Assembly: GCA_031316255.1 (NCBI GenBank) | Contig: JALDQW010000001.1 | Coordinates: 1,893,485-1,957,484 of the forward strand | Length of the DNA: 64,000 nt | Source of the DNA: Nitrosomonas sp. | GTDB lineage: Bacteria > Pseudomonadota > Gammaproteobacteria > Burkholderiales > Nitrosomonadaceae | Reading direction: 5' to 3' | In this document: positions 1-64,000 of the stretch, piece by piece | Position numbering within the stretch: the stretch's first letter is position 1 | How the letters are laid out: every line of letters begins with the position of its first letter | Made by a program: the position numbers and the translations under genes | Notes under the pieces: generated by a model | What the model saw: only the letters and a program-made list of their open reading frames with translations | Told to the model about the DNA's origin: nothing | Database searches by the model: none

Positions 1-1
1 A

Positions 2-334
2 GACGACACCATCCATTTTGTCTGGCATTACATGAATGAGCGCCATCAAGGAACAGGTTTGCAAACAAGCCTGAAAAAGACGATTGAATCGAAAGGGCTG
101 GCGATTGTGATTACTTCAGTGATCGTGGCCGCGGGCTTTTCAATTATGATGTTGTCTCAATTTATACCAACCGTCAATTTTGGTGTGTTCACAACGGCCG
201 CAGTCCTGCTTGCCATGCTTGCGGATATTTTATTGCTGCCGGCGATATTAATACTATTCAGCGCGCATCTAAAAATTCGGCATTTTAAACAAGACAAGGC
301 GGGAACAAAAAACATTGACGCGGCATATAATTGA
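2..334 (+). CDS. RND/MMPL-family exporter, C-terminal part
   Basis: Only the last ~110 codons are in the window; the frame is open from the left edge. It starts with DDTIHFVWHY, resembling the conserved segment before the last transmembrane bundle of MMPL/RND exporters, and then shows three hydrophobic helices (roughly residues 40-60, 65-75 and 80-95) ending in a short basic tail. Family proteins use the proton motive force to move lipids or other hydrophobic substrates across the inner membrane. The two following genes (LolA-like protein and beta-barrel) fit a cell-envelope export set. The last ~22 codons (from about 263) lie inside a copy of a short repeat also found at 1266-1456 and 14259-14399, so the native C-terminus was probably replaced. 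Family assignment is firm; substrate unknown. Confidence 0.8.
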   Translation, partial: DDTIHFVWHYMNERHQGTGLQTSLKKTIESKGLAIVITSVIVAAGFSIMMLSQFIPTVNFGVFTTAAVLLAMLADILLLPAILILFSAHLKIRHFKQDKAGTKNIDAAYN

Positions 335-395
335 AATGCAAGGAATATTTTTTGTACGCAACAAGCTGTTGTGACGAGGTATGGATATTTGATGT
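263..395. repeat. MITE family A, copy 1 (degraded)
   Basis: This ~133-bp stretch aligns along its whole length with the copies at 1266-1456 and 14259-14399: shared blocks include CTAAAAATTC, AAACAAGAC, ATTGACGC and ATTTTTTGTA. Both ends are decayed compared with the inverted termini of the third copy. It overlaps the 3' end of the RND exporter gene and supplies its last codons and stop. Confidence 0.7.
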
Positions 396-439
396 ACTTT
401 AACGGAAGATGCTCGGAATTGATAATCAGGAGTAGACGA

Positions 440-1264
440 ATGAACAAGTATAGCTATCAAATTGCCTTGATCCTGGTTTGCTTGATGATTGCAAGCGAGG
501 AATTGGCAGCAAAACAATTATCCGCAGGCGAGATTGTGCACCGCGCGAACCAGGTTTCCTATTATGCGGGTCAGGATGGGCGCGCGAAAGCGGATATGAC
601 CATCACCGACGATAAAGGCCGGAAGCGACACCGCCAGATGATATTGCTGCGCAGGGATATTGCCGAAACGGATGAACTGGAAAACAACGCCTACCTCAGC
701 GAACAGCAACTGTATGTCTATTTTACCCACCCCACGGATGTCAACAAAACAGGCTTTCTGGTGTGGAAAAATGTTACCGCGAATGATGAGCGCTGGTTGT
801 ATTTGCCGTCGCTGGACTTGGTCAGACGCATAGCGGCCAGCGACAAACGCACCAGTTTTGTCGGTTCCGACTTTTTCTATGAGGATATATCCGGGCGCAA
901 TATCAATGACGATCATCACGAACTGATCGATACGACGAACAACTATTACGTCATCAGGAATACGCCGCACGATCCGGCTTCAGTCGAATTCCAGTTCTAC
1001 ACGATGTACATTCATAAAGAGACATTTATACCGGTACAGGTTGAATACTACGATCAAAAAAATGAATTATATCGTCTGGGAAAAACGCTTAAAGTAGAAA
1101 CCATACAGGGTTACCCGACCATAACGAAAGCCAGTATGGAAAATCTGAAATCGGGCAGCTCAACAATTATGGAATACAGCGATATTCAATACAATATTGA
1201 CCTGACAAATGAAATATTTTCCGAACGCTATTTACGCAATCCGCCACAAAAATTTCTGTACTGA
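440..1264 (+). CDS. LolA-like outer membrane lipoprotein-sorting family protein
   Basis: A 274-residue secreted protein. The start at 440 is chosen because AGGAG lies at 428-432 and a signal peptide (MNKYSYQIALILVCLMIASEELAA) follows directly; an upstream in-frame start would put 23 extra residues before it. The mature part has the layout of the LolA-like family usually encoded next to MMPL/RND exporters: an early RADMTITDDKG-type strand, the segment ERWLYLPSLDLVRRI, then GSDFFYEDISGR, and a C-terminal EYSDIQYN strand. These proteins are thought to bind lipid or lipoprotein in the periplasm. It follows the RND gene and precedes a beta-barrel gene, so the three probably form one envelope transport unit. 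Substrate not deducible. Confidence 0.8.
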   Translation: MNKYSYQIALILVCLMIASEELAAKQLSAGEIVHRANQVSYYAGQDGRAKADMTITDDKGRKRHRQMILLRRDIAETDELENNAYLSEQQLYVYFTHPTDVNKTGFLVWKNVTANDERWLYLPSLDLVRRIAASDKRTSFVGSDFFYEDISGRNINDDHHELIDTTNNYYVIRNTPHDPASVEFQFYTMYIHKETFIPVQVEYYDQKNELYRLGKTLKVETIQGYPTITKASMENLKSGSSTIMEYSDIQYNIDLTNEIFSERYLRNPPQKFLY

Positions 1265-1265
1265 T

Positions 1266-1456
1266 GGGCGCCTTTAAAAATTCAGAGTTTTAAACAAGAC
1301 GAGGCCAGTTCTTGTTGATGGCAAAAAATATTGACGCAGCATATGATTGATATGTAAGGAGATATTTTTTGTGAACAACAAAGTATTGTGATGGAACGAT
1401 GTAAGCAGGCAATCCGCGATGCGGATGCTCGCAAATATGGATTTTTAGAGATGCCC
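1266..1456. repeat. MITE family A, copy 2
   Basis: About 191 bp, bounded by GGGCGCCTTTAAAAATTC on the left and ATTTTTAGAGATGCCC on the right, which are inverted copies of each other with a few mismatches. The internal part matches copies 1 and 3 (AAACAAGACGAGGC, TTGACGCAGCATATGATTGA, ATATGTAAGGA) but carries extra sequence, including a small palindrome with GCAATCCGCGATGCGGATGC. It sits directly between the LolA-like and beta-barrel genes and ends 3 bp before the ATG at 1459, so it may supply the leader of the latter gene. Confidence 0.75.
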
Positions 1457-1458
1457 TA

Positions 1459-2913
1459 ATGAAATTTTTATGCCGCCTGATCTGCTTATGCGCGTTCATC
1501 AGTTTGCCGGCGTTGGCGCAAGAGCCGGGATTGCCGGCGGGTCTGACGTCAGGCGATGAACCCGGATTGCCCGCCGGGCTGGATTTAAACCATTCGACTA
1601 TCCAGCCCGCAGCCCCGCCAACCTTGCCGTTCGGTTTGTCGGATCTTGGCGAATCGACAGTATCCGGAAGTGAAATTGGTCGGAATGACAATCGCTTGCT
1701 CAGGTCTGTCCAAAGAAAATTGCCTTTTAATTTGTCGGGCTTCTGGGAGGCGCGTGGCGGGTTTCGCGTAACCGGTGACCCAAACGAAAAACAACAGTCG
1801 ATTACAGAAACACGGTTGCAGTTGCAGGTGCAGAAGTCCTTGCGCAACATTGCATTCAATCTGACAACCGATCTGCTGTATGACAATGTTGCCGATAATC
1901 TGCCCGTTCAACTGAATTCCGGCCGCGGTTTTGTCGATCTGCGCGAAGCGAATTTAACATTCTCTCCGCTTGATTTTGTCGATATCAAAGCGGGCAGGCA
2001 AATACTGACCTGGGGGACGGGCGATCTGGTTTTTATTAACGATCTGTTTCCGAAGGATTTTAATTCATTCTTTATAGGCCGCGACGAGGTCTATATCAAA
2101 GCACCGTCGGATGCGGCGAAATTCTCACTGTTTAGTCAGTGGGCGAATCTGGACATTGTATATACCCCGCAATTCGATGCCGACCGTTTTATTGACGGCA
2201 GACGCATATCTTTCTTTTCGCCGATAACGGGCGATCTTGCAGGCCGTAACGCCATACTCCGGCCCGACAAGCCCGACAAGGGTGAAGTCGCGTTGCGTTT
2301 ATACCGTAACCTGGGGTCGTTCGAAACGGCGCTGTATTTTTATGAAGGCTACTGGAAAAGCCCCGGCGGGATCGATCCGGTCAGCGGCACGGTGCTTTTT
2401 CCCAAGCTGCGCGTAGTGGGTGGAAGTATTCGCGGCCCCGTTGGCCGGGGTATCGGGAATATCGAAACGGGTTATTACAATTCGCGCGATGATGGTAACG
2501 GAAATAATCCGTTTGTGAATAACAGCGAATTTCGCGCCCTGGCGGGTTACGAACAGGAAGTGGCAAAAGATTTCACCGTCGGCGCGCAGTATTACCTTGA
2601 GCACCTGTTCGATTATTCGAATTATTTAAATACACTGCCCGCTATTTTTCCACAGCGCGACCGGGATCGCCACGTGCTGACCACCCGGCTGACGCTGTTA
2701 ACGCATAACCAGAATGTCACCTGGTCAATATTCAGCTACTTTTCCCCGTCGGATATGGATTTTTATCTCAGGCCAAGAATTAACTACAGAATAAACGATT
2801 ATTGGGCAACCGAGTTGGGCGGAAATATTTTTGGCGGCAGAAAAGACCATACGCTGTTCAGTCAGTTTCAGAATAACAGCAATGTGTATTTGTCGGTCAG
2901 ATTTGGGTTTTAG
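1459..2913 (+). CDS. outer membrane beta-barrel protein of RND/LolA-like export set
   Basis: A 484-residue protein with a signal peptide (residues 1-20, ending PALA), a low-complexity linker holding EPGLPAGL twice (about residues 22-41), and a long region of alternating amphipathic strands (residues 95-484) ending in VRFGF; a C-terminal phenylalanine is the usual BAM recognition signal of outer-membrane barrels. Segments such as AGRQILTWGTGDLVFINDLF resemble the DUF1302/porin-like proteins found beside MMPL exporters. Function inferred: outer membrane channel or acceptor working with the exporter and periplasmic protein encoded upstream. The ATG is preceded by a repeat end and lacks a strong ribosome site, so the start is chosen on the signal peptide. 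Confidence 0.7.
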   Translation: MKFLCRLICLCAFISLPALAQEPGLPAGLTSGDEPGLPAGLDLNHSTIQPAAPPTLPFGLSDLGESTVSGSEIGRNDNRLLRSVQRKLPFNLSGFWEARGGFRVTGDPNEKQQSITETRLQLQVQKSLRNIAFNLTTDLLYDNVADNLPVQLNSGRGFVDLREANLTFSPLDFVDIKAGRQILTWGTGDLVFINDLFPKDFNSFFIGRDEVYIKAPSDAAKFSLFSQWANLDIVYTPQFDADRFIDGRRISFFSPITGDLAGRNAILRPDKPDKGEVALRLYRNLGSFETALYFYEGYWKSPGGIDPVSGTVLFPKLRVVGGSIRGPVGRGIGNIETGYYNSRDDGNGNNPFVNNSEFRALAGYEQEVAKDFTVGAQYYLEHLFDYSNYLNTLPAIFPQRDRDRHVLTTRLTLLTHNQNVTWSIFSYFSPSDMDFYLRPRINYRINDYWATELGGNIFGGRKDHTLFSQFQNNSNVYLSVRFGF

Positions 2914-2977
2914 GGGCTGTTCACAATGAGTGAATTATTTCTGTTGTCCCTGAAATGATGTCAGGCAAGCCGGATAG

Positions 2978-3045
2978 GGTGGACAAGTAACGCGTCGTCC
3001 ACCGTTGCATAGGAAACAACCGGTGGATGACGCTTCGCTGATTCA
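2978..3045. repeat. REP-like palindromic repeat
   Basis: GGTGGAC (2978-2984) pairs with GTCCACC (2997-3003), and a further block reads CCGGTGGATGACGCTTCGC. A close relative is at about 5078-5140 (CGTCCACCGT...ACCGGTGGAT). It lies immediately beside the left end of the IS1111-type element. The rest of the gap 2914-3050 holds nothing else recognisable. Confidence 0.6.
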
Positions 3046-3062
3046 TATATGGACTCCTCCCG

Positions 3063-3343
3063 TTTTGCAAGCAAAACTCATGATGACTTTAAGGTACAAC
3101 TGCTTCCGTATATCCGGCTTCTCGTTGGATAGCTTCTCTATCCGAGCCATGATGGATTTCGCGCGTAAGGTTCAAATCGCCCTAGCGGCTTTGCTGTGTA
3201 TGTATCTGAGTAGGGAGCTTGTGGATAAGACTGAATGAACTTACGCCGGTCTGACCTGTTTGCCATCAATTTATTTTGCTACGCAATTACAAGTGGCTTT
3301 TCCTCTTTACTAAACAAAATTTACTGTCATCACACTGAAAACG
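3063..3343 (-). ncRNA. candidate bridge/seekRNA region of the IS1111-type element
   Basis: This 281-bp region lies between the transposase stop and the IS end. IS110-family transposases work with an element-encoded guide RNA that pairs with target and donor DNA, and in the IS1111 group the non-coding RNA segment lies downstream of the transposase gene. No good protein reading is seen here (two short frames at 3005-3238 and 3235-3474 cross the element's end or the transposase gene). The RNA is inferred from position only; its ends and loops were not determined. Confidence 0.45.
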
Positions 3344-4333
3344 CTACGCCGCCTTCCGGTAAGGTTCGCCACGACTCAATATCGACCATGCGATACGTGC
3401 GTTCTTGTTGCGCCGTTCAGCCAGACTCTTTGCCCAGCGGCTGCGGACATCTTCTTTATTCTTGGCGGCATTGAGTGCAGCACGGGCACCGTGAACCAGC
3501 AGCATGCGTATATATTTATCACCCCGTTTGCTGATTCTACCGAGCCTGTTCTTGCCGCCGCTGGAATGTTGCCGCGGGGTCAAACCGAACCATGCAGCCA
3601 TGTCTCGTCCACTATTAAATTGAGTGCCGTTGCCCACTGCAGCAACCAACGCACTGGCAGTAACCGGCCCAATCCCTTCTACTTCAAGCAACCGCTTGAT
3701 CTGCTCATCCTCACGGGCTGCCTGGACAATCCTGGTGTCATAGGCTGCAATGCGATCATCCAGTGCGCGTAACTCTTCACTCAAACCTGCCAGCAATACA
3801 CGAAAATTCCCCGGCAATCCATTCTCACCGTCTTCCAGTAACTCAGGCAATGCCTTTCGCAATCGACCAATCGATGTGGCGACCACAATACCAAATTCGC
3901 CCAGTAAGCCCCGTATTTCATTCGTTAACGCTGTGCGCGATTTAATCAGCCGGGCGCGAATTCGGTGTCCCGCTTGAACAACCTGCTGTTCGACCGTTTT
4001 GACCGCAACAAAGCGCATGTTCGGTCGGCCAACGGCTTCACAAATCGCTTCCGCATCATTGGCATCGTTCTTGCCGCTCTTCACGTAAGGTTTTACAAAC
4101 TGCGGCGCCATCAATCGAATTTCATGACCTAACTTGCTCAGTTCGCGTGCCCAGTAATGCGCACTCCCACATGCTTCCATTCCAATTAAACAAGGTGGTA
4201 ATTTGCTGAAATAACCCAGCATCTGTGAACGGCGCAACTGTTTGCGAACCTGTACTTTACCCGCTCCGTCTACACCATGAATTTGGAATACCTGTTTTGC
4301 CAAATCAACTCCGGTACGTGCTATAGTCATCAT
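3344..4333 (-). CDS. IS110-family transposase
   Basis: A 329-residue, apparently full-length transposase. The N-terminal RuvC-like DEDD domain is visible: GVDLAKQVFQIHGVD (residues 8-22), CLIGMEACGSAHYWA (about 48-62) and KSGKNDANDAEAI (about 85-97). The C-terminal Tnp20 half has LLEVEGIGPVTASALVAAVG and the FGLTPRQHSSGGK block with the conserved serine of this family. It has no frame break, so it may be active. ATG at 4333 is preceded on the minus strand by GGGAGGAGATG, a good ribosome site, overlapped by a second ATG one codon on. Confidence 0.93.
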   Translation of the reverse strand: MMTIARTGVDLAKQVFQIHGVDGAGKVQVRKQLRRSQMLGYFSKLPPCLIGMEACGSAHYWARELSKLGHEIRLMAPQFVKPYVKSGKNDANDAEAICEAVGRPNMRFVAVKTVEQQVVQAGHRIRARLIKSRTALTNEIRGLLGEFGIVVATSIGRLRKALPELLEDGENGLPGNFRVLLAGLSEELRALDDRIAAYDTRIVQAAREDEQIKRLLEVEGIGPVTASALVAAVGNGTQFNSGRDMAAWFGLTPRQHSSGGKNRLGRISKRGDKYIRMLLVHGARAALNAAKNKEDVRSRWAKSLAERRNKNARIAWSILSRGEPYRKAA

Positions 4334-4502
4334 CTCCTCCCGCTTCTTGATTGCTAAAATCTTTAGTGTGGCACATTACGATGCCGTCGAGTGGGAGGAG
4401 TCCATTCCATTGCCCTACAAATTCCGGGCCTGACTTCGGCTCAACTTCCCAACTGATCCAGAAGGGTGCGTTGGACGCATCAGGCAGTTTGCCTTGCCAA
4501 AA

Positions 4503-4793
4503 TTATCTTGTTTGCCAGTTTTCCGGATGGCGGCTTGCATGCATGACAGCAACAATAATTGATATCTTTTCAATACGATAAAAAATACCAAATGGAAAAC
4601 GGCGGATGATCGCGTGGTGGGTTTTTCTGTGCACAATGGGAAACATACACGGACTGGTGGAAATGCGGGTGCACATTGCCAGGATTTCGTCCAGAAACTG
4701 TCCGCCAAGACCCGAGTTTTGTTTTTCATACCATGTGGCAGTCGATTTGATATCTTTCTCCGCTTCGGTGCAAAAATAGATTTTTAATTTCAC
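4503..4793 (-). CDS. RelE/ParE-type toxin
   Basis: 96 residues with the RelE/ParE plan: an early KIYFCTEAEKDIKSTATWYEKQ helix pair, FPIVHRKTHHAIIRRFPFGIFYRI in the central sheet, and a last strand with AVMHASRHPENWQTR, the HxxRxPxxW ending common in ParE/RelE toxins. Toxins of this kind cleave mRNA at the ribosome or poison gyrase; the sequence does not decide which. The start codon follows the stop of the antitoxin gene by 2 bp, antitoxin first, the usual order. Length is normal and no damage is seen. Confidence 0.85.
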   Translation of the reverse strand: MKLKIYFCTEAEKDIKSTATWYEKQNSGLGGQFLDEILAMCTRISTSPCMFPIVHRKTHHAIIRRFPFGIFYRIEKISIIVAVMHASRHPENWQTR

Positions 4794-4795
4794 AA

Positions 4796-5008
4796 TTACT
4801 TTCTGATTTCAGCGATCAGTTCGGTAGCTTCCCGGTCTTTTGTCCGGTCTGTTTCGTAGGTGTCCAGCCGCTGTTCAAGCATTTTTCTCTGAGCGGCCGT
4901 CAGTGGTAAAACGGATTGGTCGGCCGCGATACTGTCCCAGATATCCTCGACCAGTTTTATGCGTTCGTTGATTGAGAGTTCCTGGATGTTTGCGGGTAAG
5001 GTTTGCAT
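4796..5008 (-). CDS. antitoxin of addiction module (TIGR02574-like)
   Basis: 70 residues if started at the ATG at 5008, giving MQTLPANIQELSINERIKLV, typical for the short all-helical antitoxins of the TIGR02574 family (LSxxERLxLxxxIWDSI). The residues LVEDIWDSIAADQ and LDTYETD are the diagnostic parts. Longer in-frame readings reach 5098 but run through a repeat and look artefactual. It neutralises the toxin encoded 2 bp downstream and probably represses the operon together with it. Confidence 0.8.
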   Translation of the reverse strand: MQTLPANIQELSINERIKLVEDIWDSIAADQSVLPLTAAQRKMLEQRLDTYETDRTKDREATELIAEIRK

Positions 5009-5139
5009 ATTAACGCCCTGTTTTTGCATGTTTGCAGCATAACAGTTTCGGGGCAGGACGGGTAAGCTTTTGCCGTCCACCGTAACACAGGAAAACAATC
5101 AACCGGTGGATAGTGTTTCACCGACCCATCCAGGGAGAA

Positions 5140-5304
5140 TCGAGTCTGAATACGGCGCAATTTGTTGATACCGGCAATTATATCCTTCTCTATCACTCCA
5201 GAGTTCTCTGGCAAAGTACCGGTAATTTATCATGCCAGAGTGGATGCTTTTCAACGCTGATTTGCCCAAAATCTTGGTAAGTTTTACATGACGATTGACA
5301 TTGT
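5140..5304 (-). pseudogene. relic of IS21-family left end and istA start
   Basis: On the minus strand, 5304 down to 5230 matches the left end of the intact IS21 element at 27018-27090 (TGTCAATCG.CATGTAAAAC, AAATC.GCGTTGAAAAG). It continues into the first codons of its istA gene, reading MPENSGVIEKDIIAGI against [16 protein letters not shown]. The reading then loses all similarity, so only the end of an old copy is left. Confidence 0.75.
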
Positions 5305-5374
5305 AGACTGATAACTTTCAGATTATCGCTTGCAATTGTGTACCGAAATAAATTATAGTGCAGCGAGTATAGTT

Positions 5375-5408
5375 AAAATAAGGCTGGCAATTTTGCCAGC
5401 CTTATTTT
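5375..5408. terminator. bidirectional rho-independent terminator
   Basis: AAAATAAGGCTGGCAA and its exact reverse complement are separated by two bases, giving a 16-bp stem with A/T-rich outer arms that act as U-tracts in both directions. On the minus strand it stands at the end of the exporter-tail relic and would have terminated that operon. Confidence 0.75.
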
Positions 5409-5455
5409 TACACGATTGGACTAATATCAATTTTCCTTGCTGTAACTTTAAATTC
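5392..5455 (-). pseudogene. 3' tail of a second peptidase/ABC exporter gene
   Basis: Read on the minus strand the frame gives LKLQQGKLILVQSCKNKA, matching LRLHQGKLISAQSCKKQA, the C-terminus of the intact exporter (7178-9328); DNA identity is high over ~60 bp. Nothing of the rest of the gene remains, and the IS701 element now lies between the two copies. It suggests an earlier tandem duplication of the exporter/peptide locus. Confidence 0.65.
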
Positions 5456-5519
5456 TAGGGACACAACTCTTAACCGTTACCATAATTAATAATATGTCCC
5501 TAGAATTCGTGGGCATTAG

Positions 5520-6995
5520 TTCTACTTTGTCAGATTACCCAAAAGCCACTTTTCGCCTAGCAAAAGACTTTTTAGCGCTGAGCCGTCGCCGGTGCCGCTT
5601 ATGAATAACATCTGCCAGATCCTCGGTGGTAAGTTGTCTTTTTGGCAGCATGTGCGCTAATGCGGTCACCAGGTCATTGAAGGATAACATCGGCCATTGC
5701 TTGCGCCCAAGCATCTTTTGCTTGACCAAGAATAGCGTTGCCAGCATGACTAGCGCCATGTGATGATGCCATGCATCCCACCGGCGCACTTGATAATCAG
5801 CCATGCCACATTCGCTTTTTGCTTCATGAAAGCTGTGCTCAATGAAGAAACGCTGCGCCTGTACTTGCGCCAGTTGCTGTAACGGTGTTTCAAGTGACGC
5901 GTTGGATAAGCTATAATGCGATATTTCGCTAGCGCCAACCTCCCGCTTTGCCAGCAAGTGCCAGCGATGCGCTTGTTTCTCGCTGCCATCCCATACCCAT
6001 ACAAATGCATGAAGATATTCCGCTTCCAGCATACCTTTCTCGCCTTCGCGCAGTTTAATGCGCCGCCATACTGCATCCGGCTGCTCTGATACCCATTGAT
6101 CAACACGTATCGCCTCAGATTGTGCTTTCAGGCGTTTCGGTTGCCTGCCACGGCTATTCCAGGCAGGAATGCCCGGTTTTGGGTCTTCAAGATAAACCAT
6201 CTGCCGACAGTGAACATCAGCGACAAATGTGCAGCCAAGTTTATCAACACCACGCAAGAAAGCAGGATCCTTGCCATAGCCGCCATCAATGCCGACATAA
6301 CCAAAACGCACACCGCGTTGTTTGGCTGTTTCGATCATTGATAATGCAATCTCGCATTTGCTTTGATAATACTGGCATGCCTCAGGTATTGCTGCTTTCT
6401 TGCAACGATCCGAATCGCTCATCCAATGTTGTGGCAAATACAGGCGCGCATCAATCAAACTGGCCATGCTGTTTTGGCACAAACTGGCAAATACACCAAC
6501 CTGACAATTGTCTACCTTACCAAGACGGCCATTCCATTGTCGGGAAACACCTGCTGATGATTCGCCTTTCTTCGCAAAAGCGCTTTCATCGATAATCAAA
6601 ACAGCAGCAGAACCACCCAACAACGCATCCGTCTCAATCGCAATCTGCTCGCCAAATCCATTCCAGTCAATCGCGTCTGATGTCAGCATGTGTTGCATCG
6701 CCTGGTGGTCAACTTCATTGACTTCGCCCATGCGTAACATATTTGCTCGTTCAGATTGAAACAGTCCACGCAGGTAGCCATAGAATGTCGCTGACGCATC
6801 GCGCGTCGCCGATACAAAAAATGATGAAAATAACGATAAATGTGCGCTAAGCGCTTCTGGAAGCCCCTGAAGGGCAAATTGGAGTGACCGTTTAGTATTT
6901 TCACGACATGATCGTGATTAATAATTATTAAACAAAGTGTTATTATACATCAGTTTGATACACTTTTGGGGTCATTTGAATCTGACAAAGTAGAA
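5520..6995 (-). mobile_element. IS701-family insertion sequence
   Basis: The ends TTCTACTTTGTCAGATT (5520-5536) and AATCTGACAAAGTAGAA (6979-6995) are perfect 17-bp inverted repeats. TTAG flanks both sides (5516-5519 and 6996-6999), a 4-bp duplication agreeing with the YTAR target known for IS701. The element is ~1.48 kb with one transposase gene whose stop codon overlaps the left repeat. The insertion is recent enough to keep a perfect target duplication and lies 2 bp downstream of the stop codon of the secreted peptide gene. Confidence 0.88.
5535..6740 (-). CDS. IS701-family transposase
   Basis: 401 residues from the first ATG. DDE-type signature blocks of the family are present: VLIIDESAFAKKGESSAGV (first Asp), GKVDNCQVGVFAS, GYVGIDGGYGKDPAFL (second Asp), and RFFIEHSFHEAKSECGM (Glu). 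The family-like reading continues upstream in the same frame to about 6890 (GLPEALSAHLSLFSSFF, ATRDASATFYGYLRGLF), but that extension has no ATG, GTG or TTG before the stop at 6918. A GTG with a plausible start (MKILNGHSN) sits one frame away at 6904. So either a one-base frameshift lies near 6875-6900 or translation starts at an unusual codon; activity is uncertain. Confidence 0.88.
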   Translation of the reverse strand: MLRMGEVNEVDHQAMQHMLTSDAIDWNGFGEQIAIETDALLGGSAAVLIIDESAFAKKGESSAGVSRQWNGRLGKVDNCQVGVFASLCQNSMASLIDARLYLPQHWMSDSDRCKKAAIPEACQYYQSKCEIALSMIETAKQRGVRFGYVGIDGGYGKDPAFLRGVDKLGCTFVADVHCRQMVYLEDPKPGIPAWNSRGRQPKRLKAQSEAIRVDQWVSEQPDAVWRRIKLREGEKGMLEAEYLHAFVWVWDGSEKQAHRWHLLAKREVGASEISHYSLSNASLETPLQQLAQVQAQRFFIEHSFHEAKSECGMADYQVRRWDAWHHHMALVMLATLFLVKQKMLGRKQWPMLSFNDLVTALAHMLPKRQLTTEDLADVIHKRHRRRLSAKKSFARRKVAFG

Positions 6996-7001
6996 TTAGG
7001 C

Positions 7002-7154
7002 TTATATAGTAAAGACAGGGTCATGCCAATGACAATGCCAGTGGTCTCCATGTGGGATACAATGCCAATAACCACCATTAACACTTTGTAGCTGATCATC
7101 TGTTAATTCATGTATTACATTTTCATCAGTTACATCATTTGTTAATTCGTTCAT
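7002..7154 (-). CDS. double-glycine leader peptide, putative bacteriocin-like secreted peptide
   Basis: A 50-residue gene with a strong ribosome site (AGGAGA, 6 bp before the ATG at 7154). The first 28 residues form a typical acidic double-glycine leader: MNELTNDVTDENVIHELTDD then QLQSVNGG. Cleavage after GG would free a 22-residue core starting YWHCIPHGDH and ending WHCHWHDPVFTI: two Cys, five His and three Trp (WHC twice, WH three times). It is 23 bp downstream of, and on the same strand as, an ABC exporter with a C39 peptidase domain, the enzyme class that removes such leaders during export. The core matches no bacteriocin I know; metal binding, antimicrobial action or signalling are all possible. 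The gene-exporter link is strongly supported; function is unknown. Confidence 0.8.
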   Translation of the reverse strand: MNELTNDVTDENVIHELTDDQLQSVNGGYWHCIPHGDHWHCHWHDPVFTI

Positions 7155-7177
7155 GATAATTCTCCTTTTAGTTAAAA

Positions 7178-9328
7178 TTAGCTGACGGAATTGTCAGCCT
7201 GCTTTTTACACGATTGGGCTGATATCAATTTCCCTTGGTGTAACCTTAAAACTCTGTCGGCTTTGTTAATCGTTTCCAAACGGTGTGCAATGATGATGCG
7301 CGTTATCGACAGATGTTGTATTTGTTGACTGATTTTTGCCTCATTATCAATGTCGAGATGACTGGTTGCTTCATCCAAGAATAAGATGGTGGGTTGTTTA
7401 TATAGAGCGCGAGCCAGGAACAATCGCTGTACTTGCCCACCGGAGAGATTAGACCCCATGTCACCCACCAGCGCGTTATAACCCATGGTCATTTGCACAA
7501 TATCTTTATGAATAGCCGCTAAATGAGCACATTGTTCTATTCGCAGGTAATTGGGTTCGGGGTCAAAAAAACTGATGTTGTCTGCAATGGAACCTGCCAG
7601 AAGCGTGTCAGCTTGCATAACAGCGGCAAGTTGTTGGCGGTATCGTTTTAAACCAATATGGGTGATGTCTTGACCGTCAAGTAAGATTCGTCCTGAAGTG
7701 GGTTGCAGCAACCCCAACATTAGTTTGATCAGGGTGGTTTTCCCGCCACCTGAGTCACCTGTTATCGCTACTGAATCACCCGCTTCAATGGTAAGGCTGA
7801 GATTATCAATAATTTTGCGTTCGCCTGTACCGTAGCTAAAACTCACATTTTCTAGCGTTAATTCACCTCTTGTCTCAGGCAAAAAGGCATTGCCTTCCCG
7901 ATGTTTTTCCTGAGGATGCAGCGCAATATCTGAGATACGATCCAGATGCAGACGCATCATTTTAAACTGGATGATTTGTTCAATCAGATTAGCAAAACGC
8001 TCAGTGAACATCCCTTTATAGGCGATAAAAGCCAATGCCATGCCAATCGACAACACACCACCCATTACAATCAATGCGGCAAAATAAATAACCAGGACAT
8101 TTTCCAAACCGAACAATAGTTTGTTTGCAGCATCAAAACTGATCTTCAGTTTTCCGACACGAATATCTGCATTAATTACTTCGGCGTAGCGATTTTGCCA
8201 AATACCTTGACGTTGCGCCTCATTACCAAAGAGTTTGATAGTTTGAATACCACGTATATTTTCCAGGAAATTCGTTTGCTCTTTAGCCTTGTTCTGAATA
8301 GATTCTTCAGTAGCCTGATGCAGTGGACGATAAAGTGCCAGACGCAATAGTGTGTATAAAGCAATGGCGATCAACACGACTACCGTTAATTGCACGCTGT
8401 AGAGTAGCATCATTCCCAATATCGCTAGGGACATGACGCCATCAACCAATGCTTCTACTAAACCGGTTGTCATGCGCTCTCTAATATGTGCCAAGGAACC
8501 AAATCGTGAAACGATATCGCCAATATGACGTGATTCGAAGTAATTCATTGGAAGTCTGAGCAAGTGGCGCAATAGGTTGACGCCCATTTGCATATTCAGC
8601 AGACTTGATAACCGAAGAATTAACCAGCTACGGACAACGGTTGTTATTACACTAATAATACTTAACAAAGCAAAACCAATTGCAAGAACAACGAGTAATG
8701 GTTGGTCATGGCTGATCAAAACTTCATCCACAACCCATTGCATATAATATGGCGTTGCCAATACAAATAATTGCAATACGATGGATAGCGCAAAAAGGTT
8801 AATGAGTGCCCATTTCAGTCCAGTTATTTTGCTCCATAACTGGGACAATTTCATACGCTGCCGCTCTTGCTTTTGCTCGAAATTGCTGGTTGGCGTCAGT
8901 TCAAGAGCAATGCCGGTAAAATGTTTACTGAATTCTTCTAATGTCAGGATGCGTTTTCCTACTGCCGGATCATTAACTGTAAATTTTTCACCCTTGACCT
9001 GAGTCAGCACTACAAAATGGTTCATATCCCAATGCAAAATACAGGGGAGCGCCAGTTTATGTGCCTCCGCTATTGGGCATTTAAGTGCCCGGCTGGCGAG
9101 ACCCAAACTATCTCCCAGTTCAATCAGTTGTTTTAAATTCATGCCCTTTAAATTGGCAGAAAATCGCTGGCGCATTGCTGGCATGTCGAGTTGATGACCA
9201 TGGTAGGAGGCGACCATGGCCATAGTCGCCAAGCCACACTCTGCCACTTCTGCTTGCAGGATTAATGGCACGCGCTTTTTATTAGAAAACTCCAGCAGGC
9301 TTGCAGCATTTTCAGCAATTTGCGACAT
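7178..9328 (-). CDS. peptidase-containing ABC exporter (bacteriocin/peptide secretion)
   Basis: 716 residues, full length for a PCAT. Residues ~20-145 are a C39 peptidase: QAEVAECGLATMAMVASYHG with catalytic Cys31, His104 in HWDMNHFVVL and Asp120 in VNDPAVG. Residues ~170-450 form the six-helix transmembrane domain. The C-terminal ATPase has Walker A GDSGGGKTT, signature LSGGQVQR, Walker B ILFLDEAT and the switch His in IIAHRLETI. It should cleave the GG leader of the adjacent peptide (7002-7154) and export it through the inner membrane. It overlaps the HlyD-type gene by one base, so translation is coupled. Closest in layout to RaxB/MchF/CvaB-type exporters. Confidence 0.93.
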   Translation of the reverse strand: MSQIAENAASLLEFSNKKRVPLILQAEVAECGLATMAMVASYHGHQLDMPAMRQRFSANLKGMNLKQLIELGDSLGLASRALKCPIAEAHKLALPCILHWDMNHFVVLTQVKGEKFTVNDPAVGKRILTLEEFSKHFTGIALELTPTSNFEQKQERQRMKLSQLWSKITGLKWALINLFALSIVLQLFVLATPYYMQWVVDEVLISHDQPLLVVLAIGFALLSIISVITTVVRSWLILRLSSLLNMQMGVNLLRHLLRLPMNYFESRHIGDIVSRFGSLAHIRERMTTGLVEALVDGVMSLAILGMMLLYSVQLTVVVLIAIALYTLLRLALYRPLHQATEESIQNKAKEQTNFLENIRGIQTIKLFGNEAQRQGIWQNRYAEVINADIRVGKLKISFDAANKLLFGLENVLVIYFAALIVMGGVLSIGMALAFIAYKGMFTERFANLIEQIIQFKMMRLHLDRISDIALHPQEKHREGNAFLPETRGELTLENVSFSYGTGERKIIDNLSLTIEAGDSVAITGDSGGGKTTLIKLMLGLLQPTSGRILLDGQDITHIGLKRYRQQLAAVMQADTLLAGSIADNISFFDPEPNYLRIEQCAHLAAIHKDIVQMTMGYNALVGDMGSNLSGGQVQRLFLARALYKQPTILFLDEATSHLDIDNEAKISQQIQHLSITRIIIAHRLETINKADRVLRLHQGKLISAQSCKKQADNSVS

Positions 9329-10575
9329 TAGCTGATCCTCCCACCCAAGCTATAAATGGGGTCCAAAATCCATTCAATGAGCGACCGTCGATCAAGAATG
9401 ATGTCGGCATCAAATAACATGCCGCTTTTTAAATTGAACTCTTTACCGTAGCCTCGAATAACTTGTTGGTCCAGCTTGGCTTGCAGGCGATAAACCGGTT
9501 CATCAAGATTAATTGGTAAATCGGCTTCGCCTTGGGTAATTAATGCTTTGTCTATACGGGTAATTCTGCTTTCGAGAAAACCAAAGCGTTGATGGGGAAA
9601 GGCTTCAAAACGTAATCTGGCAATGTCTCCAGATTGAACAAAACCAGCTGATCGTGTAGGCAACAATAACTCAGCCACCAGCTCGGCGCCCTCAGGTAAC
9701 AAGGTTAATAGCGGTCGCGTGGGATTAAGTGTTTCGCCTTTTGCCACTTGAATCGCAGTGACCATACCATCATGGGTTGCTCTTATTACATAGTTATAAT
9801 TTGTTTTTGTCTCACTTAATTGGTTATTTATGTCAGATTTTCTGCGTTCAATTTCTAGAATTTTTAATTGGTATTGTTCGGGAATATTTTTTTTATCATG
9901 CTCTAATTGTTGCAATTCGTCTTGTTGCTGTAATAACGTTTGTTCAAGAGACTCGACTTCTTGTCTAACCGTTAAGTAGTTTTCTTTCTCCTGTTGAAAA
10001 CCCAACTCAGAAATAAAACCTTCTTGATATAATTTTTCATGCTGGTCTCGCCGTTGGGTTAATAACCTCAATCTTTCCTGTAGTAACATTTTTTGATTCA
10101 AGGTAACTGTGCGAGAATGGGCTAATACAGCATGACGTTGATTTATTCTCGATAATTCTTGTTCTTCCAGTCGCTGGTTTTGATTGGCTTCATCTTCTAA
10201 AAGTCGAATCTGTTTTGTTAGTTCACTAATTAGTCTTTCACTGAGATCTTCTCCAGAAGTCATATTCTGTCGTGTAATAATGCTAATTAAAGGCATTCCT
10301 GTTTTAACCCTATCGCCTTCTTTAACGTAGATCTCTTTTACGGTGCCTGTCCGGTTCGCATAGCTTTTTATGATGCCTTTGTCAGGACGCAGGAACCCTT
10401 GGACTGTTTCTTTTCTCGCATAGTGCGAGGTAAATAAAAAAATCATTATTGTTGCCACAATAACAACAATAATCGTGACAGTTGTCTTAATTGATAGGGG
10501 TTGAGCAAGAGAGATAGACCCTACTAACCGTTGCGATTGTGCGTCTAGTACTTCCTGCCTAAATAATTTTGACAA
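9328..10575 (-). CDS. HlyD-family membrane fusion protein of peptide exporter
   Basis: 415 residues: short cytoplasmic N-terminus, one transmembrane helix (TIIVVIVATIMIFLF, about residues 33-48), a first lipoyl-like half (KGIIKSYANRTGTVKEIYVKEG), a long coiled coil (about residues 120-255, rich in Glu/Gln/Leu), the second half (GMVTAIQVAKGETLNPTRPLLTLLP) and a beta-barrel region near the end. It should bridge the inner-membrane exporter to an outer-membrane channel, as RaxA/MchE/CvaA do; no TolC gene is in the window. It is first in the minus-strand operon adaptor-exporter-peptide. The 629-bp gap upstream probably holds its promoter. Confidence 0.9.
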   Translation of the reverse strand: MSKLFRQEVLDAQSQRLVGSISLAQPLSIKTTVTIIVVIVATIMIFLFTSHYARKETVQGFLRPDKGIIKSYANRTGTVKEIYVKEGDRVKTGMPLISIITRQNMTSGEDLSERLISELTKQIRLLEDEANQNQRLEEQELSRINQRHAVLAHSRTVTLNQKMLLQERLRLLTQRRDQHEKLYQEGFISELGFQQEKENYLTVRQEVESLEQTLLQQQDELQQLEHDKKNIPEQYQLKILEIERRKSDINNQLSETKTNYNYVIRATHDGMVTAIQVAKGETLNPTRPLLTLLPEGAELVAELLLPTRSAGFVQSGDIARLRFEAFPHQRFGFLESRITRIDKALITQGEADLPINLDEPVYRLQAKLDQQVIRGYGKEFNLKSGMLFDADIILDRRSLIEWILDPIYSLGGRIS

Positions 10576-11204
10576 AAGTATTCCCCAAAAGAAAAGTTAC
10601 TGACTTAAAACACTCTATGACCAACCGATTTCTTTATAAAACTGTTGTAAAAGTATATTTAAAGAAAAATTCATGTTCTGTGAGTTTTGTCACATAATGT
10701 ACTTACAAGTCCTTAAATGCCCGAGTTTGCGCAAGGAAATAAGGGGAAGTGACCTAGTGATTTCGTAAATTAAAACCATTCAGCAGAGCTATAAGGATAC
10801 TTCTAGACGCTTAGTCCATCTTAGACGGCTGCAAGACGTCGTTTGAATGAACATCATAACTTTCTGACTTGCTGTACCGACGGTTGCCGGGTAATGACGG
10901 CAATTGAGGTTGTGATGTGGTCAAGGATTTTGTGACACTCCAGCTGTGCTTCCGTTTATAACGTTGAATTTTTAGCGGCGCTCAGCATTGGGGGCAGTTC
11001 CAAAATGTGGTGTTTCTCACATCGTCTTTTTTTTATTTTGACTACAGTATCCATCAGTTTGATGTTAAAGCGCGGTTATTTTTCATTTACGTTGATTTCT
11101 TGATAAATGGCTCCGGTTGTTTTGCTTGCCTATGAGCTATTCGATGGTGACCGGCATTTGCCGCGAAACGATGAAAAAATACCGAATGACTAAAGGTAAC
11201 TTGC
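10576..11204. other. 629-bp divergent intergenic region
   Basis: Separates the minus-strand peptide secretion operon from the plus-strand lipid-type cluster, so promoters for both must lie here. I searched both strands by eye for another double-glycine peptide and saw none. No convincing hairpin, tRNA or known riboswitch was recognised. Confidence 0.5.
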
Positions 11205-13046
11205 ATGAATGTGACAGAATTAAAAAAGATAGAGGCGGCGTTGAATGACACCGGAATGGCGGATTGCACGGCGTTGCAGCATGACACTATTGTGGCCGTG
11301 GCACGCCAGCACGCCCTGAATCTGGGTGATCGGAAATATATCACCTGGCTCGACAATGGAAAAACCGAATCAGATTCATACAGTTTTGCGGCGCTTGACC
11401 GGCAGGCCCGCTCGCTGGCGGTGCAATTGCAGGCTTTGGTGCACAGCCGTCAGCATAACCATGGTCAGGCGGACTATCCGGCTGCGTTGATCTTAACCCA
11501 ACCCGGCCTGGAGTTTGTTAAGGCTTTTTTTGCCTGCCTGTACGCCGGTATTGTTGCGGTGCCTACTTATCCTCTCAAGCGGGGAGAAACTTCACAACGC
11601 TTAAGTGTGCTGGTTGAAAACTCCCGGGCGAGTATGGTGCTGGCTGATAGCAAGAGTTATGCACAGATCGCTCAATTTCCGGATGTATGCATGCAGGCGC
11701 CTCTGGTTCGCCTGGATGATTTGTCGCCCGATTTGCACGAAAACTGGAAATTTCCTGATATTGACAGCCAGTCACCGGCTTTTTATCAGTACACCTCAGG
11801 CTCCACAGGTCAGTCTAAAGGCGTCATTGTTACCCATGGCAATCTGATGAGTAATGAACGCGTCATCGCCGAGGCCATGGGACATGACAGCGACACTGTC
11901 GTTGTGGGGTGGTTGCCGCTTTTTCATGACATGGGGCTGATCGGCAATTTGCTGCAACCGTTTTGTCTGGGCGCATCGTGCTACCTAATGTCGCCGCTTG
12001 CTTTCATTGCCAATCCGGTCCGCTGGTTGCAGGCGATTTCAAAGTATCGGGCCACTTCCAGTGGCGGGCCTAATTTTGCGTATGACCTGTGTATCGCCCG
12101 CACCACTGCCGAGCAGAGGGCGGAACTGGATTTGAGTCACTGGCAGGTGGCGTTTAATGGTTCCGAGCCGATTCGGGCGGCTACCCTGGATCGTTTCAGC
12201 CAGACTTTTGCCGGTTGCGGTTTCAACAGATCGGCGTTTTTTCCCTGTTATGGCATGGCGGAAAGCACACTGCTGGTAACCGGCAGTTCGCCGTACCAGC
12301 TTCCTGCCGTATTGACGGTGGATAAACGCGAGCTTGAACTGGGTAAGGTGCAACCGCTGGCGACAATACATTCCACTGCGACACAAACCGGCAATGCGGA
12401 AATTGAAGTAAGTGCGCCGCAAACCGTGCAACTGGTTTCCTCCGGGAAAACCTATCAGGACTGTCAGGTCAGGATTGTGCATCCTGAAACCTGTGTGGCG
12501 TTGCCAGCGCAGCATGTTGGCGAAATCTGGGTGCGCGGCAGTAGCGTGGCGAATGGATATAAGGACAACGACCATTTAACTGATCGTACATTTAAAGCAC
12601 GCCTTGCCGAGGCGGACCAGAGCGATACGTATTTACGTACAGGCGACCTGGGTTTTTTGTATAAAGGCGAACTTTTTGTCACCGGCCGTCACAAGGACCT
12701 GATTATTATCAATGGCCGCAATCATTATCCGCAGGATCTCGAACAGACCGTCATTCAGGCGCATCCTGCACTGGCCGACTGCCGCGTTGCCGCTTTCGGC
12801 ATCGATGTCGATACGCAAGAGCGCCTAGTCGTTGTGGCGTCTATTGGTAAAAAAATCGCCAATAACATTCCTGTGCAGGAGATCCGGGATTCGGTGGCAG
12901 AAGTCATAACGCGCCGGCATGGTTTAAAACTGCAAGCACTGGTTTTTACGACTTCGCGCTTGCCTGAGACGTCCAGCGGCAAGCTGCAACGTTCTCGGTG
13001 CAGGCAAATGTACCAGAACGGAGAGTTTGAAACCAGGCGGTTATAG
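11205..13046 (+). CDS. fatty acyl-AMP ligase (FAAL)
   Basis: 613 residues of the ANL adenylating superfamily. The phosphate loop YTSGSTGQSKGVIVTHGNLM starts near residue 196, followed by GWLPLFHDMGLIGNLLQPF and FFPCYGMAESTLLVTG, all typical of the FAAL branch; the C-terminal part has LRTGDLGFLYKGELFVTGRHKDLIIINGRNHYPQDLE, and the FAAL-type NGRNHYPQDLE motif. FAALs activate a fatty acid to acyl-adenylate and pass it to an acyl carrier protein rather than to CoA. The next gene encodes such a carrier. It opens a cluster of seven co-directional genes, so it probably loads the fatty acyl starter. Start at 11205 has AAGG upstream. Confidence 0.93.
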   Translation: MNVTELKKIEAALNDTGMADCTALQHDTIVAVARQHALNLGDRKYITWLDNGKTESDSYSFAALDRQARSLAVQLQALVHSRQHNHGQADYPAALILTQPGLEFVKAFFACLYAGIVAVPTYPLKRGETSQRLSVLVENSRASMVLADSKSYAQIAQFPDVCMQAPLVRLDDLSPDLHENWKFPDIDSQSPAFYQYTSGSTGQSKGVIVTHGNLMSNERVIAEAMGHDSDTVVVGWLPLFHDMGLIGNLLQPFCLGASCYLMSPLAFIANPVRWLQAISKYRATSSGGPNFAYDLCIARTTAEQRAELDLSHWQVAFNGSEPIRAATLDRFSQTFAGCGFNRSAFFPCYGMAESTLLVTGSSPYQLPAVLTVDKRELELGKVQPLATIHSTATQTGNAEIEVSAPQTVQLVSSGKTYQDCQVRIVHPETCVALPAQHVGEIWVRGSSVANGYKDNDHLTDRTFKARLAEADQSDTYLRTGDLGFLYKGELFVTGRHKDLIIINGRNHYPQDLEQTVIQAHPALADCRVAAFGIDVDTQERLVVVASIGKKIANNIPVQEIRDSVAEVITRRHGLKLQALVFTTSRLPETSSGKLQRSRCRQMYQNGEFETRRL

Positions 13047-13094
13047 AAAGGAAATTCGCTCAATATTCACTGACTCAAGAAACTGGAGTTTTTT

Positions 13095-13346
13095 ATGACC
13101 TATCAATCGATTTTACAATGGATAAGCATTCGGCTTGCCGAGTTGGTCAAGATCAATGTTGATCAGATAGACCCGCAGTTGCCGTTTGACCGCTACGGCC
13201 TGGATTCGCTGAGTGCGGTTACTTTAATCGGCGAGCTCGGCGACTGGCTGCAACTCGAACTGGACCCCAGCATAGTCTATGACTACCCCACAATCGAACA
13301 ACTCAGCAAATATGTATCGGAACAAATCAATGGAGGTGATGCGTGA
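13095..13346 (+). CDS. acyl carrier protein
   Basis: 83 residues with the carrier motif YGLDSLSAV; Ser38 is the phosphopantetheine site. Predicted helices and the acidic second half (YDYPTIEQLSKYV) are as in FAAL/PKS-type stand-alone carriers. GGAG precedes the ATG by a normal distance. It lies 48 bp behind the FAAL gene and overlaps the desaturase start by 4 bases. Inferred job: hold the acyl chain delivered by the FAAL for the desaturase and the alpha-oxoamine synthase. Confidence 0.92.
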   Translation: MTYQSILQWISIRLAELVKINVDQIDPQLPFDRYGLDSLSAVTLIGELGDWLQLELDPSIVYDYPTIEQLSKYVSEQINGGDA

Positions 13347-14236
13347 GTACTTTTTCAGAAATCGAATATCAAACCCGGTCAGAGTCGGAATTTAATCGGC
13401 TCTTGGAAAAGCCTGCTTTTTCCTGGCCGACATTCCTGCTGTTTGTATTTATCGTCGCAAATTTTTGTTATGCGACTTATTCGGCCGTTACAGGCACGAT
13501 GTCAATACTGGCTGCAATTGCACATAACAGTCTATCGGCCTATATCGCGTATACAATCATGCATGAAGCTGCACATGGGCTTGTTTGCGCGAACAAGACG
13601 GTCAACGACTGGGTGGGCCGGATCAGTTTGCTGGCGATTTCGGTGATGCCGTTTTTCAGTACGTATCGTACGCTACATATGACACATCACCGCTATGTGA
13701 ACGACCCAAAAAATGATCCGGATTTTTTTTGTTGCGTTGGTCCTGCCTGGCTGCTTCCTTTCCGGTGGATGGTAATGGACGTGGCCTACGTGACGTTTTT
13801 TTTAAAGGAATGTTACCGGCACCGTCCCCGCGCGGAAAAAGTGGAATTTTGGCTGGCGGTGATTTTTGGCCTGACGTTATTGACGGCGATCATAGTCAGT
13901 GGGCACTTGATGACTTTTGTGCTGATTTACCTCATACCCACCAGAATCGCGTTATTTTTTCTGGTGCTGACGTTTGATTATTTGCCCCACTATCCCCACG
14001 ATACCCTGGCGGACGACAATAAATTCCGCGCCACCAATAACCGGGTGGGTATGGAATGGCTGATTACACCGCTGTTATTGGGACAAAACTATCATCTGAC
14101 CCATCATTTGTATCCGAGCGCCCCGTTTTACCGCTACCGGAAAGTCTGGCAGGCGCGGCAGCACTTCCATGACGCCAATAATCCGGCTTTAGTCAAATTT
14201 TACAAGCTAAAACCCATGCAGGATATGAACAACTAA
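13343..14236 (+). CDS. membrane fatty acid desaturase
   Basis: 297 residues, membrane-bound di-iron desaturase/hydroxylase type. Three histidine boxes are visible: HEAAH (about residue 75), HMTHHRYVNDP (about 113) and HLTHHLYPSAPFYRY (about 252), with hydrophobic helices between. It starts at GTG 13343 inside the end of the carrier gene; the near-perfect ribosome site GGAGGTGAT supports this. It may desaturate or hydroxylate the carrier-bound acyl chain. A second, different desaturase is at 41942-42937. Position of the double bond cannot be read from sequence. Confidence 0.88.
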   Translation: MSTFSEIEYQTRSESEFNRLLEKPAFSWPTFLLFVFIVANFCYATYSAVTGTMSILAAIAHNSLSAYIAYTIMHEAAHGLVCANKTVNDWVGRISLLAISVMPFFSTYRTLHMTHHRYVNDPKNDPDFFCCVGPAWLLPFRWMVMDVAYVTFFLKECYRHRPRAEKVEFWLAVIFGLTLLTAIIVSGHLMTFVLIYLIPTRIALFFLVLTFDYLPHYPHDTLADDNKFRATNNRVGMEWLITPLLLGQNYHLTHHLYPSAPFYRYRKVWQARQHFHDANNPALVKFYKLKPMQDMNN

Positions 14237-14258
14237 CAGATAAAGAGCAGTGTTATAA

Positions 14259-14399
14259 GGGTGCCTCTAAAAATTCATAATTCTAAACAAGACGAGGCGA
14301 GAACAAAAAATTTTGACGCAGCATATGATTGATATGTAAGGAAACATTTTTTGTAAACAACGAAGTATTGTAACGAAGTATGGATTTTTAGAGGTGCCC
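14259..14399. repeat. MITE family A, copy 3, with ATAA target duplication
   Basis: A 141-bp element with inverted ends: GGGTGCCTCTAAAAATTC on the left, ATTTTTAGAGGTGCCC on the right. ATAA is found on both flanks (14255-14258 and 14400-14403), giving an uninterrupted pre-insertion sequence GTGTTATAACAC, itself a palindrome. No coding capacity. It separates the desaturase from the oxoamine-synthase gene. Confidence 0.82.
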
Positions 14400-14434
14400 A
14401 TAACACGACTGTTAACGCAAGGAGCAAGTTAACC

Positions 14435-15664
14435 ATGAATGCAAGTTTAAATATACCTTCCTGGTACCTGGAGTACATGCAACCGGCAACCGAATATATT
14501 TCGCGCCTGAATCCTTTTCCCTTCGATCAGCCTGCGGATATTTCCAATTACATCGCGTTGCACCAGAATGATTATCTGCGTCTGGGCAACCACCCGGAAG
14601 TGATTGAGGCGCGTGCACGGGCAAATGAGAGAAACCGTAATGAAGCTTTTTTATCAACCGCTTACGGCGGCGGTTCCGGCGAGTGTGAAGCCTTTCGCAC
14701 TAAAATTGCGCAGGTAATGGATGCGCAGGACGCCATGTTGACGACCTCCGGCTGGGCGGCCAATGTTGGTATTATGGAGGCAATCACGCCCCTGTTTAAA
14801 CCTATCTATATTGACAAACATGCCCACGCTTCATTGTATGACGGTATAAAGCTGTCACTGGGCAAACTTGTGGTGGTCAATCACAATGATCCCGATCATC
14901 TGGTGGAGCGTATCAAAGTGAATGGCCCGGGCATTGTGGTGATCGATGCGGTCTACAGTACCGATGGCTCCCTGGGCGATGTCGAACGGTATGTGGAAAT
15001 TTGCGAGCAATACGACTGCGTGCTGGTGCTGGACGAAGCTCATTCTTTCGGGATTTATGGCAACGGCGGGGGGCTGGCGGTGGAACTCGGATTGCAGCAC
15101 CGGGTTCATTTCAGAACCATTAGCCTCAATAAAGCGCTCGGCGGGCACGGTGGTTTGATTGCCGGTGACGCTCAAATGATGCGGCTGGTTAGAACCCGCT
15201 GCCGCTCGGTCATATTCAGTTCGGCGACTTCGAGTGTTTCCGCAGCCGGTCACGAAGCTGCACTCGATATCATTATCCGCGATCCGCAAAGAGTGCAACG
15301 CTGTTTGAGCAATGCGGCTATTCTGCGTGAGCGTTTTGCCGATGTCCAGGTCGATACTGGCGATAGCCAGAGCCAGATCGTGTCAATCATGTTTGACAGC
15401 GAACAGGGTGCCTGTGAATTCTACGGCAGGATGCGCGACGCCGGGATTTTGACATCGGTATTCCTGTACCCGGCCATACCTCTGGGTCAGGGCCTGGTGC
15501 GCTTCTCGGTGCATTCGGAGCTCAGTAGCCAGGAAATCGATCAGACTGTTGCCTGTACAGTGCAGGTGTTAAACGAGATGGACAAAACAAATTCACTGTC
15601 CATGCCATACAAAAATATGCTTAATCAGCCCTATGCCGTCAAGAATGGAGTACGCGTATCATGA
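14435..15664 (+). CDS. alpha-oxoamine synthase (serine palmitoyltransferase/KBL-like)
   Basis: 409 residues, PLP-dependent fold type I. Visible: STAYGGGSGECEAFRTK (substrate loop), HAHASLYDGIKLS with the PLP-stacking His, VIDAVYSTDGSLG, LDEAHSFGIYGNGG with Asp200 and His203, and SLNKALGGHGG with the Schiff-base Lys233. The family joins an amino acid to an acyl thioester with loss of CO2 (serine palmitoyltransferase, KBL, BioF, CqsA). Here the acyl donor is probably the carrier-bound chain made by the upstream genes. Together with the reductase-like SDR at the cluster end it most resembles the first two steps of sphingoid or capnine-type lipid formation. The amino acid substrate is not known. 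A CAI-1-like signal synthase is an alternative. Confidence 0.85.
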   Translation: MNASLNIPSWYLEYMQPATEYISRLNPFPFDQPADISNYIALHQNDYLRLGNHPEVIEARARANERNRNEAFLSTAYGGGSGECEAFRTKIAQVMDAQDAMLTTSGWAANVGIMEAITPLFKPIYIDKHAHASLYDGIKLSLGKLVVVNHNDPDHLVERIKVNGPGIVVIDAVYSTDGSLGDVERYVEICEQYDCVLVLDEAHSFGIYGNGGGLAVELGLQHRVHFRTISLNKALGGHGGLIAGDAQMMRLVRTRCRSVIFSSATSSVSAAGHEAALDIIIRDPQRVQRCLSNAAILRERFADVQVDTGDSQSQIVSIMFDSEQGACEFYGRMRDAGILTSVFLYPAIPLGQGLVRFSVHSELSSQEIDQTVACTVQVLNEMDKTNSLSMPYKNMLNQPYAVKNGVRVS

Positions 15665-16929
15665 GTAAAGCCACCGTAAATAATTCCGGAATAAACGAAG
15701 CCAGTTTAAATCAGTCCGCCGTGAGCAAATCCGATGCTCGTAGTGCTGATGGCAATCAATCCAGTACGGAGGGGAAAAAGCAGGGAAAGCTTTCCGTGCA
15801 TCCTTATATCGGTGGCACCGCCACTAATTTATGCAGAAACGTACTTAAAAACGGCGGTGTCGCGAAAAACCGCATGGCGACCTTCGTTATTACTCTGGCG
15901 GGTACTTTGCTCACTTTTCCCATACGTGTGCTCGAGTCCCTGTTGTATCACAAAAAGGTTCAAAATGCCGGGCTCGCTCAAGACCCCATTTTTATCATCG
16001 GCCATTGGCGCAGTGGTACTACCCATTTGCATAACGTGATCAGTCAGGATAAGCGGCTGGGTTATCTGAGTACATTACAAGCCGTATTTCCAACCTGTAG
16101 TATATTGCTGAACAAGAGCAGGTTTCTCAAGGGGTTGATTGCAAGACTGATCCCGGAAAAGCGCATGATGGATAATGTCAAAATGGGCATCGACTATCCT
16201 CAGGAAGAAGAGTTCAGCGTATCCTGTATCACAAGTTATTCTCATCATTGCAATCATTTTCCCAGAACGATTAAACAGAGCTTCGACAAGTATGTTTTAT
16301 TCAATACCACCGAAGAGGAAAAAGCCGAGTGGCAACACGCCTATATGTCGGTTATCAAAAAAGCTTCATTTCTTGCCGGCGGTAAGCGCTTGTTGTTGAA
16401 AAATCCATATAACACGGCGCGCATAGCGGTTTTACTGAAGATGTTTCCCAACGCGAAGTTTATCCATATTTACCGGAATCCTTACAATATTTATGTGTCT
16501 GCGCTACATGACTTTATCAAGGAAGCCGAGGAAATGGCCTTGCAGGAGTTTTCCGAGCAGGAATTCTCTGAACTGTGTTATGAGTTGTACGAAAAGCTGA
16601 TGAATCGATATTGGGAAACCAGGGATCTGATTCCTGCGGGCAATCTGTGCGAAGTTTCGTTCGAGGAATTCGAGAACAACCCGCTGGGGGAGGTGGAGCG
16701 CATCTATACTGAACTGGGTCTGGAGAAAACCGAAACGGCTTTTAACGAGATCAGGCAATACGTCGATTCGCTGAAGGGCTACAAAAAGAATAAGTACAGT
16801 TATAACGCGGCCTTAATGGATAAAATATCCGAGAAATGGGGTTTTGCCATTAAAAAAATGAACTACACGCCGCCGACTGACATTGCGCTGGATAACAAGG
16901 CCGACTGGTCGTGCAGTATCGATCACTAG
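15661..16929 (+). CDS. sulfotransferase family protein
   Basis: 422 residues. A PAPS-binding loop is present, FIIGHWRSGTTHLHNVIS (about residues 112-129), matching the 5'-phosphosulfate binding motif, and RNPYNIYVSALHDF (about 270-283) corresponds to the 3'-phosphate region with the conserved Arg and Ser. The first ~45 residues are Ser/Asn/Lys-rich and probably disordered. The ATG overlaps the upstream stop by 4 bases (ATGA), so it is translationally coupled to the oxoamine synthase. It probably transfers sulfate from PAPS to a hydroxyl or amine of the lipid product. Acceptor inferred only from context. Confidence 0.85.
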   Translation: MSKATVNNSGINEASLNQSAVSKSDARSADGNQSSTEGKKQGKLSVHPYIGGTATNLCRNVLKNGGVAKNRMATFVITLAGTLLTFPIRVLESLLYHKKVQNAGLAQDPIFIIGHWRSGTTHLHNVISQDKRLGYLSTLQAVFPTCSILLNKSRFLKGLIARLIPEKRMMDNVKMGIDYPQEEEFSVSCITSYSHHCNHFPRTIKQSFDKYVLFNTTEEEKAEWQHAYMSVIKKASFLAGGKRLLLKNPYNTARIAVLLKMFPNAKFIHIYRNPYNIYVSALHDFIKEAEEMALQEFSEQEFSELCYELYEKLMNRYWETRDLIPAGNLCEVSFEEFENNPLGEVERIYTELGLEKTETAFNEIRQYVDSLKGYKKNKYSYNAALMDKISEKWGFAIKKMNYTPPTDIALDNKADWSCSIDH

Positions 16930-17031
16930 CCCAATATTGCGCCAGTAAAAGACTTTACCAGTCTTGCCTGTCGTACCCATAATGCGTTGGCGATCGCCAG
17001 AAGAATTCGACTGATTTTAACGGATAAAACC

Positions 17032-18402
17032 ATGGATACTCATTTACTTGCAGAAGTACAACAGGGCCAGGAGGATTGGGCGTTTCACATTGGCGCCCAG
17101 GCATATATATGGGGTTTGCCCATTGTGGAATGCTGGAAAGACCGGTTGTCGAAATCCCGGAATGGCGTCGGCAGCGGCGGCGATACGGGTGCCGATGCCG
17201 AAGCCGACTATGTCACCAATACATTCCGGCACGCCCGGCATCTGGCGAGTAGCGAACAAAGCGAATTCGTTAATTCGGCTACCGACTTCATTTATTCCAC
17301 CGCCGTGATTGATTTGTCGAAGGGGCCTTTGTTACTCACTGCACCCGATTTTCAGCATCGCTGGTATGGCATACAGGTACTGGATGCCTATATGGAAACG
17401 CTCGCCAATCTGGGCACTCGTACCTATGGCCGGCAACTGCCGCCGGTCATCATCAGTAAGGGTGAATACAATGGCAAGATGCCTGAGGGCGCTGCATGTA
17501 TCCAAAGCGATATCGATTATGTTTTTATCGTTGCCAGGATTGCGGTAGATCCTAATGAAGATTTGGCGCCGGTACATGCGCTTCAGGATGCATTGCGCCT
17601 GGAAATGTATTCCACTGCGCAGACAAACCTGTCTCACAATAACGGCGCCGGTACCGGCGCCCGGTTCGAACTGGAAGACCGCAGCGTAGATTGCCCGGCT
17701 GAGATCAGTTTTTTCCACCAGTTGGGAAAAGCCTTGAAGTTTGTGCCGCCCAAAAGCAGTGAAACTATGCTGTTGGGTATGTTAAACGATATCGGTATCA
17801 GCACGGAGCGCGGCCTGGATATCCAGCGGTTGACGCCCAGCATGGTCAAGGGATTGCAAAAAGCCATTCCTTTTGCGCAATCGATACTGGACCGGCAGAT
17901 ATATAGTGTTGGTAAAAATATCAACGGGTGGGGCATTTTGTTCGATATTGGCAACTATGGCAGTAACTATATCAATCGTGCCCTGGTCGCCCAGCATGGC
18001 ATCTGGGCCAATGTTCCGGAAGAAAGCATGTACTTTATGGCGCACACGGACTGTGAAGGCCAGTTGTTGCATGGCGGCCGGAATTACCGGATACATTTTC
18101 CGGCCGGGCAAACGCCGCCTGTCGATGCTTTCTGGTCGATCAGTTACTACGATCAGCAAGGGCGGATTACGAATGCGTCACAGGGCAACAACGCGGTGAA
18201 TTCCTTGTATAGCCCCTTGTATTACAACAAAGATGGTTCCCTGGATATCGTCATTAGTCAACGCGCTCCCGAACCGGAGCTGCGAAGCAACTGGCTGGCT
18301 GCTCATGATGGGTTGTTCAAACTCAATCTGCGTTGCTATAACCCTAGGCGGGCTTTGCTGCAGTTGGACTACCAGGTGCCGCCAATTATTCGTGCAGGCT
18401 GA
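17032..18402 (+). CDS. DUF1254/DUF1214 domain protein
   Basis: About 456 residues from the ATG at 17032; an in-frame TTG at 16987 would add 15 residues that look non-coding. N-terminal half is DUF1254 (QAYIWGLPIVECW, TDFIYSTAVIDLSKGPLLLTAPD, RWYGIQVLDAYMETLANLGTRTYG); the C-terminal half is DUF1214 (IHFPAGQTPPVDAFWSISYYD, YNKDGSLDIVIS, SNWLAA, FKLNLRCYNP). No signal peptide, whereas many relatives are secreted. The biochemical role of this family is not established. Its place between the sulfotransferase and the reductase genes suggests a part in the same pathway. Confidence 0.82.
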   Translation: MDTHLLAEVQQGQEDWAFHIGAQAYIWGLPIVECWKDRLSKSRNGVGSGGDTGADAEADYVTNTFRHARHLASSEQSEFVNSATDFIYSTAVIDLSKGPLLLTAPDFQHRWYGIQVLDAYMETLANLGTRTYGRQLPPVIISKGEYNGKMPEGAACIQSDIDYVFIVARIAVDPNEDLAPVHALQDALRLEMYSTAQTNLSHNNGAGTGARFELEDRSVDCPAEISFFHQLGKALKFVPPKSSETMLLGMLNDIGISTERGLDIQRLTPSMVKGLQKAIPFAQSILDRQIYSVGKNINGWGILFDIGNYGSNYINRALVAQHGIWANVPEESMYFMAHTDCEGQLLHGGRNYRIHFPAGQTPPVDAFWSISYYDQQGRITNASQGNNAVNSLYSPLYYNKDGSLDIVISQRAPEPELRSNWLAAHDGLFKLNLRCYNPRRALLQLDYQVPPIIRAG

Positions 18403-18456
18403 GATACAACACGCCTGGCAGCCAGAGTTATTTCTTATACGCAGAGGAGAGTGAAC

Positions 18457-19269
18457 ATGAAAAAAACAGCATTAATTACCGGAGGGTCATCAGGTTTGGG
18501 CCTGGAAATGGCCAGGAACCTGCGGGCACAAGGCTATGATCTGATTTTGCTGGCGCGCGATCGGCAAAAATTGGAACGTGCCAGACAACAATTACTGGAG
18601 CACAACAGTAGCGCCGTGGTAAATACCTATGCGTGCGATGTAGCCAACGAAGACGAACTCAACAACACCTTTCAGCAAATAAAATCCGATTATGACCGTA
18701 TTGATTTTCTAATTCTTAATGCCGGTGTTGCCACAATCGATTTGCTGGGTGACTACAAGAGTCTTGGCGAGGTGACCGGTAGTATTAAAATCAACTTGCT
18801 GGGTGCGGTGGGAACCACTTACCTGAGTATACCTTTGTTGCAATCGGGTTCGCGTATATTGTTTATTTCCTCCGGTTTTGGATTGTTCGGCGCTGCGGGT
18901 TACTCCTTATATGCCACGGCTAAGGCCGGGATAATAAATTTCGCCGATGCGCTGCGCCGGGAGTTGTTGCATCGTAATATTTCTGTGCATGTCGCCTGTC
19001 CTGGCGATATCGATACGCCGATGCTTGCCGGAGAGCTGCAAACCATGCCGGCCTGGATGAAAGCCGGTAGTGGACGCGCAACGCCCCTTGGCGCTGACAA
19101 GGCAGCCGACTATATTCTGAGAAAGTGCGTGAAACGGCGGTTCATGATTGTGCCATCCCTGGATGTTTCCTTTCTGATTCTGTTGCAAAAACTGTTGCCG
19201 CGCAAGCTGACAACCTTGATTATCGATCATGTATTGCCGTTGCCGCCCAAGGATGAAAGTCTGACTTGA
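18457..19269 (+). CDS. short-chain dehydrogenase, 3-ketodihydrosphingosine reductase-like
   Basis: About 270 residues. Rossmann motif TALITGGSSGLGLEMARNL at the N-terminus (TGxxxGxG), NAGVA in the middle, and the catalytic Ser...YxxxK as SSGFG...YATAK. The C-terminus has a hydrophobic LDVSFLILLQKLLP stretch, as in membrane-associated 3-ketodihydrosphingosine reductases, to which the whole layout is closest. It would reduce the ketone made by the oxoamine synthase to an alcohol with NAD(P)H. The ATG at 18457 is preferred over the GTG at 18451 because AGGAG lies 7 bp before it. Last gene of the cluster. Confidence 0.85.
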   Translation: MKKTALITGGSSGLGLEMARNLRAQGYDLILLARDRQKLERARQQLLEHNSSAVVNTYACDVANEDELNNTFQQIKSDYDRIDFLILNAGVATIDLLGDYKSLGEVTGSIKINLLGAVGTTYLSIPLLQSGSRILFISSGFGLFGAAGYSLYATAKAGIINFADALRRELLHRNISVHVACPGDIDTPMLAGELQTMPAWMKAGSGRATPLGADKAADYILRKCVKRRFMIVPSLDVSFLILLQKLLPRKLTTLIIDHVLPLPPKDESLT

Positions 19270-19364
19270 ATTTATTGGGGTAAAGTATCCGCAATCGTGG
19301 CTTTTGAACAGTTGTTTGGAACTCTTGGGTTGGAACGAGGGGTGAAACTCAGCGAATAAAACAC

Positions 19365-19381
19365 CACCTAAAGATTAGGTG
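19365..19381 (-). terminator. terminator-like hairpin after ubiB
   Basis: CACCTAA and TTAGGTG form a 7-bp stem with a 3-base loop; on the minus strand it is followed by GTGTTTTATT. It lies just beyond the ubiB stop and between two converging transcription units. Confidence 0.5.
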
Positions 19382-19386
19382 ACGCG

Positions 19387-20901
19387 CTATGGAAGAATCT
19401 GCCAAAGCATGAAAGTGGTAAGCAGAATGATAATAAAAACCAGCAGCCGGTTCTGGCGTTTATTTTCTGAAATCATATGCAGCATTTTTTCTTCCAGACC
19501 CTGATTGCGGTTTTCGGCCATCATGTGGTGAAACAGGCGTGGAAATTGCGGAAAGATGACTGCCCAGTTGGGTGCTTCTTTTTGCATGCGGCTTGTTAGG
19601 CCCCGTAAACCAATTTGTTCAGACATCCAGTTTTCAAGAAACGGTTTGGCCGTTTTCCATAGATCCAGTTCAGGGTCCAGATCGCGTCCCAGGCCTTCGA
19701 TATTGAGCAATGTTTTTTGCAGCAAAACCAGTTGTGGTTGAATTTCTACATTGAACTGACGCGATGTCTGAAACAGTTGAAACAAAACCCGACCAAATGA
19801 AATTTCCTTGAGCGGTTTATCGAAAATAGGTTCGCATACGGCGCGTATGGCTGTTTCAAAATCATCGACACGGGTGCTTTTCGGCGCCCAGCCGGCTTCG
19901 ACATGCGCTTGTGCAACGCGGCCGTAGTCGCGCCTGAAGAAAGCCAGAAAGTTTTGCGCGAGATAATTCTTGTCTTCGTCACTAAGCGTGCCCATGATTC
20001 CGAAGTCAACCGCAATATACCGCCCATCTTCGCCGACAAAAATATTGCCCGGATGCATGTCGGCATGAAAATAACCGTCGCGAAATACCTGGGTGAAGAA
20101 AATTTCCACGCCCATGCGCGCAAGATGCGGGATGTCTACATTGTGTGCAACCAGCTCGTCAATATGGCTGATTGATATGCCCGAGACACGTTCCATGACC
20201 ATCACATTATCCCGGCAGTAGTCCCAGTAGACTTCCGGAACCAGTAATAGCGGCGAGTTTAGAAAATTGCGCCGCAGTTGGCTGCAGTTGGCCGCTTCGC
20301 GCATTAAATCGAGTTCGTCGTCAAGATGGCGGGCAAACTCGGAGACAACCTGTCTGAGTTTCAAGCGTTTTCCATCCGGCCAAACGGCTTCGGCCAGCCA
20401 GGCGCCAGTATCCATCAGTGCGACATCGTGCGTTATTATGGGCGCGATGCTGGGGCGCAGGACTTTAACGGCAACCTTGGTCCCATCATGCAAAACGGCA
20501 AAATGTACTTGTGCGACGGACGCGCTGGCGACGGGTTTCTCATTGAATTGAATAAAAACTTCATTCACTTTTCGACCGTACGATTTTTCCAGTATGGTCA
20601 TGACTATTTCTGAAGAAAACGGCGGTACCTGATCCTGAAGTTTGGCCAGCTCGTCGGCAATGTCGTGTGGCAGCAGGTCGCGCCGGGTAGACAGCATTTG
20701 ACCGAATTTGACGAATATCGGTCCCAATGCTTCCAGAGCGAGACGCAGCCGTTCGCCACGCGGGCGGTGGAGCTTGCGCCAGAATGTCATCCATTTGATC
20801 GGTTTTTGTAAAAAACGTAACGGGCCGTGACTGATGAAAAACTCTTCCAAGCCAAATTTGAAAGCAACGGCGAGTATCTTTAAAAGACGGAATATGCGCA
20901 T
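19387..20901 (-). CDS. ubiB: ubiquinone biosynthesis protein UbiB (ABC1/ADCK kinase-like)
   Basis: 504 residues, typical length. The family-specific KxGQ element is [15 protein letters not shown] (Gln68), the Ala-rich loop is ASASVAQVH, the catalytic/metal site is [12 protein letters not shown] with VDFGIMG, and two C-terminal membrane segments end [15 protein letters not shown]. UbiB is an atypical ATPase needed for the ubiquinone-making complex at the inner membrane, probably helping to extract lipid intermediates. It follows the UbiJ gene on the same strand (115-bp gap), the usual pairing in proteobacteria. Confidence 0.95.
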
Positions 20902-21026
20902 TAATATTTTTGTGAATGATTATTTGCCCGAATCGTGTATTTTAACCTGAGCGGATATGAGATTGGCCATTTAACAGTGTGGTTAATGAGTTTAAATATG
21001 AATTCAATTAATGGCCATTTACGATG

Positions 21027-21611
21027 TCAACGGTTTTTTTGCAGGATGATTTGATTAATTCTTTCTTCAAGTTGATCGACGTCATGTTCCAGTGTTTCAA
21101 TCTGGTGTGAAAAGCGCCTGATCTCGTTTTCTTTGGCAATCATGGGTTGCTCTTCCTGCCAGTATTCCCCAAGTGATTCAGATATGTTGTTGACCAAATT
21201 GATATGCCACTGAAAAATATTTTCTCCGGCCTGTGCGATACGATGAGCCGGAATATCGCCAACGATCTTGCCAAGTTCCTGTTCGAAGTTGGGCTTAAGG
21301 TGCTTGCCGATTGTTATCAAGTCTTCTGCGAATGCTGTATTGCCCGATATGACTATAGCATCGTAGGCGGATTCTTCATGTGCCAGCAGTCTGGGCAGTA
21401 GCGTCGGCAAGATGGACAACGTGGTATCGGCTTCAAAATCATCCCGGTAGTAACTGAGTTCGCCGTTTGACTGAACAATCATTTTTAAACTGACAAACGG
21501 GGGTATGCGAATACACACGGTTTTTCCTTCATAGGATTGCAGCCGTTTGCACGCCCAGCTTTCATTACGCAGGATGTGATTCAGTGGATTTGTTGCGTAG
21601 GATGCTAACAT
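21027..21611 (-). CDS. ubiJ: ubiquinone biosynthesis accessory factor UbiJ (SCP2 domain)
   Basis: 194 residues. N-terminal SCP2 lipid-binding fold (PLNHILRNESWACKRLQSYEGKTVCIRIPPF, then VISGNTAFAEDLITIGKHL) and a C-terminal coiled coil (IETLEHDVDQLEERINQI), the UbiJ layout. UbiJ binds hydrophobic intermediates and scaffolds the soluble Ubi complex with UbiK. Located directly upstream of ubiB. No ubiE is seen next to it within the window; the gene upstream runs in the opposite direction. Confidence 0.9.
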   Translation of the reverse strand: MLASYATNPLNHILRNESWACKRLQSYEGKTVCIRIPPFVSLKMIVQSNGELSYYRDDFEADTTLSILPTLLPRLLAHEESAYDAIVISGNTAFAEDLITIGKHLKPNFEQELGKIVGDIPAHRIAQAGENIFQWHINLVNNISESLGEYWQEEQPMIAKENEIRRFSHQIETLEHDVDQLEERINQIILQKNR

Positions 21612-21853
21612 AACTTGTATTCAGGAAAATTGTTTGTCTTTAAATAATTGCTACGTGTTTTAGCCACGAAAATGACTTAAATCCCGCGTGCTTTCGCCAG
21701 TATCCGGTATGGGTATTGTATCCCTATTTTGAGTGGCAGGCTGTTGAAATTCACCGAATCGAATGTTGCCGACGGATAAGTTATACTGCATGGTATACAG
21801 GTAAGCATTATTTGTTTGAGTCTGTTTGTTATTTTTCGCTCATGGAGGTAACA

Positions 21854-22435
21854 ATGCGTAACATTATTTTTGCTATCGTATTACTGCAACTATCCACCCA
21901 GTTAGCTGCCGAAAACGAAAATACTGCACAACTGGAAGACCAGGCCAGGAACCTGGCTGCGCAACTGGGCATGCAATTAAAAGCGCGGCTCCAGAACGCA
22001 ATGCAGACCGGTGGTCCAGCCAGCGCGATATCAACATGCAATGTCAGTGCGCCCGAGATTGCGGATGAACTTTCTACCGGCGGATGGACAGTGGGGCGGA
22101 CCAGTTTGAAATTGCGCAATCCCGGCAACAGCCCTGACGAATGGGAGCGCTCAACATTGCTCGCATTTGAACAGCAATTGGCTTCGGGCATACCGGCAGC
22201 CGGATTGCAGAACAGCGTAATTGAAACCGATGACGGTGTAACCCGGTATCGTTACATGAAAGCAATTCCGATTGACACTGTATGTATGGCGTGCCATGGC
22301 GAGACTATCTCGGACGATGTCAAATCAGTCCTGACAGAGAAATATCCACTGGATGCTGCAACCGGTTATAAACCGGGCCAATTGCGCGGCGCATTTACGG
22401 TTTCGAAAATTTTGACTGATAATGAAGCGGATTGA
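21854..22435 (+). CDS. DUF3365 (Tll0287-like) secreted heme-motif protein
   Basis: 193 residues after choosing the ATG at 21854, which has GGAGG six bases before it and a clear signal peptide (MRNIIFAIVLLQLSTQLAA). The mature part shows the DUF3365 features: SAISTCNVSAPEIADEL, SLKLRNPGNSPDEWER, RYRYMKAIPIDTVCMACHG (CxxCH heme attachment), and LRGAFTVSK at the end. Such periplasmic mono-heme proteins are common in redox-active bacteria, often as sensor domains; here it stands alone. Cytochrome nature is well supported; role unknown. Confidence 0.85.
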   Translation: MRNIIFAIVLLQLSTQLAAENENTAQLEDQARNLAAQLGMQLKARLQNAMQTGGPASAISTCNVSAPEIADELSTGGWTVGRTSLKLRNPGNSPDEWERSTLLAFEQQLASGIPAAGLQNSVIETDDGVTRYRYMKAIPIDTVCMACHGETISDDVKSVLTEKYPLDAATGYKPGQLRGAFTVSKILTDNEAD

Positions 22436-22504
22436 TTTTTGGGTTTAGGATTTATCGTCTGAATTGCTTTTTTGTAGTTACTTGACGGTTTGATTGCGGT
22501 GAAA

Positions 22505-23353
22505 ATGACCAAAGCGACTGCACGATACTGTTTGTTGATTTTCCTGTGCTTACTGCTCAGTGGTTGCTCGGGCCTGATGTATTATCCCGATACCAAGAAC
22601 CAGTTCTTTGACCCCAAAGCCGCTGGTTATGCGCCGGAAGATATTTTTTTCACCGATAGTGCGCAAAGAAGACTACACGGCTGGTGGTTTCCAGCCAAAA
22701 AAACGCCTGCCAAAGCGACAATCATTTTCTTTCATGGTAACGCCGAAAACCTGACGTCCCATTTCATGCATCTGGCCTGGATTAGCGCGGAAAATTATAA
22801 TTTATTTATTTTTGATTATCCCGGTTATGGGCGCTCGGAAGGGAAACCTTCGCCGAAGAGTTGCGTCGAATCAGGCCATGCGGCAGTGGATTGGGTCAAT
22901 CAACATAAAGCCAAAGACAGCCCCATCATTATTTACGGGCAAAGCATGGGCGGAATAATCGCATTAAAAACCGCAATCGATAAAAAATCGGAGATTGATT
23001 TAAAACTGGTGGTCGCAGACAGCACGTTTGATTCTTTTCAGCGCATCGCCCGAGAGAAACTGTCCCATCACTGGCTGACCTGGCCGCTGCAGCCGCTGAG
23101 TTATGTTTTGTTGAGTGACCGGTGGGCGCCGCAGAACCTGAAATCATTATCGTCCGTGCCGGTTTTGGTCATACATGGACAACAAGACAGAACAGTCGAG
23201 CCCATTTTTGGCGATATGATTTTTGAAAAACTGGCTGAGCCAAAAACATTCTGGAAGATACCGGATGGGGTGCATAGCGATGTTTTCTGGGGGCATGAGC
23301 ACAAGTATCGCAGCAAATTTTTAACGTTCATTGAGAGTTTAGGCAAGTACTGA
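22505..23353 (+). CDS. alpha/beta hydrolase lipoprotein (BEM46/ABHD13-like)
   Basis: 282 residues from the ATG at 22505. The N-terminus is a lipoprotein signal with box LLSGC, so it should be lipid-anchored. Alpha/beta hydrolase core: IIFFHGNAENLTSH (oxyanion region), YPGYGRSEGKPS, nucleophile elbow IIYGQSMGGIIAL (Ser), VLVIHGQQDRTVEP (Asp) and DGVHSDVFWGHEH (His). Substrate unknown; an esterase or thioesterase is likely. A decayed copy of its 3' third is at 29605-29860, the result of an old duplication. Confidence 0.87.
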   Translation: MTKATARYCLLIFLCLLLSGCSGLMYYPDTKNQFFDPKAAGYAPEDIFFTDSAQRRLHGWWFPAKKTPAKATIIFFHGNAENLTSHFMHLAWISAENYNLFIFDYPGYGRSEGKPSPKSCVESGHAAVDWVNQHKAKDSPIIIYGQSMGGIIALKTAIDKKSEIDLKLVVADSTFDSFQRIAREKLSHHWLTWPLQPLSYVLLSDRWAPQNLKSLSSVPVLVIHGQQDRTVEPIFGDMIFEKLAEPKTFWKIPDGVHSDVFWGHEHKYRSKFLTFIESLGKY

Positions 23354-23673
23354 GTAGTTTTAAATTTGTAGAAGTTTGAATTTATTCCGAAGTATTCGAA
23401 AGTAGAATTAAACCAATACTGACGGTATTATTGAAATGGCCGTTTTTCGGCCAAAACCAGCCGATCAATTATGTATAACGGCTCTGTTGCTATTAATGAC
23501 AAAAGTATGGAAGATATACGGAAACTATATATTTACTTTTTAGCGAAGTAATCGGCCTTCACCCGCAAGGCGTTTAAAAGAAACAAAATATGAACTTGGT
23601 AAATATGAATTTATATATCACATATAATCAACTAGTTATAATTATTTCTTGAAAGCACTATGAGGAAATATCC
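23354..23673. other. 320-bp intergenic region
   Basis: AT-rich stretch between the hydrolase and PIN genes. It must contain the promoter and ribosome site (GAGGAAA) of the PIN gene. No repeat, hairpin or small gene was recognised. Confidence 0.5.
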
Positions 23674-24795
23674 TTGATTCACGTTGTTTTAGATACAAAT
23701 ATTTATCGCAATAACCCAAATAGGGATAATTTGCATTTCAAAGCACTTGGACGTCTCTCAAAAGAGGGTGCGATCAAGGTACATATCCCCTACGTTGTTT
23801 TGCGTGAGTTTCAAACCCAACAACGTGAAATATACTCGAAAGATCTAGCTAAAGCAGTGTCAGGACTGGGCGGACTATCTAGAAAACAGCTAGATAAAAC
23901 CACTCTTGATACTCTGAATAATATTAAAAGCGAACTGAAAAATAAGTCCGAAGGCATTCTATGTAGTGCTGAAAACCAAATCACTAACTGGGCTAACAGT
24001 ATAGGAGCTAGTATCTACCCCCTCTGTATTGATCAAACAAATGCAGCCTTGGAGGCTTACTTTCAAGGTTCAGCCCCTTTAAAATCGATTAAGAATCGAG
24101 ATGACATCCCCGATAGTTTCATTGTCCAGTCTATATATAAATTATCATCCGAAACAAAAGAAATTCATGTGGTAGCTGGTGATGAAAAGGTTAGAGATGC
24201 ATTCTCTAGTGAGAATTTAATTCACACCTATGAGAGCTTGTCTGAGTTTATTGAATCAGATTATATTCAGAATGAGCTTAAAGACCTTGACTTAATAAAA
24301 AATATTGACTCAATAGTAAGAGCAATAGAGCAATTTGAAAATAATAACTCAGAAATCATGAATTTCATTTCAAATAAACTCGGCGACGCTATTGTAGGGA
24401 AAGCATTTTCTGATCCGTCTATACCAGATGATAACAATGAAGCAACCGTAAATAGTTATGATGAAGCTGAAGATGTGGAGTTTGACTTTAACGAAGTTGG
24501 TTACTACGGAAATGGTCAGTTTGGAATACCATTCAGCGCCAAAATAGTCGTTCTAGCTGATTATTATATTTTTAAATCAGATTATTATTGCATGGACCCT
24601 GAAAGAGAGCATGTGCCATCGGTAACTGATCACAATAAACACTATTTTGAAGCAGAAGATGAATTTGAGTTATCTGTATCTGGTTTGGTATCAATCGCTA
24701 TTGATAGGGACAACATAAATTTTGATGATTTCTCAGAGAGTATCATAAAGGAAAGTTTTGAGATTGATGAAATTACGAATATTGAGCTGTGCTAA
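23674..24795 (+). CDS. PIN-domain (DUF4935-like) RNase-type protein
   Basis: 373 residues starting at TTG 23674, placed 5-8 bases after GAGGAAA; no ATG fits better. Residues 1-170 form a PIN domain: VVLDTNIYRNN (first Asp), PYVVLREFQTQ (Glu), NRDDIPDSFIVQSI (Asp pair) and VVAGDEKVRDAF (last Asp), so all acidic metal ligands seem present. The remaining ~200 residues include a strand-rich tail resembling those of other DUF4935 proteins. PIN proteins cut RNA and act in toxin-antitoxin or phage defence systems. The gene is clearly more AT-rich than its upstream neighbours and sits at the edge of a mobile zone, which suggests acquisition. No partner gene is adjacent. Confidence 0.8.
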   Translation: MIHVVLDTNIYRNNPNRDNLHFKALGRLSKEGAIKVHIPYVVLREFQTQQREIYSKDLAKAVSGLGGLSRKQLDKTTLDTLNNIKSELKNKSEGILCSAENQITNWANSIGASIYPLCIDQTNAALEAYFQGSAPLKSIKNRDDIPDSFIVQSIYKLSSETKEIHVVAGDEKVRDAFSSENLIHTYESLSEFIESDYIQNELKDLDLIKNIDSIVRAIEQFENNNSEIMNFISNKLGDAIVGKAFSDPSIPDDNNEATVNSYDEAEDVEFDFNEVGYYGNGQFGIPFSAKIVVLADYYIFKSDYYCMDPEREHVPSVTDHNKHYFEAEDEFELSVSGLVSIAIDRDNINFDDFSESIIKESFEIDEITNIELC

Positions 24796-24818
24796 CAAGG
24801 CGCACTTTCGGACGCAAA

Positions 24819-25031
24819 CTACGCTGCGTTCTTTTTTGTAACGCACAGCTTTGTCGTTAATAATAGCAAGTAGGCTGAGGTAAACTTATGAACCCCAACA
24901 TGCTTCACTGCAGTGAGCCGATGAATATTTGACCAGGCCCAATCTACGGCGTGATCGACATAACTGTGTTTCACCGGGTTGAAATGAATGTAAACCACAT
25001 GCCGTGCGTAGTCGTTACCGTTGCGGATCAT
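24819..25031 (-). pseudogene. REP-associated tyrosine transposase fragment 1
   Basis: Reads NDYARHVVYIHFNPVKHSYV, the hallmark YIHxNPVKHG region of Y1/RAYT transposases, followed by DWAWSNIHR. The N-terminal HUH catalytic part is missing and the tail is unrelated. One of three similar fragments (others at 26770-26905 and 29458-29610). Confidence 0.75.
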
Positions 25032-25565
25032 GCGCTCCCAATACCGCTATTGCCATATGCCTCTCGGCCAACATTTACCGTAAAAAATAAGGCCTCCTTT
25101 GGTAATCGTGCACCGGTAAATTATCGTATAAAACTGACAGAGTTAAGGGGCTCTACATAAGCAACTTTCTGATTTGATTGAATTCGACGAATATTGTCTG
25201 TTCGCACTTAAAAAGTGTGGTCAATAAGTTGGAGTACGCAAGACTTACACCAACCTACCGTGCTTATTTGTGGAAATATCAAAGTTTGTTATGATAAAAC
25301 CTAAATCATCGTATTTTCATAATAATTAATGAGATAGCATGCAACTTTAAGTGTCAGATTTTATTTTTGACGTAATATATTGCGTCATTTTGGATGTATA
25401 ATTCTAGTGTTTAATTGCATTAATTCGATATATACTTTTCAAGGAATATATCGTTACAAAACAGATTGTTATCCTTCTCAATAATACATCTTATTTTTGC
25501 AATTAAACACTAGTTAGACCGACTAGTTATGTCGCACACGCAAAACTGCGAAATAGAGGACGACG
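25032..25565. other. gap with one MITE, otherwise featureless
   Basis: AT-rich non-coding region. Its only recognised feature is MITE family B (25404-25513). GAGGA at about 25556-25560 is the ribosome site for the following gene. Confidence 0.5.
25404..25513. repeat. MITE family B, complete copy
   Basis: 110 bp bounded by CTAGTGTTTAATTGCA (25404-25419) and its exact reverse complement TGCAATTAAACACTAG (25498-25513), a perfect 16-bp terminal inverted repeat. No coding capacity. The first ~40 bp recur at 26977-27017, cut off by the IS21 element. No clear target duplication. Confidence 0.8.
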
Positions 25566-26633
25566 ATGTCTACAAATGAATCTGCAAAAGATCGAATAGC
25601 AGAAATTGTTGCAAGTATGGATCGCCAGAAAGCCCCTTTCTTAGGTACTGTCAAATCACGCCTCAAAACCCATCTGGAGGGAACAAGTCCTCGGACGTGC
25701 CTAACAATAATCGAACGCTACAATTCCGGAAGAGAACAAAGTCATGCACCCGCTGTTTCTGGTACGTACTTTGGCGTTCTTTGGGATTTCTGTTGGAAGA
25801 AGCCCTACAAAGGGAACGTGCTGGATTCCGCCGTCACGGCCCCAACGATTGAAATTGTTGTTGAGGAATATCAGAAGCTTTTTACCGATAGTAGCAGCGA
25901 GTTCGCCAGTCTATTTTCTGCGGCGGTGATGCGAGACGACAAGTTTAGATCTGCTCTTGTAGATGCGATCTCCAAAACGTGGGGCGGGACGCTTCCGGCC
26001 GCTGTAAGATCGCAAGCTCTTTCTGCAGTATCCAACGCGTTGGCGTCCCGGACTCAAGACGTAATGCACTCCAGCGTTGTACAGACAAGTGTTCACGCCG
26101 TTCAAACCGCTGCTGCCAAGAGCGTTGCAGCGGCAGTGAGTAGTCCCGTAGCTGCCAAGGTTGCCGCAATCCTTGTACACAATCTATCTGTTGCTCTGGC
26201 GAGCCACATCAAAGTCGTAATCGCAAAGTTGATCGCCAGTGGCGCATTGAAGACAATTCTTGTTGGTAAACTCAAGGCTGTTCTAGCAGGTACAGTTCTC
26301 GCTGCTGTCATCCATGCACTGGCGGCAAAGTTGGCCGCCCTAGGAATCAGCGCCGGGCCAGGAACTGTTTTCATCGTAGTAGTTGCCCCCCTGCTAGCCA
26401 TATACATCAGGTATCAGTACAAGCATCTTCCTGCTAAGTTAGGATCTACAGTGCCCGATAACGTGATAGCAGAACTTGAAGGTCGTTATCGGGAGGTGAA
26501 TCTAACAATTGTCGACAATATATACCAGCAGGTAATTAGTGCTGGAGTTGGTGTATTGTTGACCGAAGTAATACATGACAGCGGATTCTCAAGTGCGCTA
26601 AACGAATTGGTAGAGGAGTCTGGTGACAGCTAG
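25566..26633 (+). CDS. orphan Ala-rich protein with membrane-active helices, unknown function
   Basis: 355 residues, family not recognised. AGAGGACGACGATG gives a good start. Residues 1-130 look globular (LKTHLEGTSPRTCLTIIERY, VLWDFCWKKPYKGNVLD). Residues ~150-275 are an unusual run of Ala/Val-rich helices (VHAVQTAAAKSVAAAV, AVLAGTVLAAVIHALAAKLA), followed by a true membrane-like segment, TVFIVVVAPLLAIYIRY (about 278-294), and an acidic helical tail. Such a layout could be a pore-forming or membrane-perturbing effector, or a membrane anchor. It lies between two MITE-B sites and beside RAYT and IS21 relics, so it is probably acquired. No immunity partner is evident. Confidence 0.7.
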   Translation: MSTNESAKDRIAEIVASMDRQKAPFLGTVKSRLKTHLEGTSPRTCLTIIERYNSGREQSHAPAVSGTYFGVLWDFCWKKPYKGNVLDSAVTAPTIEIVVEEYQKLFTDSSSEFASLFSAAVMRDDKFRSALVDAISKTWGGTLPAAVRSQALSAVSNALASRTQDVMHSSVVQTSVHAVQTAAAKSVAAAVSSPVAAKVAAILVHNLSVALASHIKVVIAKLIASGALKTILVGKLKAVLAGTVLAAVIHALAAKLAALGISAGPGTVFIVVVAPLLAIYIRYQYKHLPAKLGSTVPDNVIAELEGRYREVNLTIVDNIYQQVISAGVGVLLTEVIHDSGFSSALNELVEESGDS

Positions 26634-26769
26634 GGCATTTCTGCAGTTCGGGAGTCACAACAAAATTCCGGAGCAGTTTACTTCAACAGGATCTACCATT
26701 GGATTTTGCAGGATAACAATCCTCATCTCAGGCAGTTAGTATAGTTTTTGGACGGGGGTGTGGCTCACG

Positions 26770-26905
26770 GGTGCCACTATAATCCAGTTAAACATGGCCA
26801 TGTCAAGCAGGTCAAAGACTGGTCTTATTCAAGCTTCCACCGTTTTGTTGCGAAAACGGTTTGTCCATTGAATTGGGGGTGTGCGAATAGTGATACGTTT
26901 GATCA
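26770..26905 (+). pseudogene. REP-associated tyrosine transposase fragment 2
   Basis: The plus-strand frame gives HYNPVKHGHVKQVKDWSYSS then FHRFVAKTVCPLNWGC, the C-terminal end of a Y1/RAYT transposase. It lacks the catalytic half and reads out soon after. It is very similar to fragment 3 at 29458-29610, on the other side of the IS21 element. Confidence 0.75.
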
Positions 26906-26947
26906 GTATCAGTTTGGAGAGTGATCTTGCCAGGGACAGACTTTATT

Positions 26948-26977
26948 TTCCCGGATTTCGCGAACTCCATCCGGGCT
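26948..26977. repeat. REP element of the CCCGGAT type
   Basis: CCCGGATTTCGCGAACTCC followed by ATCCGGGCTAC, an imperfect palindrome of the CCCGGAT/ATCCGGG kind that RAYT transposases are known to mobilise. A more decayed relative (GCGCGAACTTTATCCGGG) follows RAYT fragment 3 at about 29584-29601. Confidence 0.7.
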
Positions 26978-27017
26978 ACTAGTGTTTAATTGCATTAATT
27001 CGACACAAACTTTCAAG
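26977..27017. repeat. MITE family B, left part cut by IS21
   Basis: CTAGTGTTTAATTGCATTAA and the following bases match the first ~40 bp of the MITE at 25404. Similarity stops at 27017, the base before the IS21 end; the right half is absent beyond the IS. Confidence 0.7.
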
Positions 27018-27130
27018 TGTCAATCGGCATGTAAAACTTACCAGAATTTTCGGAAAATCGGCGTTGAAAAGTTTCCACTCTAAGATGATAAATTACCGGC
27101 ATTTTGCCGGAGAACTTTGGAGTGATAGAG

Positions 27131-28627
27131 ATGGATATAATTGCCGAAATCAGAAGGCGACATTTTGTCAGTAAAGAAAATATCAGTTCAATTGCCCGTT
27201 CATTGGGGCTATCTCGTCCCACTGTCAGAAAACATTTAAAGACGGAGGTTGAACCGAAATATCGGCGTCAAACGCAATACGCGCCGAAGCTGGGTGAATT
27301 TAAGACTTTATTGACCAAATGGCTGGAAACAGAAACATTGTTGCCGAAAAAGCAGCGCCGAACAGCGATGCGATTATATGAAGGTTTGGTTGCTGAAGGC
27401 TACGCAGGCGCTTATGACAGTGTTCGGCGTTTTGTAAAGCAGTGGAAAGCAGAGAACAAGGATATGCAGACACCTCAGCAGGCGTTTGTTCCTTTGGCGT
27501 TTAAACCCGGCGAAGTCTGTCAATTTGACTGGAGTCAGGAAGTTGTTGAACTGGGTGGGCTGGAGCAAATCGTCAAGGTGGCGCATTTTCGTTTGTGTTA
27601 CAGCCGCAAAATGTTTGTTGTTGCTTATTTCAGGGAAGCGCAGGAGATGCTGATGGATGCGCATAATCGTGCATTTGCGTTCTTTGGTGGCGTACCGTTG
27701 CAGATGGTTTATGACAATCCCAAGACGATTGTGGATACAATTTTGATTGGCAAGGAGAGAAAGTTCAACCGGCGGTTTATGGCGCTGGCGAGCCATTATC
27801 TGTTTGAACCCGTTGCCTGCACACCGGCGGCCGGATGGGAAAAAGGTCAGATAGAGAATCAGGTGGGTAATGTCAGAGAATGGCTGTTTACACCACGCGT
27901 AAAATTCGGAACCCTGGATGGCTTAAACCGCTGGCTGGCGCAGCGCTGCCATGAACTGTCAAACAGGAGGCATCCTGACTTTGCACAAACCATCGCGGAA
28001 TGTTTTCAGCAGGAACAATCGTTATTGCGGCAAATCACAACACCATTTGCCGGTTATGTTGAACACTTGATGAAAGTCTCCAGAACCTGCCTAGTGCGTG
28101 TTGACCGGAATCAGTACAGTGTACCGGCACAATGGTCCGGACAAGTGGTTTCGGTCAGAGTATTTGCTGACCGTCTTGACATTGTGTCGGAAGGCAGAAC
28201 GATTGCGACGCATCAACGCAGTTTCCTGCGCGATCAATTGATCTGTGATCCATGGCATTATCTACCCTTACTGGAAAAGAAGCCCGGCGCTATCCGGCAC
28301 GGTGCGCCATTCCAGAACTGGGAACTGCCGGAAGCAATCCGCCACGTACGAGAGAAACTTCGCAAGCAAGACAAAAATGAGCGCGCTTTTGTTGATCTAT
28401 TGTTGCTGACTCGTGAAGCAGGCCTTGAGGCGCTTGAAACAGCTTGTGAACTGGCGTTGGAATCCGGTGTTGTTAATGCCAGTGTTCTGCAGAATGCAAT
28501 CAGGCGTCTGATTGAGCCGGTTCGTCCAAAAGCGCTGAATACCGGAGACACCTTGCAATTGACCACTGAACCGCGGGCTGATTTCCAGCGTTACGATCAT
28601 TTACTGGGAAGCCGCCATGTCCACTGA
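27131..28627 (+). CDS. istA: IS21-family transposase IstA
   Basis: 498 residues from the ATG at 27131 (preceded by GGAG); an in-frame TTG at 27104 would add nine residues. N-terminal helix-turn-helix ([17 protein letters not shown]), DDE integrase core ([18 protein letters not shown] with the first Asp, [13 protein letters not shown] with the second, and [19 protein letters not shown] with the Glu), then a beta-barrel C-terminal region. It overlaps istB by 11 bases, the normal translational coupling. Apparently intact. A relic of the first codons of a relative is at 5140-5304. Confidence 0.93.
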
Positions 28628-29363
28628 TCTGCTCACCCAACTCAAAGCACTGCATCTCTACGGTATGGCGGAAGCCTGGTCTGAGTTAAGCGCTGAAATG
28701 CCGCAACGCAAGCAAGTATCGCCGCAAGCTGCATTAAGCCAGCTGATCAACGCCGAAATAGCCGAACGCCAGTTGCGCAGCCTGAAATACCAGATGAAAG
28801 CCGCAAAGTTTCCGATTCACCGCGACCTGGTGAAATTCGACTGGGATGAAACACCGCTCTCACGTCAACAGATGGAACAGCTCTCAACGGCCGCTTTTAT
28901 GGATGATGCGCATAACCTCATCCTGGTCGGCGGCACCGGTACCGGCAAAACACATTTGGCCACAGCTTTGGGCGTTGCCGCTATTCATCAGAGCAAACGC
29001 ATACGATTCTTCAACGCCGTGGATCTGGTCAACCTGCTGGAGCAGGAAAAACAACTGAATAAAACCGGAAACCTGGCTAGAAGACTCATTCAGGTGGATG
29101 CAGTCATCCTCGATGAACTGGGCTATCTGCCTTTCCCGGAATCAGGCGGCGCCTTATTGTTTCACCTGATCAGCCAACTTTATGAGCGTACTTCACTCAT
29201 TGTAACCACCAACTTGAAATTCAGTGAGTGGGTGCAGGTTTTTGGTGATGCCAAAATGACCACTGCACTGTTAGACCGCATTACGCATCATTGCGACATC
29301 CTGGAAACTGGCAATGATTCTTACCGTTTCAAGCATCGAAAAAAATGCATAAAGACCGATTAA
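28617..29363 (+). CDS. istB: IS21-family helper ATPase IstB
   Basis: 248 residues, AAA+ ATPase of the IstB/DnaC type: Walker [17 protein letters not shown] (about residues 102-117), Walker [17 protein letters not shown], sensor [18 protein letters not shown] and a C-terminal [22 protein letters not shown]. It assembles on target DNA and recruits IstA. Full length. Confidence 0.94.
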
Positions 29364-29457
29364 CCAACTAAACAAGGTGGAAACTTTTCGACGCCGATGA
29401 CTGGAAAATTTTCAATGCCGATTGACAGTGCATGTGCTACGCGATAATGTTGATTCT

Positions 29458-29610
29458 TCATGGCATTTTGATTATTTCCACTTTAATCCTGTTAAACATG
29501 GCTGTGTTAAGTGGGAGAAAGACTGGCCTTATCCAGGCTTCCACCGTTTTGCTGCGAAAACGCTTTATCCATTGAATTGGGACTGCGCGAACTTTATCCG
29601 GGCAACCTGC
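29458..29610 (+). pseudogene. REP-associated tyrosine transposase fragment 3
   Basis: Reads FDYFHFNPVKHGCVKWEKDW then PYPGFHRFAAKTLYPLNWDC, the C-terminal part of a RAYT. The upstream part is missing at the IS21 border, and downstream the sequence runs into a hydrolase fragment. Homologous to fragment 2 at 26770-26905. Confidence 0.75.
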
Positions 29611-29860
29611 TGACCTGGTTGCTGCAACCGCTGAGCTATGTTTTATTGACCGCCCGGTGGGCATCGGAAAACCTGAAATCATTGTCACCTGTGCCTGTTT
29701 TGGTCGTACAGGGGCTGTCGGGCTCCTTTTTGGCGACATGGTTTTTGAAGAACTGGCCGAATCGAAAACATTCTGGAAGCTACCGGATGGGGTGCATGGC
29801 GATGTGTTCTGGGGGGGCATGGGTACAAGTATCGCAGTAAATATTATGGCTTATGAAGTG
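29605..29860 (+). pseudogene. truncated copy of the lipoprotein hydrolase 3' end
   Basis: Matches the 3' third of the hydrolase gene (about 23071-23330) at DNA level: CTGACCTGG, CCGCTGAG.TATGTTTT, AACCTGAAATCATT, GGCGACATG, AACATTCTGGAAG, GGATGGGGTGCATGGCGATG. Several frameshifts are present (for example around GGGCTGTCGGGCTCC), and the nucleophile region is absent. A non-functional duplicate joined to RAYT fragment 3. Confidence 0.8.
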
Positions 29861-29993
29861 TCGAATTTTTTTACATACTATCACTCTGTTAGCAATGGAT
29901 TGTGCTTAACACTATGAAATTATTGTTAATATATAGATGGCATAAATATTGCTGTAGATATAACTGTAATTAATAGATCAAAAAGGTGAAATA

Positions 29994-30812
29994 ATGGGAA
30001 AAAAGATAACTCACAATCTAAAATATTTAGTTTTCGTAGTATTTAGTTACGCCAGTTTCTCTGCTCTGGCAGTTCCAATTAATTGGACAGACTGGACGAG
30101 TGAGTCGGCTATCAATGGTTATACAGCAACAGGCTCGATCATTTCGGGTACTGAAACCATTGGCGTCACTTATACTAATGCGCAAGGAATCGGGTTTTCA
30201 CAGATGAGTGGCGGTGGCATTGACTACTGGCAAAACAATCGTTCAGGAAGAGATCCAGCTACTTCACCCTATACGAGTACTGGAATAAATGGGGTCGATA
30301 ATATACCGACAGGAACCGATATTTTGGCTTTAAGTCGTCAAGGATCCCAAACACTTAATTTTACCCAGGCAATTGCTAACCCGGTTTTTGCATTTGTGAG
30401 TCTAAATCGTAATGGTTATGCTTTTGATCAGGATTTTGAAATCCTAAGTTTAGGCGGTGTTGATGGAAATGACTGCGGTTATTGGGGATGTGGAGGTGCA
30501 GAAAAAGTTATTGTCGACCTCGGTGGTGGTAATTTTGAATATCAATTAAACGCAAATAATGTCGGGGGCACAGAACCTCACGGTGTTATTAGATTTTCTG
30601 GGGCATTTGATACAGTTACATGGCGTAGTTCAACCAATGAATTCTGGAATGGCTTTACAGTTGGAGTGCAAGGCACCGCTGATCAGGTTTTTCCTTGCCA
30701 ACAAAACCCTAATTTGCCTCAATGTCAAAATACAGTACCTGAACCTGGTACTCTAGGGTTAGTTATCATAGGTATAGTCGCGCTTTCCCGTCGTTTAAAA
30801 GTCATGATTTAA
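29994..30812 (+). CDS. PEP-CTERM sorting-signal protein
   Basis: 272 residues. N-terminal signal peptide (YLVFVVFSYASFSALAV), a Gly/Asn/Ser-rich extracellular-type middle, and a textbook PEP-CTERM tail: VPEPGTLGLVIIGIVALSRR followed by LKVMI. Such proteins are recognised by exosortase EpsH and linked to extracellular polysaccharide production; no exosortase is in the window, but a TIGR04073-like gene is at 44516. AAAGGTG precedes the ATG. Two Cys pairs (DCGYWGCGG, FPCQQNPNLPQC) could form disulfides. Cargo role unknown. Confidence 0.85.
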   Translation: MGKKITHNLKYLVFVVFSYASFSALAVPINWTDWTSESAINGYTATGSIISGTETIGVTYTNAQGIGFSQMSGGGIDYWQNNRSGRDPATSPYTSTGINGVDNIPTGTDILALSRQGSQTLNFTQAIANPVFAFVSLNRNGYAFDQDFEILSLGGVDGNDCGYWGCGGAEKVIVDLGGGNFEYQLNANNVGGTEPHGVIRFSGAFDTVTWRSSTNEFWNGFTVGVQGTADQVFPCQQNPNLPQCQNTVPEPGTLGLVIIGIVALSRRLKVMI

Positions 30813-31259
30813 TTTCTGTTGGATTGATTTCCTCGCTTCACTTCAAGAAGCGAGGGCTAATCAATGATAAGTATGGCTTGGGTAAGGCAAAAATAGCGCA
30901 CAATATTGCTATTTTTAAAGGTAAAGAATTTCGACAGCGATAAGACTTGTTGATCTGTTTTTCCTGTGCTTCAGTTGAATTGAGTTGACTCAATGGAGCT
31001 GACTGTCCGCTTGGTTGGGGTGCTGTCATATGGCAGTAGCACAAATAGGGGTCGACCATTGTTTTTAGCAGGGCGACATGCCGTATCTCAAGCAGTTAAT
31101 AGACATTGGACGGGGATGTGCTCACGCAGTCAGCGGCTGGGATTTTGGCTCGCTTGACTAGAAATGTTTTTTCCGTCCTCCCACGAAACCCAATGGTAGA
31201 CTCCATTTTTGTGCATTTTTTGTGTAAATATACTTTGTACCCTCGATACTGAGTACATT
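30813..31259. other. 447-bp gap with two hairpins
   Basis: Contains hairpins at 30831-30855 (CCTCGCTT/AAGCGAGG) and 30889-30916 (AAAAATAGC/GCTATTTTT, the likely terminator of the PEP-CTERM gene). A stretch at about 31070-31130 (ATCTCAAGCAGTTAATAGAC, GGACGGGGATGTG) resembles 26720-26765, upstream of RAYT fragment 2. No gene seen. Confidence 0.5.
30889..30916 (+). terminator. probable terminator of PEP-CTERM gene
   Basis: AAAAATAGC and GCTATTTTT form a 9-bp stem around a 10-base loop, with the run of T closing the 3' arm. It lies ~80 bp after the stop codon; a second hairpin (30831-30855) lies closer but has no T-run. Confidence 0.5.
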
Positions 31260-31640
31260 ATGAACAGGCAAGAATTTGAGGCTACTTTGCGGAAAATGTC
31301 ATCTGAAGAATTTGACGCCTTTGTAAAAGATTTCGGTGGTGATGCTAAAATACCGGACACAATCATACGCAACTATATTGATCATCCAGAGTGGGAACCA
31401 CGACTTTGCCAAATCCTCGGCTTTCTTACTGAGGAAGAGCGCCGGACTGAAGCTATTTTACGATCAGCAACATCCGCCAGATGGTCTGCTATAGCCGCTG
31501 CAATCTCGGCAATTATCGCGCTCTTGGCTTTGCTCTTTGCCTTGGGGTTTGGCAAAGGAAACAATAGAGGGGTACTACAGATCGTTCCAGCAGACCAAGA
31601 AAAGCCGACTGCTTCGCAGCCGGTTTCTCCCGGCAGCTGA
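31260..31640 (+). CDS. small single-pass membrane protein, unknown
   Basis: 126 residues from the ATG at 31260. The first ~75 residues are soluble and acidic (MNRQEFEATLRKMSSEEFDA), one transmembrane helix follows (IAAAISAIIALLALLFALGF, about residues 80-99), and the last 25 residues are Pro/Ser-rich. Not recognised. The ribosome site is weak, but the amphipathic N-terminus and single clear helix support a real gene. Confidence 0.55.
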   Translation: MNRQEFEATLRKMSSEEFDAFVKDFGGDAKIPDTIIRNYIDHPEWEPRLCQILGFLTEEERRTEAILRSATSARWSAIAAAISAIIALLALLFALGFGKGNNRGVLQIVPADQEKPTASQPVSPGS

Positions 31641-31689
31641 GCTTCAAGTTAAAAATGAATTTTATATTATCTCGTCGACCGTACAGGGT

Positions 31690-31940
31690 CGAAACCAGAT
31701 ATTCCATTTTAACAAATGCGCTCACGCAGCACCCAAAATCAACGCCAGTTTACCGGTCCGGTTCATCGTTTTGATTGCTGCTTCTCTTTGTGTTGCTTCC
31801 GATCTGTTTTCATGGAATTCTTGATGTACAAACCGGAACGGGTCGCAACCGGCGGTATAGCGCGAACCTTTTCCGGTTTCATTTTCTGTGATTCGACGTG
31901 TCAAATCTTTGGTTATGCCGGTGTTCCATATGGCTTGACC
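31690..31940 (-). pseudogene. truncated GIY-YIG nuclease copy
   Basis: The minus-strand frame reads TGITKDLTRRITENETGKGS then RYTAG and TMNRTGKLALILGAA, nearly the same as the intact gene at 33660-33908. The N-terminal ...VYILECADGSLYTG half, with the GIY motif, is replaced by unrelated sequence. Similarity also continues past the stop codon (CATTTTAACAAATGCGCTCA against CATTTCAGCAAATGCACTCA), so a segment was duplicated. Confidence 0.75.
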
Positions 31941-32111
31941 CCGTATCGGCTGAATATACCCGCTCAAACTCTAGTTCATAAAAACTATTGATATTTATGA
32001 ACAATAACTTATACAACCATGGCCATAATGCATGACGCTGATTGATAGGCTGTGATTATTGTTCCGGCTCCTTTTCCGTGACCCCTTTTTCTGCAATCCA
32101 ACTAAACGGCA

Positions 32112-33179
32112 TCAGTTCCGCTGCTTGGCCTGTTTGAGCGAAAATGTCAAAGGATTTGAGCCGATAATTAGCTCCAAATCAGCACTGTAACGCGTTACTC
32201 CGCCAAAGATATCCGACACATTGACACAAGGCAGGCTTACAGTACTATTGTTAGAATAGACAGCTGTGCAGTTATTGTTATTGACCTGCGACACACTGAT
32301 CTGCTGCGCCGAAATAAGCCTGAATGATGGCGAGCCGCCTGACGATACAAGCTTAAGCTCAGCTTCGTACATACTGACAACACCAAATTCATTGGTGATT
32401 CTGACACAAGGAACGAGTAATGTTCCATTAGCAGAAAAAGTAGCGGTACAACGTTCAAAAGGATTGCTGCTGATCTCCTGGACATCTGCCAAGGTCAGTT
32501 CAGTATCGTATAACCTGATCAACGCGACCCGCCCATCTGAAAATTCCGAACCGTTATCGACAAAAAAGTGTATCAGTCGTTCCGGATTGTTCGGAAAGGT
32601 ACTGAAATTCATCGATGTGGATGTGCCTTGAACTTGTAATACGCCATTTAGATAAACCGAAACCACATCATCATTATTTTGCGTTAACACAACATGATGA
32701 TAGGTGTCATAGCTGAATGTATCAGTTGCTGTTAGATCTGGGAAAACCTCAAGCCGATTTTCCGGGTCAACGTAAAAAGCGTAGTCGTCTTGACGATTTG
32801 AAACGCCAAAAATAACTTTATACCGATCAGGATCCGATTCGTCTGCTTCAAATTGGAACACGAGTTCTACAGAATAAGCGCTGCTGTTTCCCAGTGCGCT
32901 TCTTGAAAAAAGAAGTAACCCGGCTTGTTCATCGAACGATCTATTGCCGTCAAAGCGATACACCACACGTTCTTCACCAAATACCATATCGGTCATAAAA
33001 CTGTTTTCAGACAATGGGTCTATGGGTGTAATCGCGACCACATCTGCTTCTTGTGCGCTAAAAGAATTATCAAATGTATACGTTGCTACAGGTGTCGGCT
33101 CCGCCTGCACTGTTATAGCAAACATACCCAGGCATAAATAGCTAATAACGCCCGTTATATATTGATTTCGTGTATTCAT
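32112..33179 (-). CDS. secreted LamG/concanavalin-like protein with two Cys repeats
   Basis: 355 residues with a signal peptide (ending TVQA, residue ~26). Residues 35-235 look like a LamG/concanavalin A-like jelly roll: VATYTFDNSFSAQEAD, YSVELVFQFEA, THHVVLTQ-type strand (TYHHVVLTQNNDDVVSVYLN), and VALIRLYDTELTLADVQEI. The last 110 residues are two repeats of ~52 residues, each with two Cys: CTATFSANGTLLVPCVRI then CTAVYSNNSTVSLPCVNV, each followed by FGxVxxYxAxLxLI. Probably a surface carbohydrate- or protein-binding protein. It stands alone on the minus strand. Confidence 0.7.
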   Translation of the reverse strand: MNTRNQYITGVISYLCLGMFAITVQAEPTPVATYTFDNSFSAQEADVVAITPIDPLSENSFMTDMVFGEERVVYRFDGNRSFDEQAGLLLFSRSALGNSSAYSVELVFQFEADESDPDRYKVIFGVSNRQDDYAFYVDPENRLEVFPDLTATDTFSYDTYHHVVLTQNNDDVVSVYLNGVLQVQGTSTSMNFSTFPNNPERLIHFFVDNGSEFSDGRVALIRLYDTELTLADVQEISSNPFERCTATFSANGTLLVPCVRITNEFGVVSMYEAELKLVSSGGSPSFRLISAQQISVSQVNNNNCTAVYSNNSTVSLPCVNVSDIFGGVTRYSADLELIIGSNPLTFSLKQAKQRN

Positions 33180-33659
33180 ATTATTTTTCTCATTATTGAA
33201 TTAACAAAACTGACAAGATAAATCGGCTGCATCAATCATCCCTTCAATACCGCACAAAATGCTTGATAATCAATACAATCAAAATTTTCTGTCTTTAACT
33301 TACGCAGGATATCGCAGAATATTATTGCCTTCCAAATAACTTTATGAAATTAAGTTATAATTCTTCTCCTTGATTGAGAAACTACTGATTATCAAGTTAC
33401 CTGTCAAGAAGTATCTAATTCAAACCAATAAACTATCCGGTAAGTTTGATATTGAAATCTTTGCTGTCAGTGACGCGGCCATATCACAAACCAGGGTCAC
33501 GCACAAACCAAGAAAAGCAAAAACACGAGTTATTGATTATGGACCTGACCCGATTTTCCCCTGCGATTTTCCCCTGACCCGATTTTCCCCAAAAAATTTT
33601 AACAGCGAGTTTTCACACAGCCTGGATCGATAGCAGATATTGCATTTCAGCAAATGCAC
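33180..33659. other. 480-bp gap with a short direct repeat
   Basis: Contains three near copies of the phrase CCTGA/CCCGATTTTCCCC at about 33543-33591 (two full, one partly deleted). An 87-codon frame crosses it but looks non-coding. The part next to 33620 is the downstream flank shared with the truncated GIY-YIG copy. Confidence 0.5.
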
Positions 33660-33908
33660 TCACACAGCACCCAAAATTAACGCCAGCTTACCGGCACGGT
33701 TCATCGTTTTGATTGCTGCTTCCCTTTTTGCCGCTTCCGATCTGGTCGCATGGAATTCTTGATGAACAAGCCGGAATGGGCCGCGGCCGGCGGTATAGCG
33801 CGCACCTTTTCCGTTTTCATGTTCTGTGATTCGACGTGTCAGATCCTTGGTTATGCCGGTGTAAAGGCTCCCGTCAGCGCATTCAAGAATATAAACCGTC
33901 CAGTTCAT
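33660..33908 (-). CDS. GIY-YIG nuclease family protein (UPF0213-like)
   Basis: 82 residues, a stand-alone GIY-YIG domain: WTVYILECADGSLYTGITKD with the VYI...YTG pair, DLTRRITEHENGKGARYTAG with the conserved Arg, and the terminal KREAAIKTMNRAGKLALI including the catalytic-type Glu region. Small proteins of this kind (YhbQ/UPF0213) may act as structure-specific DNA nucleases. A truncated second copy lies 1.9 kb downstream on the same strand (31690-31940). Confidence 0.88.
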   Translation of the reverse strand: MNWTVYILECADGSLYTGITKDLTRRITEHENGKGARYTAGRGPFRLVHQEFHATRSEAAKREAAIKTMNRAGKLALILGAV

Positions 33909-33968
33909 TGTTAACCGGTTTTACAGTTTTTGAGAGTAAGCGTGAATTTACGCCCAAACTAGTCCAAG

Positions 33969-34346
33969 TTAGCGCTTGTCGTGACCGGGCAGTGCCAGGG
34001 CCGCTAAAAATGGTGAAAGTACCACTGCGATCACGAAGCATCCAAGATAAGCGAGAAAGGAAGCGCTGGCAACAAAACGAAAAAAAAGACTGGCTATAAA
34101 CAGCATTGCGATGAACACGAGTATGACACCTAACGCGAAGCTCACGCCGGCTTTCCCTTCTTTGCTGGCGTAATAACTCTCCATAAAAGCCGTTGCCGGC
34201 CAGAATAATCCTGTAGACAACGCGCCTTTTAATTTTCCTTGCGATACATACTCTTTTTTATGCGTTGGTGGCGCGGCGAAATCGTATCCGATAAGCGCAA
34301 TGCCTGTTGCCAGGTAGGCAATTACAAAAATAGCAGTTATTTCCAT
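33969..34346 (-). CDS. small multi-pass membrane protein, unknown
   Basis: 125 residues. One N-terminal helix (ITAIFVIAYLATGIALIGY), a charged loop with PPTHKKEYVSQGKLKGALST, then two or three close helices (FALGVILVFIAMLFIASLFF, FLAYLGCFVIAVVLSPFLAA). No family recognised. It stands alone and has a plausible, even membrane pattern. Confidence 0.6.
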   Translation of the reverse strand: MEITAIFVIAYLATGIALIGYDFAAPPTHKKEYVSQGKLKGALSTGLFWPATAFMESYYASKEGKAGVSFALGVILVFIAMLFIASLFFRFVASASFLAYLGCFVIAVVLSPFLAALALPGHDKR

Positions 34347-34718
34347 CTTTTCTCAAAAATTTTAACGAATTATTATGCGAGTACGCTATTCATATACCAC
34401 ATCTTCGAAAAAGTAACAAAGAAATCGTGCCTGGGATTGAAATGATTGTCTTCGGGGCATTGAAACTTATCGTGTTATTCTGATATGTGGCATGTAACTT
34501 TTATGGGGCGAATTCAGGCAATCAAGTTGCATGTCAATTGTCGACTTTTGTTTGACAGTACATGGAAGTTTCAGTAAATTTTGTACCGTTCTGGTAGATT
34601 TTTTACTCAGATCATCATTTTGAAGTTCTGATAAAACTTTGGCTGCTTCAAACCAAGCGATTGACATTAAGGTGTTAATTAAGTTTTGAACAATAATATC
34701 CCTGATAAGGAGAGCACT
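34347..34718. other. 372-bp gap
   Basis: Non-coding upstream region of the DUF3015 gene. A 66-codon minus-strand frame (34467-34667) is present but has no family features. The ribosome site AAGGAGA (34707-34713) belongs to the next gene. Confidence 0.5.
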
Positions 34719-35228
34719 ATGAAACGCAATAGTTTAACGGTATTTGCAGCATTTCTGCTTTTGTTTCCAATGTCTGTTTTTGCCGCAGGGTACGGTACAG
34801 CAGGGTGCGGTCTGGGTTCTATGATAATCGGATCGGATCGTGGGCCGGAACAGATTTTTGCCGCAACAACGAACGGTACTTTTGGTTCGCAAACTTTTGG
34901 AATGACCTTTGGAACGTCAAACTGCGGCGACCATGGCTTGATCAATATCAGCAAGGAAAGAGAGGTTTTTGCTGCTGAAAATTACACCAGCCTGGTGAAA
35001 GAAATGGCGCAGGGCAAAGGCGAGCATTTGAATATTCTGGCCAGTATGTATCAATGCCCGACGGCTGCATACCCTGAATTTGGCGCGATGGCACAAGAAA
35101 ATTTTGATGACTTGATAGTCAGTGCGCAGACAACGCCCGTTGAGTTGCTCGGCCAGTTGGAAACCCAGTTGAGCCAGCACCAAAGCCTGTCAAAATCCTG
35201 CAATATTCATCTATCTGCAGTAAACTAA
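34719..35228 (+). CDS. DUF3015 family secreted protein
   Basis: 169 residues from the ATG at 34719, with AAGGAGA six bases upstream and a signal peptide (MKRNSLTVFAAFLLLFPMSV then FAA). The mature part has GYGTAGCGLGSMIIGSD, GSQTFGMTFGTSNCG, and a later CPTAAYPEFGAMAQENFDDL, the DUF3015 pattern with conserved Cys. Function of the family is unknown; found in the periplasm of proteobacteria. It ends at a strong terminator (35234-35279). Confidence 0.8.
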   Translation: MKRNSLTVFAAFLLLFPMSVFAAGYGTAGCGLGSMIIGSDRGPEQIFAATTNGTFGSQTFGMTFGTSNCGDHGLINISKEREVFAAENYTSLVKEMAQGKGEHLNILASMYQCPTAAYPEFGAMAQENFDDLIVSAQTTPVELLGQLETQLSQHQSLSKSCNIHLSAVN

Positions 35229-35233
35229 ACCCA

Positions 35234-35279
35234 ATAAAACGAGCGGATATAGGTAACAACCTATATCCGCTCGTTTTAT
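35234..35279 (+). terminator. strong rho-independent terminator
   Basis: A 21-bp perfect stem: ATAAAACGAGCGGATATAGG(T) pairs with (A)CCTATATCCGCTCGTTTTAT around an AACA loop. The A- and T-rich outer arms give a run of T after the stem. It isolates the DUF3015 gene from the DUF4105 gene. Confidence 0.85.
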
Positions 35280-35302
35280 ATTTTCCATTTTCTGGGCTTT
35301 TC

Positions 35303-37219
35303 GTGCCGCGGGTTTATTGTTTTGCCGGGATAGTTATCGGGTTCTTCCTGTTCTCCGAGGCCGTTTTCTCCAAAGAAATCCATACAGACGATTATCTTGC
35401 CGGGCTTCAACAGCAGGCAGGGGAATTAAAGCTGAGCGAGCAACGCGTCTGGCATCTGTTGTTAAAATACAAGCCGAGATTGTTTGGCGGCATCGTCAGT
35501 GAAGCCGATGGCATGGGGTTTTTTAATTCATCTGACGGAAAAACCAATCCGCAATCCGAATTGATGGCTACCCTGGCCAGTTTTTTTCTGCCATTAGATG
35601 ATCTGGCACCGAATCAGGAACATCCGCAGTGTAACTTCCCTGCCCGATTCAAATGGTTGAATCAACAGCTGAAGTTTGATGCCAATCATCTGACAATACA
35701 GCAGTGCGATCGGCTTGACCGTTGGGTCAATGAACTGGATCCGGTTGGTGCGACTCTGGTTTTCGCGACGTATTATTTGAATAATCCGGCATCGATGTTT
35801 GGCCATACTTTGGTGCGTATCGATAGCAGAGATCGCGGAGGAGAGCGGAAATTAACCAATTATGGCGCCAACTACGCCGCCATTCCGGATACGGATAATC
35901 CTGCCCTGTATGCCTGGAGGGGTCTAACGGGTTCGTTTGAAGGGCGTTTCGCCATTTTTCCGTATTACACGAAAGTCCAGGAATATAATAATCTGGAAAG
36001 CCGGGACCTCTGGGAATATGAACTGGAATTTACGGAAGACCAGCTCAATACCATGCTTTTGCATTTATGGGAGTTGGGGGGTACGTATTTTGATTATTAT
36101 TATTTCCAGGAAAATTGTTCCTATCATGTACTTTCACTTTTTGAGATTGCCAGACCGGATCTTCGGCTGAGGGATCAGTTCTTATTTAGTGTTATCCCTG
36201 CGGATACTGTTAAAGTTGTTATGGCGCAGGAAGATCTGGTTAAAAAAATCGTGTACCGCCCATCGCTTTTGAGTCTCTTGAATCAAAAACGGCATTCGAT
36301 GACCAGAACGGAAAGAAGCATTTTTGAAGCGCTTGTGAAAGAAAAGATTTCACCGGCTTCCGATAAATTTACGAGTCTTTCGACGCGGTCGCAAGTGTTG
36401 TTGCTGGATGCGTATATGGATTATTTACAATATAAAAGTATGCAGCAGGGAAGCGACCATGAAGTAAAAATCCCCCATTCAGTACTACAGGCCAGAAGCC
36501 GCCTTCAGGTGACCGAAGATGAAAGTGAATCGAACACCTATTTTTCCAGTCCACCGGAACTTGGTCATGGCGCCGATCGTTTCCGTATCGGAATGGGCCA
36601 TAATGACCGGGAGCCCTTTATCGAATTTGCTTACCGCCCTGCCTATCACGATTTAATGGCCAGAGATGAGGGCTATGACAAAGATTCGGAAATTATTTTT
36701 ATGGACTTCAAACTGCGCTATTTTTTCGAGTCCGAACGAGTCCGACTTGATCAGGCAAGATTGCTTTCGATAACCGCCTTGAATCCCTATGACTCACTTT
36801 TTTTTAAACCGTCCTGGCGTCTGGATTTTAGCGTTGATACGCTCAGAGACCGTGATTGCAATTATTGCAATGCATTTGCAGGCAGTTACGGCAGAGGCAT
36901 TTCTTATCGTCCGGCTTTTTTTTCGCCGCTTTTGCTCTTTTCATTTGTTGATGTGAGGACGGATTTTTCTGGCAACTTGAAGCGGGATTATCGACTCGGT
37001 GGCGATGTGGAAATGGGCGCGTACTACGATTTTAATGACCAGCTAAGAATTAAGCTGGCGGGCAGTTACCGGGTTTTTGTTTTGGGGGAGCATAAACGTT
37101 TTTTCACATCGCATTTCGTCACCCGGTATGCGTTTACGCAGGATCTGGATATGCGACTGGAATTTAATCGCTATGATCATAACAACGAGGGGATTCTCGC
37201 ATTCAATTATTATTTTTAG
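35303..37219 (+). CDS. DUF4105 (Lnb-like) envelope protein
   Basis: 638 residues starting at GTG 35303, with a signal peptide (VYCFAGIVIGFFLFSEAVFS). The DUF4105 core holds ATYYLNNPASMFGHTLVRID, YGANYAAIPDTDNPALYAWR, GLTGSFEGRFAIFPYYTKVQ, and YYYFQENCSYHVLSLFEIARP with the conserved Cys. That layout is shared with the bacterial Lnb lipoprotein N-acyltransferase-like family. The C-terminal ~200 residues form strands of a barrel-like domain ending in YYF. Probably an outer-envelope cysteine/papain-like enzyme; activity on lipoproteins is only inferred. The stop codon overlaps a possible MITE-A end. Confidence 0.75.
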   Translation: MPRVYCFAGIVIGFFLFSEAVFSKEIHTDDYLAGLQQQAGELKLSEQRVWHLLLKYKPRLFGGIVSEADGMGFFNSSDGKTNPQSELMATLASFFLPLDDLAPNQEHPQCNFPARFKWLNQQLKFDANHLTIQQCDRLDRWVNELDPVGATLVFATYYLNNPASMFGHTLVRIDSRDRGGERKLTNYGANYAAIPDTDNPALYAWRGLTGSFEGRFAIFPYYTKVQEYNNLESRDLWEYELEFTEDQLNTMLLHLWELGGTYFDYYYFQENCSYHVLSLFEIARPDLRLRDQFLFSVIPADTVKVVMAQEDLVKKIVYRPSLLSLLNQKRHSMTRTERSIFEALVKEKISPASDKFTSLSTRSQVLLLDAYMDYLQYKSMQQGSDHEVKIPHSVLQARSRLQVTEDESESNTYFSSPPELGHGADRFRIGMGHNDREPFIEFAYRPAYHDLMARDEGYDKDSEIIFMDFKLRYFFESERVRLDQARLLSITALNPYDSLFFKPSWRLDFSVDTLRDRDCNYCNAFAGSYGRGISYRPAFFSPLLLFSFVDVRTDFSGNLKRDYRLGGDVEMGAYYDFNDQLRIKLAGSYRVFVLGEHKRFFTSHFVTRYAFTQDLDMRLEFNRYDHNNEGILAFNYYF

Positions 37220-37228
37220 AGATGCCCT
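37212..37228. repeat. possible MITE family A right-end remnant
   Basis: ATTTTTAGAGATGCCCT is identical, over 17 bases, to the right end of MITE copy 2 (1440-1457). It overlaps the DUF4105 stop codon. No other part of the repeat is recognisable, so this could be chance. Confidence 0.4.
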
Positions 37229-37287
37229 TCAGTACTCTACCCCGTATGGATAGAGTACGAGTCAGCTTGAGCAAGGAGGCGTGACGC

Positions 37288-37392
37288 ATGTTGCTGAAAA
37301 ACTTTTTCAGGAAAAATTTTGCCTTGATCATGGGCCTAAGTTTGCCGGTTCTGATGGTGCTTGGTTTTTTGTTTGCCAATCATTTGTCGTAA
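37288..37392 (+). pseudogene. truncated copy of the 40003 membrane protein gene
   Basis: 34 codons, reading MLLKNFFRKNFALIMGLSLP then VLMVLGFLFANHLS, against MSLENFFRQNFALIIGLSLP of the gene at 40003. The CAA codon of the parent is TAA here, and similarity runs on for ~15 bases past the stop. The ribosome site and ~30 bp upstream are shared too (CAAGGAGGCGTGACGCATG against CAAGGAGTGTGACGCATG). Confidence 0.8.
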
Positions 37393-37713
37393 ACCGATGA
37401 TGGTCCACTCCCATAATTGTTGTGGACTTGATCCCGTTTTGTTTTGTTGTGACTCCGTTTTTGTTGATTTATATTAAAACCAGTATCGTAAGATAATTAC
37501 ATGTTTTTGACCAGACCGCTTCTTAGAGAGTGGTATCCGTGTTTTCGGGTGGAGCACAATGAGGTGCTCAAAAAAACAGCTTAACCTCGCTCGGTATTGC
37601 ATGCTCTCCAATAAGAGTAGAAACGACTGCTAAAGTTTGGTCGGAATTTTTGGCGGTTTGAGCTTACACCCCCATAATGGGGAGCGCTGCTTTTGCCCGT
37701 GCGAATAGACGGT
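37393..37713. other. 321-bp gap between converging units
   Basis: After the truncated gene copy the sequence is featureless apart from an inverted repeat GAGCAC/GTGCTC near 37552-37570. No gene or terminator with a T-run was identified. Confidence 0.45.
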
Positions 37714-39738
37714 TTACGGCACTGAAGGCGCAGGTAGCTTGAAGGTTACGTTGCCGCTTCCCGTCAATAGCGTGTGAGCGACAGGAATGCCGCCGACGAA
37801 TTCCACCAAACCCAGATTGCACACCGCGCTTACACGCTTGTCGCTGTTTTCAGCTTGCAGTAATTGCACCTCGGTCTTCCAGCATTTGCTTGGGAAAATC
37901 GACCAGTTGCGTTGAACTATCGTCTTCGCGGTTTCTTTGGCCGTTGTTTCGAGGAAACGCGACTGGTTCGCGTTCGGTTCGTTACTCAGCGCCGAGCTGG
38001 TGAGTTGATAACAAAACAGCCTGCCGTTACCATGCTTGAACGTGGCACCCGCTGAAAAAGCATAGTGCACGTCACCTGAAAGAAATGTACACCGCGTGAT
38101 TTCCATGCGCTGGCTCAGAGCATCCATGAAGTTCACAAATCCCTCCTTGTTCGAGTGCCAAGATTCGGCATCCAGCGTATTCACCAGCCGACCGGTTAGA
38201 TATCCTTGTACACCGATCAGGCTTTCAAGACGCTGTACCCATTTATAATTTTCAACCTTGCCCGCAAACCACAATGCGAGATGTTGAAACGCTTCCACAA
38301 CTGCGTAACCCATCACCGGTGTCGCTGCGATCAATATCGGGCAGGTATCACCGGTAATCTGTTGACCGGTCTTCAACTTGACCCATTCAACGCGCAACCA
38401 GTCGAGCGCGTAGCGATCAAGCAATTGCGCTGAGTAGTATTTGCTCTCGAATTGACGTTGCGTCCGGGAATCAATCGCAATGATGGGTGGATCGGTAGGC
38501 ACGGAAAATCCCCATCCGCGACTCTTCCAGGTATGTAGGTCGTAACGTGCACCGACGTCTGGATCGTTGTTGGCGTCGCCCAGGTGCAGCGCAATGGTAA
38601 TGAGTAAATCCTTGTCGAAATTATCCGGATCGTTGCCCCAGGCCTGAAAAGCCCAATACGCCGCCAGTGCATTTGATACTATGCGTTGTCCCAGTGGCGA
38701 CTGGCGCACACCGTCATACCAGTCCTGGGTGATGTTCCAGTCGTCGGTCACATCGTGATCGTCGAATATCATGTACGTTGCGACGTTGGCCAGCAGCCTG
38801 CGTATATTTGGTAGGGTGCCATGGTAAGAACGCAAGGGTTGCAATTGCTTTTCAAACACTGTTCCTGCACTGTCGGCAACGCCTAGGTTTTGCAGCACGT
38901 TCTGGTCCCACACCGGCTCCCACGCCTGATAGTTGCCGAATGCATACACATACATAGCTGCGAACTCGCCGAATGTGAACAGGTGATTTTCCGACTGCCC
39001 TGAACTGAATCCGGAATCAATGCCGTTATGCTTTTCCTGCAGCGCCTGTTTGCGCCCGTGCAACGGGATCGTAGCAGGATCAAGAAAGTCACCGGCGGAC
39101 GCGGCGCCGCTGACTAGCGGCAAGGTTTCCTGCGCGCCAGTGATGGCCAGCGCCTGCGGTCGCAGCATCGCCAACAGCGATACCGCAACATCATCCGCAT
39201 ATATCTGGTCGCCAGTCAGCAACAGGACTGCGGGGCGCTGTGCAATATCGTTACAGGTCTGTTCTAGCAGGGTGTGGCCGTGCGCAAGCGCATCCGGCAG
39301 CGGCGCTTGAGTACGCGCATCGAACCCTCCATGAGGTTTGCGACAGCTCCCATGCAGTATCCATTTCAGCTTGCCTGGAATATAGAAACTCGGATACGGA
39401 TGTGTCCCATAGGTCAACTTCCCGAGTTCCTCGTCTGAGAACAACGGTGTACGGTTATTGTCGGCGCCTAGTATGTCGATGCAATAGTAGAACAGCTCAT
39501 CTATTCGATAACCTGCGGCATCGCTGGCGCGTGCTTGAAGCAAATAGATGTGCAGGTTCTTGCCGAGTTTTACGTGTTGAAGTGGCAACTGGCCGAGATC
39601 ACTCTGTCCCACAGTATTGCGGTCGGCATCAATGATTGTCAGCTGCAACGATAGCGGGTCGACAGTAGCCAACCACACGCAAACCCTGTTCTTTGTTGCT
39701 CTGCGCAGGATGGGGCCCGCCAACAGCTTCGTATTCAT
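37714..39738 (-). CDS. PhoD-like metallophosphatase
   Basis: 674 residues without signal peptide. Metallophosphatase motifs in order: WILHGSCRKPHG, VLLLTGDQIYADDVAVS (GDQxY metal site), ATYMIFDDHDVTDDWNIT (DDHD), and TFLSGDVHYAFSAGA (GDVHxx). The N-terminal ~120 residues look like the beta-sandwich of PhoD-type enzymes. PhoD relatives hydrolyse phosphomono- or diesters using Ca/Fe. A cytoplasmic location, in contrast to Tat-exported PhoD, is suggested by the lack of signal sequence. It stands alone on the minus strand, and is more GC-rich than its neighbours. Confidence 0.85.
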   Translation of the reverse strand: MNTKLLAGPILRRATKNRVCVWLATVDPLSLQLTIIDADRNTVGQSDLGQLPLQHVKLGKNLHIYLLQARASDAAGYRIDELFYYCIDILGADNNRTPLFSDEELGKLTYGTHPYPSFYIPGKLKWILHGSCRKPHGGFDARTQAPLPDALAHGHTLLEQTCNDIAQRPAVLLLTGDQIYADDVAVSLLAMLRPQALAITGAQETLPLVSGAASAGDFLDPATIPLHGRKQALQEKHNGIDSGFSSGQSENHLFTFGEFAAMYVYAFGNYQAWEPVWDQNVLQNLGVADSAGTVFEKQLQPLRSYHGTLPNIRRLLANVATYMIFDDHDVTDDWNITQDWYDGVRQSPLGQRIVSNALAAYWAFQAWGNDPDNFDKDLLITIALHLGDANNDPDVGARYDLHTWKSRGWGFSVPTDPPIIAIDSRTQRQFESKYYSAQLLDRYALDWLRVEWVKLKTGQQITGDTCPILIAATPVMGYAVVEAFQHLALWFAGKVENYKWVQRLESLIGVQGYLTGRLVNTLDAESWHSNKEGFVNFMDALSQRMEITRCTFLSGDVHYAFSAGATFKHGNGRLFCYQLTSSALSNEPNANQSRFLETTAKETAKTIVQRNWSIFPSKCWKTEVQLLQAENSDKRVSAVCNLGLVEFVGGIPVAHTLLTGSGNVTFKLPAPSVP

Positions 39739-40002
39739 ATATCCTTCCTCACTTAAAGAAGCAAATTACTTATTATTGTTTGCAGCAAGTAGCCAAGGCT
39801 ACTTTTGATCCGGCCACAAGAAGTTTGAAGTTAACACAAATATTTAAGATGATAGGGCATTGTATTTTTTTCTTTTGATCTATCATGCAGTTAAAACTTT
39901 AATTGACCAAATCAATTGCTTTGTGGTCCTGTAAGTCGGGACAGATACAATAATGAGTTGTATAGTAATCGAGCTTGTCAGTTTGAACAAGGAGTGTGAC
40001 GC

Positions 40003-40593
40003 ATGTCACTGGAAAATTTTTTCAGGCAAAATTTTGCCTTGATCATTGGCCTAAGTTTGCCGGTAGTGATGGTGCTTGGTTTTTTGTTTGCCAATTATTT
40101 ACCGCAAACCGATGATGATCCACCCCGGTATGAGTTGGTGTTTAGCGTTGTACGCTATGACAGTCATTCGCAGTTTCATGTCGATTTCACTGTGCGGGAT
40201 CGGAAATTATATATGCGCCTGACCCCTAGACAGAAAAACGGCGGAGCCAATGTCAGAGATCTGTTTATTTATAATGGTCAAAAAGGAAGTGTGCGGAAAA
40301 TCAATTATCTGCCAACTCCAGACCAGTCCATTGATGACCAGCATGAAATTCCGGTTAAAGCAATGAGCGGCTATACAATTGACACCAACAGTAAAGCGCC
40401 CGATGGCTATGAATTCGAATCAGGCAGTTATCGTTCCCGTGGATTATTCGGTGAGGTTTTCGGTGGCCGTTCCGGTCGCTATGTTCATCGCGTGAAAAAA
40501 CCGGGCGGCGGAAGTTTTGTCATACCGGAATACGATTCCAGTTATTCCTACAGCGGAATCAGTTTCATTGGCTGGATAGTTCATTCAGATTAA
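40003..40593 (+). CDS. GDYXXLXY-type membrane-anchored protein, unknown
   Basis: 196 residues. A short N-terminus, one transmembrane helix (FALIIGLSLPVVMVLGFLFA), then a soluble extracytoplasmic domain with strands (YELVFSVVRYDSHSQFHVDF, RKLYMRLTPRQKNGGANVRD). The strong site AAGGAG precedes the ATG by 11 bases. It is followed after 22 bp by a DUF2157 gene, so the two probably form an operon; such pairs of DUF2157 and a small membrane protein occur in other proteobacteria. Function unknown. A truncated copy lies 2.7 kb upstream. Confidence 0.65.
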   Translation: MSLENFFRQNFALIIGLSLPVVMVLGFLFANYLPQTDDDPPRYELVFSVVRYDSHSQFHVDFTVRDRKLYMRLTPRQKNGGANVRDLFIYNGQKGSVRKINYLPTPDQSIDDQHEIPVKAMSGYTIDTNSKAPDGYEFESGSYRSRGLFGEVFGGRSGRYVHRVKKPGGGSFVIPEYDSSYSYSGISFIGWIVHSD

Positions 40594-40615
40594 CATCCGG
40601 GTATAGGTATACGAT

Positions 40616-41554
40616 ATGAACAGTAAACAGGAAGCTTTGCAAGAGATTGTAGCTATTGTTCAAAATCATAAGCTCACATTCGAGGAAGTTGCCGCTGCAT
40701 TAACCGATCAGCAGCAAATCTCACAGCAAAAGAGCAGTGGCACGCTTTCAAGAATATTTGGCTATATTGGCAGTATTCTGGTTTTTTCTGGTATCTGTAT
40801 TTATATTGGCATGCAGTGGGATTACTTTGGTTCGGCAGCGCGCGTTCTGGTGACGCTGGGACTGGGTTTCGCCATTTTTATTATTGCACTTTTGATGATG
40901 GGTCATCCGCGATACGACCGTGTGGCGACACCGCTATTGTTGATTGCCGCATTGTTTCAACCCGCGGGAGTTTTTGTCATGCTGGATGAATATTCGCGCG
41001 GTGGCGATCCGCTGCATGGTGTCTTGTTTATGTCAACGTTGATGTTTATCCAACAGGGCGCTGTTTTTTGGCAGAAACAACGTACAACGCTTGCTTTTAC
41101 CAGTATTTTCTTCGGTTGCAGCTTTTTTGTAACAGCATTTGAGCTTCTGGAAATGACCGGAAATTTAAGCTGGCTGACAATTGGTGTTTCACTGATGTTT
41201 ATTTCATGGGCGCTCAGCCACTCCCGGCATTACGCCATATCTGCATTCTGGTATTTTGTTGGTTCGGTCACATTACTGTATTCGGCATTTGAGATGCTGG
41301 AAGGCCAGCCTTTTGAAGTGCTTTATATTGGTTTGACAGCACTGATCATTTATATCAGTACCGCCGCGCGCAGCCGGACTTTGCTTCTAGTAGGCACATT
41401 CTCCATGTTGGGCTATATCAGCTATTTTACTTATGAGCATTTCAGCAATACACTGGGCTGGCCAGTTGTACTGATACTCTGTGGAATTATTTTTATTGTA
41501 ATTGGCTCGGTCGCGATGAAAATTAATGCCCGGTATATTCGTGTGTCTGTTTAA
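40616..41554 (+). CDS. DUF2157-type multi-pass membrane protein
   Basis: 312 residues. N-terminal ~45 residues are soluble and helical (QEIVAIVQNHKLTFEEVAAAL, LTDQQQISQQKS), followed by about 9-10 helices, beginning LSRIFGYIGSILVFSGICIY and containing GMQWDYFGSAARVLVTLGLG, the typical opening of DUF2157 proteins. No catalytic motif is visible. Operon with the gene at 40003. Confidence 0.75.
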   Translation: MNSKQEALQEIVAIVQNHKLTFEEVAAALTDQQQISQQKSSGTLSRIFGYIGSILVFSGICIYIGMQWDYFGSAARVLVTLGLGFAIFIIALLMMGHPRYDRVATPLLLIAALFQPAGVFVMLDEYSRGGDPLHGVLFMSTLMFIQQGAVFWQKQRTTLAFTSIFFGCSFFVTAFELLEMTGNLSWLTIGVSLMFISWALSHSRHYAISAFWYFVGSVTLLYSAFEMLEGQPFEVLYIGLTALIIYISTAARSRTLLLVGTFSMLGYISYFTYEHFSNTLGWPVVLILCGIIFIVIGSVAMKINARYIRVSV

Positions 41555-41713
41555 ATCCAGTGTAAGTCGAGAAATAACGGGTTTTCTGGTGTGTTTTTTT
41601 ATACAAGGCTCTGTTTTAGGATCAAATATAATTTGATTCAGTGTTTGTTGTTCGAGGTAATAATTATCAGCTTGTAACAGCAATGATTAAAATGTGTGTC
41701 GGGGCTTTAATTT

Positions 41714-41860
41714 ATGAAAAACAGAATTTTCTCAGAAACAACCGAGTCTATTCATGACCATTTGGGACGCGAGGCTGTGATAAAACCTCACGAGGAAAAC
41801 CATCTTTTTAATATGCTGGTTATCGCGCCAATCTGGACGGTATTTTTCGTGTTGATATAA
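41714..41860 (+). pseudogene. truncated N-terminal copy of the downstream desaturase
   Basis: 48 codons that parallel the start of the gene at 41942: HDHLGREAVIKPHEENHLFN against HDRLGREAILRLHKENHFYD, and APIWTVFFVLI against ISIWATFFVLM. A TAA follows at the base where the first membrane helix should continue. It has its own ATG and lies 81 bp upstream of the intact gene. Expression as a 48-residue peptide is possible but probably meaningless. Confidence 0.75.
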
Positions 41861-41941
41861 TTATTATGGATTAATTCTTCTCAGGATCATGGTGTTACGT
41901 TATATCTAGAGCAAAAGTCTTACATTATTAGGGAATTCATT

Positions 41942-42937
41942 ATGGATAACACAGCACATCAGGAAGCAACACGATATATGCATGATCGTTTGGGTCGTGA
42001 GGCTATTTTGAGGCTTCATAAAGAAAATCATTTTTATGATGCGTTGGCACTCATATCGATTTGGGCGACATTTTTTGTGCTGATGTATCTGCTGGCTTCA
42101 CTTCCTTTTGGCTGGATTTGGCTGGGTTGCTTTATCCTGCAAGGATTTGTGCTGCAAATGCTTGGGTTTTGTTCTCATGATTTGTTTACTCATCGTAGGG
42201 TAGGCGGTCAATTGGTATCCCGCATTGGCGGCATGCTTTGTCTGACGCCTCTGCTGGTGTCTGCTACTGCCGTAACGAAAACGCATCTTGAACATCATCG
42301 TTATTTTGGTACGAAAAAGGATTCGGAAGCCTATAAAAGTGATCTTGACCGCCGCTGGGTTAAGCTCTTTTTTCTATGTCTGCCGGGTATTCTATTAGTG
42401 ACAAGCCGTAAATTGAGTCGTCAGCCAACGGATGAATTCGCTTATATGGGCTCGGCGCGTTATCAAGACAAAGAAACCGTCAATAAAGTAAAATTTGAAC
42501 AGAAAGTTGTTATTATTTTTATCGTTTGTGTGATTGGCCTTGCCATTATCTGGCCGGGTTATATATTACTTGGATATGTTTTGCCTTTGTTCCTGGCTAT
42601 GCCACTTGCATCGACTTTAAGGACAGTACTGGAACATGCAGACATACAACCTGAAAACCCTTTTAATACTTCGACCAATTTCAAGACGGGGTTTGTCAGT
42701 CGTTTGCTTTTCTTCTGGGATAGTGGTGACTGTCATATTGTCCATCATTTCTTTCCCTCTATTCCTTTTTACAGGATCGGCAGTGCGCTAGAGTTAATGA
42801 GTCCAATTTTTAAGGAAAAAGGCGCTATTGAGCAAAAGTCGCTCGTGAAAATTATTTATAAATGGTTTGTTGAGAACCGGGTACATGGCACGAATTGGCA
42901 GCAGCCCGGTCAGCAAGAAGTCGTTATCGATCGGTGA
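41942..42937 (+). CDS. membrane fatty acid desaturase
   Basis: 331 residues with the three His boxes of membrane di-iron desaturases: HDLFTH (about residue 81), HLEHHRYF (about 118) and HIVHHFFPSIPFYRI (about 264-278). Four to six membrane helices lie between. The overall pattern (FCSHDLFTHRRVGG, LEHHRYFGTKKDSEAYKSD) is not the same as the desaturase of the lipid cluster at 13343, so it is not a simple duplicate. A truncated relative lies just upstream. Substrate unknown. Confidence 0.85.
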   Translation: MDNTAHQEATRYMHDRLGREAILRLHKENHFYDALALISIWATFFVLMYLLASLPFGWIWLGCFILQGFVLQMLGFCSHDLFTHRRVGGQLVSRIGGMLCLTPLLVSATAVTKTHLEHHRYFGTKKDSEAYKSDLDRRWVKLFFLCLPGILLVTSRKLSRQPTDEFAYMGSARYQDKETVNKVKFEQKVVIIFIVCVIGLAIIWPGYILLGYVLPLFLAMPLASTLRTVLEHADIQPENPFNTSTNFKTGFVSRLLFFWDSGDCHIVHHFFPSIPFYRIGSALELMSPIFKEKGAIEQKSLVKIIYKWFVENRVHGTNWQQPGQQEVVIDR

Positions 42938-43079
42938 TGTGAATGATGTGACGATGAAATTGTGACCACATCCATATAAAACGGTGGTGCTGGAGATTAT
43001 GTCAGCTCAGTACACTTCTTATCGCTTCTAGGTTAAACAATTGAATTCAATATATTATAATCCGTTTTGTAGTTTGGCT

Positions 43080-44207
43080 TTATCCATAAAAGTCTTCCTG
43101 AAACTGCCTTTGAATGTGTTCAACTTCTGAACGTTTTTCTATCAAGGCATTCACACAATCCATATCAAGTTTCTCTCCGGCCAATTCCGCAAGCAGTGCA
43201 AACGCTTTGTCATTAGTCCAGGCTGATTTATAGGGACGGGCGGATGTCAGTGCGTCGAATACGTCTGCAACGGCAACGATACGCGCTTCAAGCGGAATAT
43301 CATTTCCTTTTTTACCGTGTGGATAGCCGCTGCCGTTGATGGCTTCATGGTGAAACTCGGCGATGTTTCTAAGCACATCAATTTGTGACATATTGCCCAA
43401 GCCAAAATTTGATACGATACTATCGATCATATCTCTGCCGATACAGGTGTGTTTATTCATGATTTCTCTTTCGTTATCGCTTAATGGACCGGGTTTGAGC
43501 AGTATGGTGTCGGGAATACCAATTTTGCCGATATCATGCAAGGGCGAGAACATAAAGACATGTTCGATATATTCGTCGTCAAGGTCATATTTTTCAGCGA
43601 GCTTTTGGGCGATAATGCGGCTGTATCGAGACATACGATCCAGATGACTGCCTGTTTCCGGGTCCCGAAAATGGGTAATTTCGCTGGTGGTTTTGAGTGC
43701 TGCGCTCATCACTTTGTGGGTGGTTAACTCGTTAATGACCATCAGTGAAACCAGGTGTCCGAAAATATCGAGCTCTTTGAGAGTTTTTTCGTTAAATACA
43801 TCGGTTTCATAGGAATTGAAAAACAGAAATCCAACAAATTTGCCGCTGTGAAACATGGGCATCGTGTAACTGGATGCATAACCCTGGCGCCCTATACGTT
43901 GAGTATGTTCCTGTTTGCCTTGCTCGAAAGTGACCAGATTGTTGACAACGCGTGGTTTTCCTCTTTTCAGGATTTCGTTAAGTGATTTCGCATCGTCTAG
44001 TGACGCTTCATAATGTTTGAGTGGTTTATCTTCTCCACTGCTGTCGATGAATGTTTTGATTAAGCGAGTTGTGGGATCATACAAGGTGATGGCTATGCGC
44101 GCGATGAAATTAAATTTCTCCTGGATAACATGATGGGCGTTTGCAAGTTTATCTTTCAGGGGTAGATGTGTATTTAATGCTTCAAGCGGGTCTTTATGAT
44201 GAAACAT
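43080..44207 (-). CDS. GAF/HD-GYP domain c-di-GMP phosphodiesterase-like protein
   Basis: 375 residues. The first ~150 form a GAF-like sensor (FIARIAITLYDPTTRLIKTF, SYTMPMFHSGKFVGFLFFNS). The rest is HD-GYP: HLDRMSRYSRIIAQKL, FSPLHDIGKIGIPDTILLKP with the HD pair, HHEAINGSGYPHGKKG with the HHExxxGxGYP block, and IVAVADVFDALTSARPYK. All metal and signature residues appear present, so it is likely to degrade c-di-GMP in response to a bound ligand. It stands alone. The PilZ/YcgR protein at 60608 is a possible downstream receptor. Confidence 0.9.
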   Translation of the reverse strand: MFHHKDPLEALNTHLPLKDKLANAHHVIQEKFNFIARIAITLYDPTTRLIKTFIDSSGEDKPLKHYEASLDDAKSLNEILKRGKPRVVNNLVTFEQGKQEHTQRIGRQGYASSYTMPMFHSGKFVGFLFFNSYETDVFNEKTLKELDIFGHLVSLMVINELTTHKVMSAALKTTSEITHFRDPETGSHLDRMSRYSRIIAQKLAEKYDLDDEYIEHVFMFSPLHDIGKIGIPDTILLKPGPLSDNEREIMNKHTCIGRDMIDSIVSNFGLGNMSQIDVLRNIAEFHHEAINGSGYPHGKKGNDIPLEARIVAVADVFDALTSARPYKSAWTNDKAFALLAELAGEKLDMDCVNALIEKRSEVEHIQRQFQEDFYG

Positions 44208-44515
44208 GATCTGGGATCGCTCATTTTTTGTGATATCTGTAACTATAGCTGAGGAAAAAAATTTTTTTTGATTAATTAGAAGGCGTTTGAAGGGTGTTTA
44301 TTGCGATTTAAGCGCTATGAGTTTCTTTGTACTTGTTGAAACTGTTTGTTGTTTTAGGTTGAAGTTTGTTGTCTAATAGCTGCGATTGAGGGGAAAATTT
44401 GCCGTTACTTGAAATTGTCAGGCAGCGTTTGTACGCGTACACTGCCTAAGGAAAGTCCGCTGCTTTCTGTGTAGAAAGCCGGGATTATATTTTTGATGGT
44501 AATAAGGAGTTGTTA
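44208..44515. other. leader region with two successive hairpins
   Basis: Upstream of the TIGR04073-like gene: AGGCAG/CTGCCT (44420-44447, loop with GTACGCGTAC) and GCTTTCT/AGAAAGC (44462-44479). They could form a structured 5' leader; no known riboswitch was recognised. The promoters of the flanking divergent genes must lie in this region. Confidence 0.45.
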
Positions 44516-44890
44516 ATGGGAAAAATAGCTAAATTGAATTGGGTATTATTATTGCTTTTCTTTTCATCTTCTCATGCAATCGCATCGGAAAGATATGGGT
44601 ATGGTCTTGGTTATGGACAGGGTTATATTGCCATGTCCAGTGAGAAGTTTGTGACGGGTATCACAAATGCAGCGACGGGATTTCTGGAACTGCCAAAAAA
44701 TATTATTTTGACAACGCAAGAGGAAACGATAGTGCATGGCATGACAATTGGTCTGGTATCGGGTGTGATGCATACGGTAGGCCGGACAGTGATCGGTGTA
44801 TTTGATGTTGCGACTTTTCTCATTCCTACGCCACCCTCTATTCAGCCGCCTTTTATCTGGCAGGATTTTTCAGTAGAAACTTCTTATTAA
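44516..44890 (+). CDS. exosortase-system associated protein, TIGR04073-like
   Basis: 124 residues from the ATG at 44516, seven bases after AAGGAG; an upstream TTG at 44510 is less likely. Signal peptide (LNWVLLLLFFSSSHAIA), then YGYGLGYGQGY, EKFVTGITNAATGFLELPKN, GMTIGLVSGVMHTVGRTVIG and VFDVATFLIPTPPSIQPPFIW. This is the layout of the TIGR04073 family, which co-occurs with exosortase/PEP-CTERM genes. Function not established. It fits with the PEP-CTERM protein at 29994. Confidence 0.75.
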   Translation: MGKIAKLNWVLLLLFFSSSHAIASERYGYGLGYGQGYIAMSSEKFVTGITNAATGFLELPKNIILTTQEETIVHGMTIGLVSGVMHTVGRTVIGVFDVATFLIPTPPSIQPPFIWQDFSVETSY

Positions 44891-44916
44891 TTTCCAGCCC
44901 CGGCATCCGGATAGTA

Positions 44917-44952
44917 AAACGCCGTATCGTCAGGAATGACGATACGGCGTTT
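44917..44952. terminator. bidirectional terminator between TIGR04073-like gene and htpX
   Basis: AAACGCCGTATCGTCA and TGACGATACGGCGTTT form a perfect 16-bp stem around GGAA. It lies between two converging genes. Confidence 0.75.
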
Positions 44953-45013
44953 GAAGGTTTTAGAAGCAGCGGCTTTTATCGATTAAATTCGAGTTCCCTG
45001 GTAAATGCAGGAT

Positions 45014-45901
45014 TTAATAACGCGCTTCCTTGAGCGCCGCGATTCTTTCTTCTAATGGCGGATGTGACATGAACAGGCTTTTAAGTCCTGAGCCGATGCC
45101 GCCAGAAATCCCGAATGCAGCCAGTTGATCAGGCAGATGTGGTTGTTTGACGGTTGATTGCAGACGCTGTAATGCAGCAATCATTTTCTCGCGCCCAGCG
45201 AGGCTAGCGCCGCCGGCATCCGCACGAAATTCGCGTTGACGGCTAAACCACATCACAATAATGCTGGCCAGAATGCCGAGAATAATTTCTGCGATAATTG
45301 CAGTGATCCAGAAGGCGGGTCCATGCCCATGTTCGGTTTTGAAAATCACACGGTCAATTGTATGGCCGATAACACGTGACAGGAAAATGACGAATGTATT
45401 GACGACACCTTGAATCAGTGCAAGCGTCACCATGTCTCCATTGGCGACATGACTGACTTCGTGTGCCAGTACAGCTTCTGCTTCATCCTGGCTCATGGTA
45501 TTGAGCAGGCCGGTGCTCACTGCTACAAGCGCGTCATTTTTTGACATGCCGGTGGCAAAGGCGTTGACATCGGGCGCATTGTAAATTGCAACTTCCGGCA
45601 TGCCGATTCCGGCAGCTTTCGCTTGGCGTTGTACGGTGGTGATCAGCCAGTGTTCCTGGGCATTGCGCGGCATTTCAATAACCTGAGCGCCGGTGAATCG
45701 TTTGGCCGTCCATTTGGACATGGCCAGCGACATAAAAGAACCGCCAAAGCCAAAAACAGCGGCAAATAACAACAGGGAATTGATATCGAGTCCGGTTCCC
45801 TGTTCATCCAAAATTCTTTCAAAACCCAACAGGCGAAGTGTGATGCTCAGAACCACTATGATTGCCAGGTTTGTCGCCAGAAAAAGAAAAATTCTTTTCA
45901 T
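45014..45901 (-). CDS. htpX: membrane zinc metalloprotease HtpX
   Basis: 295 residues, the standard length. Two N-terminal helices ([40 protein letters not shown]), the HExxH site [13 protein letters not shown] (His147, His151), two more helices in the middle, and [18 protein letters not shown], with the third zinc ligand, toward the end. HtpX degrades damaged inner-membrane proteins under envelope stress. Single minus-strand gene. Confidence 0.95.
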
Positions 45902-46051
45902 TCAATTGCTCCGTGGAAAAATCAAATCATAAACTTGTGATAGCGTTGTTTATATTCGGTCTATTTGTTATTTTTCAAGTAACAGTGTGCACATCCTTTA
46001 CTACAGCACAGCAGATGACTGAATTGACCAAATTTAAAAAATAAGATTCAA

Positions 46052-46378
46052 TTATTGTGTTGGATTGGCGCGTGCAAAATTCGCGGGTGGAAGAGTATTG
46101 GTTGGACTGCTTTCCATAATCTGAAATAGAATTTCATTTTTTTTGATCATGCCGAGTTCACTGCGAGCACGTTCCTCAATTGCGTCAGTTCCTTGTTTCA
46201 AATCATTGATTTCTGCGTAAAAAATCTTGTTCCGGTTTTGCAGTTCAAGATTTTTTTCATGTGCAGCAGTAACATTCTGCTCGAGTTGCTGCACATTGAG
46301 CCAGCCGCCTTTACCAAACCATAATGGATATTGCAGAATAATAATCAAGGATAGAAGCGCAGCAGCCAGATATTTCAT
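46052..46378 (-). CDS. ftsB: cell division protein FtsB
   Basis: 108 residues: an N-terminal membrane helix (LAAALLSLIIILQYPLWFG), a coiled coil (WLNVQQLEQNVTAAHEKNLE, LQNRNKIFYAEINDLK), then the FtsB block AIEERARSELGMIKKNEILF. FtsB links FtsL and FtsQ in the divisome. It begins 10 bp after the enolase stop on the same strand, the classical eno-ftsB arrangement, and is co-transcribed with eno. Confidence 0.92.
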   Translation of the reverse strand: MKYLAAALLSLIIILQYPLWFGKGGWLNVQQLEQNVTAAHEKNLELQNRNKIFYAEINDLKQGTDAIEERARSELGMIKKNEILFQIMESSPTNTLPPANFARANPTQ

Positions 46379-46388
46379 GGTTTCTAGA

Positions 46389-47690
<1,302 letters not shown>

Positions 47691-47827
47691 TTATCTGATT
47701 GGCTTTGTTTCTGATTCTAATACTTTTATATTACTCTTCACGTCGTAATGTAATGAAGTTTTTTCCGCATTATTTTCGTTTAGGTGTACCGCTGTCTGTT
47801 GTATTTGTCATACAGACAGATTTATTG

Positions 47828-49558
<1,731 letters not shown>

Positions 49559-49603
49559 TTATTGGGCATTTGTATAGATAATATTACCCGGCAATATTAT
49601 TTG

Positions 49604-50485
49604 TCAGCGAATCTCAGCAAGTAAATAATTCATCATTTGTTCAGCCTGATGACGATAGCTGCCGCCAAAAAGATTCAAATGATTCAGAATATGATAAAGA
49701 TTATAAAAAACCTTGCGGCTATTATACCCGGAATCAAGTGGATATTCATGTCGATAAGCAGAATAAAATTGCTCGGAAAAACCACCGAACAATTCGGTCA
49801 TGGCAAGATCGGCTTCCCGGTCTCCGTAGTATACCGCCGGGTCAAATAATACCGGCTGACCAGTATGATCATAGGCAAAATTGCCGCTCCATAAATCGCC
49901 ATGCAGTAAGGCAGGTGCAGGAGAATAATTGCTGAAAAATTGATCACATTCTTCCTGCAATTGTTCGCCAAGGTTTTGCAGTTTTCCGTGGTAACCGTTT
50001 TTTCTGGCTAAATCGAGCTGGTAACCCAGACGATGGGTGCGCCAGAATGCTACCCAGTCTGAGGAAGGCGTGTTGCGCTGTGGCGTGCTGCCGATTGTGT
50101 TGTCACGTGTCCAGCCATATTGTGTTGCTTTAATAGTGTGCAAAGCGGCAAGTCCTGCGCCTAAATCTGCGGCATTGCCGTTGCGATGGTTTAAATCGAT
50201 ATATTCAAGTACCAGCCAGGCATTTTGTCCGTTTTGTGCCCAGCATACGGGTTGCGGGACGCGTAATGTATTTGACCGGCCTATTTCCAGAAGTCCGGCG
50301 GCTTCCGCAGTAAACATGGGCGAACCGTTAGCGTGATTTGTTTTGACAAAAAACTGCCGCTCGTCATCAGCAATACAAAATGCCTGGTTGATGCATCCAC
50401 CGCCAACAGTGGTGATTTTCTTGGGGTTAAATGGTCGCTGAGTTTCTGTGGCAATTTGTTCTGCGATTTCTGGCCAGGCATTCAT
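49604..50485 (-). CDS. fructosamine kinase family protein
   Basis: 293 residues of the aminoglycoside phosphotransferase-like fold. VGGGCINQAFCIADDERQFF (ATP-binding strands with the Lys in FVKTN), YIDLNHRN, LLHGDLWSGNFAY (catalytic HGDLWxGN) and VLFDPAVYYGDREADLAMTE (metal-binding Asp). Relatives phosphorylate fructosamine or ribulosamine adducts and so repair glycated proteins; alternatively a metabolic kinase. It lies between argH and pyrG on the same strand, 43 bp after argH's start-proximal neighbour; start ATG well placed. Confidence 0.88.
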   Translation of the reverse strand: MNAWPEIAEQIATETQRPFNPKKITTVGGGCINQAFCIADDERQFFVKTNHANGSPMFTAEAAGLLEIGRSNTLRVPQPVCWAQNGQNAWLVLEYIDLNHRNGNAADLGAGLAALHTIKATQYGWTRDNTIGSTPQRNTPSSDWVAFWRTHRLGYQLDLARKNGYHGKLQNLGEQLQEECDQFFSNYSPAPALLHGDLWSGNFAYDHTGQPVLFDPAVYYGDREADLAMTELFGGFSEQFYSAYRHEYPLDSGYNSRKVFYNLYHILNHLNLFGGSYRHQAEQMMNYLLAEIR

Positions 50486-50528
50486 TGTTTTAAATAAACT
50501 GAATATTTACATTTTTTAAAAACCAGTT

Positions 50529-51920
50529 TTACTGTTTTCCGGCTAGCCATGCCCTTGCCCGTGTAATTGCCGCGTGTACTTGCACGGGTGCTGTGCCGCC
50601 GATATGATCGCGGCTGTTTAGTGAGCCTTCCAGGGTGAGAACGGCAAAAACATCGGCTGCAATTTGGGGTGAAAATTGTTGTAATTCAGTAAGTTCGAGA
50701 TCGCTTAAATCGCAGCTTTTTTGCTCTGCATATTGCACAGATCTGGCTACGATCTCATGCGCATCCCGAAAAGGTATACCTTTTTTGACCAAGTAATCGG
50801 CGAGATCTGTTGCCGTTGAAAAACCTTGGCGTGCAGCTTTGCGCATAGCCTCAATATTGACTTTGATTCCGGATAACATATCAGCATAGATACGTAATGT
50901 GTCGATCAGCGTATCAACGGTATCAAACAAGGGTTCCTTGTCTTCCTGGTTGTCTTTATTATAGGCAAGCGGTTGCGCTTTCATCAATGTCAACAAAGCG
51001 ACCAGGTGGCCGTTAATGCGTCCGGTTTTGCCGCGCACCAATTCCGGAACATCAGGATTCTTTTTTTGCGGCATAATCGATGAACCAGTACAAAAACGAT
51101 CGGCCAATGTAATAAAGCCGACCGCGGGGTTCATCCACAAAATCAGTTCTTCCGAGATACGAGACAAATGCGTCATAATTAAGGAAGCACATGCGCAGAA
51201 TTCGATGGCAAAATCCCGATCGGATACAGCGTCCAGCGAATTCTCGCATATGCCTTCGAATGACAAGGATTGCGCTACATGTTCACGATTGATTGAATAG
51301 CTGGTGCCGGCGAGTGCTGCTGCACCCAGTGGCAACTGATTGACACGTTTTCTGCAGTCCGACAATCGTTCGGCATCCCGCTTGAGCATTTCAAAATAAG
51401 CCATCAAATGGTGGCCAAAGGTTACCGGCTGAGCAACCTGAAGGTGTGTGAATCCTGGCATGACCGTCTCGGCATGTTTTTCGGCTAGATTGACAATAGC
51501 TGACTGCAAAGATTGTATAAGTTTGATTATTTCGTCAATGGAAGCGCGCAGATAGAGCCGGATATCGGTGGCTACCTGGTCATTTCTGGAACGCCCGGTA
51601 TGAAGTCGCTTTCCTGCATCGCCAATAAGTTGGGTCAAACGTTTCTCGATATTCAAATGTACGTCTTCAAATTGCAGTGACCATTCGAATTTGCCGTCAC
51701 CGATTTCATCGCCGATTTGCTCTAGGCCCTGTTCAATGGCCGTCAAGTCATCCGGACTGATGATGCCTTGTGCTGCCAGCATTTGGGCATGCGCCAATGA
51801 ACCTTTCAGATCATGCTCAGCCAGACGGTAGTCAAAGTTAATCGATGCGGTATAACGTTCCACCAGTTCGGATACGGGTTCGCTAAATCTTCCAGACCAT
51901 GTTTTTTTGTTGATGTCCAC
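50529..51920 (-). CDS. argH: argininosuccinate lyase
   Basis: 463 residues, full length. ArgH features: [40 protein letters not shown] (signature His/Arg), [20 protein letters not shown], and the fumarase-superfamily loop [20 protein letters not shown] (catalytic Ser). It splits argininosuccinate to arginine and fumarate, the last step of arginine synthesis. It precedes the fructosamine kinase gene on the minus strand. Confidence 0.97.
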
Positions 51921-52274
51921 TGAAATGTAACTTTCCTTTTAAATTGATAAAATGTATGGGAAATATTTTTGTTTGCGGAGATTTGTCTTAAATTATAAAA
52001 CAAATTGAGTGACGATTTATTTGCTATACTTTTGTTGCAGCGGTTATTGGTATCAGCCAGGGTGAAATACTGAAGTTAAAACAGTTTTAGTGCCGGCTAA
52101 AATACGAACTAAATATTCCAAATGAATGGATCAGATATTGCTATTAGCCTGGAATCTCTATTTTGACACACATCGTGCTGACATTATTTAATTTTAGAAT
52201 GCTCTGCTTTCACTTCCGTTTGGATTAGTGGATAATTAGAGTTTTTTACCTGTCACCTAAACAAGGAGCTATTG
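51921..52274. promoter_or_regulatory. divergent intergenic region with promoter-like site
   Basis: 354 bp between argH (minus) and the gene at 52275 (plus). TTGACA at 52161-52166 is followed after 16 bases by TATTTA (52183-52188), a plausible sigma70 promoter for the plus-strand gene. No hairpin of note. Confidence 0.4.
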
Positions 52275-52892
52275 ATGACGGATCAGAACAAGCAAAACGA
52301 ATCATTACAAGCGAAAGCAACGACAATATTTTCAATGCTGGGGCAGAAATTTGAAGTGCTGGAAAAACTTCCCCAAAAGCAGCTGCCAATGAAGTATGCA
52401 TTTGTATTGGTAGGTATTATTATCTTTGTTTTTGCCTGGAAGCAGATTGCTGTGGGCAAGGTTGAATCTGATATGAGTAAGAAGCTTGAAAGTGAACGCG
52501 CGCTGATTACTCAACAGGCACGTGAGCATGCGGACAAACAATACAAACAAGAAGAAGAACGTTTTGGGCAAGTACTGGCATGGGCAGTACGTAGCGAACT
52601 GATTCGCAATAATATTGATCAAATCGGCCTGTACTTGAATGACATTGTCAAACAAATCGATGCCGATCGCATCGTATTGATCAGTGAAAGTGGTGAACTA
52701 TTGGTGTCAACCGACAAGCGTCTGGAAGATGTAAAAGGCAGCGACCTTTATCCTAAAGACGTTATCAATGAGCATAAAATCGCTATCAAATCCGATGTGA
52801 GCGGAAAGAAATTGTTGATTGCGCCCATTTCCGATTTTAACAAACGCGTTGCCGTTCTGGTTATAAGCTACAATCAAGCAAGAATAAACTAG
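52275..52892 (+). CDS. single-pass membrane protein with extracytoplasmic sensor-like domain
   Basis: 205 residues from the ATG at 52275 (AAGGAG 7 bp before; a TTG one codon earlier is possible). Layout: ~38 cytoplasmic residues, one transmembrane helix (YAFVLVGIIIFVFAWKQIAV), a coiled coil (ESDMSKKLESERALITQQAR, EHADKQYKQEEERFG), then a small alpha/beta fold (IDADRIVLISESGELLVSTD, LLIAPISDFNKRVAVLVISY) resembling PAS/Cache-like sensor domains. No output domain is fused. Family not recognised. It is followed by two hairpins. Confidence 0.65.
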   Translation: MTDQNKQNESLQAKATTIFSMLGQKFEVLEKLPQKQLPMKYAFVLVGIIIFVFAWKQIAVGKVESDMSKKLESERALITQQAREHADKQYKQEEERFGQVLAWAVRSELIRNNIDQIGLYLNDIVKQIDADRIVLISESGELLVSTDKRLEDVKGSDLYPKDVINEHKIAIKSDVSGKKLLIAPISDFNKRVAVLVISYNQARIN

Positions 52893-52958
52893 ATGCACAT
52901 ATGAGGATGAGGACTACTGTGTATAACAGTAGTCAGTCGAGTATGAATCGTGGAAAAT

Positions 52959-52981
52959 CCCTGCCTTGAGCAGGGGTTTTT
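52959..52981 (+). terminator. rho-independent terminator
   Basis: CCCTGC CTTGA GCAGGG followed by GTTTTTG: a 6-bp GC stem plus T-run, ending transcription of the 52275 gene. Another 9-bp hairpin without T-run, GACTACTGT/ACAGTAGTC, lies at 52912-52934. Confidence 0.75.
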
Positions 52982-53038
52982 GTATGAATCTGACGGTTTT
53001 GGAATGTGCTATGGGGTATAAACCCGATTAGAATGAGT

Positions 53039-56000
53039 TTATAAACCCTCATCGAGCAGAATGACGCTGCCAATGACGGCAACGGCTTCGTTGCTGTTGG
53101 CGACATCCACCGCAAGCCATTCACGCGTGATTTCGCCATTTTCAAGCCGTAATTGCTGTTGATTCAGTTCAGTTTCGGTGGCCGATCTTCCGAACGTCTG
53201 GCTGTAGAGCGCCTGAATATAATCGGTGTTGTCCAGATCATTCAGACTCGAGTTGTTTTGGAACCAGTCGAGAATGATCTTGGGATTGACGTGATCAGCG
53301 ATAGCCTTACGTCCAAGCTGCCATTCGCCAATGGTGGCATCACGGTCAAAGAAAGTCTGGAACAATCGGCCGAGTATGCCTTCCACCTGATTGTGTGCAA
53401 GTAAAACATTCTCGCCGCTGTCAAAAGCGATCATTTCCACATTTCTGAGACTGAGCATGGCGCCGTCCTCTAGCCGCGTAATCTCAACGCTGTCGTTGAT
53501 CCGTTCAAGATGAACATCCTCGCGGCCGCCATGCATTTTGAGCACATCGTGTCCACCGCCACCGTCCACATTCAGCGCTAGTCCCAACGGCAGATAACCT
53601 TGATTGTCACTGTTGCCACCAGTCAGGTTGCGCACACTATCCAGGCGTAAAATATCGGGATTATCGTTTAGTCCGGCAAGCAGTTCATCAGTTGTTTTCT
53701 GTTGCAGACCGACTGCTTCAGGAAGGTTTAGAAAATCGTCGACAATACGGCTTACATCCGTTCCCGACCAGTTTTGCATGGCGTCGACTTCCGTAGTTGT
53801 CAGGTCCCGGCCAAGCCAGGTTTTGGCCAGATGGTGCGCCACGGCCTCGTTGCCAGAATACGCGACCGCTAGATTCGGGCCGGTTTCGAACTGGATTAGT
53901 TCAATATCGGTTAGCACGTCCACAACGCCGTCATTATGGGTGAGCGTGACATGATTGCCGTCAATCTGTATCGCATAATCGGATGACCGACCTGCCTGTA
54001 CTGCAATGTCAAAGCCCAGTCCACCGTTGAGCGCATCGTTTCCGGCGCCGCCTGACAAAATATCATGACCTGCGCCGCCGTAAACAACGTCATTGCCATC
54101 ATCGCCGTGTGTCTGGTCGTTTCCGCCAAGGCTGCCGATGGTGTCATCGCCACCGCCGCCGAATAAAATATCGTCGTCCGCGCCCAGAACAATAAACTGA
54201 TTCTGATGATCGCCCACAACAAAATTTTCACCCGCGCCGCCAACGACACGCACCGCGCCGGTAATTGCCGCAAACGCGACATTGTCGAGTTGTATGACTG
54301 TACCCGATGGCAAATTGCTCGCGTCAATAATCAGCGCGAGCTTGCCGCCGCCCGGAAAGTCTGAGCCGGTAATGATAATCGGCTGGCCGGGTGGATTTGT
54401 GTCGCTGATCAAAGGCGTGATCGTCTGGACAGAAACGATTTCATCGGCTGCCAGTGAAGCGATAAAATCCTGGCCGTGTACTGTCATATTCAGTAACGTT
54501 TCACTGTCAGTGGTTGTCGTCTGTTCAATGCGTTGAACCAGGTCGGTGATGGCATCCTGTGTGTTCATTGGCTCGGCCTGGCCGTTGACGGTAAGACCGA
54601 CGCCGATGGGTAAACTTACCGTTAGAATCGGATCGCCCGAACCATTGATCAAGATGGGGATATCTGCATGTGTTTCAGACAGTGTATCCGGTTCATCAAT
54701 GCGTGTACTATCGATAATCGATACGGTCAATGTTGTCGATCCGTCTGACTCAGTTTGTTTGCTGACGGTAACACCATCGACTGTTTCTGTTGTCACGATT
54801 GGTGTTTCAGTCGGGTCTGGGGCGATTGCTCCACCGCCTCCGCCACCTGACGGTGGCGTCACAACTGTTACGGTAATGCCATTGCCAGTTGCGTCAGCTA
54901 CATTGACGGCCGCATCCGCACCGGCGGCCCAGTCTTCTGCAGCGGCAAGATTATAAGTAGTCGCATCACTTGCAGTAGTTCCATTAGTATTGAGCAGGGC
55001 ATTGACCGCAGCCTTGTCGGTTGCACTCAAAGTCAGTGTAAACGCGGTAGCGGAAGTAATATCGACATCGGCGGTATCGGTCAATGTGTACGTGCCGCCA
55101 CCCAAACCGGTCAAGGTTAACAGGCTGGCGTCAATGTCATTGGTTGTTCCTGTCAGCTTGGGCAAGCCAGTTCCAGTGACAGCCAATACGCCGGTGCCTG
55201 TATTGTATGTTGCTGAAGTAATCGTCGGCGTGGCAACATTGCTGGCCGTAATGCCGTTGCCGGTTGCGTCGACGATATTGACCGCTGCATCCGCGCCGGC
55301 GGCCCAGTCTTCTGCGGCGGCAAGATTGTATGTGGTGCCGCTGGTTGATGTTGTGCCGTCTTTATTGATAATCTGATTAACTGCAGCTTTGTCGGTTGCG
55401 CTCAATGTTAGTGTGAACGCTGTACTGGAGGTAATATCGACATTGGCGGTATCGGTCAGGGTATAGGTTTCGCCGCCTTCGCCGGTAAAAGTGAATGTGT
55501 TGGCGATAATGTCGTTTGTCGCGCCGCCGGCATTCAGGAAACCGGAGCCGGTGACTACCAACGCACCTGAGTTTGCATCGTATGTAGCTGAAGTGATGGC
55601 TGGAACAGGCACATTGCTGACGGAAATACCGGATGTGTCGGAGATATCGAATGGGGCCGTTGACGGACATGCGCACCAGTCATCGGCTGCGGAAAGATTG
55701 TAAGTGGTGCCGCCCACCGATGATGTGCCGATTTTATTGAGCAGCAGATTAACGGCTGCTTTGTCTGTCGCACTCAGTGTTACGGTAAATTGTGAAGTGC
55801 TGTCAAGCTCGACATCGGCAGAATCGGTTAAGGTATACGTGCCACCGCCTTCACCGGTAAATGTCAGTTGTGAAACATCGATATCATCGCCGCCGGCATC
55901 AGCTTCAAAATTACTGCCGGTGACAACCAGTACCCCGGTCGTTGCATTGTATGTGCTTGCAGTGAACATAGGGTTAATGGTGACGTTAACGCCGCCTTCG

Positions 56001-59000
56001 GCCGTGTCACCGGAGATATTGACAGACGCATCAACTGCGGTCAGCCAATTGTCTATAGTTTGGATATCATAGACCGTGCCAAAAGATGATTGCGTGCCGA
56101 GCTGATTGTATATGCCGTACATGACCGAATCATCGCCATTGCTCACGTGAACGGTAAATGACGTTGCCGAAGTGATTTCGACATTCGCTGTGGTTTGCAA
56201 GTTATAAGAGGCAGAATCGCCACCAATCATGGTCAGCTTTGATGCATCAATATCGTTGTTTGCGCCGGGGTTCTTGAAGAAGTTTGTGCCGGTTACAAGC
56301 AAGTTATGATTGGGCGCATCGTATACGGCGGAGACGATATTTGGTACCGCTACGTTGCTGACGGTGATGCCGTTTCCGGTTGTGTCGGAAATATCGTTTG
56401 CTGCAGGTGCGCCGGTTAACCAATTATCCGCGGCGGCCAGATTGTAGGTGACTGCGCCACCCGATGTGGTTCCGTTTTTGTTGAGCAAACCATTGACATT
56501 AAGCTGGTCGATTGTGCTTAAGGTTAGTGTTGCCGAAGTTGCTGAAGTGATGTCGACATCGCTGGTGTCCGTCAGCGCATAGCTTCCCCAATCTCCTGTG
56601 ATTGTCAGCAATGAGGCATCGAGGTCATTCGTTGCACCGAATTGGCTGACAAAATTGGTGCCGGTAATAACAAGCTGACCAGTGCTGACATCGTAAGTTG
56701 CCGAGGTGATTGTGGGTACGGCATAGTTGCTGACTGTAATTGCATTGGTAGCGTCCGATATATCTGGTGTGGCGGATGTTTGTGTCATCCAGTTATCAGC
56801 TGCAGCCAGATTAAAGGTGGTTCCATCATCGGATGCAGTGCCATCTCTATTCAGTAGTGATTCGACATGAGTCAGGTCTGCGCCAGTTAATGTCACGGTA
56901 AACTGGGTTGTCGAGTCGATTTCGACATCGGTAGCACTGGTTAATGTATAGGTTGCGCCACCTTCGCCAGTAACCGTGAGCAAAGAGACATCAACATCAT
57001 TTGCTGCGCCAGTTTTAGCGACAAAATTGATGCCGGTTACTACGAGATGATTGTTGTTGTAGTCGTAGGTTGCGCTGGTAATCTTGGGGTTTGCGTCGAC
57101 GGTTACTGTTGAACTGATAGATAACGCGGCAGTATCATCGCCGCCATTTGCCGTGCCGCCGTTGTCTTTTAGGCTGGTAATGGTCACGACGCGGTTGCTG
57201 GTGTTCGGGGAATTGCTGTTGTTCTGATAACTGATGGCATTGACCAGGGTTTGCGTGGCAGCGGTTGACAGGGTGCCACCCGTGAGAGAGATCGTGGCAG
57301 TCGTGCCGACTACGGACACACTGTAACTCAGGCTGTTGGTGGTAGTGGTGCCTGAAGTGCCGTGGGTCAGGACAATGGCTGTGCCGTCGGTATTGAGTAT
57401 TTCATTAGACCCATCATTGACGTTGGTTACCGTGAGCGTTAATGCTGACAATGTTTGCCCGCTTTCGATGGTGGAAACGGATGTGCTACTGAATAGGCTG
57501 GCTGCTGCGCCACCTTCGGTGAATGTGGGATTGGAGCCAGTGGCGGTCAAGCTGGGTTCGTCGTTAACGCCGACCACCGTGACGGTAGAGGCGATCGCCA
57601 ATGCAGCGGTATTATCACCGCCGTTCGCTGTGCCACCACTGTCGGTCATGCTGGTAATAGTTATGACGCGGTTACTGGTGTTTGGAGTGTTGCTGTTATT
57701 CTGATAGCTCAAGGCATCGATCAGGGTTTGCGTCGCCGCAGTGGACATAGTTCCACCAGAGAGCGTCACTGTAGCAGTCGTACCGGCAACGGTAACGCTG
57801 TAACTCAGGCTATTGGTGGCAGTAGTACCACTTGTACCATGCGTCAAAACAATGGCTGTGCCGTCGGTATTGAGTATTTCATTAGACCCATCATTGACGT
57901 TGGTTACCGTGAGTGTTAACGCAGACAATGTTTGTCCGCTTTCGATTGTGGAAGCAGATGCGCCACTGAACAGGCTGGCTGCCGCGCCGCCTTCGGTAAA
58001 GGTCGAGTTGGAACCCGTGGCAGTCAAGCTGGGTTCGTCGTTGACACCGACCACCGTGACGGTAGAAGCCACAGCCAATGCTGCCGTGTCATCGCCGCCG
58101 TTTGCCGTGCCGCCGCTGTCTTGCACACTGGTAATCGTTACCACCCGATTACTGGTACTGGGATCATTCGAAGTGTTCTGGTAACTGATGGCATTGACCA
58201 GGGTTTGCGTGGCTGCCGTTGACATAGTCCCGCCGGTTAACGCCACGGTAGCCGTGCTACCCACTACGGTGACCGCGTAACTCAAACTATTCGTGGCGGT
58301 TGTGCCGCTGGTTCCGTGGGTTAAAACGATTACAGAGCCATCCAGATTTAAACGCTCGTTTATACCGTTTGCCAGATTGGTGACCGTTAAGGTCATGGAT
58401 TTAATCGTTTGCCCCGATTCGACCGTGCTGATGCTGGTGCCGCTGAACAAACTGGCGGCTGCGCCACCTTCGGTAAAGGTCGGATTGCTGCCAGTTGCGG
58501 TTAAGGTCGGCTCGTCGTTGTTTTGTACCATGGTCACTGTCGATGCAATCGATAAGGCTACCGTGTTATCGCCGCCGTTAGCTGTGCCACCGCTGTCTTG
58601 CATTGCGGTGATCGTCACCACTCGGTTGCTGGTATTAGGTGTATTACTATTATTCTGATAACTCATGGCATTAACCATGGTTTGCGTGGCGGCGGTTGAC
58701 ATCGTGCCGCCGGTTAACGACACCGTGGCGGTGCTACCCACTACACTGACGCTGTAATTCAAATTGTTAGTTGCCGTCGTGCCATTGGTGCCGTGCGTTA
58801 AAATAATCGTTGCACCATCCACATTAAGGCGTTCATTGCTGCCATCAGCCAGATTGGTAACCGTCATCGTCATCGCCTGGATGTCCTGGCCACCTTCTAT
58901 CGTGCTGGCACTGGCACCGCTGAACAGACTGGCTGCTGCACCGCCTTCGGTAAAAGTCGGGTTGCTACTGGTTGCGGTCAAAGTCGGTTCATCGTTTACT

Positions 59001-60517
59001 CTGGTAATCGATATAGTTCGCGTGTCTGAACTGCTGGCACTATTTTTATCTGTGGCAGTAAATGTGACCGTGCGGGAAGTACCTGGATTCTCCGAACTGG
59101 AAATGAAGCGAATCGACTGCAAGACTTCCTGTACATTGGCGTTGGTTGCATCGGAATCAAAGGTAATGGTTAATTTGGTGGCGCCGGTGACTGTACCACC
59201 ACTGGCGTTTAAATCACCAATGTCGACGCCATTGGCAAAGATATTGGTGCCGCTGATAGTGATCGCCGTACCATCACCATCGGTATCACTGATGGATGTC
59301 GTATCCGTCCCTTCAGCATTAAGTGTGGTCTGTACTTCCAAGGTGCCGCCATCCCAATCTGCATCGCCATCGGCATCACTGACTGTTGCTGCCGAATCGA
59401 TTTGCGTGGCTGCATCACCTTCTGTGTATGACAAGGCCGCGTTATCAATGGAAATGGTGGGACTGGCGTTTACGACTAAATCATATGAAAAGTCGTCAAA
59501 AGCGTCTGGTCCGCCGATATCGAAATCAACTGAACTGATTTCTAGGACATCAACAACAGTTGCACCTCCCACAAAGGCGGCTTGTTGTAATTGCGAGTTA
59601 TCTGCACCTAAAGTAACAGTCCCAACTGTTGAGCCATTGAGCTTGCCTGTTACGGTCACACTTTGTGTGTCCGACCATAACCTGATGCTGTTAAATACAA
59701 AATCGGAGGCATCCGATTTGGCTATGGTAAAGCGTTCTGCTGTTCCTGTGTTTGTGGGCGTGACTCCTGCACCGCTGTCCGGTTTGATTCCGCCGGTGCT
59801 GCCTACGCCAATATTATTTTGCCAGGCAAAATCACCACCCTCTCCATCACCAGTAAACGTATAGGTAAAACCATTTAAAGTAAATGAAGTGGCAAAGCCG
59901 CCCGCAAAGTTTGGATCAGTATTAAAATTTTCTACCTGAGTGGCTAAGGTACCTTTGTATGCAGTGATTATTTCATGATTAAAGGCAATGGCGGATTGTA
60001 TGTGTCCGGCTTCAATTGTTAAGTTCCAATCAGCGCTTTCTTCATTGAAGCCAGTCAGATTGTGAGAAGCGGCGATATTGCAAGAAGTAATAGTAGCCAG
60101 TTCTTTAACAAATGAGAAACCCGTTTTACCTTTTCCAACATTGCAACCATAAATCAGAATATCCGAGTTATGGTTGAGTGCTGCCTGCCAGGTGAAAAGT
60201 GCCTGCTGATATTTTTTTAGTGTGGCTGTTGAGAGTACACTGTTGCCTAGTGTGATGTGGCCCGCGTTTCCATGTGAAACAATATGGAGTGCATCAAGAT
60301 TGGTGTGTTGCCGGAGGATTTCTGTTAGCTGTAATATTCCGTCTTGCTGAGCATTCAGAAGGTGAACCGCAATGCCAGACCTGACGTGATCAATCAGTAT
60401 TTGATAATCATCGATGCTTTGATCGATAACAACAATTTCTTTTGGTTTAGATATGTTGCAGGAAATACTGGGATAGTTAATGGTTCTGATGTCCGTTTCT
60501 AGAGCTGAATTGACCAT
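53039..60517 (-). CDS. giant DUF4347/repeat/RTX-type surface protein
   Basis: 2492 residues. From the N-terminus: a DUF4347 domain (IVVIDQSIDDYQILIDHV, LHIVSHGNAGHITLGN, ILIYGCNVGKGKTG; residues ~25-190), a lectin-like segment (~195-355), one ~155-residue cadherin-like block, four repeats of ~159 residues each starting DEPTLTATGSNPTFTEGGA (DNA ~57085-59005), six repeats of ~122-126 residues starting ITSATYD (about 54850-57090), a Gly-rich linker, an RTX calcium block with DDDILFGGGGDDTIGSLGGN and GGAGHDILSGGAGNDALNGG (about 54000-54260), and DUF4214-like helices to the end. No N-terminal signal peptide, so type I secretion through an RTX signal is likely; the transporter is not adjacent. It is probably an adhesin/biofilm protein. 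No in-frame stop despite the heavy repetition. Confidence 0.85.
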   Translation of the reverse strand: MVNSALETDIRTINYPSISCNISKPKEIVVIDQSIDDYQILIDHVRSGIAVHLLNAQQDGILQLTEILRQHTNLDALHIVSHGNAGHITLGNSVLSTATLKKYQQALFTWQAALNHNSDILIYGCNVGKGKTGFSFVKELATITSCNIAASHNLTGFNEESADWNLTIEAGHIQSAIAFNHEIITAYKGTLATQVENFNTDPNFAGGFATSFTLNGFTYTFTGDGEGGDFAWQNNIGVGSTGGIKPDSGAGVTPTNTGTAERFTIAKSDASDFVFNSIRLWSDTQSVTVTGKLNGSTVGTVTLGADNSQLQQAAFVGGATVVDVLEISSVDFDIGGPDAFDDFSYDLVVNASPTISIDNAALSYTEGDAATQIDSAATVSDADGDADWDGGTLEVQTTLNAEGTDTTSISDTDGDGTAITISGTNIFANGVDIGDLNASGGTVTGATKLTITFDSDATNANVQEVLQSIRFISSSENPGTSRTVTFTATDKNSASSSDTRTISITRVNDEPTLTATSSNPTFTEGGAAASLFSGASASTIEGGQDIQAMTMTVTNLADGSNERLNVDGATIILTHGTNGTTATNNLNYSVSVVGSTATVSLTGGTMSTAATQTMVNAMSYQNNSNTPNTSNRVVTITAMQDSGGTANGGDNTVALSIASTVTMVQNNDEPTLTATGSNPTFTEGGAAASLFSGTSISTVESGQTIKSMTLTVTNLANGINERLNLDGSVIVLTHGTSGTTATNSLSYAVTVVGSTATVALTGGTMSTAATQTLVNAISYQNTSNDPSTSNRVVTITSVQDSGGTANGGDDTAALAVASTVTVVGVNDEPSLTATGSNSTFTEGGAAASLFSGASASTIESGQTLSALTLTVTNVNDGSNEILNTDGTAIVLTHGTSGTTATNSLSYSVTVAGTTATVTLSGGTMSTAATQTLIDALSYQNNSNTPNTSNRVITITSMTDSGGTANGGDNTAALAIASTVTVVGVNDEPSLTATGSNPTFTEGGAAASLFSSTSVSTIESGQTLSALTLTVTNVNDGSNEILNTDGTAIVLTHGTSGTTTTNSLSYSVSVVGTTATISLTGGTLSTAATQTLVNAISYQNNSNSPNTSNRVVTITSLKDNGGTANGGDDTAALSISSTVTVDANPKITSATYDYNNNHLVVTGINFVAKTGAANDVDVSLLTVTGEGGATYTLTSATDVEIDSTTQFTVTLTGADLTHVESLLNRDGTASDDGTTFNLAAADNWMTQTSATPDISDATNAITVSNYAVPTITSATYDVSTGQLVITGTNFVSQFGATNDLDASLLTITGDWGSYALTDTSDVDITSATSATLTLSTIDQLNVNGLLNKNGTTSGGAVTYNLAAADNWLTGAPAANDISDTTGNGITVSNVAVPNIVSAVYDAPNHNLLVTGTNFFKNPGANNDIDASKLTMIGGDSASYNLQTTANVEITSATSFTVHVSNGDDSVMYGIYNQLGTQSSFGTVYDIQTIDNWLTAVDASVNISGDTAEGGVNVTINPMFTASTYNATTGVLVVTGSNFEADAGGDDIDVSQLTFTGEGGGTYTLTDSADVELDSTSQFTVTLSATDKAAVNLLLNKIGTSSVGGTTYNLSAADDWCACPSTAPFDISDTSGISVSNVPVPAITSATYDANSGALVVTGSGFLNAGGATNDIIANTFTFTGEGGETYTLTDTANVDITSSTAFTLTLSATDKAAVNQIINKDGTTSTSGTTYNLAAAEDWAAGADAAVNIVDATGNGITASNVATPTITSATYNTGTGVLAVTGTGLPKLTGTTNDIDASLLTLTGLGGGTYTLTDTADVDITSATAFTLTLSATDKAAVNALLNTNGTTASDATTYNLAAAEDWAAGADAAVNVADATGNGITVTVVTPPSGGGGGGAIAPDPTETPIVTTETVDGVTVSKQTESDGSTTLTVSIIDSTRIDEPDTLSETHADIPILINGSGDPILTVSLPIGVGLTVNGQAEPMNTQDAITDLVQRIEQTTTTDSETLLNMTVHGQDFIASLAADEIVSVQTITPLISDTNPPGQPIIITGSDFPGGGKLALIIDASNLPSGTVIQLDNVAFAAITGAVRVVGGAGENFVVGDHQNQFIVLGADDDILFGGGGDDTIGSLGGNDQTHGDDGNDVVYGGAGHDILSGGAGNDALNGGLGFDIAVQAGRSSDYAIQIDGNHVTLTHNDGVVDVLTDIELIQFETGPNLAVAYSGNEAVAHHLAKTWLGRDLTTTEVDAMQNWSGTDVSRIVDDFLNLPEAVGLQQKTTDELLAGLNDNPDILRLDSVRNLTGGNSDNQGYLPLGLALNVDGGGGHDVLKMHGGREDVHLERINDSVEITRLEDGAMLSLRNVEMIAFDSGENVLLAHNQVEGILGRLFQTFFDRDATIGEWQLGRKAIADHVNPKIILDWFQNNSSLNDLDNTDYIQALYSQTFGRSATETELNQQQLRLENGEITREWLAVDVANSNEAVAVIGSVILLDEGL

Positions 60518-60607
60518 GTTCTTACTCCGACTAAAATAGCTTGCATGTATTTTGATGAAAGTCGGAATAATATTTGTTTTTATTCAGATATGAGACATGC
60601 AAAAGAG

Positions 60608-61399
60608 CTATATATCGGGTGTTATTCTTTCTTGTTCATGCTTAGTGATGAAGCGCTGTACCATGGTTTCCATTTCAGTTGGCAGATTGATGAACTTGCA
60701 GCCAGCCCGTTTACATAACTGACCGTTTTTAAGTGTTATCTCATAGGTGGTTTTTACCTCAATGGTTGCAATAATGGTTCCAAACCCGCGCAAATTGATT
60801 TGACAATCATGATAAATGATTCCTGGTTCAAAGCTGATTACCGGATGATGATCGATGACGCCAATGCCGCCACAGCTTATATCAATTAATGCAATCTCTG
60901 CTTTGAAAGGTACTTCTTTCTGGGGTATAGGAATAATGCATTTGAGAGGCTTAGTAATAGGAGCAGGTATGCGATAATAGCTTCTTCTTTGCATGCGAAT
61001 CAAAGACTCAGGCAGCTTGACTGCAAACACTTCACGATTCTCGTAATGTGTACTTCTGATTTGATTGCAGGTAAATTCTATTTTGATTCTGTCTTGTGAG
61101 GTAATGAAAGTTAAATTTGTAGAGTTTAGGGTTGATTCATTAATTTCTGGTTCAAGACCATAATCAACCAGCATTTCATCTTGATTATTATCTATAGCAA
61201 TTATGGAAGTTAATATAAAGCGATTACTTTGATCGAAATAGAGTGTGACCAGAGTATTCTTTCTCATGATTTTTTGGAGAATATGGAATATCTCTATCTT
61301 TGAATGAATACGGCAAGTTTCAATATCGCTTGGAGAAGAATTGTTCCGACTATCGATGTTTGTGGAATCTGTGTTGTGAATTGATTCAGTCATTGTCAA
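60608..61399 (-). CDS. PilZ-domain flagellar brake protein (YcgR-like)
   Basis: 263 residues. N-terminal YcgR-type domain (SKIEIFHILQKIMRKNTLVT, EINESTLNSTNLTFITSQDR) and C-terminal PilZ with the c-di-GMP motif RMQRRSYYRIP (RxxxR) and DISCGGIGVIDHHP (D/NxSxxG). YcgR binds c-di-GMP and slows the flagellar motor. It is placed at the end of a flagellar gene block on the minus strand, which supports that job. Confidence 0.88.
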   Translation of the reverse strand: MTMTESIHNTDSTNIDSRNNSSPSDIETCRIHSKIEIFHILQKIMRKNTLVTLYFDQSNRFILTSIIAIDNNQDEMLVDYGLEPEINESTLNSTNLTFITSQDRIKIEFTCNQIRSTHYENREVFAVKLPESLIRMQRRSYYRIPAPITKPLKCIIPIPQKEVPFKAEIALIDISCGGIGVIDHHPVISFEPGIIYHDCQINLRGFGTIIATIEVKTTYEITLKNGQLCKRAGCKFINLPTEMETMVQRFITKHEQERITPDI

Positions 61400-61443
61400 C
61401 GCTCCAGATTTTCTGGTAACTAAATGTCAGTAACATGCCGATT

Positions 61444-61713
61444 TTAGTTATTATTTTGTTCCAAGCGATAAAGCCAGGCCAATAATTCTGCTACAGCAAC
61501 ATAGAGCTGAGGAGGAATCCTGTCATCCAGATCAATTTGCATCAGTAATGCTACTAACTCCGTCGATTCATGCACGTAGATACCTGATTCTTTGGCGAGT
61601 TTAATAATTTCTTGTGCGATCAACCCGCGTCCTTTTGCGATCACCTTGGGTGCGGCTTGTCCTTCGCGGTATGCAAGTGCTACAGCCTTAAGATTCGCTT
61701 CATTCTCAGTCAT
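61444..61713 (-). CDS. FlhB-like C-terminal domain protein (FlhX/FhlB type)
   Basis: 89 residues from the ATG at 61713, overlapping the end of fliK by 8 bases. It corresponds to the cytoplasmic tail of FlhB/EscU without the membrane part: LKAVALAYREGQAAPKVIAK, GRGLIAQEIIKLAKESGIYV and DDRIPPQLYVAVAELLAWLY. The NPTH autocleavage motif is absent. Such stand-alone FlhB tails (FlhX) accompany flagellar genes and may replace the FlhB C-terminus in export switching. Confidence 0.85.
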   Translation of the reverse strand: MTENEANLKAVALAYREGQAAPKVIAKGRGLIAQEIIKLAKESGIYVHESTELVALLMQIDLDDRIPPQLYVAVAELLAWLYRLEQNNN

Positions 61714-62713
61714 TGTGATGTATGTCAAGTGACTGAATTGCAAGACCTGCTGTGTGCATGTTTTTTTTGAGATGAATTTGGTTTGTCTTAAGTAGTTGGG
61801 CGGTTTGATTACTTTCTGTATTCATTGAAACCCGAATCTCCCGGAAGTTAAGCGATAGGGATATTGTAATTTTTCCGAGTTCCGGCAGTGTCAGGCTTAA
61901 TTTTGTTTTCCATTGATTTGTTGCATTCCCATCGATATTTTTGTGAGTCGCATTATCTTCATAAATATGCCATTGTATTTGCTGTCCATTCCATATTTCG
62001 CCATTCCAGACGATATGGCTAGTTTCCAAAGTCAAAAGTTGTTGCTGGACAAGTGATAAACTTTGTGAGTTAACTGGCATAGCCGAAGTTGTTGCTGAGG
62101 TAACCGTAGAAGACGCGCTTTTTATTTTTCCTTGTGGTTCTTGTTGCAGTTCTTCAAGTTTATGTTTGCCGTTAATCCATTTTGACAAATGGGATTCATA
62201 GAATAACCCACTTTGCTGAATTGTTTTCTGCAATAACAAAGGTAATTCGGGGCTTTTTATAGATGAACTGGTAAGTATTGAAGTATTATTGATGGGCATG
62301 CTTGAGGGTGTGGACTGTCCTGTATCTTGTGTTAGGCCATTCAGGAATCTTCCAGTTGTACTGATTGTGGCATTATTCTTTATAGTATTAATGAAGTTTT
62401 CAGGTTGTAGAACAAATCTAAGTTTGGGTTGATGTGATATGAATACAAGTTCTATTTTGTCACCCGGTTTTATTTTTTCTGGTAGATGCATCTGAAATAA
62501 TTTATTTGAAATCAGTACATTGAAATTTCCGTTACTGAGGCGCGTATCGACAACGGCCTGATATTTCTGGCCTTGTATAAAATCGTGCGAGGTATTTCTA
62601 GAATCGGCTGCGGTTAAAACTGATGTAACAGCTGCAACTGGTTTGATGGGTGTAACTGTATTTACTTGCGTTTGTTGTGAAAGTTGGTCAGTTTTTGTAG
62701 TGATAGGAATCAT
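61706..62713 (-). CDS. fliK: flagellar hook-length control protein FliK
   Basis: 335 residues. The middle is low-complexity (Ser/Thr/Gln-rich), and the C-terminus carries the conserved Flg_hook region: QWKTKLSLTLPELGKITISL, SLNFREIRVSMNTESNQTAQ and LHLKKN-type ending (IHLKKNMHTAGLAIQSLDIH). FliK measures hook length and switches export to filament proteins. Divergent in sequence as usual for FliK; the neighbours fliT, fliS, fliD and the FlhB-like gene support the call. Confidence 0.8.
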   Translation of the reverse strand: MIPITTKTDQLSQQTQVNTVTPIKPVAAVTSVLTAADSRNTSHDFIQGQKYQAVVDTRLSNGNFNVLISNKLFQMHLPEKIKPGDKIELVFISHQPKLRFVLQPENFINTIKNNATISTTGRFLNGLTQDTGQSTPSSMPINNTSILTSSSIKSPELPLLLQKTIQQSGLFYESHLSKWINGKHKLEELQQEPQGKIKSASSTVTSATTSAMPVNSQSLSLVQQQLLTLETSHIVWNGEIWNGQQIQWHIYEDNATHKNIDGNATNQWKTKLSLTLPELGKITISLSLNFREIRVSMNTESNQTAQLLKTNQIHLKKNMHTAGLAIQSLDIHHND

Positions 62714-62785
62714 GATTGTGATTGCATCGAAAAACTTTTCCTTTGTTTGCGTATACTATAAAAACAAACAAGGATTTAGGCTGGA

Positions 62786-63124
62786 CTAGTAAAAAATATG
62801 GCCGTTCTCATAAGCTTGTTGCAGATTTCGTTTGCGTTCGCTTGTGCAGAGAATATCTTGTAATTTTTCCATCCAAGGCTCGGTAATTGACCTGATTTGT
62901 GCATCATCATCAAGTACTTGATGAATAATTTTTAATTTTTGTTGTTGTTGTTCGTGATTTAATACCGGTTCTTGCGCATTGATTTTGAGTTCATTTGTTA
63001 ATCGTTTGCATTCCTGCTCTAACTTTACCAATTTGTCCCAATCGCTATTCTGTGCAGCTACTAGCATTTTGTGCGTGGTAGCTAGAATATCTTCGTATAT
63101 ATTAATAACTTGTGAGCTATTCAT
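62786..63124 (-). CDS. fliT: flagellar protein FliT-like chaperone
   Basis: 112 residues from the ATG at 63124, with AGAAGG nine bases before; the frame extends upstream to 63196 without signal. All-helical: VINIYEDILATTHKMLVAAQ, NSDWDKLVKLEQECKRLTNE, and a terminal KRNLQQAYENGHIFY. The gene follows fliS, its usual place, and FliT is the export chaperone for the cap protein FliD (encoded upstream). Confidence 0.8.
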   Translation of the reverse strand: MNSSQVINIYEDILATTHKMLVAAQNSDWDKLVKLEQECKRLTNELKINAQEPVLNHEQQQQKLKIIHQVLDDDAQIRSITEPWMEKLQDILCTSERKRNLQQAYENGHIFY

Positions 63125-63205
63125 TTTGTGGGAACCTTCTGGTATGTGCGTGAATATGATCAAATGGTAATTTTTATTTTTTGTGATGAATATCACCTGT
63201 GTTTT

Positions 63206-63592
63206 CTATGCTATGGCTTTCCATGCATCATGTAATTCATTTAATAATTGGCTAACTTCGTTGATGATCTCAATATCGTTGTTGAGATTTGCAATTAATA
63301 AGCGATTAGTCATATAGTCATAGAGCGCCTGAAGATGAAGCGCTAATTCACCGCCTGCGTTCATGTCCAAGCTGGCTTTTAAGCCATGATCAATAATCAT
63401 GATTGCTTTTGAAAGCATCTCGCCCTTTTTGGCAATTTCATTGTGGCGTATATGCAGCTTAGCTTTTGCAAGTGCTTCCTGTACGCCTTCAAACAACATT
63501 AGGATTAATTTATGTGGATTGGCTGACTCAACGCCTGTTTCAACGCCTATCTTCTGGTATGCAGAAATAGGGCTAGTCGTGGTTGCGTACAT
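63206..63592 (-). CDS. fliS: flagellin chaperone FliS
   Basis: 128 residues, standard length. FliS motifs: AYQKIGVETGVESANPHKLI, LMLFEGVQEALAKAKLHIRH, KAIMIIDHGLKASLDMNAGG, and a MTNRLLIANLNNDIEIINEV helix. It binds the C-terminus of flagellin to keep it unfolded for export. Located between fliD and fliT on the minus strand. Confidence 0.93.
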   Translation of the reverse strand: MYATTTSPISAYQKIGVETGVESANPHKLILMLFEGVQEALAKAKLHIRHNEIAKKGEMLSKAIMIIDHGLKASLDMNAGGELALHLQALYDYMTNRLLIANLNNDIEIINEVSQLLNELHDAWKAIA

Positions 63593-63639
63593 TAATTCTT
63601 CCTTTAAGAATGTTTCTAATTAATTGTTCGGTGTTAGAA

Positions 63640-64000
63640 CTAATTATTATCAATCGTCGGTAGTCTGGATAACTGCTGCTGTAAAAAATTACTTGTTTGT
63701 GTCATGCTGGCAATCATGGTATCTAAAGCAGAAAACTGCGCGCGTATTCGCGCTTCAATATCATCGAGACGTCGAAATAAAACTTCACGCTGATCATTAA
63801 TATCATCGATTTTTGAATTTAATCCATCAATCCGGTTATCGATTAGTTTGCCGTCAAACATTTTGGTAATGGCTTGGTCGAGTTTCGCTGCAAATCCGTG
63901 TGCAAAATCAATTGCTCCACGTGAGCCGGTGCTGCCCCCCGTGATTTTGATGACCAGGCCATTACTGTCACCCGTTCCAGTTAGGAATTGTCCGGAGCCT
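63640..64000 (-). CDS. fliD: flagellar cap protein FliD, C-terminal part
   Basis: About 119 codons are present; the gene continues beyond the right edge. The frame reads SGQFLTGTGDSNGLVIKITG, then DFAHGFAAKLDQAITKMFDG, and ends with the coiled FliD tail NRIDGLNSKIDDINDQREVL, FRRLDDIEARIRAQFSALDT and MTQTSNFLQQQLSRLP, matching the FliD C-terminal signature. FliD caps the growing filament. The order fliD-fliS-fliT is standard. Confidence 0.92.
   Translation of the reverse strand, partial: GSGQFLTGTGDSNGLVIKITGGSTGSRGAIDFAHGFAAKLDQAITKMFDGKLIDNRIDGLNSKIDDINDQREVLFRRLDDIEARIRAQFSALDTMIASMTQTSNFLQQQLSRLPTIDNN

Follow-up and report, generated by a model that had tools for sequence, protein, structure and literature searches.

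A predicted double-glycine peptide with a Trp/His/Cys-rich core behind a C39 exporter in Nitrosomonas sp.

The peptide gene, its exporter and their surroundings

In a window of 64,000 nucleotides from Nitrosomonas sp. (the whole stretch of DNA that was analysed), a 50-codon gene lies behind genes for a C39-peptidase ABC exporter and a HlyD-type adaptor (Table 1). Coordinates, strand and sequence match the original prediction of this arrangement, with a gap of 23 bp (7155-7177) between the exporter stop and the peptide gene. Translation of the minus strand from 7154 to 7002 gives the leader MNELTNDVTDENVIHELTDDQLQSVNGG followed by the core YWHCIPHGDHWHCHWHDPVFTI, and leader, core and stop all fall within one open frame. 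The strong ribosome site claimed for the gene was also found: AAAAGGAG, as read from the sequence, precedes the ATG with a spacing of 7 nt and was graded good.

Table 1. Features of the locus (positions in the window)
Feature	Position	Strand	Content
Double-glycine precursor gene, 50 aa	7002..7154	(-)	leader of 28 aa ending VNGG, core of 22 aa
5' region of the peptide gene	7155..7200	(-)	AAAAGGAG ribosome site; 7-bp hairpin overlapping the exporter gene end
C39-peptidase ABC exporter, 716 aa	7178..9328	(-)	C39, membrane and ATPase domains
HlyD-type membrane-fusion adaptor, 415 aa	9328..10575	(-)	TTG start; HlyD_D23, HlyD_3
IS701-family insertion directly behind the peptide gene	5520..6995	(-)	transposase 6740-5535
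Degenerate second copy, 83 bp, 82%	5370..5452	(-)	copies 7250-7169: end of the exporter gene, hairpin, first part of the peptide 5' region

The Peptidase_C39 domain of the exporter scores 116.4 bits (cut-off 22), and the ABC_membrane (PF00664) and ABC_tran (PF00005) domains of the exporter, like HlyD_D23 and HlyD_3 (PF13437/PF16576) of the adaptor, are above the Pfam cut-offs. Catalysis in a C39 peptidase domain presumably involves Cys, His, Asp and Gln. The exporter residues Q25, C31, H104 and D120 align with solved C39 domains (6mpz), and domains, residues and leader models (see below) together support what had been proposed, a double-glycine precursor adjoining a C39 exporter, here one that has the residues expected of it. 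Assignment to an NHLP export system was rejected, since the exporter stays below the equivalog cut-offs (523.3 against 853.3 for TIGR03796 and 379.5 against 709.4 for TIGR03797). The export system had also been called self-contained; exporter, adaptor and precursor do lie together, but the cluster holds no gene for an outer-membrane channel of the TolC type. Candidates for such a channel are available elsewhere in the genome, where 14 OEP-domain matches occur at seven places.

With its C39, ABC transmembrane and ATPase domains, its HlyD adaptor and its adjoining GG precursor, the locus resembles known C39-ABC exporters of double-glycine peptides (PCAT/AMS; microcin V-type type I secretion). 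It differs from them in the missing channel gene, in a core whose make-up was not seen in the sets compared, and in that the ORFs listed and scanned near the peptide gene yielded no candidate for an immunity gene. The IS701 copy and the exporter remnant occupy the place where an immunity gene could have been. No modifying enzyme was recognised near the peptide gene.

The IS701 element is flanked by a target duplication, TTAG, at 5516-5519 and 6996-6999. We considered whether it had truncated the peptide gene and rejected this, as the gene reaches its native stop codon shortly before the copy begins. The hairpin retained in the degenerate second copy has a folding energy of -22.5 kcal/mol. That of the 7-bp hairpin at the exporter end is -10.9 kcal/mol, with z-scores of -2.9 in a 46-nt fragment and -1.0 in an 81-nt fragment; it is at most a weak terminator or attenuator, and could weaken read-through into the peptide gene. 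Promoter-like sites (13 found, 13.5 expected) and terminator-like sites (8 found, 6.0 expected) were at chance level in 5000-11300.

A double-glycine leader joined to an orphan core

The leader ending in VNGG had been read as a double-glycine leader, and this was borne out by two NCBIfam models, TIGR01847 (18.2 against a cut-off of 15.7) and NF033456 (24.3, only just over the cut-off of 24). The latter describes the CCRG-2 family RiPP, although it spans 18 leader positions only and is silent on the core. Our own profile, derived from 115 leaders at other loci, gave the peptide ORF 15.5 bits, the best score among 773 window ORFs of 25-140 aa (next best 5.3), and the maximum in 30 random 64-kb sequences generated from the window's dinucleotide transitions was 10.3 bits. 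Judged from its sequence, then, the gene encodes a genuine precursor of the double-glycine kind, with predicted cleavage behind the GG on export.

The core of 22 residues contains six His, two Cys, one Thr and no Ser. As originally described it has two WHC motifs and no Lys; Arg is absent too. Its W/H/C fraction of 0.50 is above that of all 144 cores compared, whose median length is 39 (next highest fraction 0.37). This composition bears out the view that the core is unlike class II bacteriocins, as do the scores for the class II bacteriocin and microcin subfamilies, all of which stayed below cut-off (Pfam Bacteriocin_IIc, PF10439, 14.2 against 27.1; TIGR03949, 16.2 against 21.5; NF038034, 15.8 against 37; others likewise).

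The core was found in one genome only across the collections searched, and purifying selection is therefore not demonstrable. Matches to it occurred in 68 of 199 related genomes (E up to 1, source counted; best other E 0.012) and in 7 of 369 genomes of a class sample (E up to 0.03, source counted; best other 7.2e-4), none of them convincing. The same holds for plasmids, which gave two records with the core protein (E 2 and 10) and one with the DNA of 6930-7180 (E 0.8). None of the 48 pattern stretches in genome_contigs or the 12 in viral_contigs was confirmed; these scans depend on exact matches of 8 residues and could overlook a diverged relative. Four of the weak matches were opened (L191, L193, L195 and L003) and proved to be antisense, out of frame or inside long unrelated ORFs; the best, YWSCAFVPHSDHWH in L191, is antisense to a 511-aa ORF and was taken as chance.

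A family defined by the DNA pattern for HxxHWHCH was likewise rejected. The pattern occurs in 18 of 398 phylum genomes (source included), compared with two control matches in one genome, but outside the source genome the longest stretch open across the motif runs antisense in 13 of the 17 genomes (12 of these in one frame), lies on the same strand in another frame in three, and is in the motif's own frame in one (L233, 582 codons open). In none of the 17 did the 25 residues before the motif hold a GG leader. No paper in the collection searched pairs "double-glycine leader" with "Nitrosomonas". To judge by these comparisons, the core is without a convincing relative in the collections searched: the cargo is an orphan and the export system a known one.

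Apparent marine origin of the exporter and a shared leader module

The exporter is 80% identical to its nearest relative, from Colwellia, and only 50-52% identical to the genus's own exporters, and for this reason exporter and adaptor look as if they were acquired from marine gammaproteobacteria. In a quick tree the exporter falls inside a 22-row clade of marine gammaproteobacteria with a support of 100, and the adaptor is 65% identical to that of locus L098 and 32-36% identical to those of the genus loci. NF033456 is over its cut-off in one of 85 genus genomes, the source genome. The host appears to be an ammonia oxidiser, but the argument that the peptide would make sense in a copper-dependent nitrifier is weak, given the marine grouping of exporter and adaptor and this single occurrence of the leader model in the genus.

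The marine GG-peptide loci compared (L088-L167; Colwellia, Thalassotalea, Shewanella and others) resemble this one in their leaders, which often end in VNGG and have an ELT/ELN start; unlike it, many have hydrophobic, Gly/Ala-rich cores, and none has this WHC core. Failure of core or leader to be conserved in relatives with the exporter had been named as a refutation, and the outcome is divided: at least one GG-leader ORF is present at 62 of the 80 nearest exporter loci (at 25 of the 80, one on the same strand starts no more than 600 bp downstream), but no core found there is similar.

Only two places in the 85 genus genomes are over the NF033456 cut-off, namely the peptide gene and a GG-peptide gene beside the second HlyD/C39 pair of the same genome. 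The 5' UTR and leader start of the two genes are 82% identical over 68 bp; the 5' module of the peptide gene is shared with 4315-4379 of locus L061. One leader module with two unrelated cores in the same genome suggests leader-core shuffling.

Alternative readings and possible function of the core

Might the W/H/C core be an out-of-frame reading of a hydrophobic, Gly/Ile/Val-rich bacteriocin core, caused by a mutation or assembly error near the GG in a decaying bacteriocin gene? Frame +1 directly after the GG reads IGIVSHMETTGIVIGMTLSLLYK, in an open frame at 7099-6950, and resembles the hydrophobic cores often met beside the nearest exporters. Whichever of the three codon tables is used, its synonymous codon fit slightly exceeds that of frame 0, and an IS and a degenerate remnant of the exporter are present at the locus. 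However, such hydrophobicity is expected from synonymous recoding of the frame-0 peptide (with the three tables, 0.32, 0.71 and 0.70 of the recodings were as hydrophobic or more so), whereas recoding of the frame +1 peptide yielded the 11 W/H/C residues in frame 0 in only 2, 0 and 1 of 20,000 recodings. When 122 other cores were read out of frame, none of the 244 readings reached a W+H+C fraction of 0.5; compared with the same 122, the frame +1 peptide had no significant match (best E 0.78, and 14 for frame 0); and leader, core and stop share one open frame. A frameshift is thus disfavoured, and we consider it unlikely.

About equally improbable, in our estimate, is a secreted metallophore or metal buffer, in which the released core would bind Zn2+ or Cu and return or withhold the metal. 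A 22-residue peptide with six His and two Cys would suit such a role, as would the HxxHxH spacing discussed below, but the core is found in a single genome, the nearest exporters carry other cargo, and no uptake, receptor or metal-regulator gene was seen among 15 window ORFs scanned against Pfam, a set that stops before the ORFs from 15661 on and includes one of clear size without a family (1459-2913). Far less probable still is a modified, lanthipeptide-like product with the transporter as LanT and a cross-linked core. At L098, the locus with the closest adaptor, a Cys-rich GG precursor does stand together with HlyD, C39 and a LanM (324.7 bits, cut-off 304), but such a LanM occurs in one of the 107 loci L061-L167, and the core offers one Thr and no Ser. 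Barring an enzyme of a novel kind, LanM-type modification in the source genome was refuted by the absence of LanM from the whole genome (no match at E up to 1).

The best explanation as a whole, to which we give a probability of about 0.65, is a GG precursor that would be processed and exported by the C39 system, with a metal- or disulfide-based antagonist role as its more tentative part. The C39 domain would cut behind VNGG, and the core would leave in one step via HlyD and a channel of the TolC type whose gene lies outside the cluster. Once released, the core might use HxxHxH and the two Cys to bind a metal ion, Zn2+ or Cu, or, alternatively, might close a Cys4-Cys13 disulfide, and it might act as a small antagonistic, microcin- or bacteriocin-like peptide. 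Antagonism is the usual role of the cargo of C39-ABC/HlyD exporters, which is the reason for proposing it here. For the microcin V system, export of cargo is reported to be largely irrespective of its chemical properties (PMC10231218).

A metal or redox role had been suggested from the Cys/His spacing, and motif spacing is its sole support. Metal binding by the core is plausible because HGDHWH shares the spacing of HxxHxH, a proven Zn2+ site in the streptococcal Pht proteins according to PMC3842936 (H83/H86/H88 and E63 in PhtD). The likeness extends to PHGDHWH here and PHGDHYH there, but the Pht proteins are large surface proteins, not GG peptides. The histidine-triad matches in a PDB search with the peptide were not significant (E 0.63 and 0.67, followed by a polyphenol oxidase at E 1), so the likeness is convergence at most, and the peptide had no polyhistidine triad match in Pfam at E up to 1. 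Possible, but doubtful in our view, is a fuller picture of a new exported GG peptide with a core folded around Zn2+ or Cu by HxxHxH and two Cys, a marine-derived exporter, a leader module that also serves an unrelated core, and an ammonia oxidiser that uses the peptide against competitors over metal or for metal handling.

As a singleton with a predicted product only, the peptide is of interest as an orphan and falls short of a discovery. The locus also shows an exporter-adaptor pair that apparently passed from marine gammaproteobacteria to an ammonia oxidiser. Should the core prove to be secreted and to bind metal, C39 exporters would have in it a minimal metal-binding cargo beyond the hydrophobic bacteriocin mould, and at 22 residues it is simple to synthesise and assay.

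The peptide gene, its leader and its exporter

The original prediction placed a 50-codon gene 23 bp behind a C39-peptidase exporter gene, on the strand that also carries an HlyD-type adaptor, and exactly this layout was found (see table). The gene starts with ATG, 7 nt downstream of AAAAGGAG, and encodes the leader MNELTNDVTDENVIHELTDDQLQSVNGG followed by the core YWHCIPHGDHWHCHWHDPVFTI. The core, described there as free of Lys, indeed contains neither Lys nor Arg, but 6 His, 3 Trp and 2 Cys. Judged from sequence, the peptide appears to be a real, exported-looking orphan with an unusual core in a known kind of system.

Features of the window and of three related export loci
Feature	Location	Coordinates	Strand	Remark
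HlyD-type adaptor	window	10575-9328	-	first of three in operon
C39-peptidase ABC exporter	window	9328-7178	-	second of three
50-codon peptide gene	window	7154-7002	-	third of three
IS701-family element	window	5520-6995		directly adjoins peptide gene
Degenerate copy	window	5370-5452		83 bp, left of IS701
Repeat	window	5166-5300		135 bp
ParE-type toxin, Unstab_antitox antitoxin	window	4503-5098	-	
IS110-type transposase	window	3344-4333		
Divergent neighbour cluster	window	11205-15664	+	
Open reading frame	window	53039-60517	-	2492 codons
Second export locus of the genome	L061	4344-8939		G000:C1, about 1392194-1396789
IS701 transposase gene	L061	11091-12296		
GG-peptide pair	L063	8318-8799		G082, same genus
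LanM-containing locus	L098	3739-10868		Alteromonadales bacterium alter-6D02

The peptide passes two NCBIfam models of double-glycine (GG) leaders, NF033456 (24.3 bits, cut-off 24) and TIGR01847 (18.2, cut-off 15.7). By a leader profile that drew on 115 leaders from other loci and excluded the window, it scored 15.5 bits, compared with 5.3 for the runner-up among 773 window ORFs and a maximum of 10.3 in 30 random 64-kb sequences. The strongest sign of a genuine leader comes from the same genome: a segment spanning the 5' region and the beginning of the leader (window 7183-7116) is 82% identical over 68 bp to G000:C1:1392165-1392229. There another GG-peptide gene begins, MNELTINELESVAGG with an unrelated core, just ahead of a second HlyD/C39 gene pair of this genome (L061). 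Among 85 genus genomes, NF033456 exceeded its cut-off at these two places only; matches at E up to 1 occurred in 14 of the 85 and in 5 of 14 control genomes, with no control match over the cut-off.

The C39 domain of the exporter aligns with solved C39 domains (6mpz, E 1.2e-23) and has all of Q25, C31, H104 and D120, which we take to be catalytic. An NHLP exporter was ruled out by scores under the NHLP equivalog cut-offs. The cluster has no channel gene; the 14 OEP-domain matches of the genome are spread over seven places. The export steps of the peptide follow from the families involved.

L061 itself encodes three GG-leader peptides with the cores AYYFRWSTAP..., AGGLFF... and GVALFG..., the first of which has its 5' UTR and leader start in common with the window peptide. 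An IS701 transposase gene copy lies within this locus too.

Core composition and choice of reading frame

At least one leader-bearing ORF (score 9 bits or higher) was found at 62 of the 80 nearest exporter loci, and at 25 of the 80 one begins no more than 600 bp behind the exporter on the same strand. Many cores at these loci are hydrophobic and Gly/Ala-rich; mean hydropathy exceeds 0.5 in 54 of 122 distinct cores, a set that includes genus and order loci. Composition was compared across the exporter-matching loci L061-L167, where 149 ORFs exceed the leader threshold and 144 of them have cores of at least 10 residues. The Trp, His and Cys (W+H+C) fraction is 0.50 in the window core, as against a maximum of 0.37 (MMSAHVSHCGPCCEADDCC, a genus peptide from L063) and then 0.22, in a set counted regardless of relatedness between cores and with some overlapping loci (L100 and L118). 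Several of the top ranks belong to genus peptides (L063, L065/L069, L064), and cores of the Cys/His type may therefore be more frequent in this genus than among the marine loci.

This composition has to be weighed against a shifted reading, since frame +1 behind the GG codons gives IGIVSHMETTGIVIGMTLSLLYK, a sequence resembling common bacteriocin cores (read one base on, TGG CAT TGT becomes GGC ATT GT). If that hydrophobic core were the true product, the W/H/C core would be an out-of-frame reading; the slightly better synonymous codon fit of frame +1 in all three codon tables, the choice of this finding for its W/H/C richness in the first place and a comparison set itself without W/H/C-rich cores all count against the W/H/C reading. 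We nevertheless consider the hydrophobic product unlikely. When each peptide was synonymously recoded 20,000 times under three codon tables, frame +1 of the recoded W/H/C peptide equalled or exceeded the observed hydrophobicity in 32, 71 and 70% of cases, whereas recoding the hydrophobic peptide gave an open frame 0 with 11 W/H/C residues in just 2, 0 and 1 of 20,000. Moreover, when 122 other cores were read out of frame, all 244 readings stayed below 0.5 W+H+C (best 0.48 and 0.43). Frame 0 thus looks like the frame under constraint.

The two adjacent GG peptides of L063 share long, almost identical leaders but differ strongly in their cores, of which one is the Cys/His-rich MMSAHVSHCGPCCEADDCC; the leader appears to have been kept and the core swapped.

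Origin and proposed remodelling of the locus

The window exporter shares 50-52% identity with those of 13 other genus genomes (E up to 1e-90; 199 relatives searched, own genome counted) and 51% with its own genome's second copy. In a one-per-species genome collection, 506 out of 516 pattern stretches passed confirmation, the 80 best being retained; at the top stood two Colwellia (80 and 78%) and a Thalassotalea (77%), together with other marine gammaproteobacteria. A Shewanella oneidensis plasmid matched at 71.6%. A quick tree of 64 rows, limited to matches with 650 or more aligned residues and largely to loci up to L112, put the window exporter inside a 22-row marine gammaproteobacterial clade (support 100), separate from the 14-row genus clade. 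The adaptor, 65% identical to that of L098 and 32-36% to those of 12 genus loci, agrees with the exporter. GC content is 0.38-0.44 over the operon versus 0.43-0.54 in windows alongside, although another low-GC stretch (0.396) lies at 23-24 kb. The AMO family (PF02461) occurs in three places of the genome and in 0 of 14 control genomes, so the host may fairly be taken for an ammonia oxidiser.

L098 combines HlyD, a C39 exporter and LanM with a GG precursor rich in Cys; it also encodes a protein that matches CPBP proteases weakly, below the cut-off. It is likely a class II lanthipeptide cluster. Although this LanM cluster holds the nearest adaptor, LanM-type modification was excluded for the window's genome.

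The ends of the IS701-family element and its 4-bp duplication (here TTAG) were set by copies elsewhere in the genome. The peptide's stop codon (7004-7002) precedes the duplication, and so was not created by the insertion. The degenerate copy is 82% identical to the exporter 3' end with its hairpin and to the opening bases of the peptide 5' region, and holds a strong 15-bp hairpin (-22.5 kcal/mol); this remnant suggests that the locus was duplicated and then pruned. Something behind the peptide gene, for example an immunity gene, may have been lost. A short inverted repeat, TTCTAGGGACA...TGTCCCTAGAA, lies beside the copy.

Candidate roles and neighbouring features

What the core does we can only infer. 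Antagonism is the usual role of the cargo of such exporters, and metal handling or signalling are further candidates. PHGDHWH in the core resembles the PHGDHYH stretch found in histidine-triad proteins of pneumococci (PDB 9p1v, 2cs7), though not significantly (E 0.63 and 0.67), the next PDB match being a polyphenol oxidase (E 1). In PhtD, the HxxHxH motif binds Zn2+ through H83, H86, H88 and E63 (PMC3842936). Further ligands, or a disulfide, could come from the core's two Cys, which are separated by nine positions. By analogy with the microcin V system, where small-protein export is largely independent of cargo chemical properties (PMC10231218), a cargo of such odd make-up could be transportable.

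The ParE-type pair is flanked by the IS110-type transposase and the IS701 copy, and the 135-bp repeat has matches at ten further sites elsewhere in the genome (85-87% identity). The divergent cluster encodes an AMP-binding (fatty acyl-AMP ligase-like) protein, an acyl carrier protein, a fatty acid desaturase and a class I/II aminotransferase, and looks like a putative lipid or lipo-amino-acid pathway.
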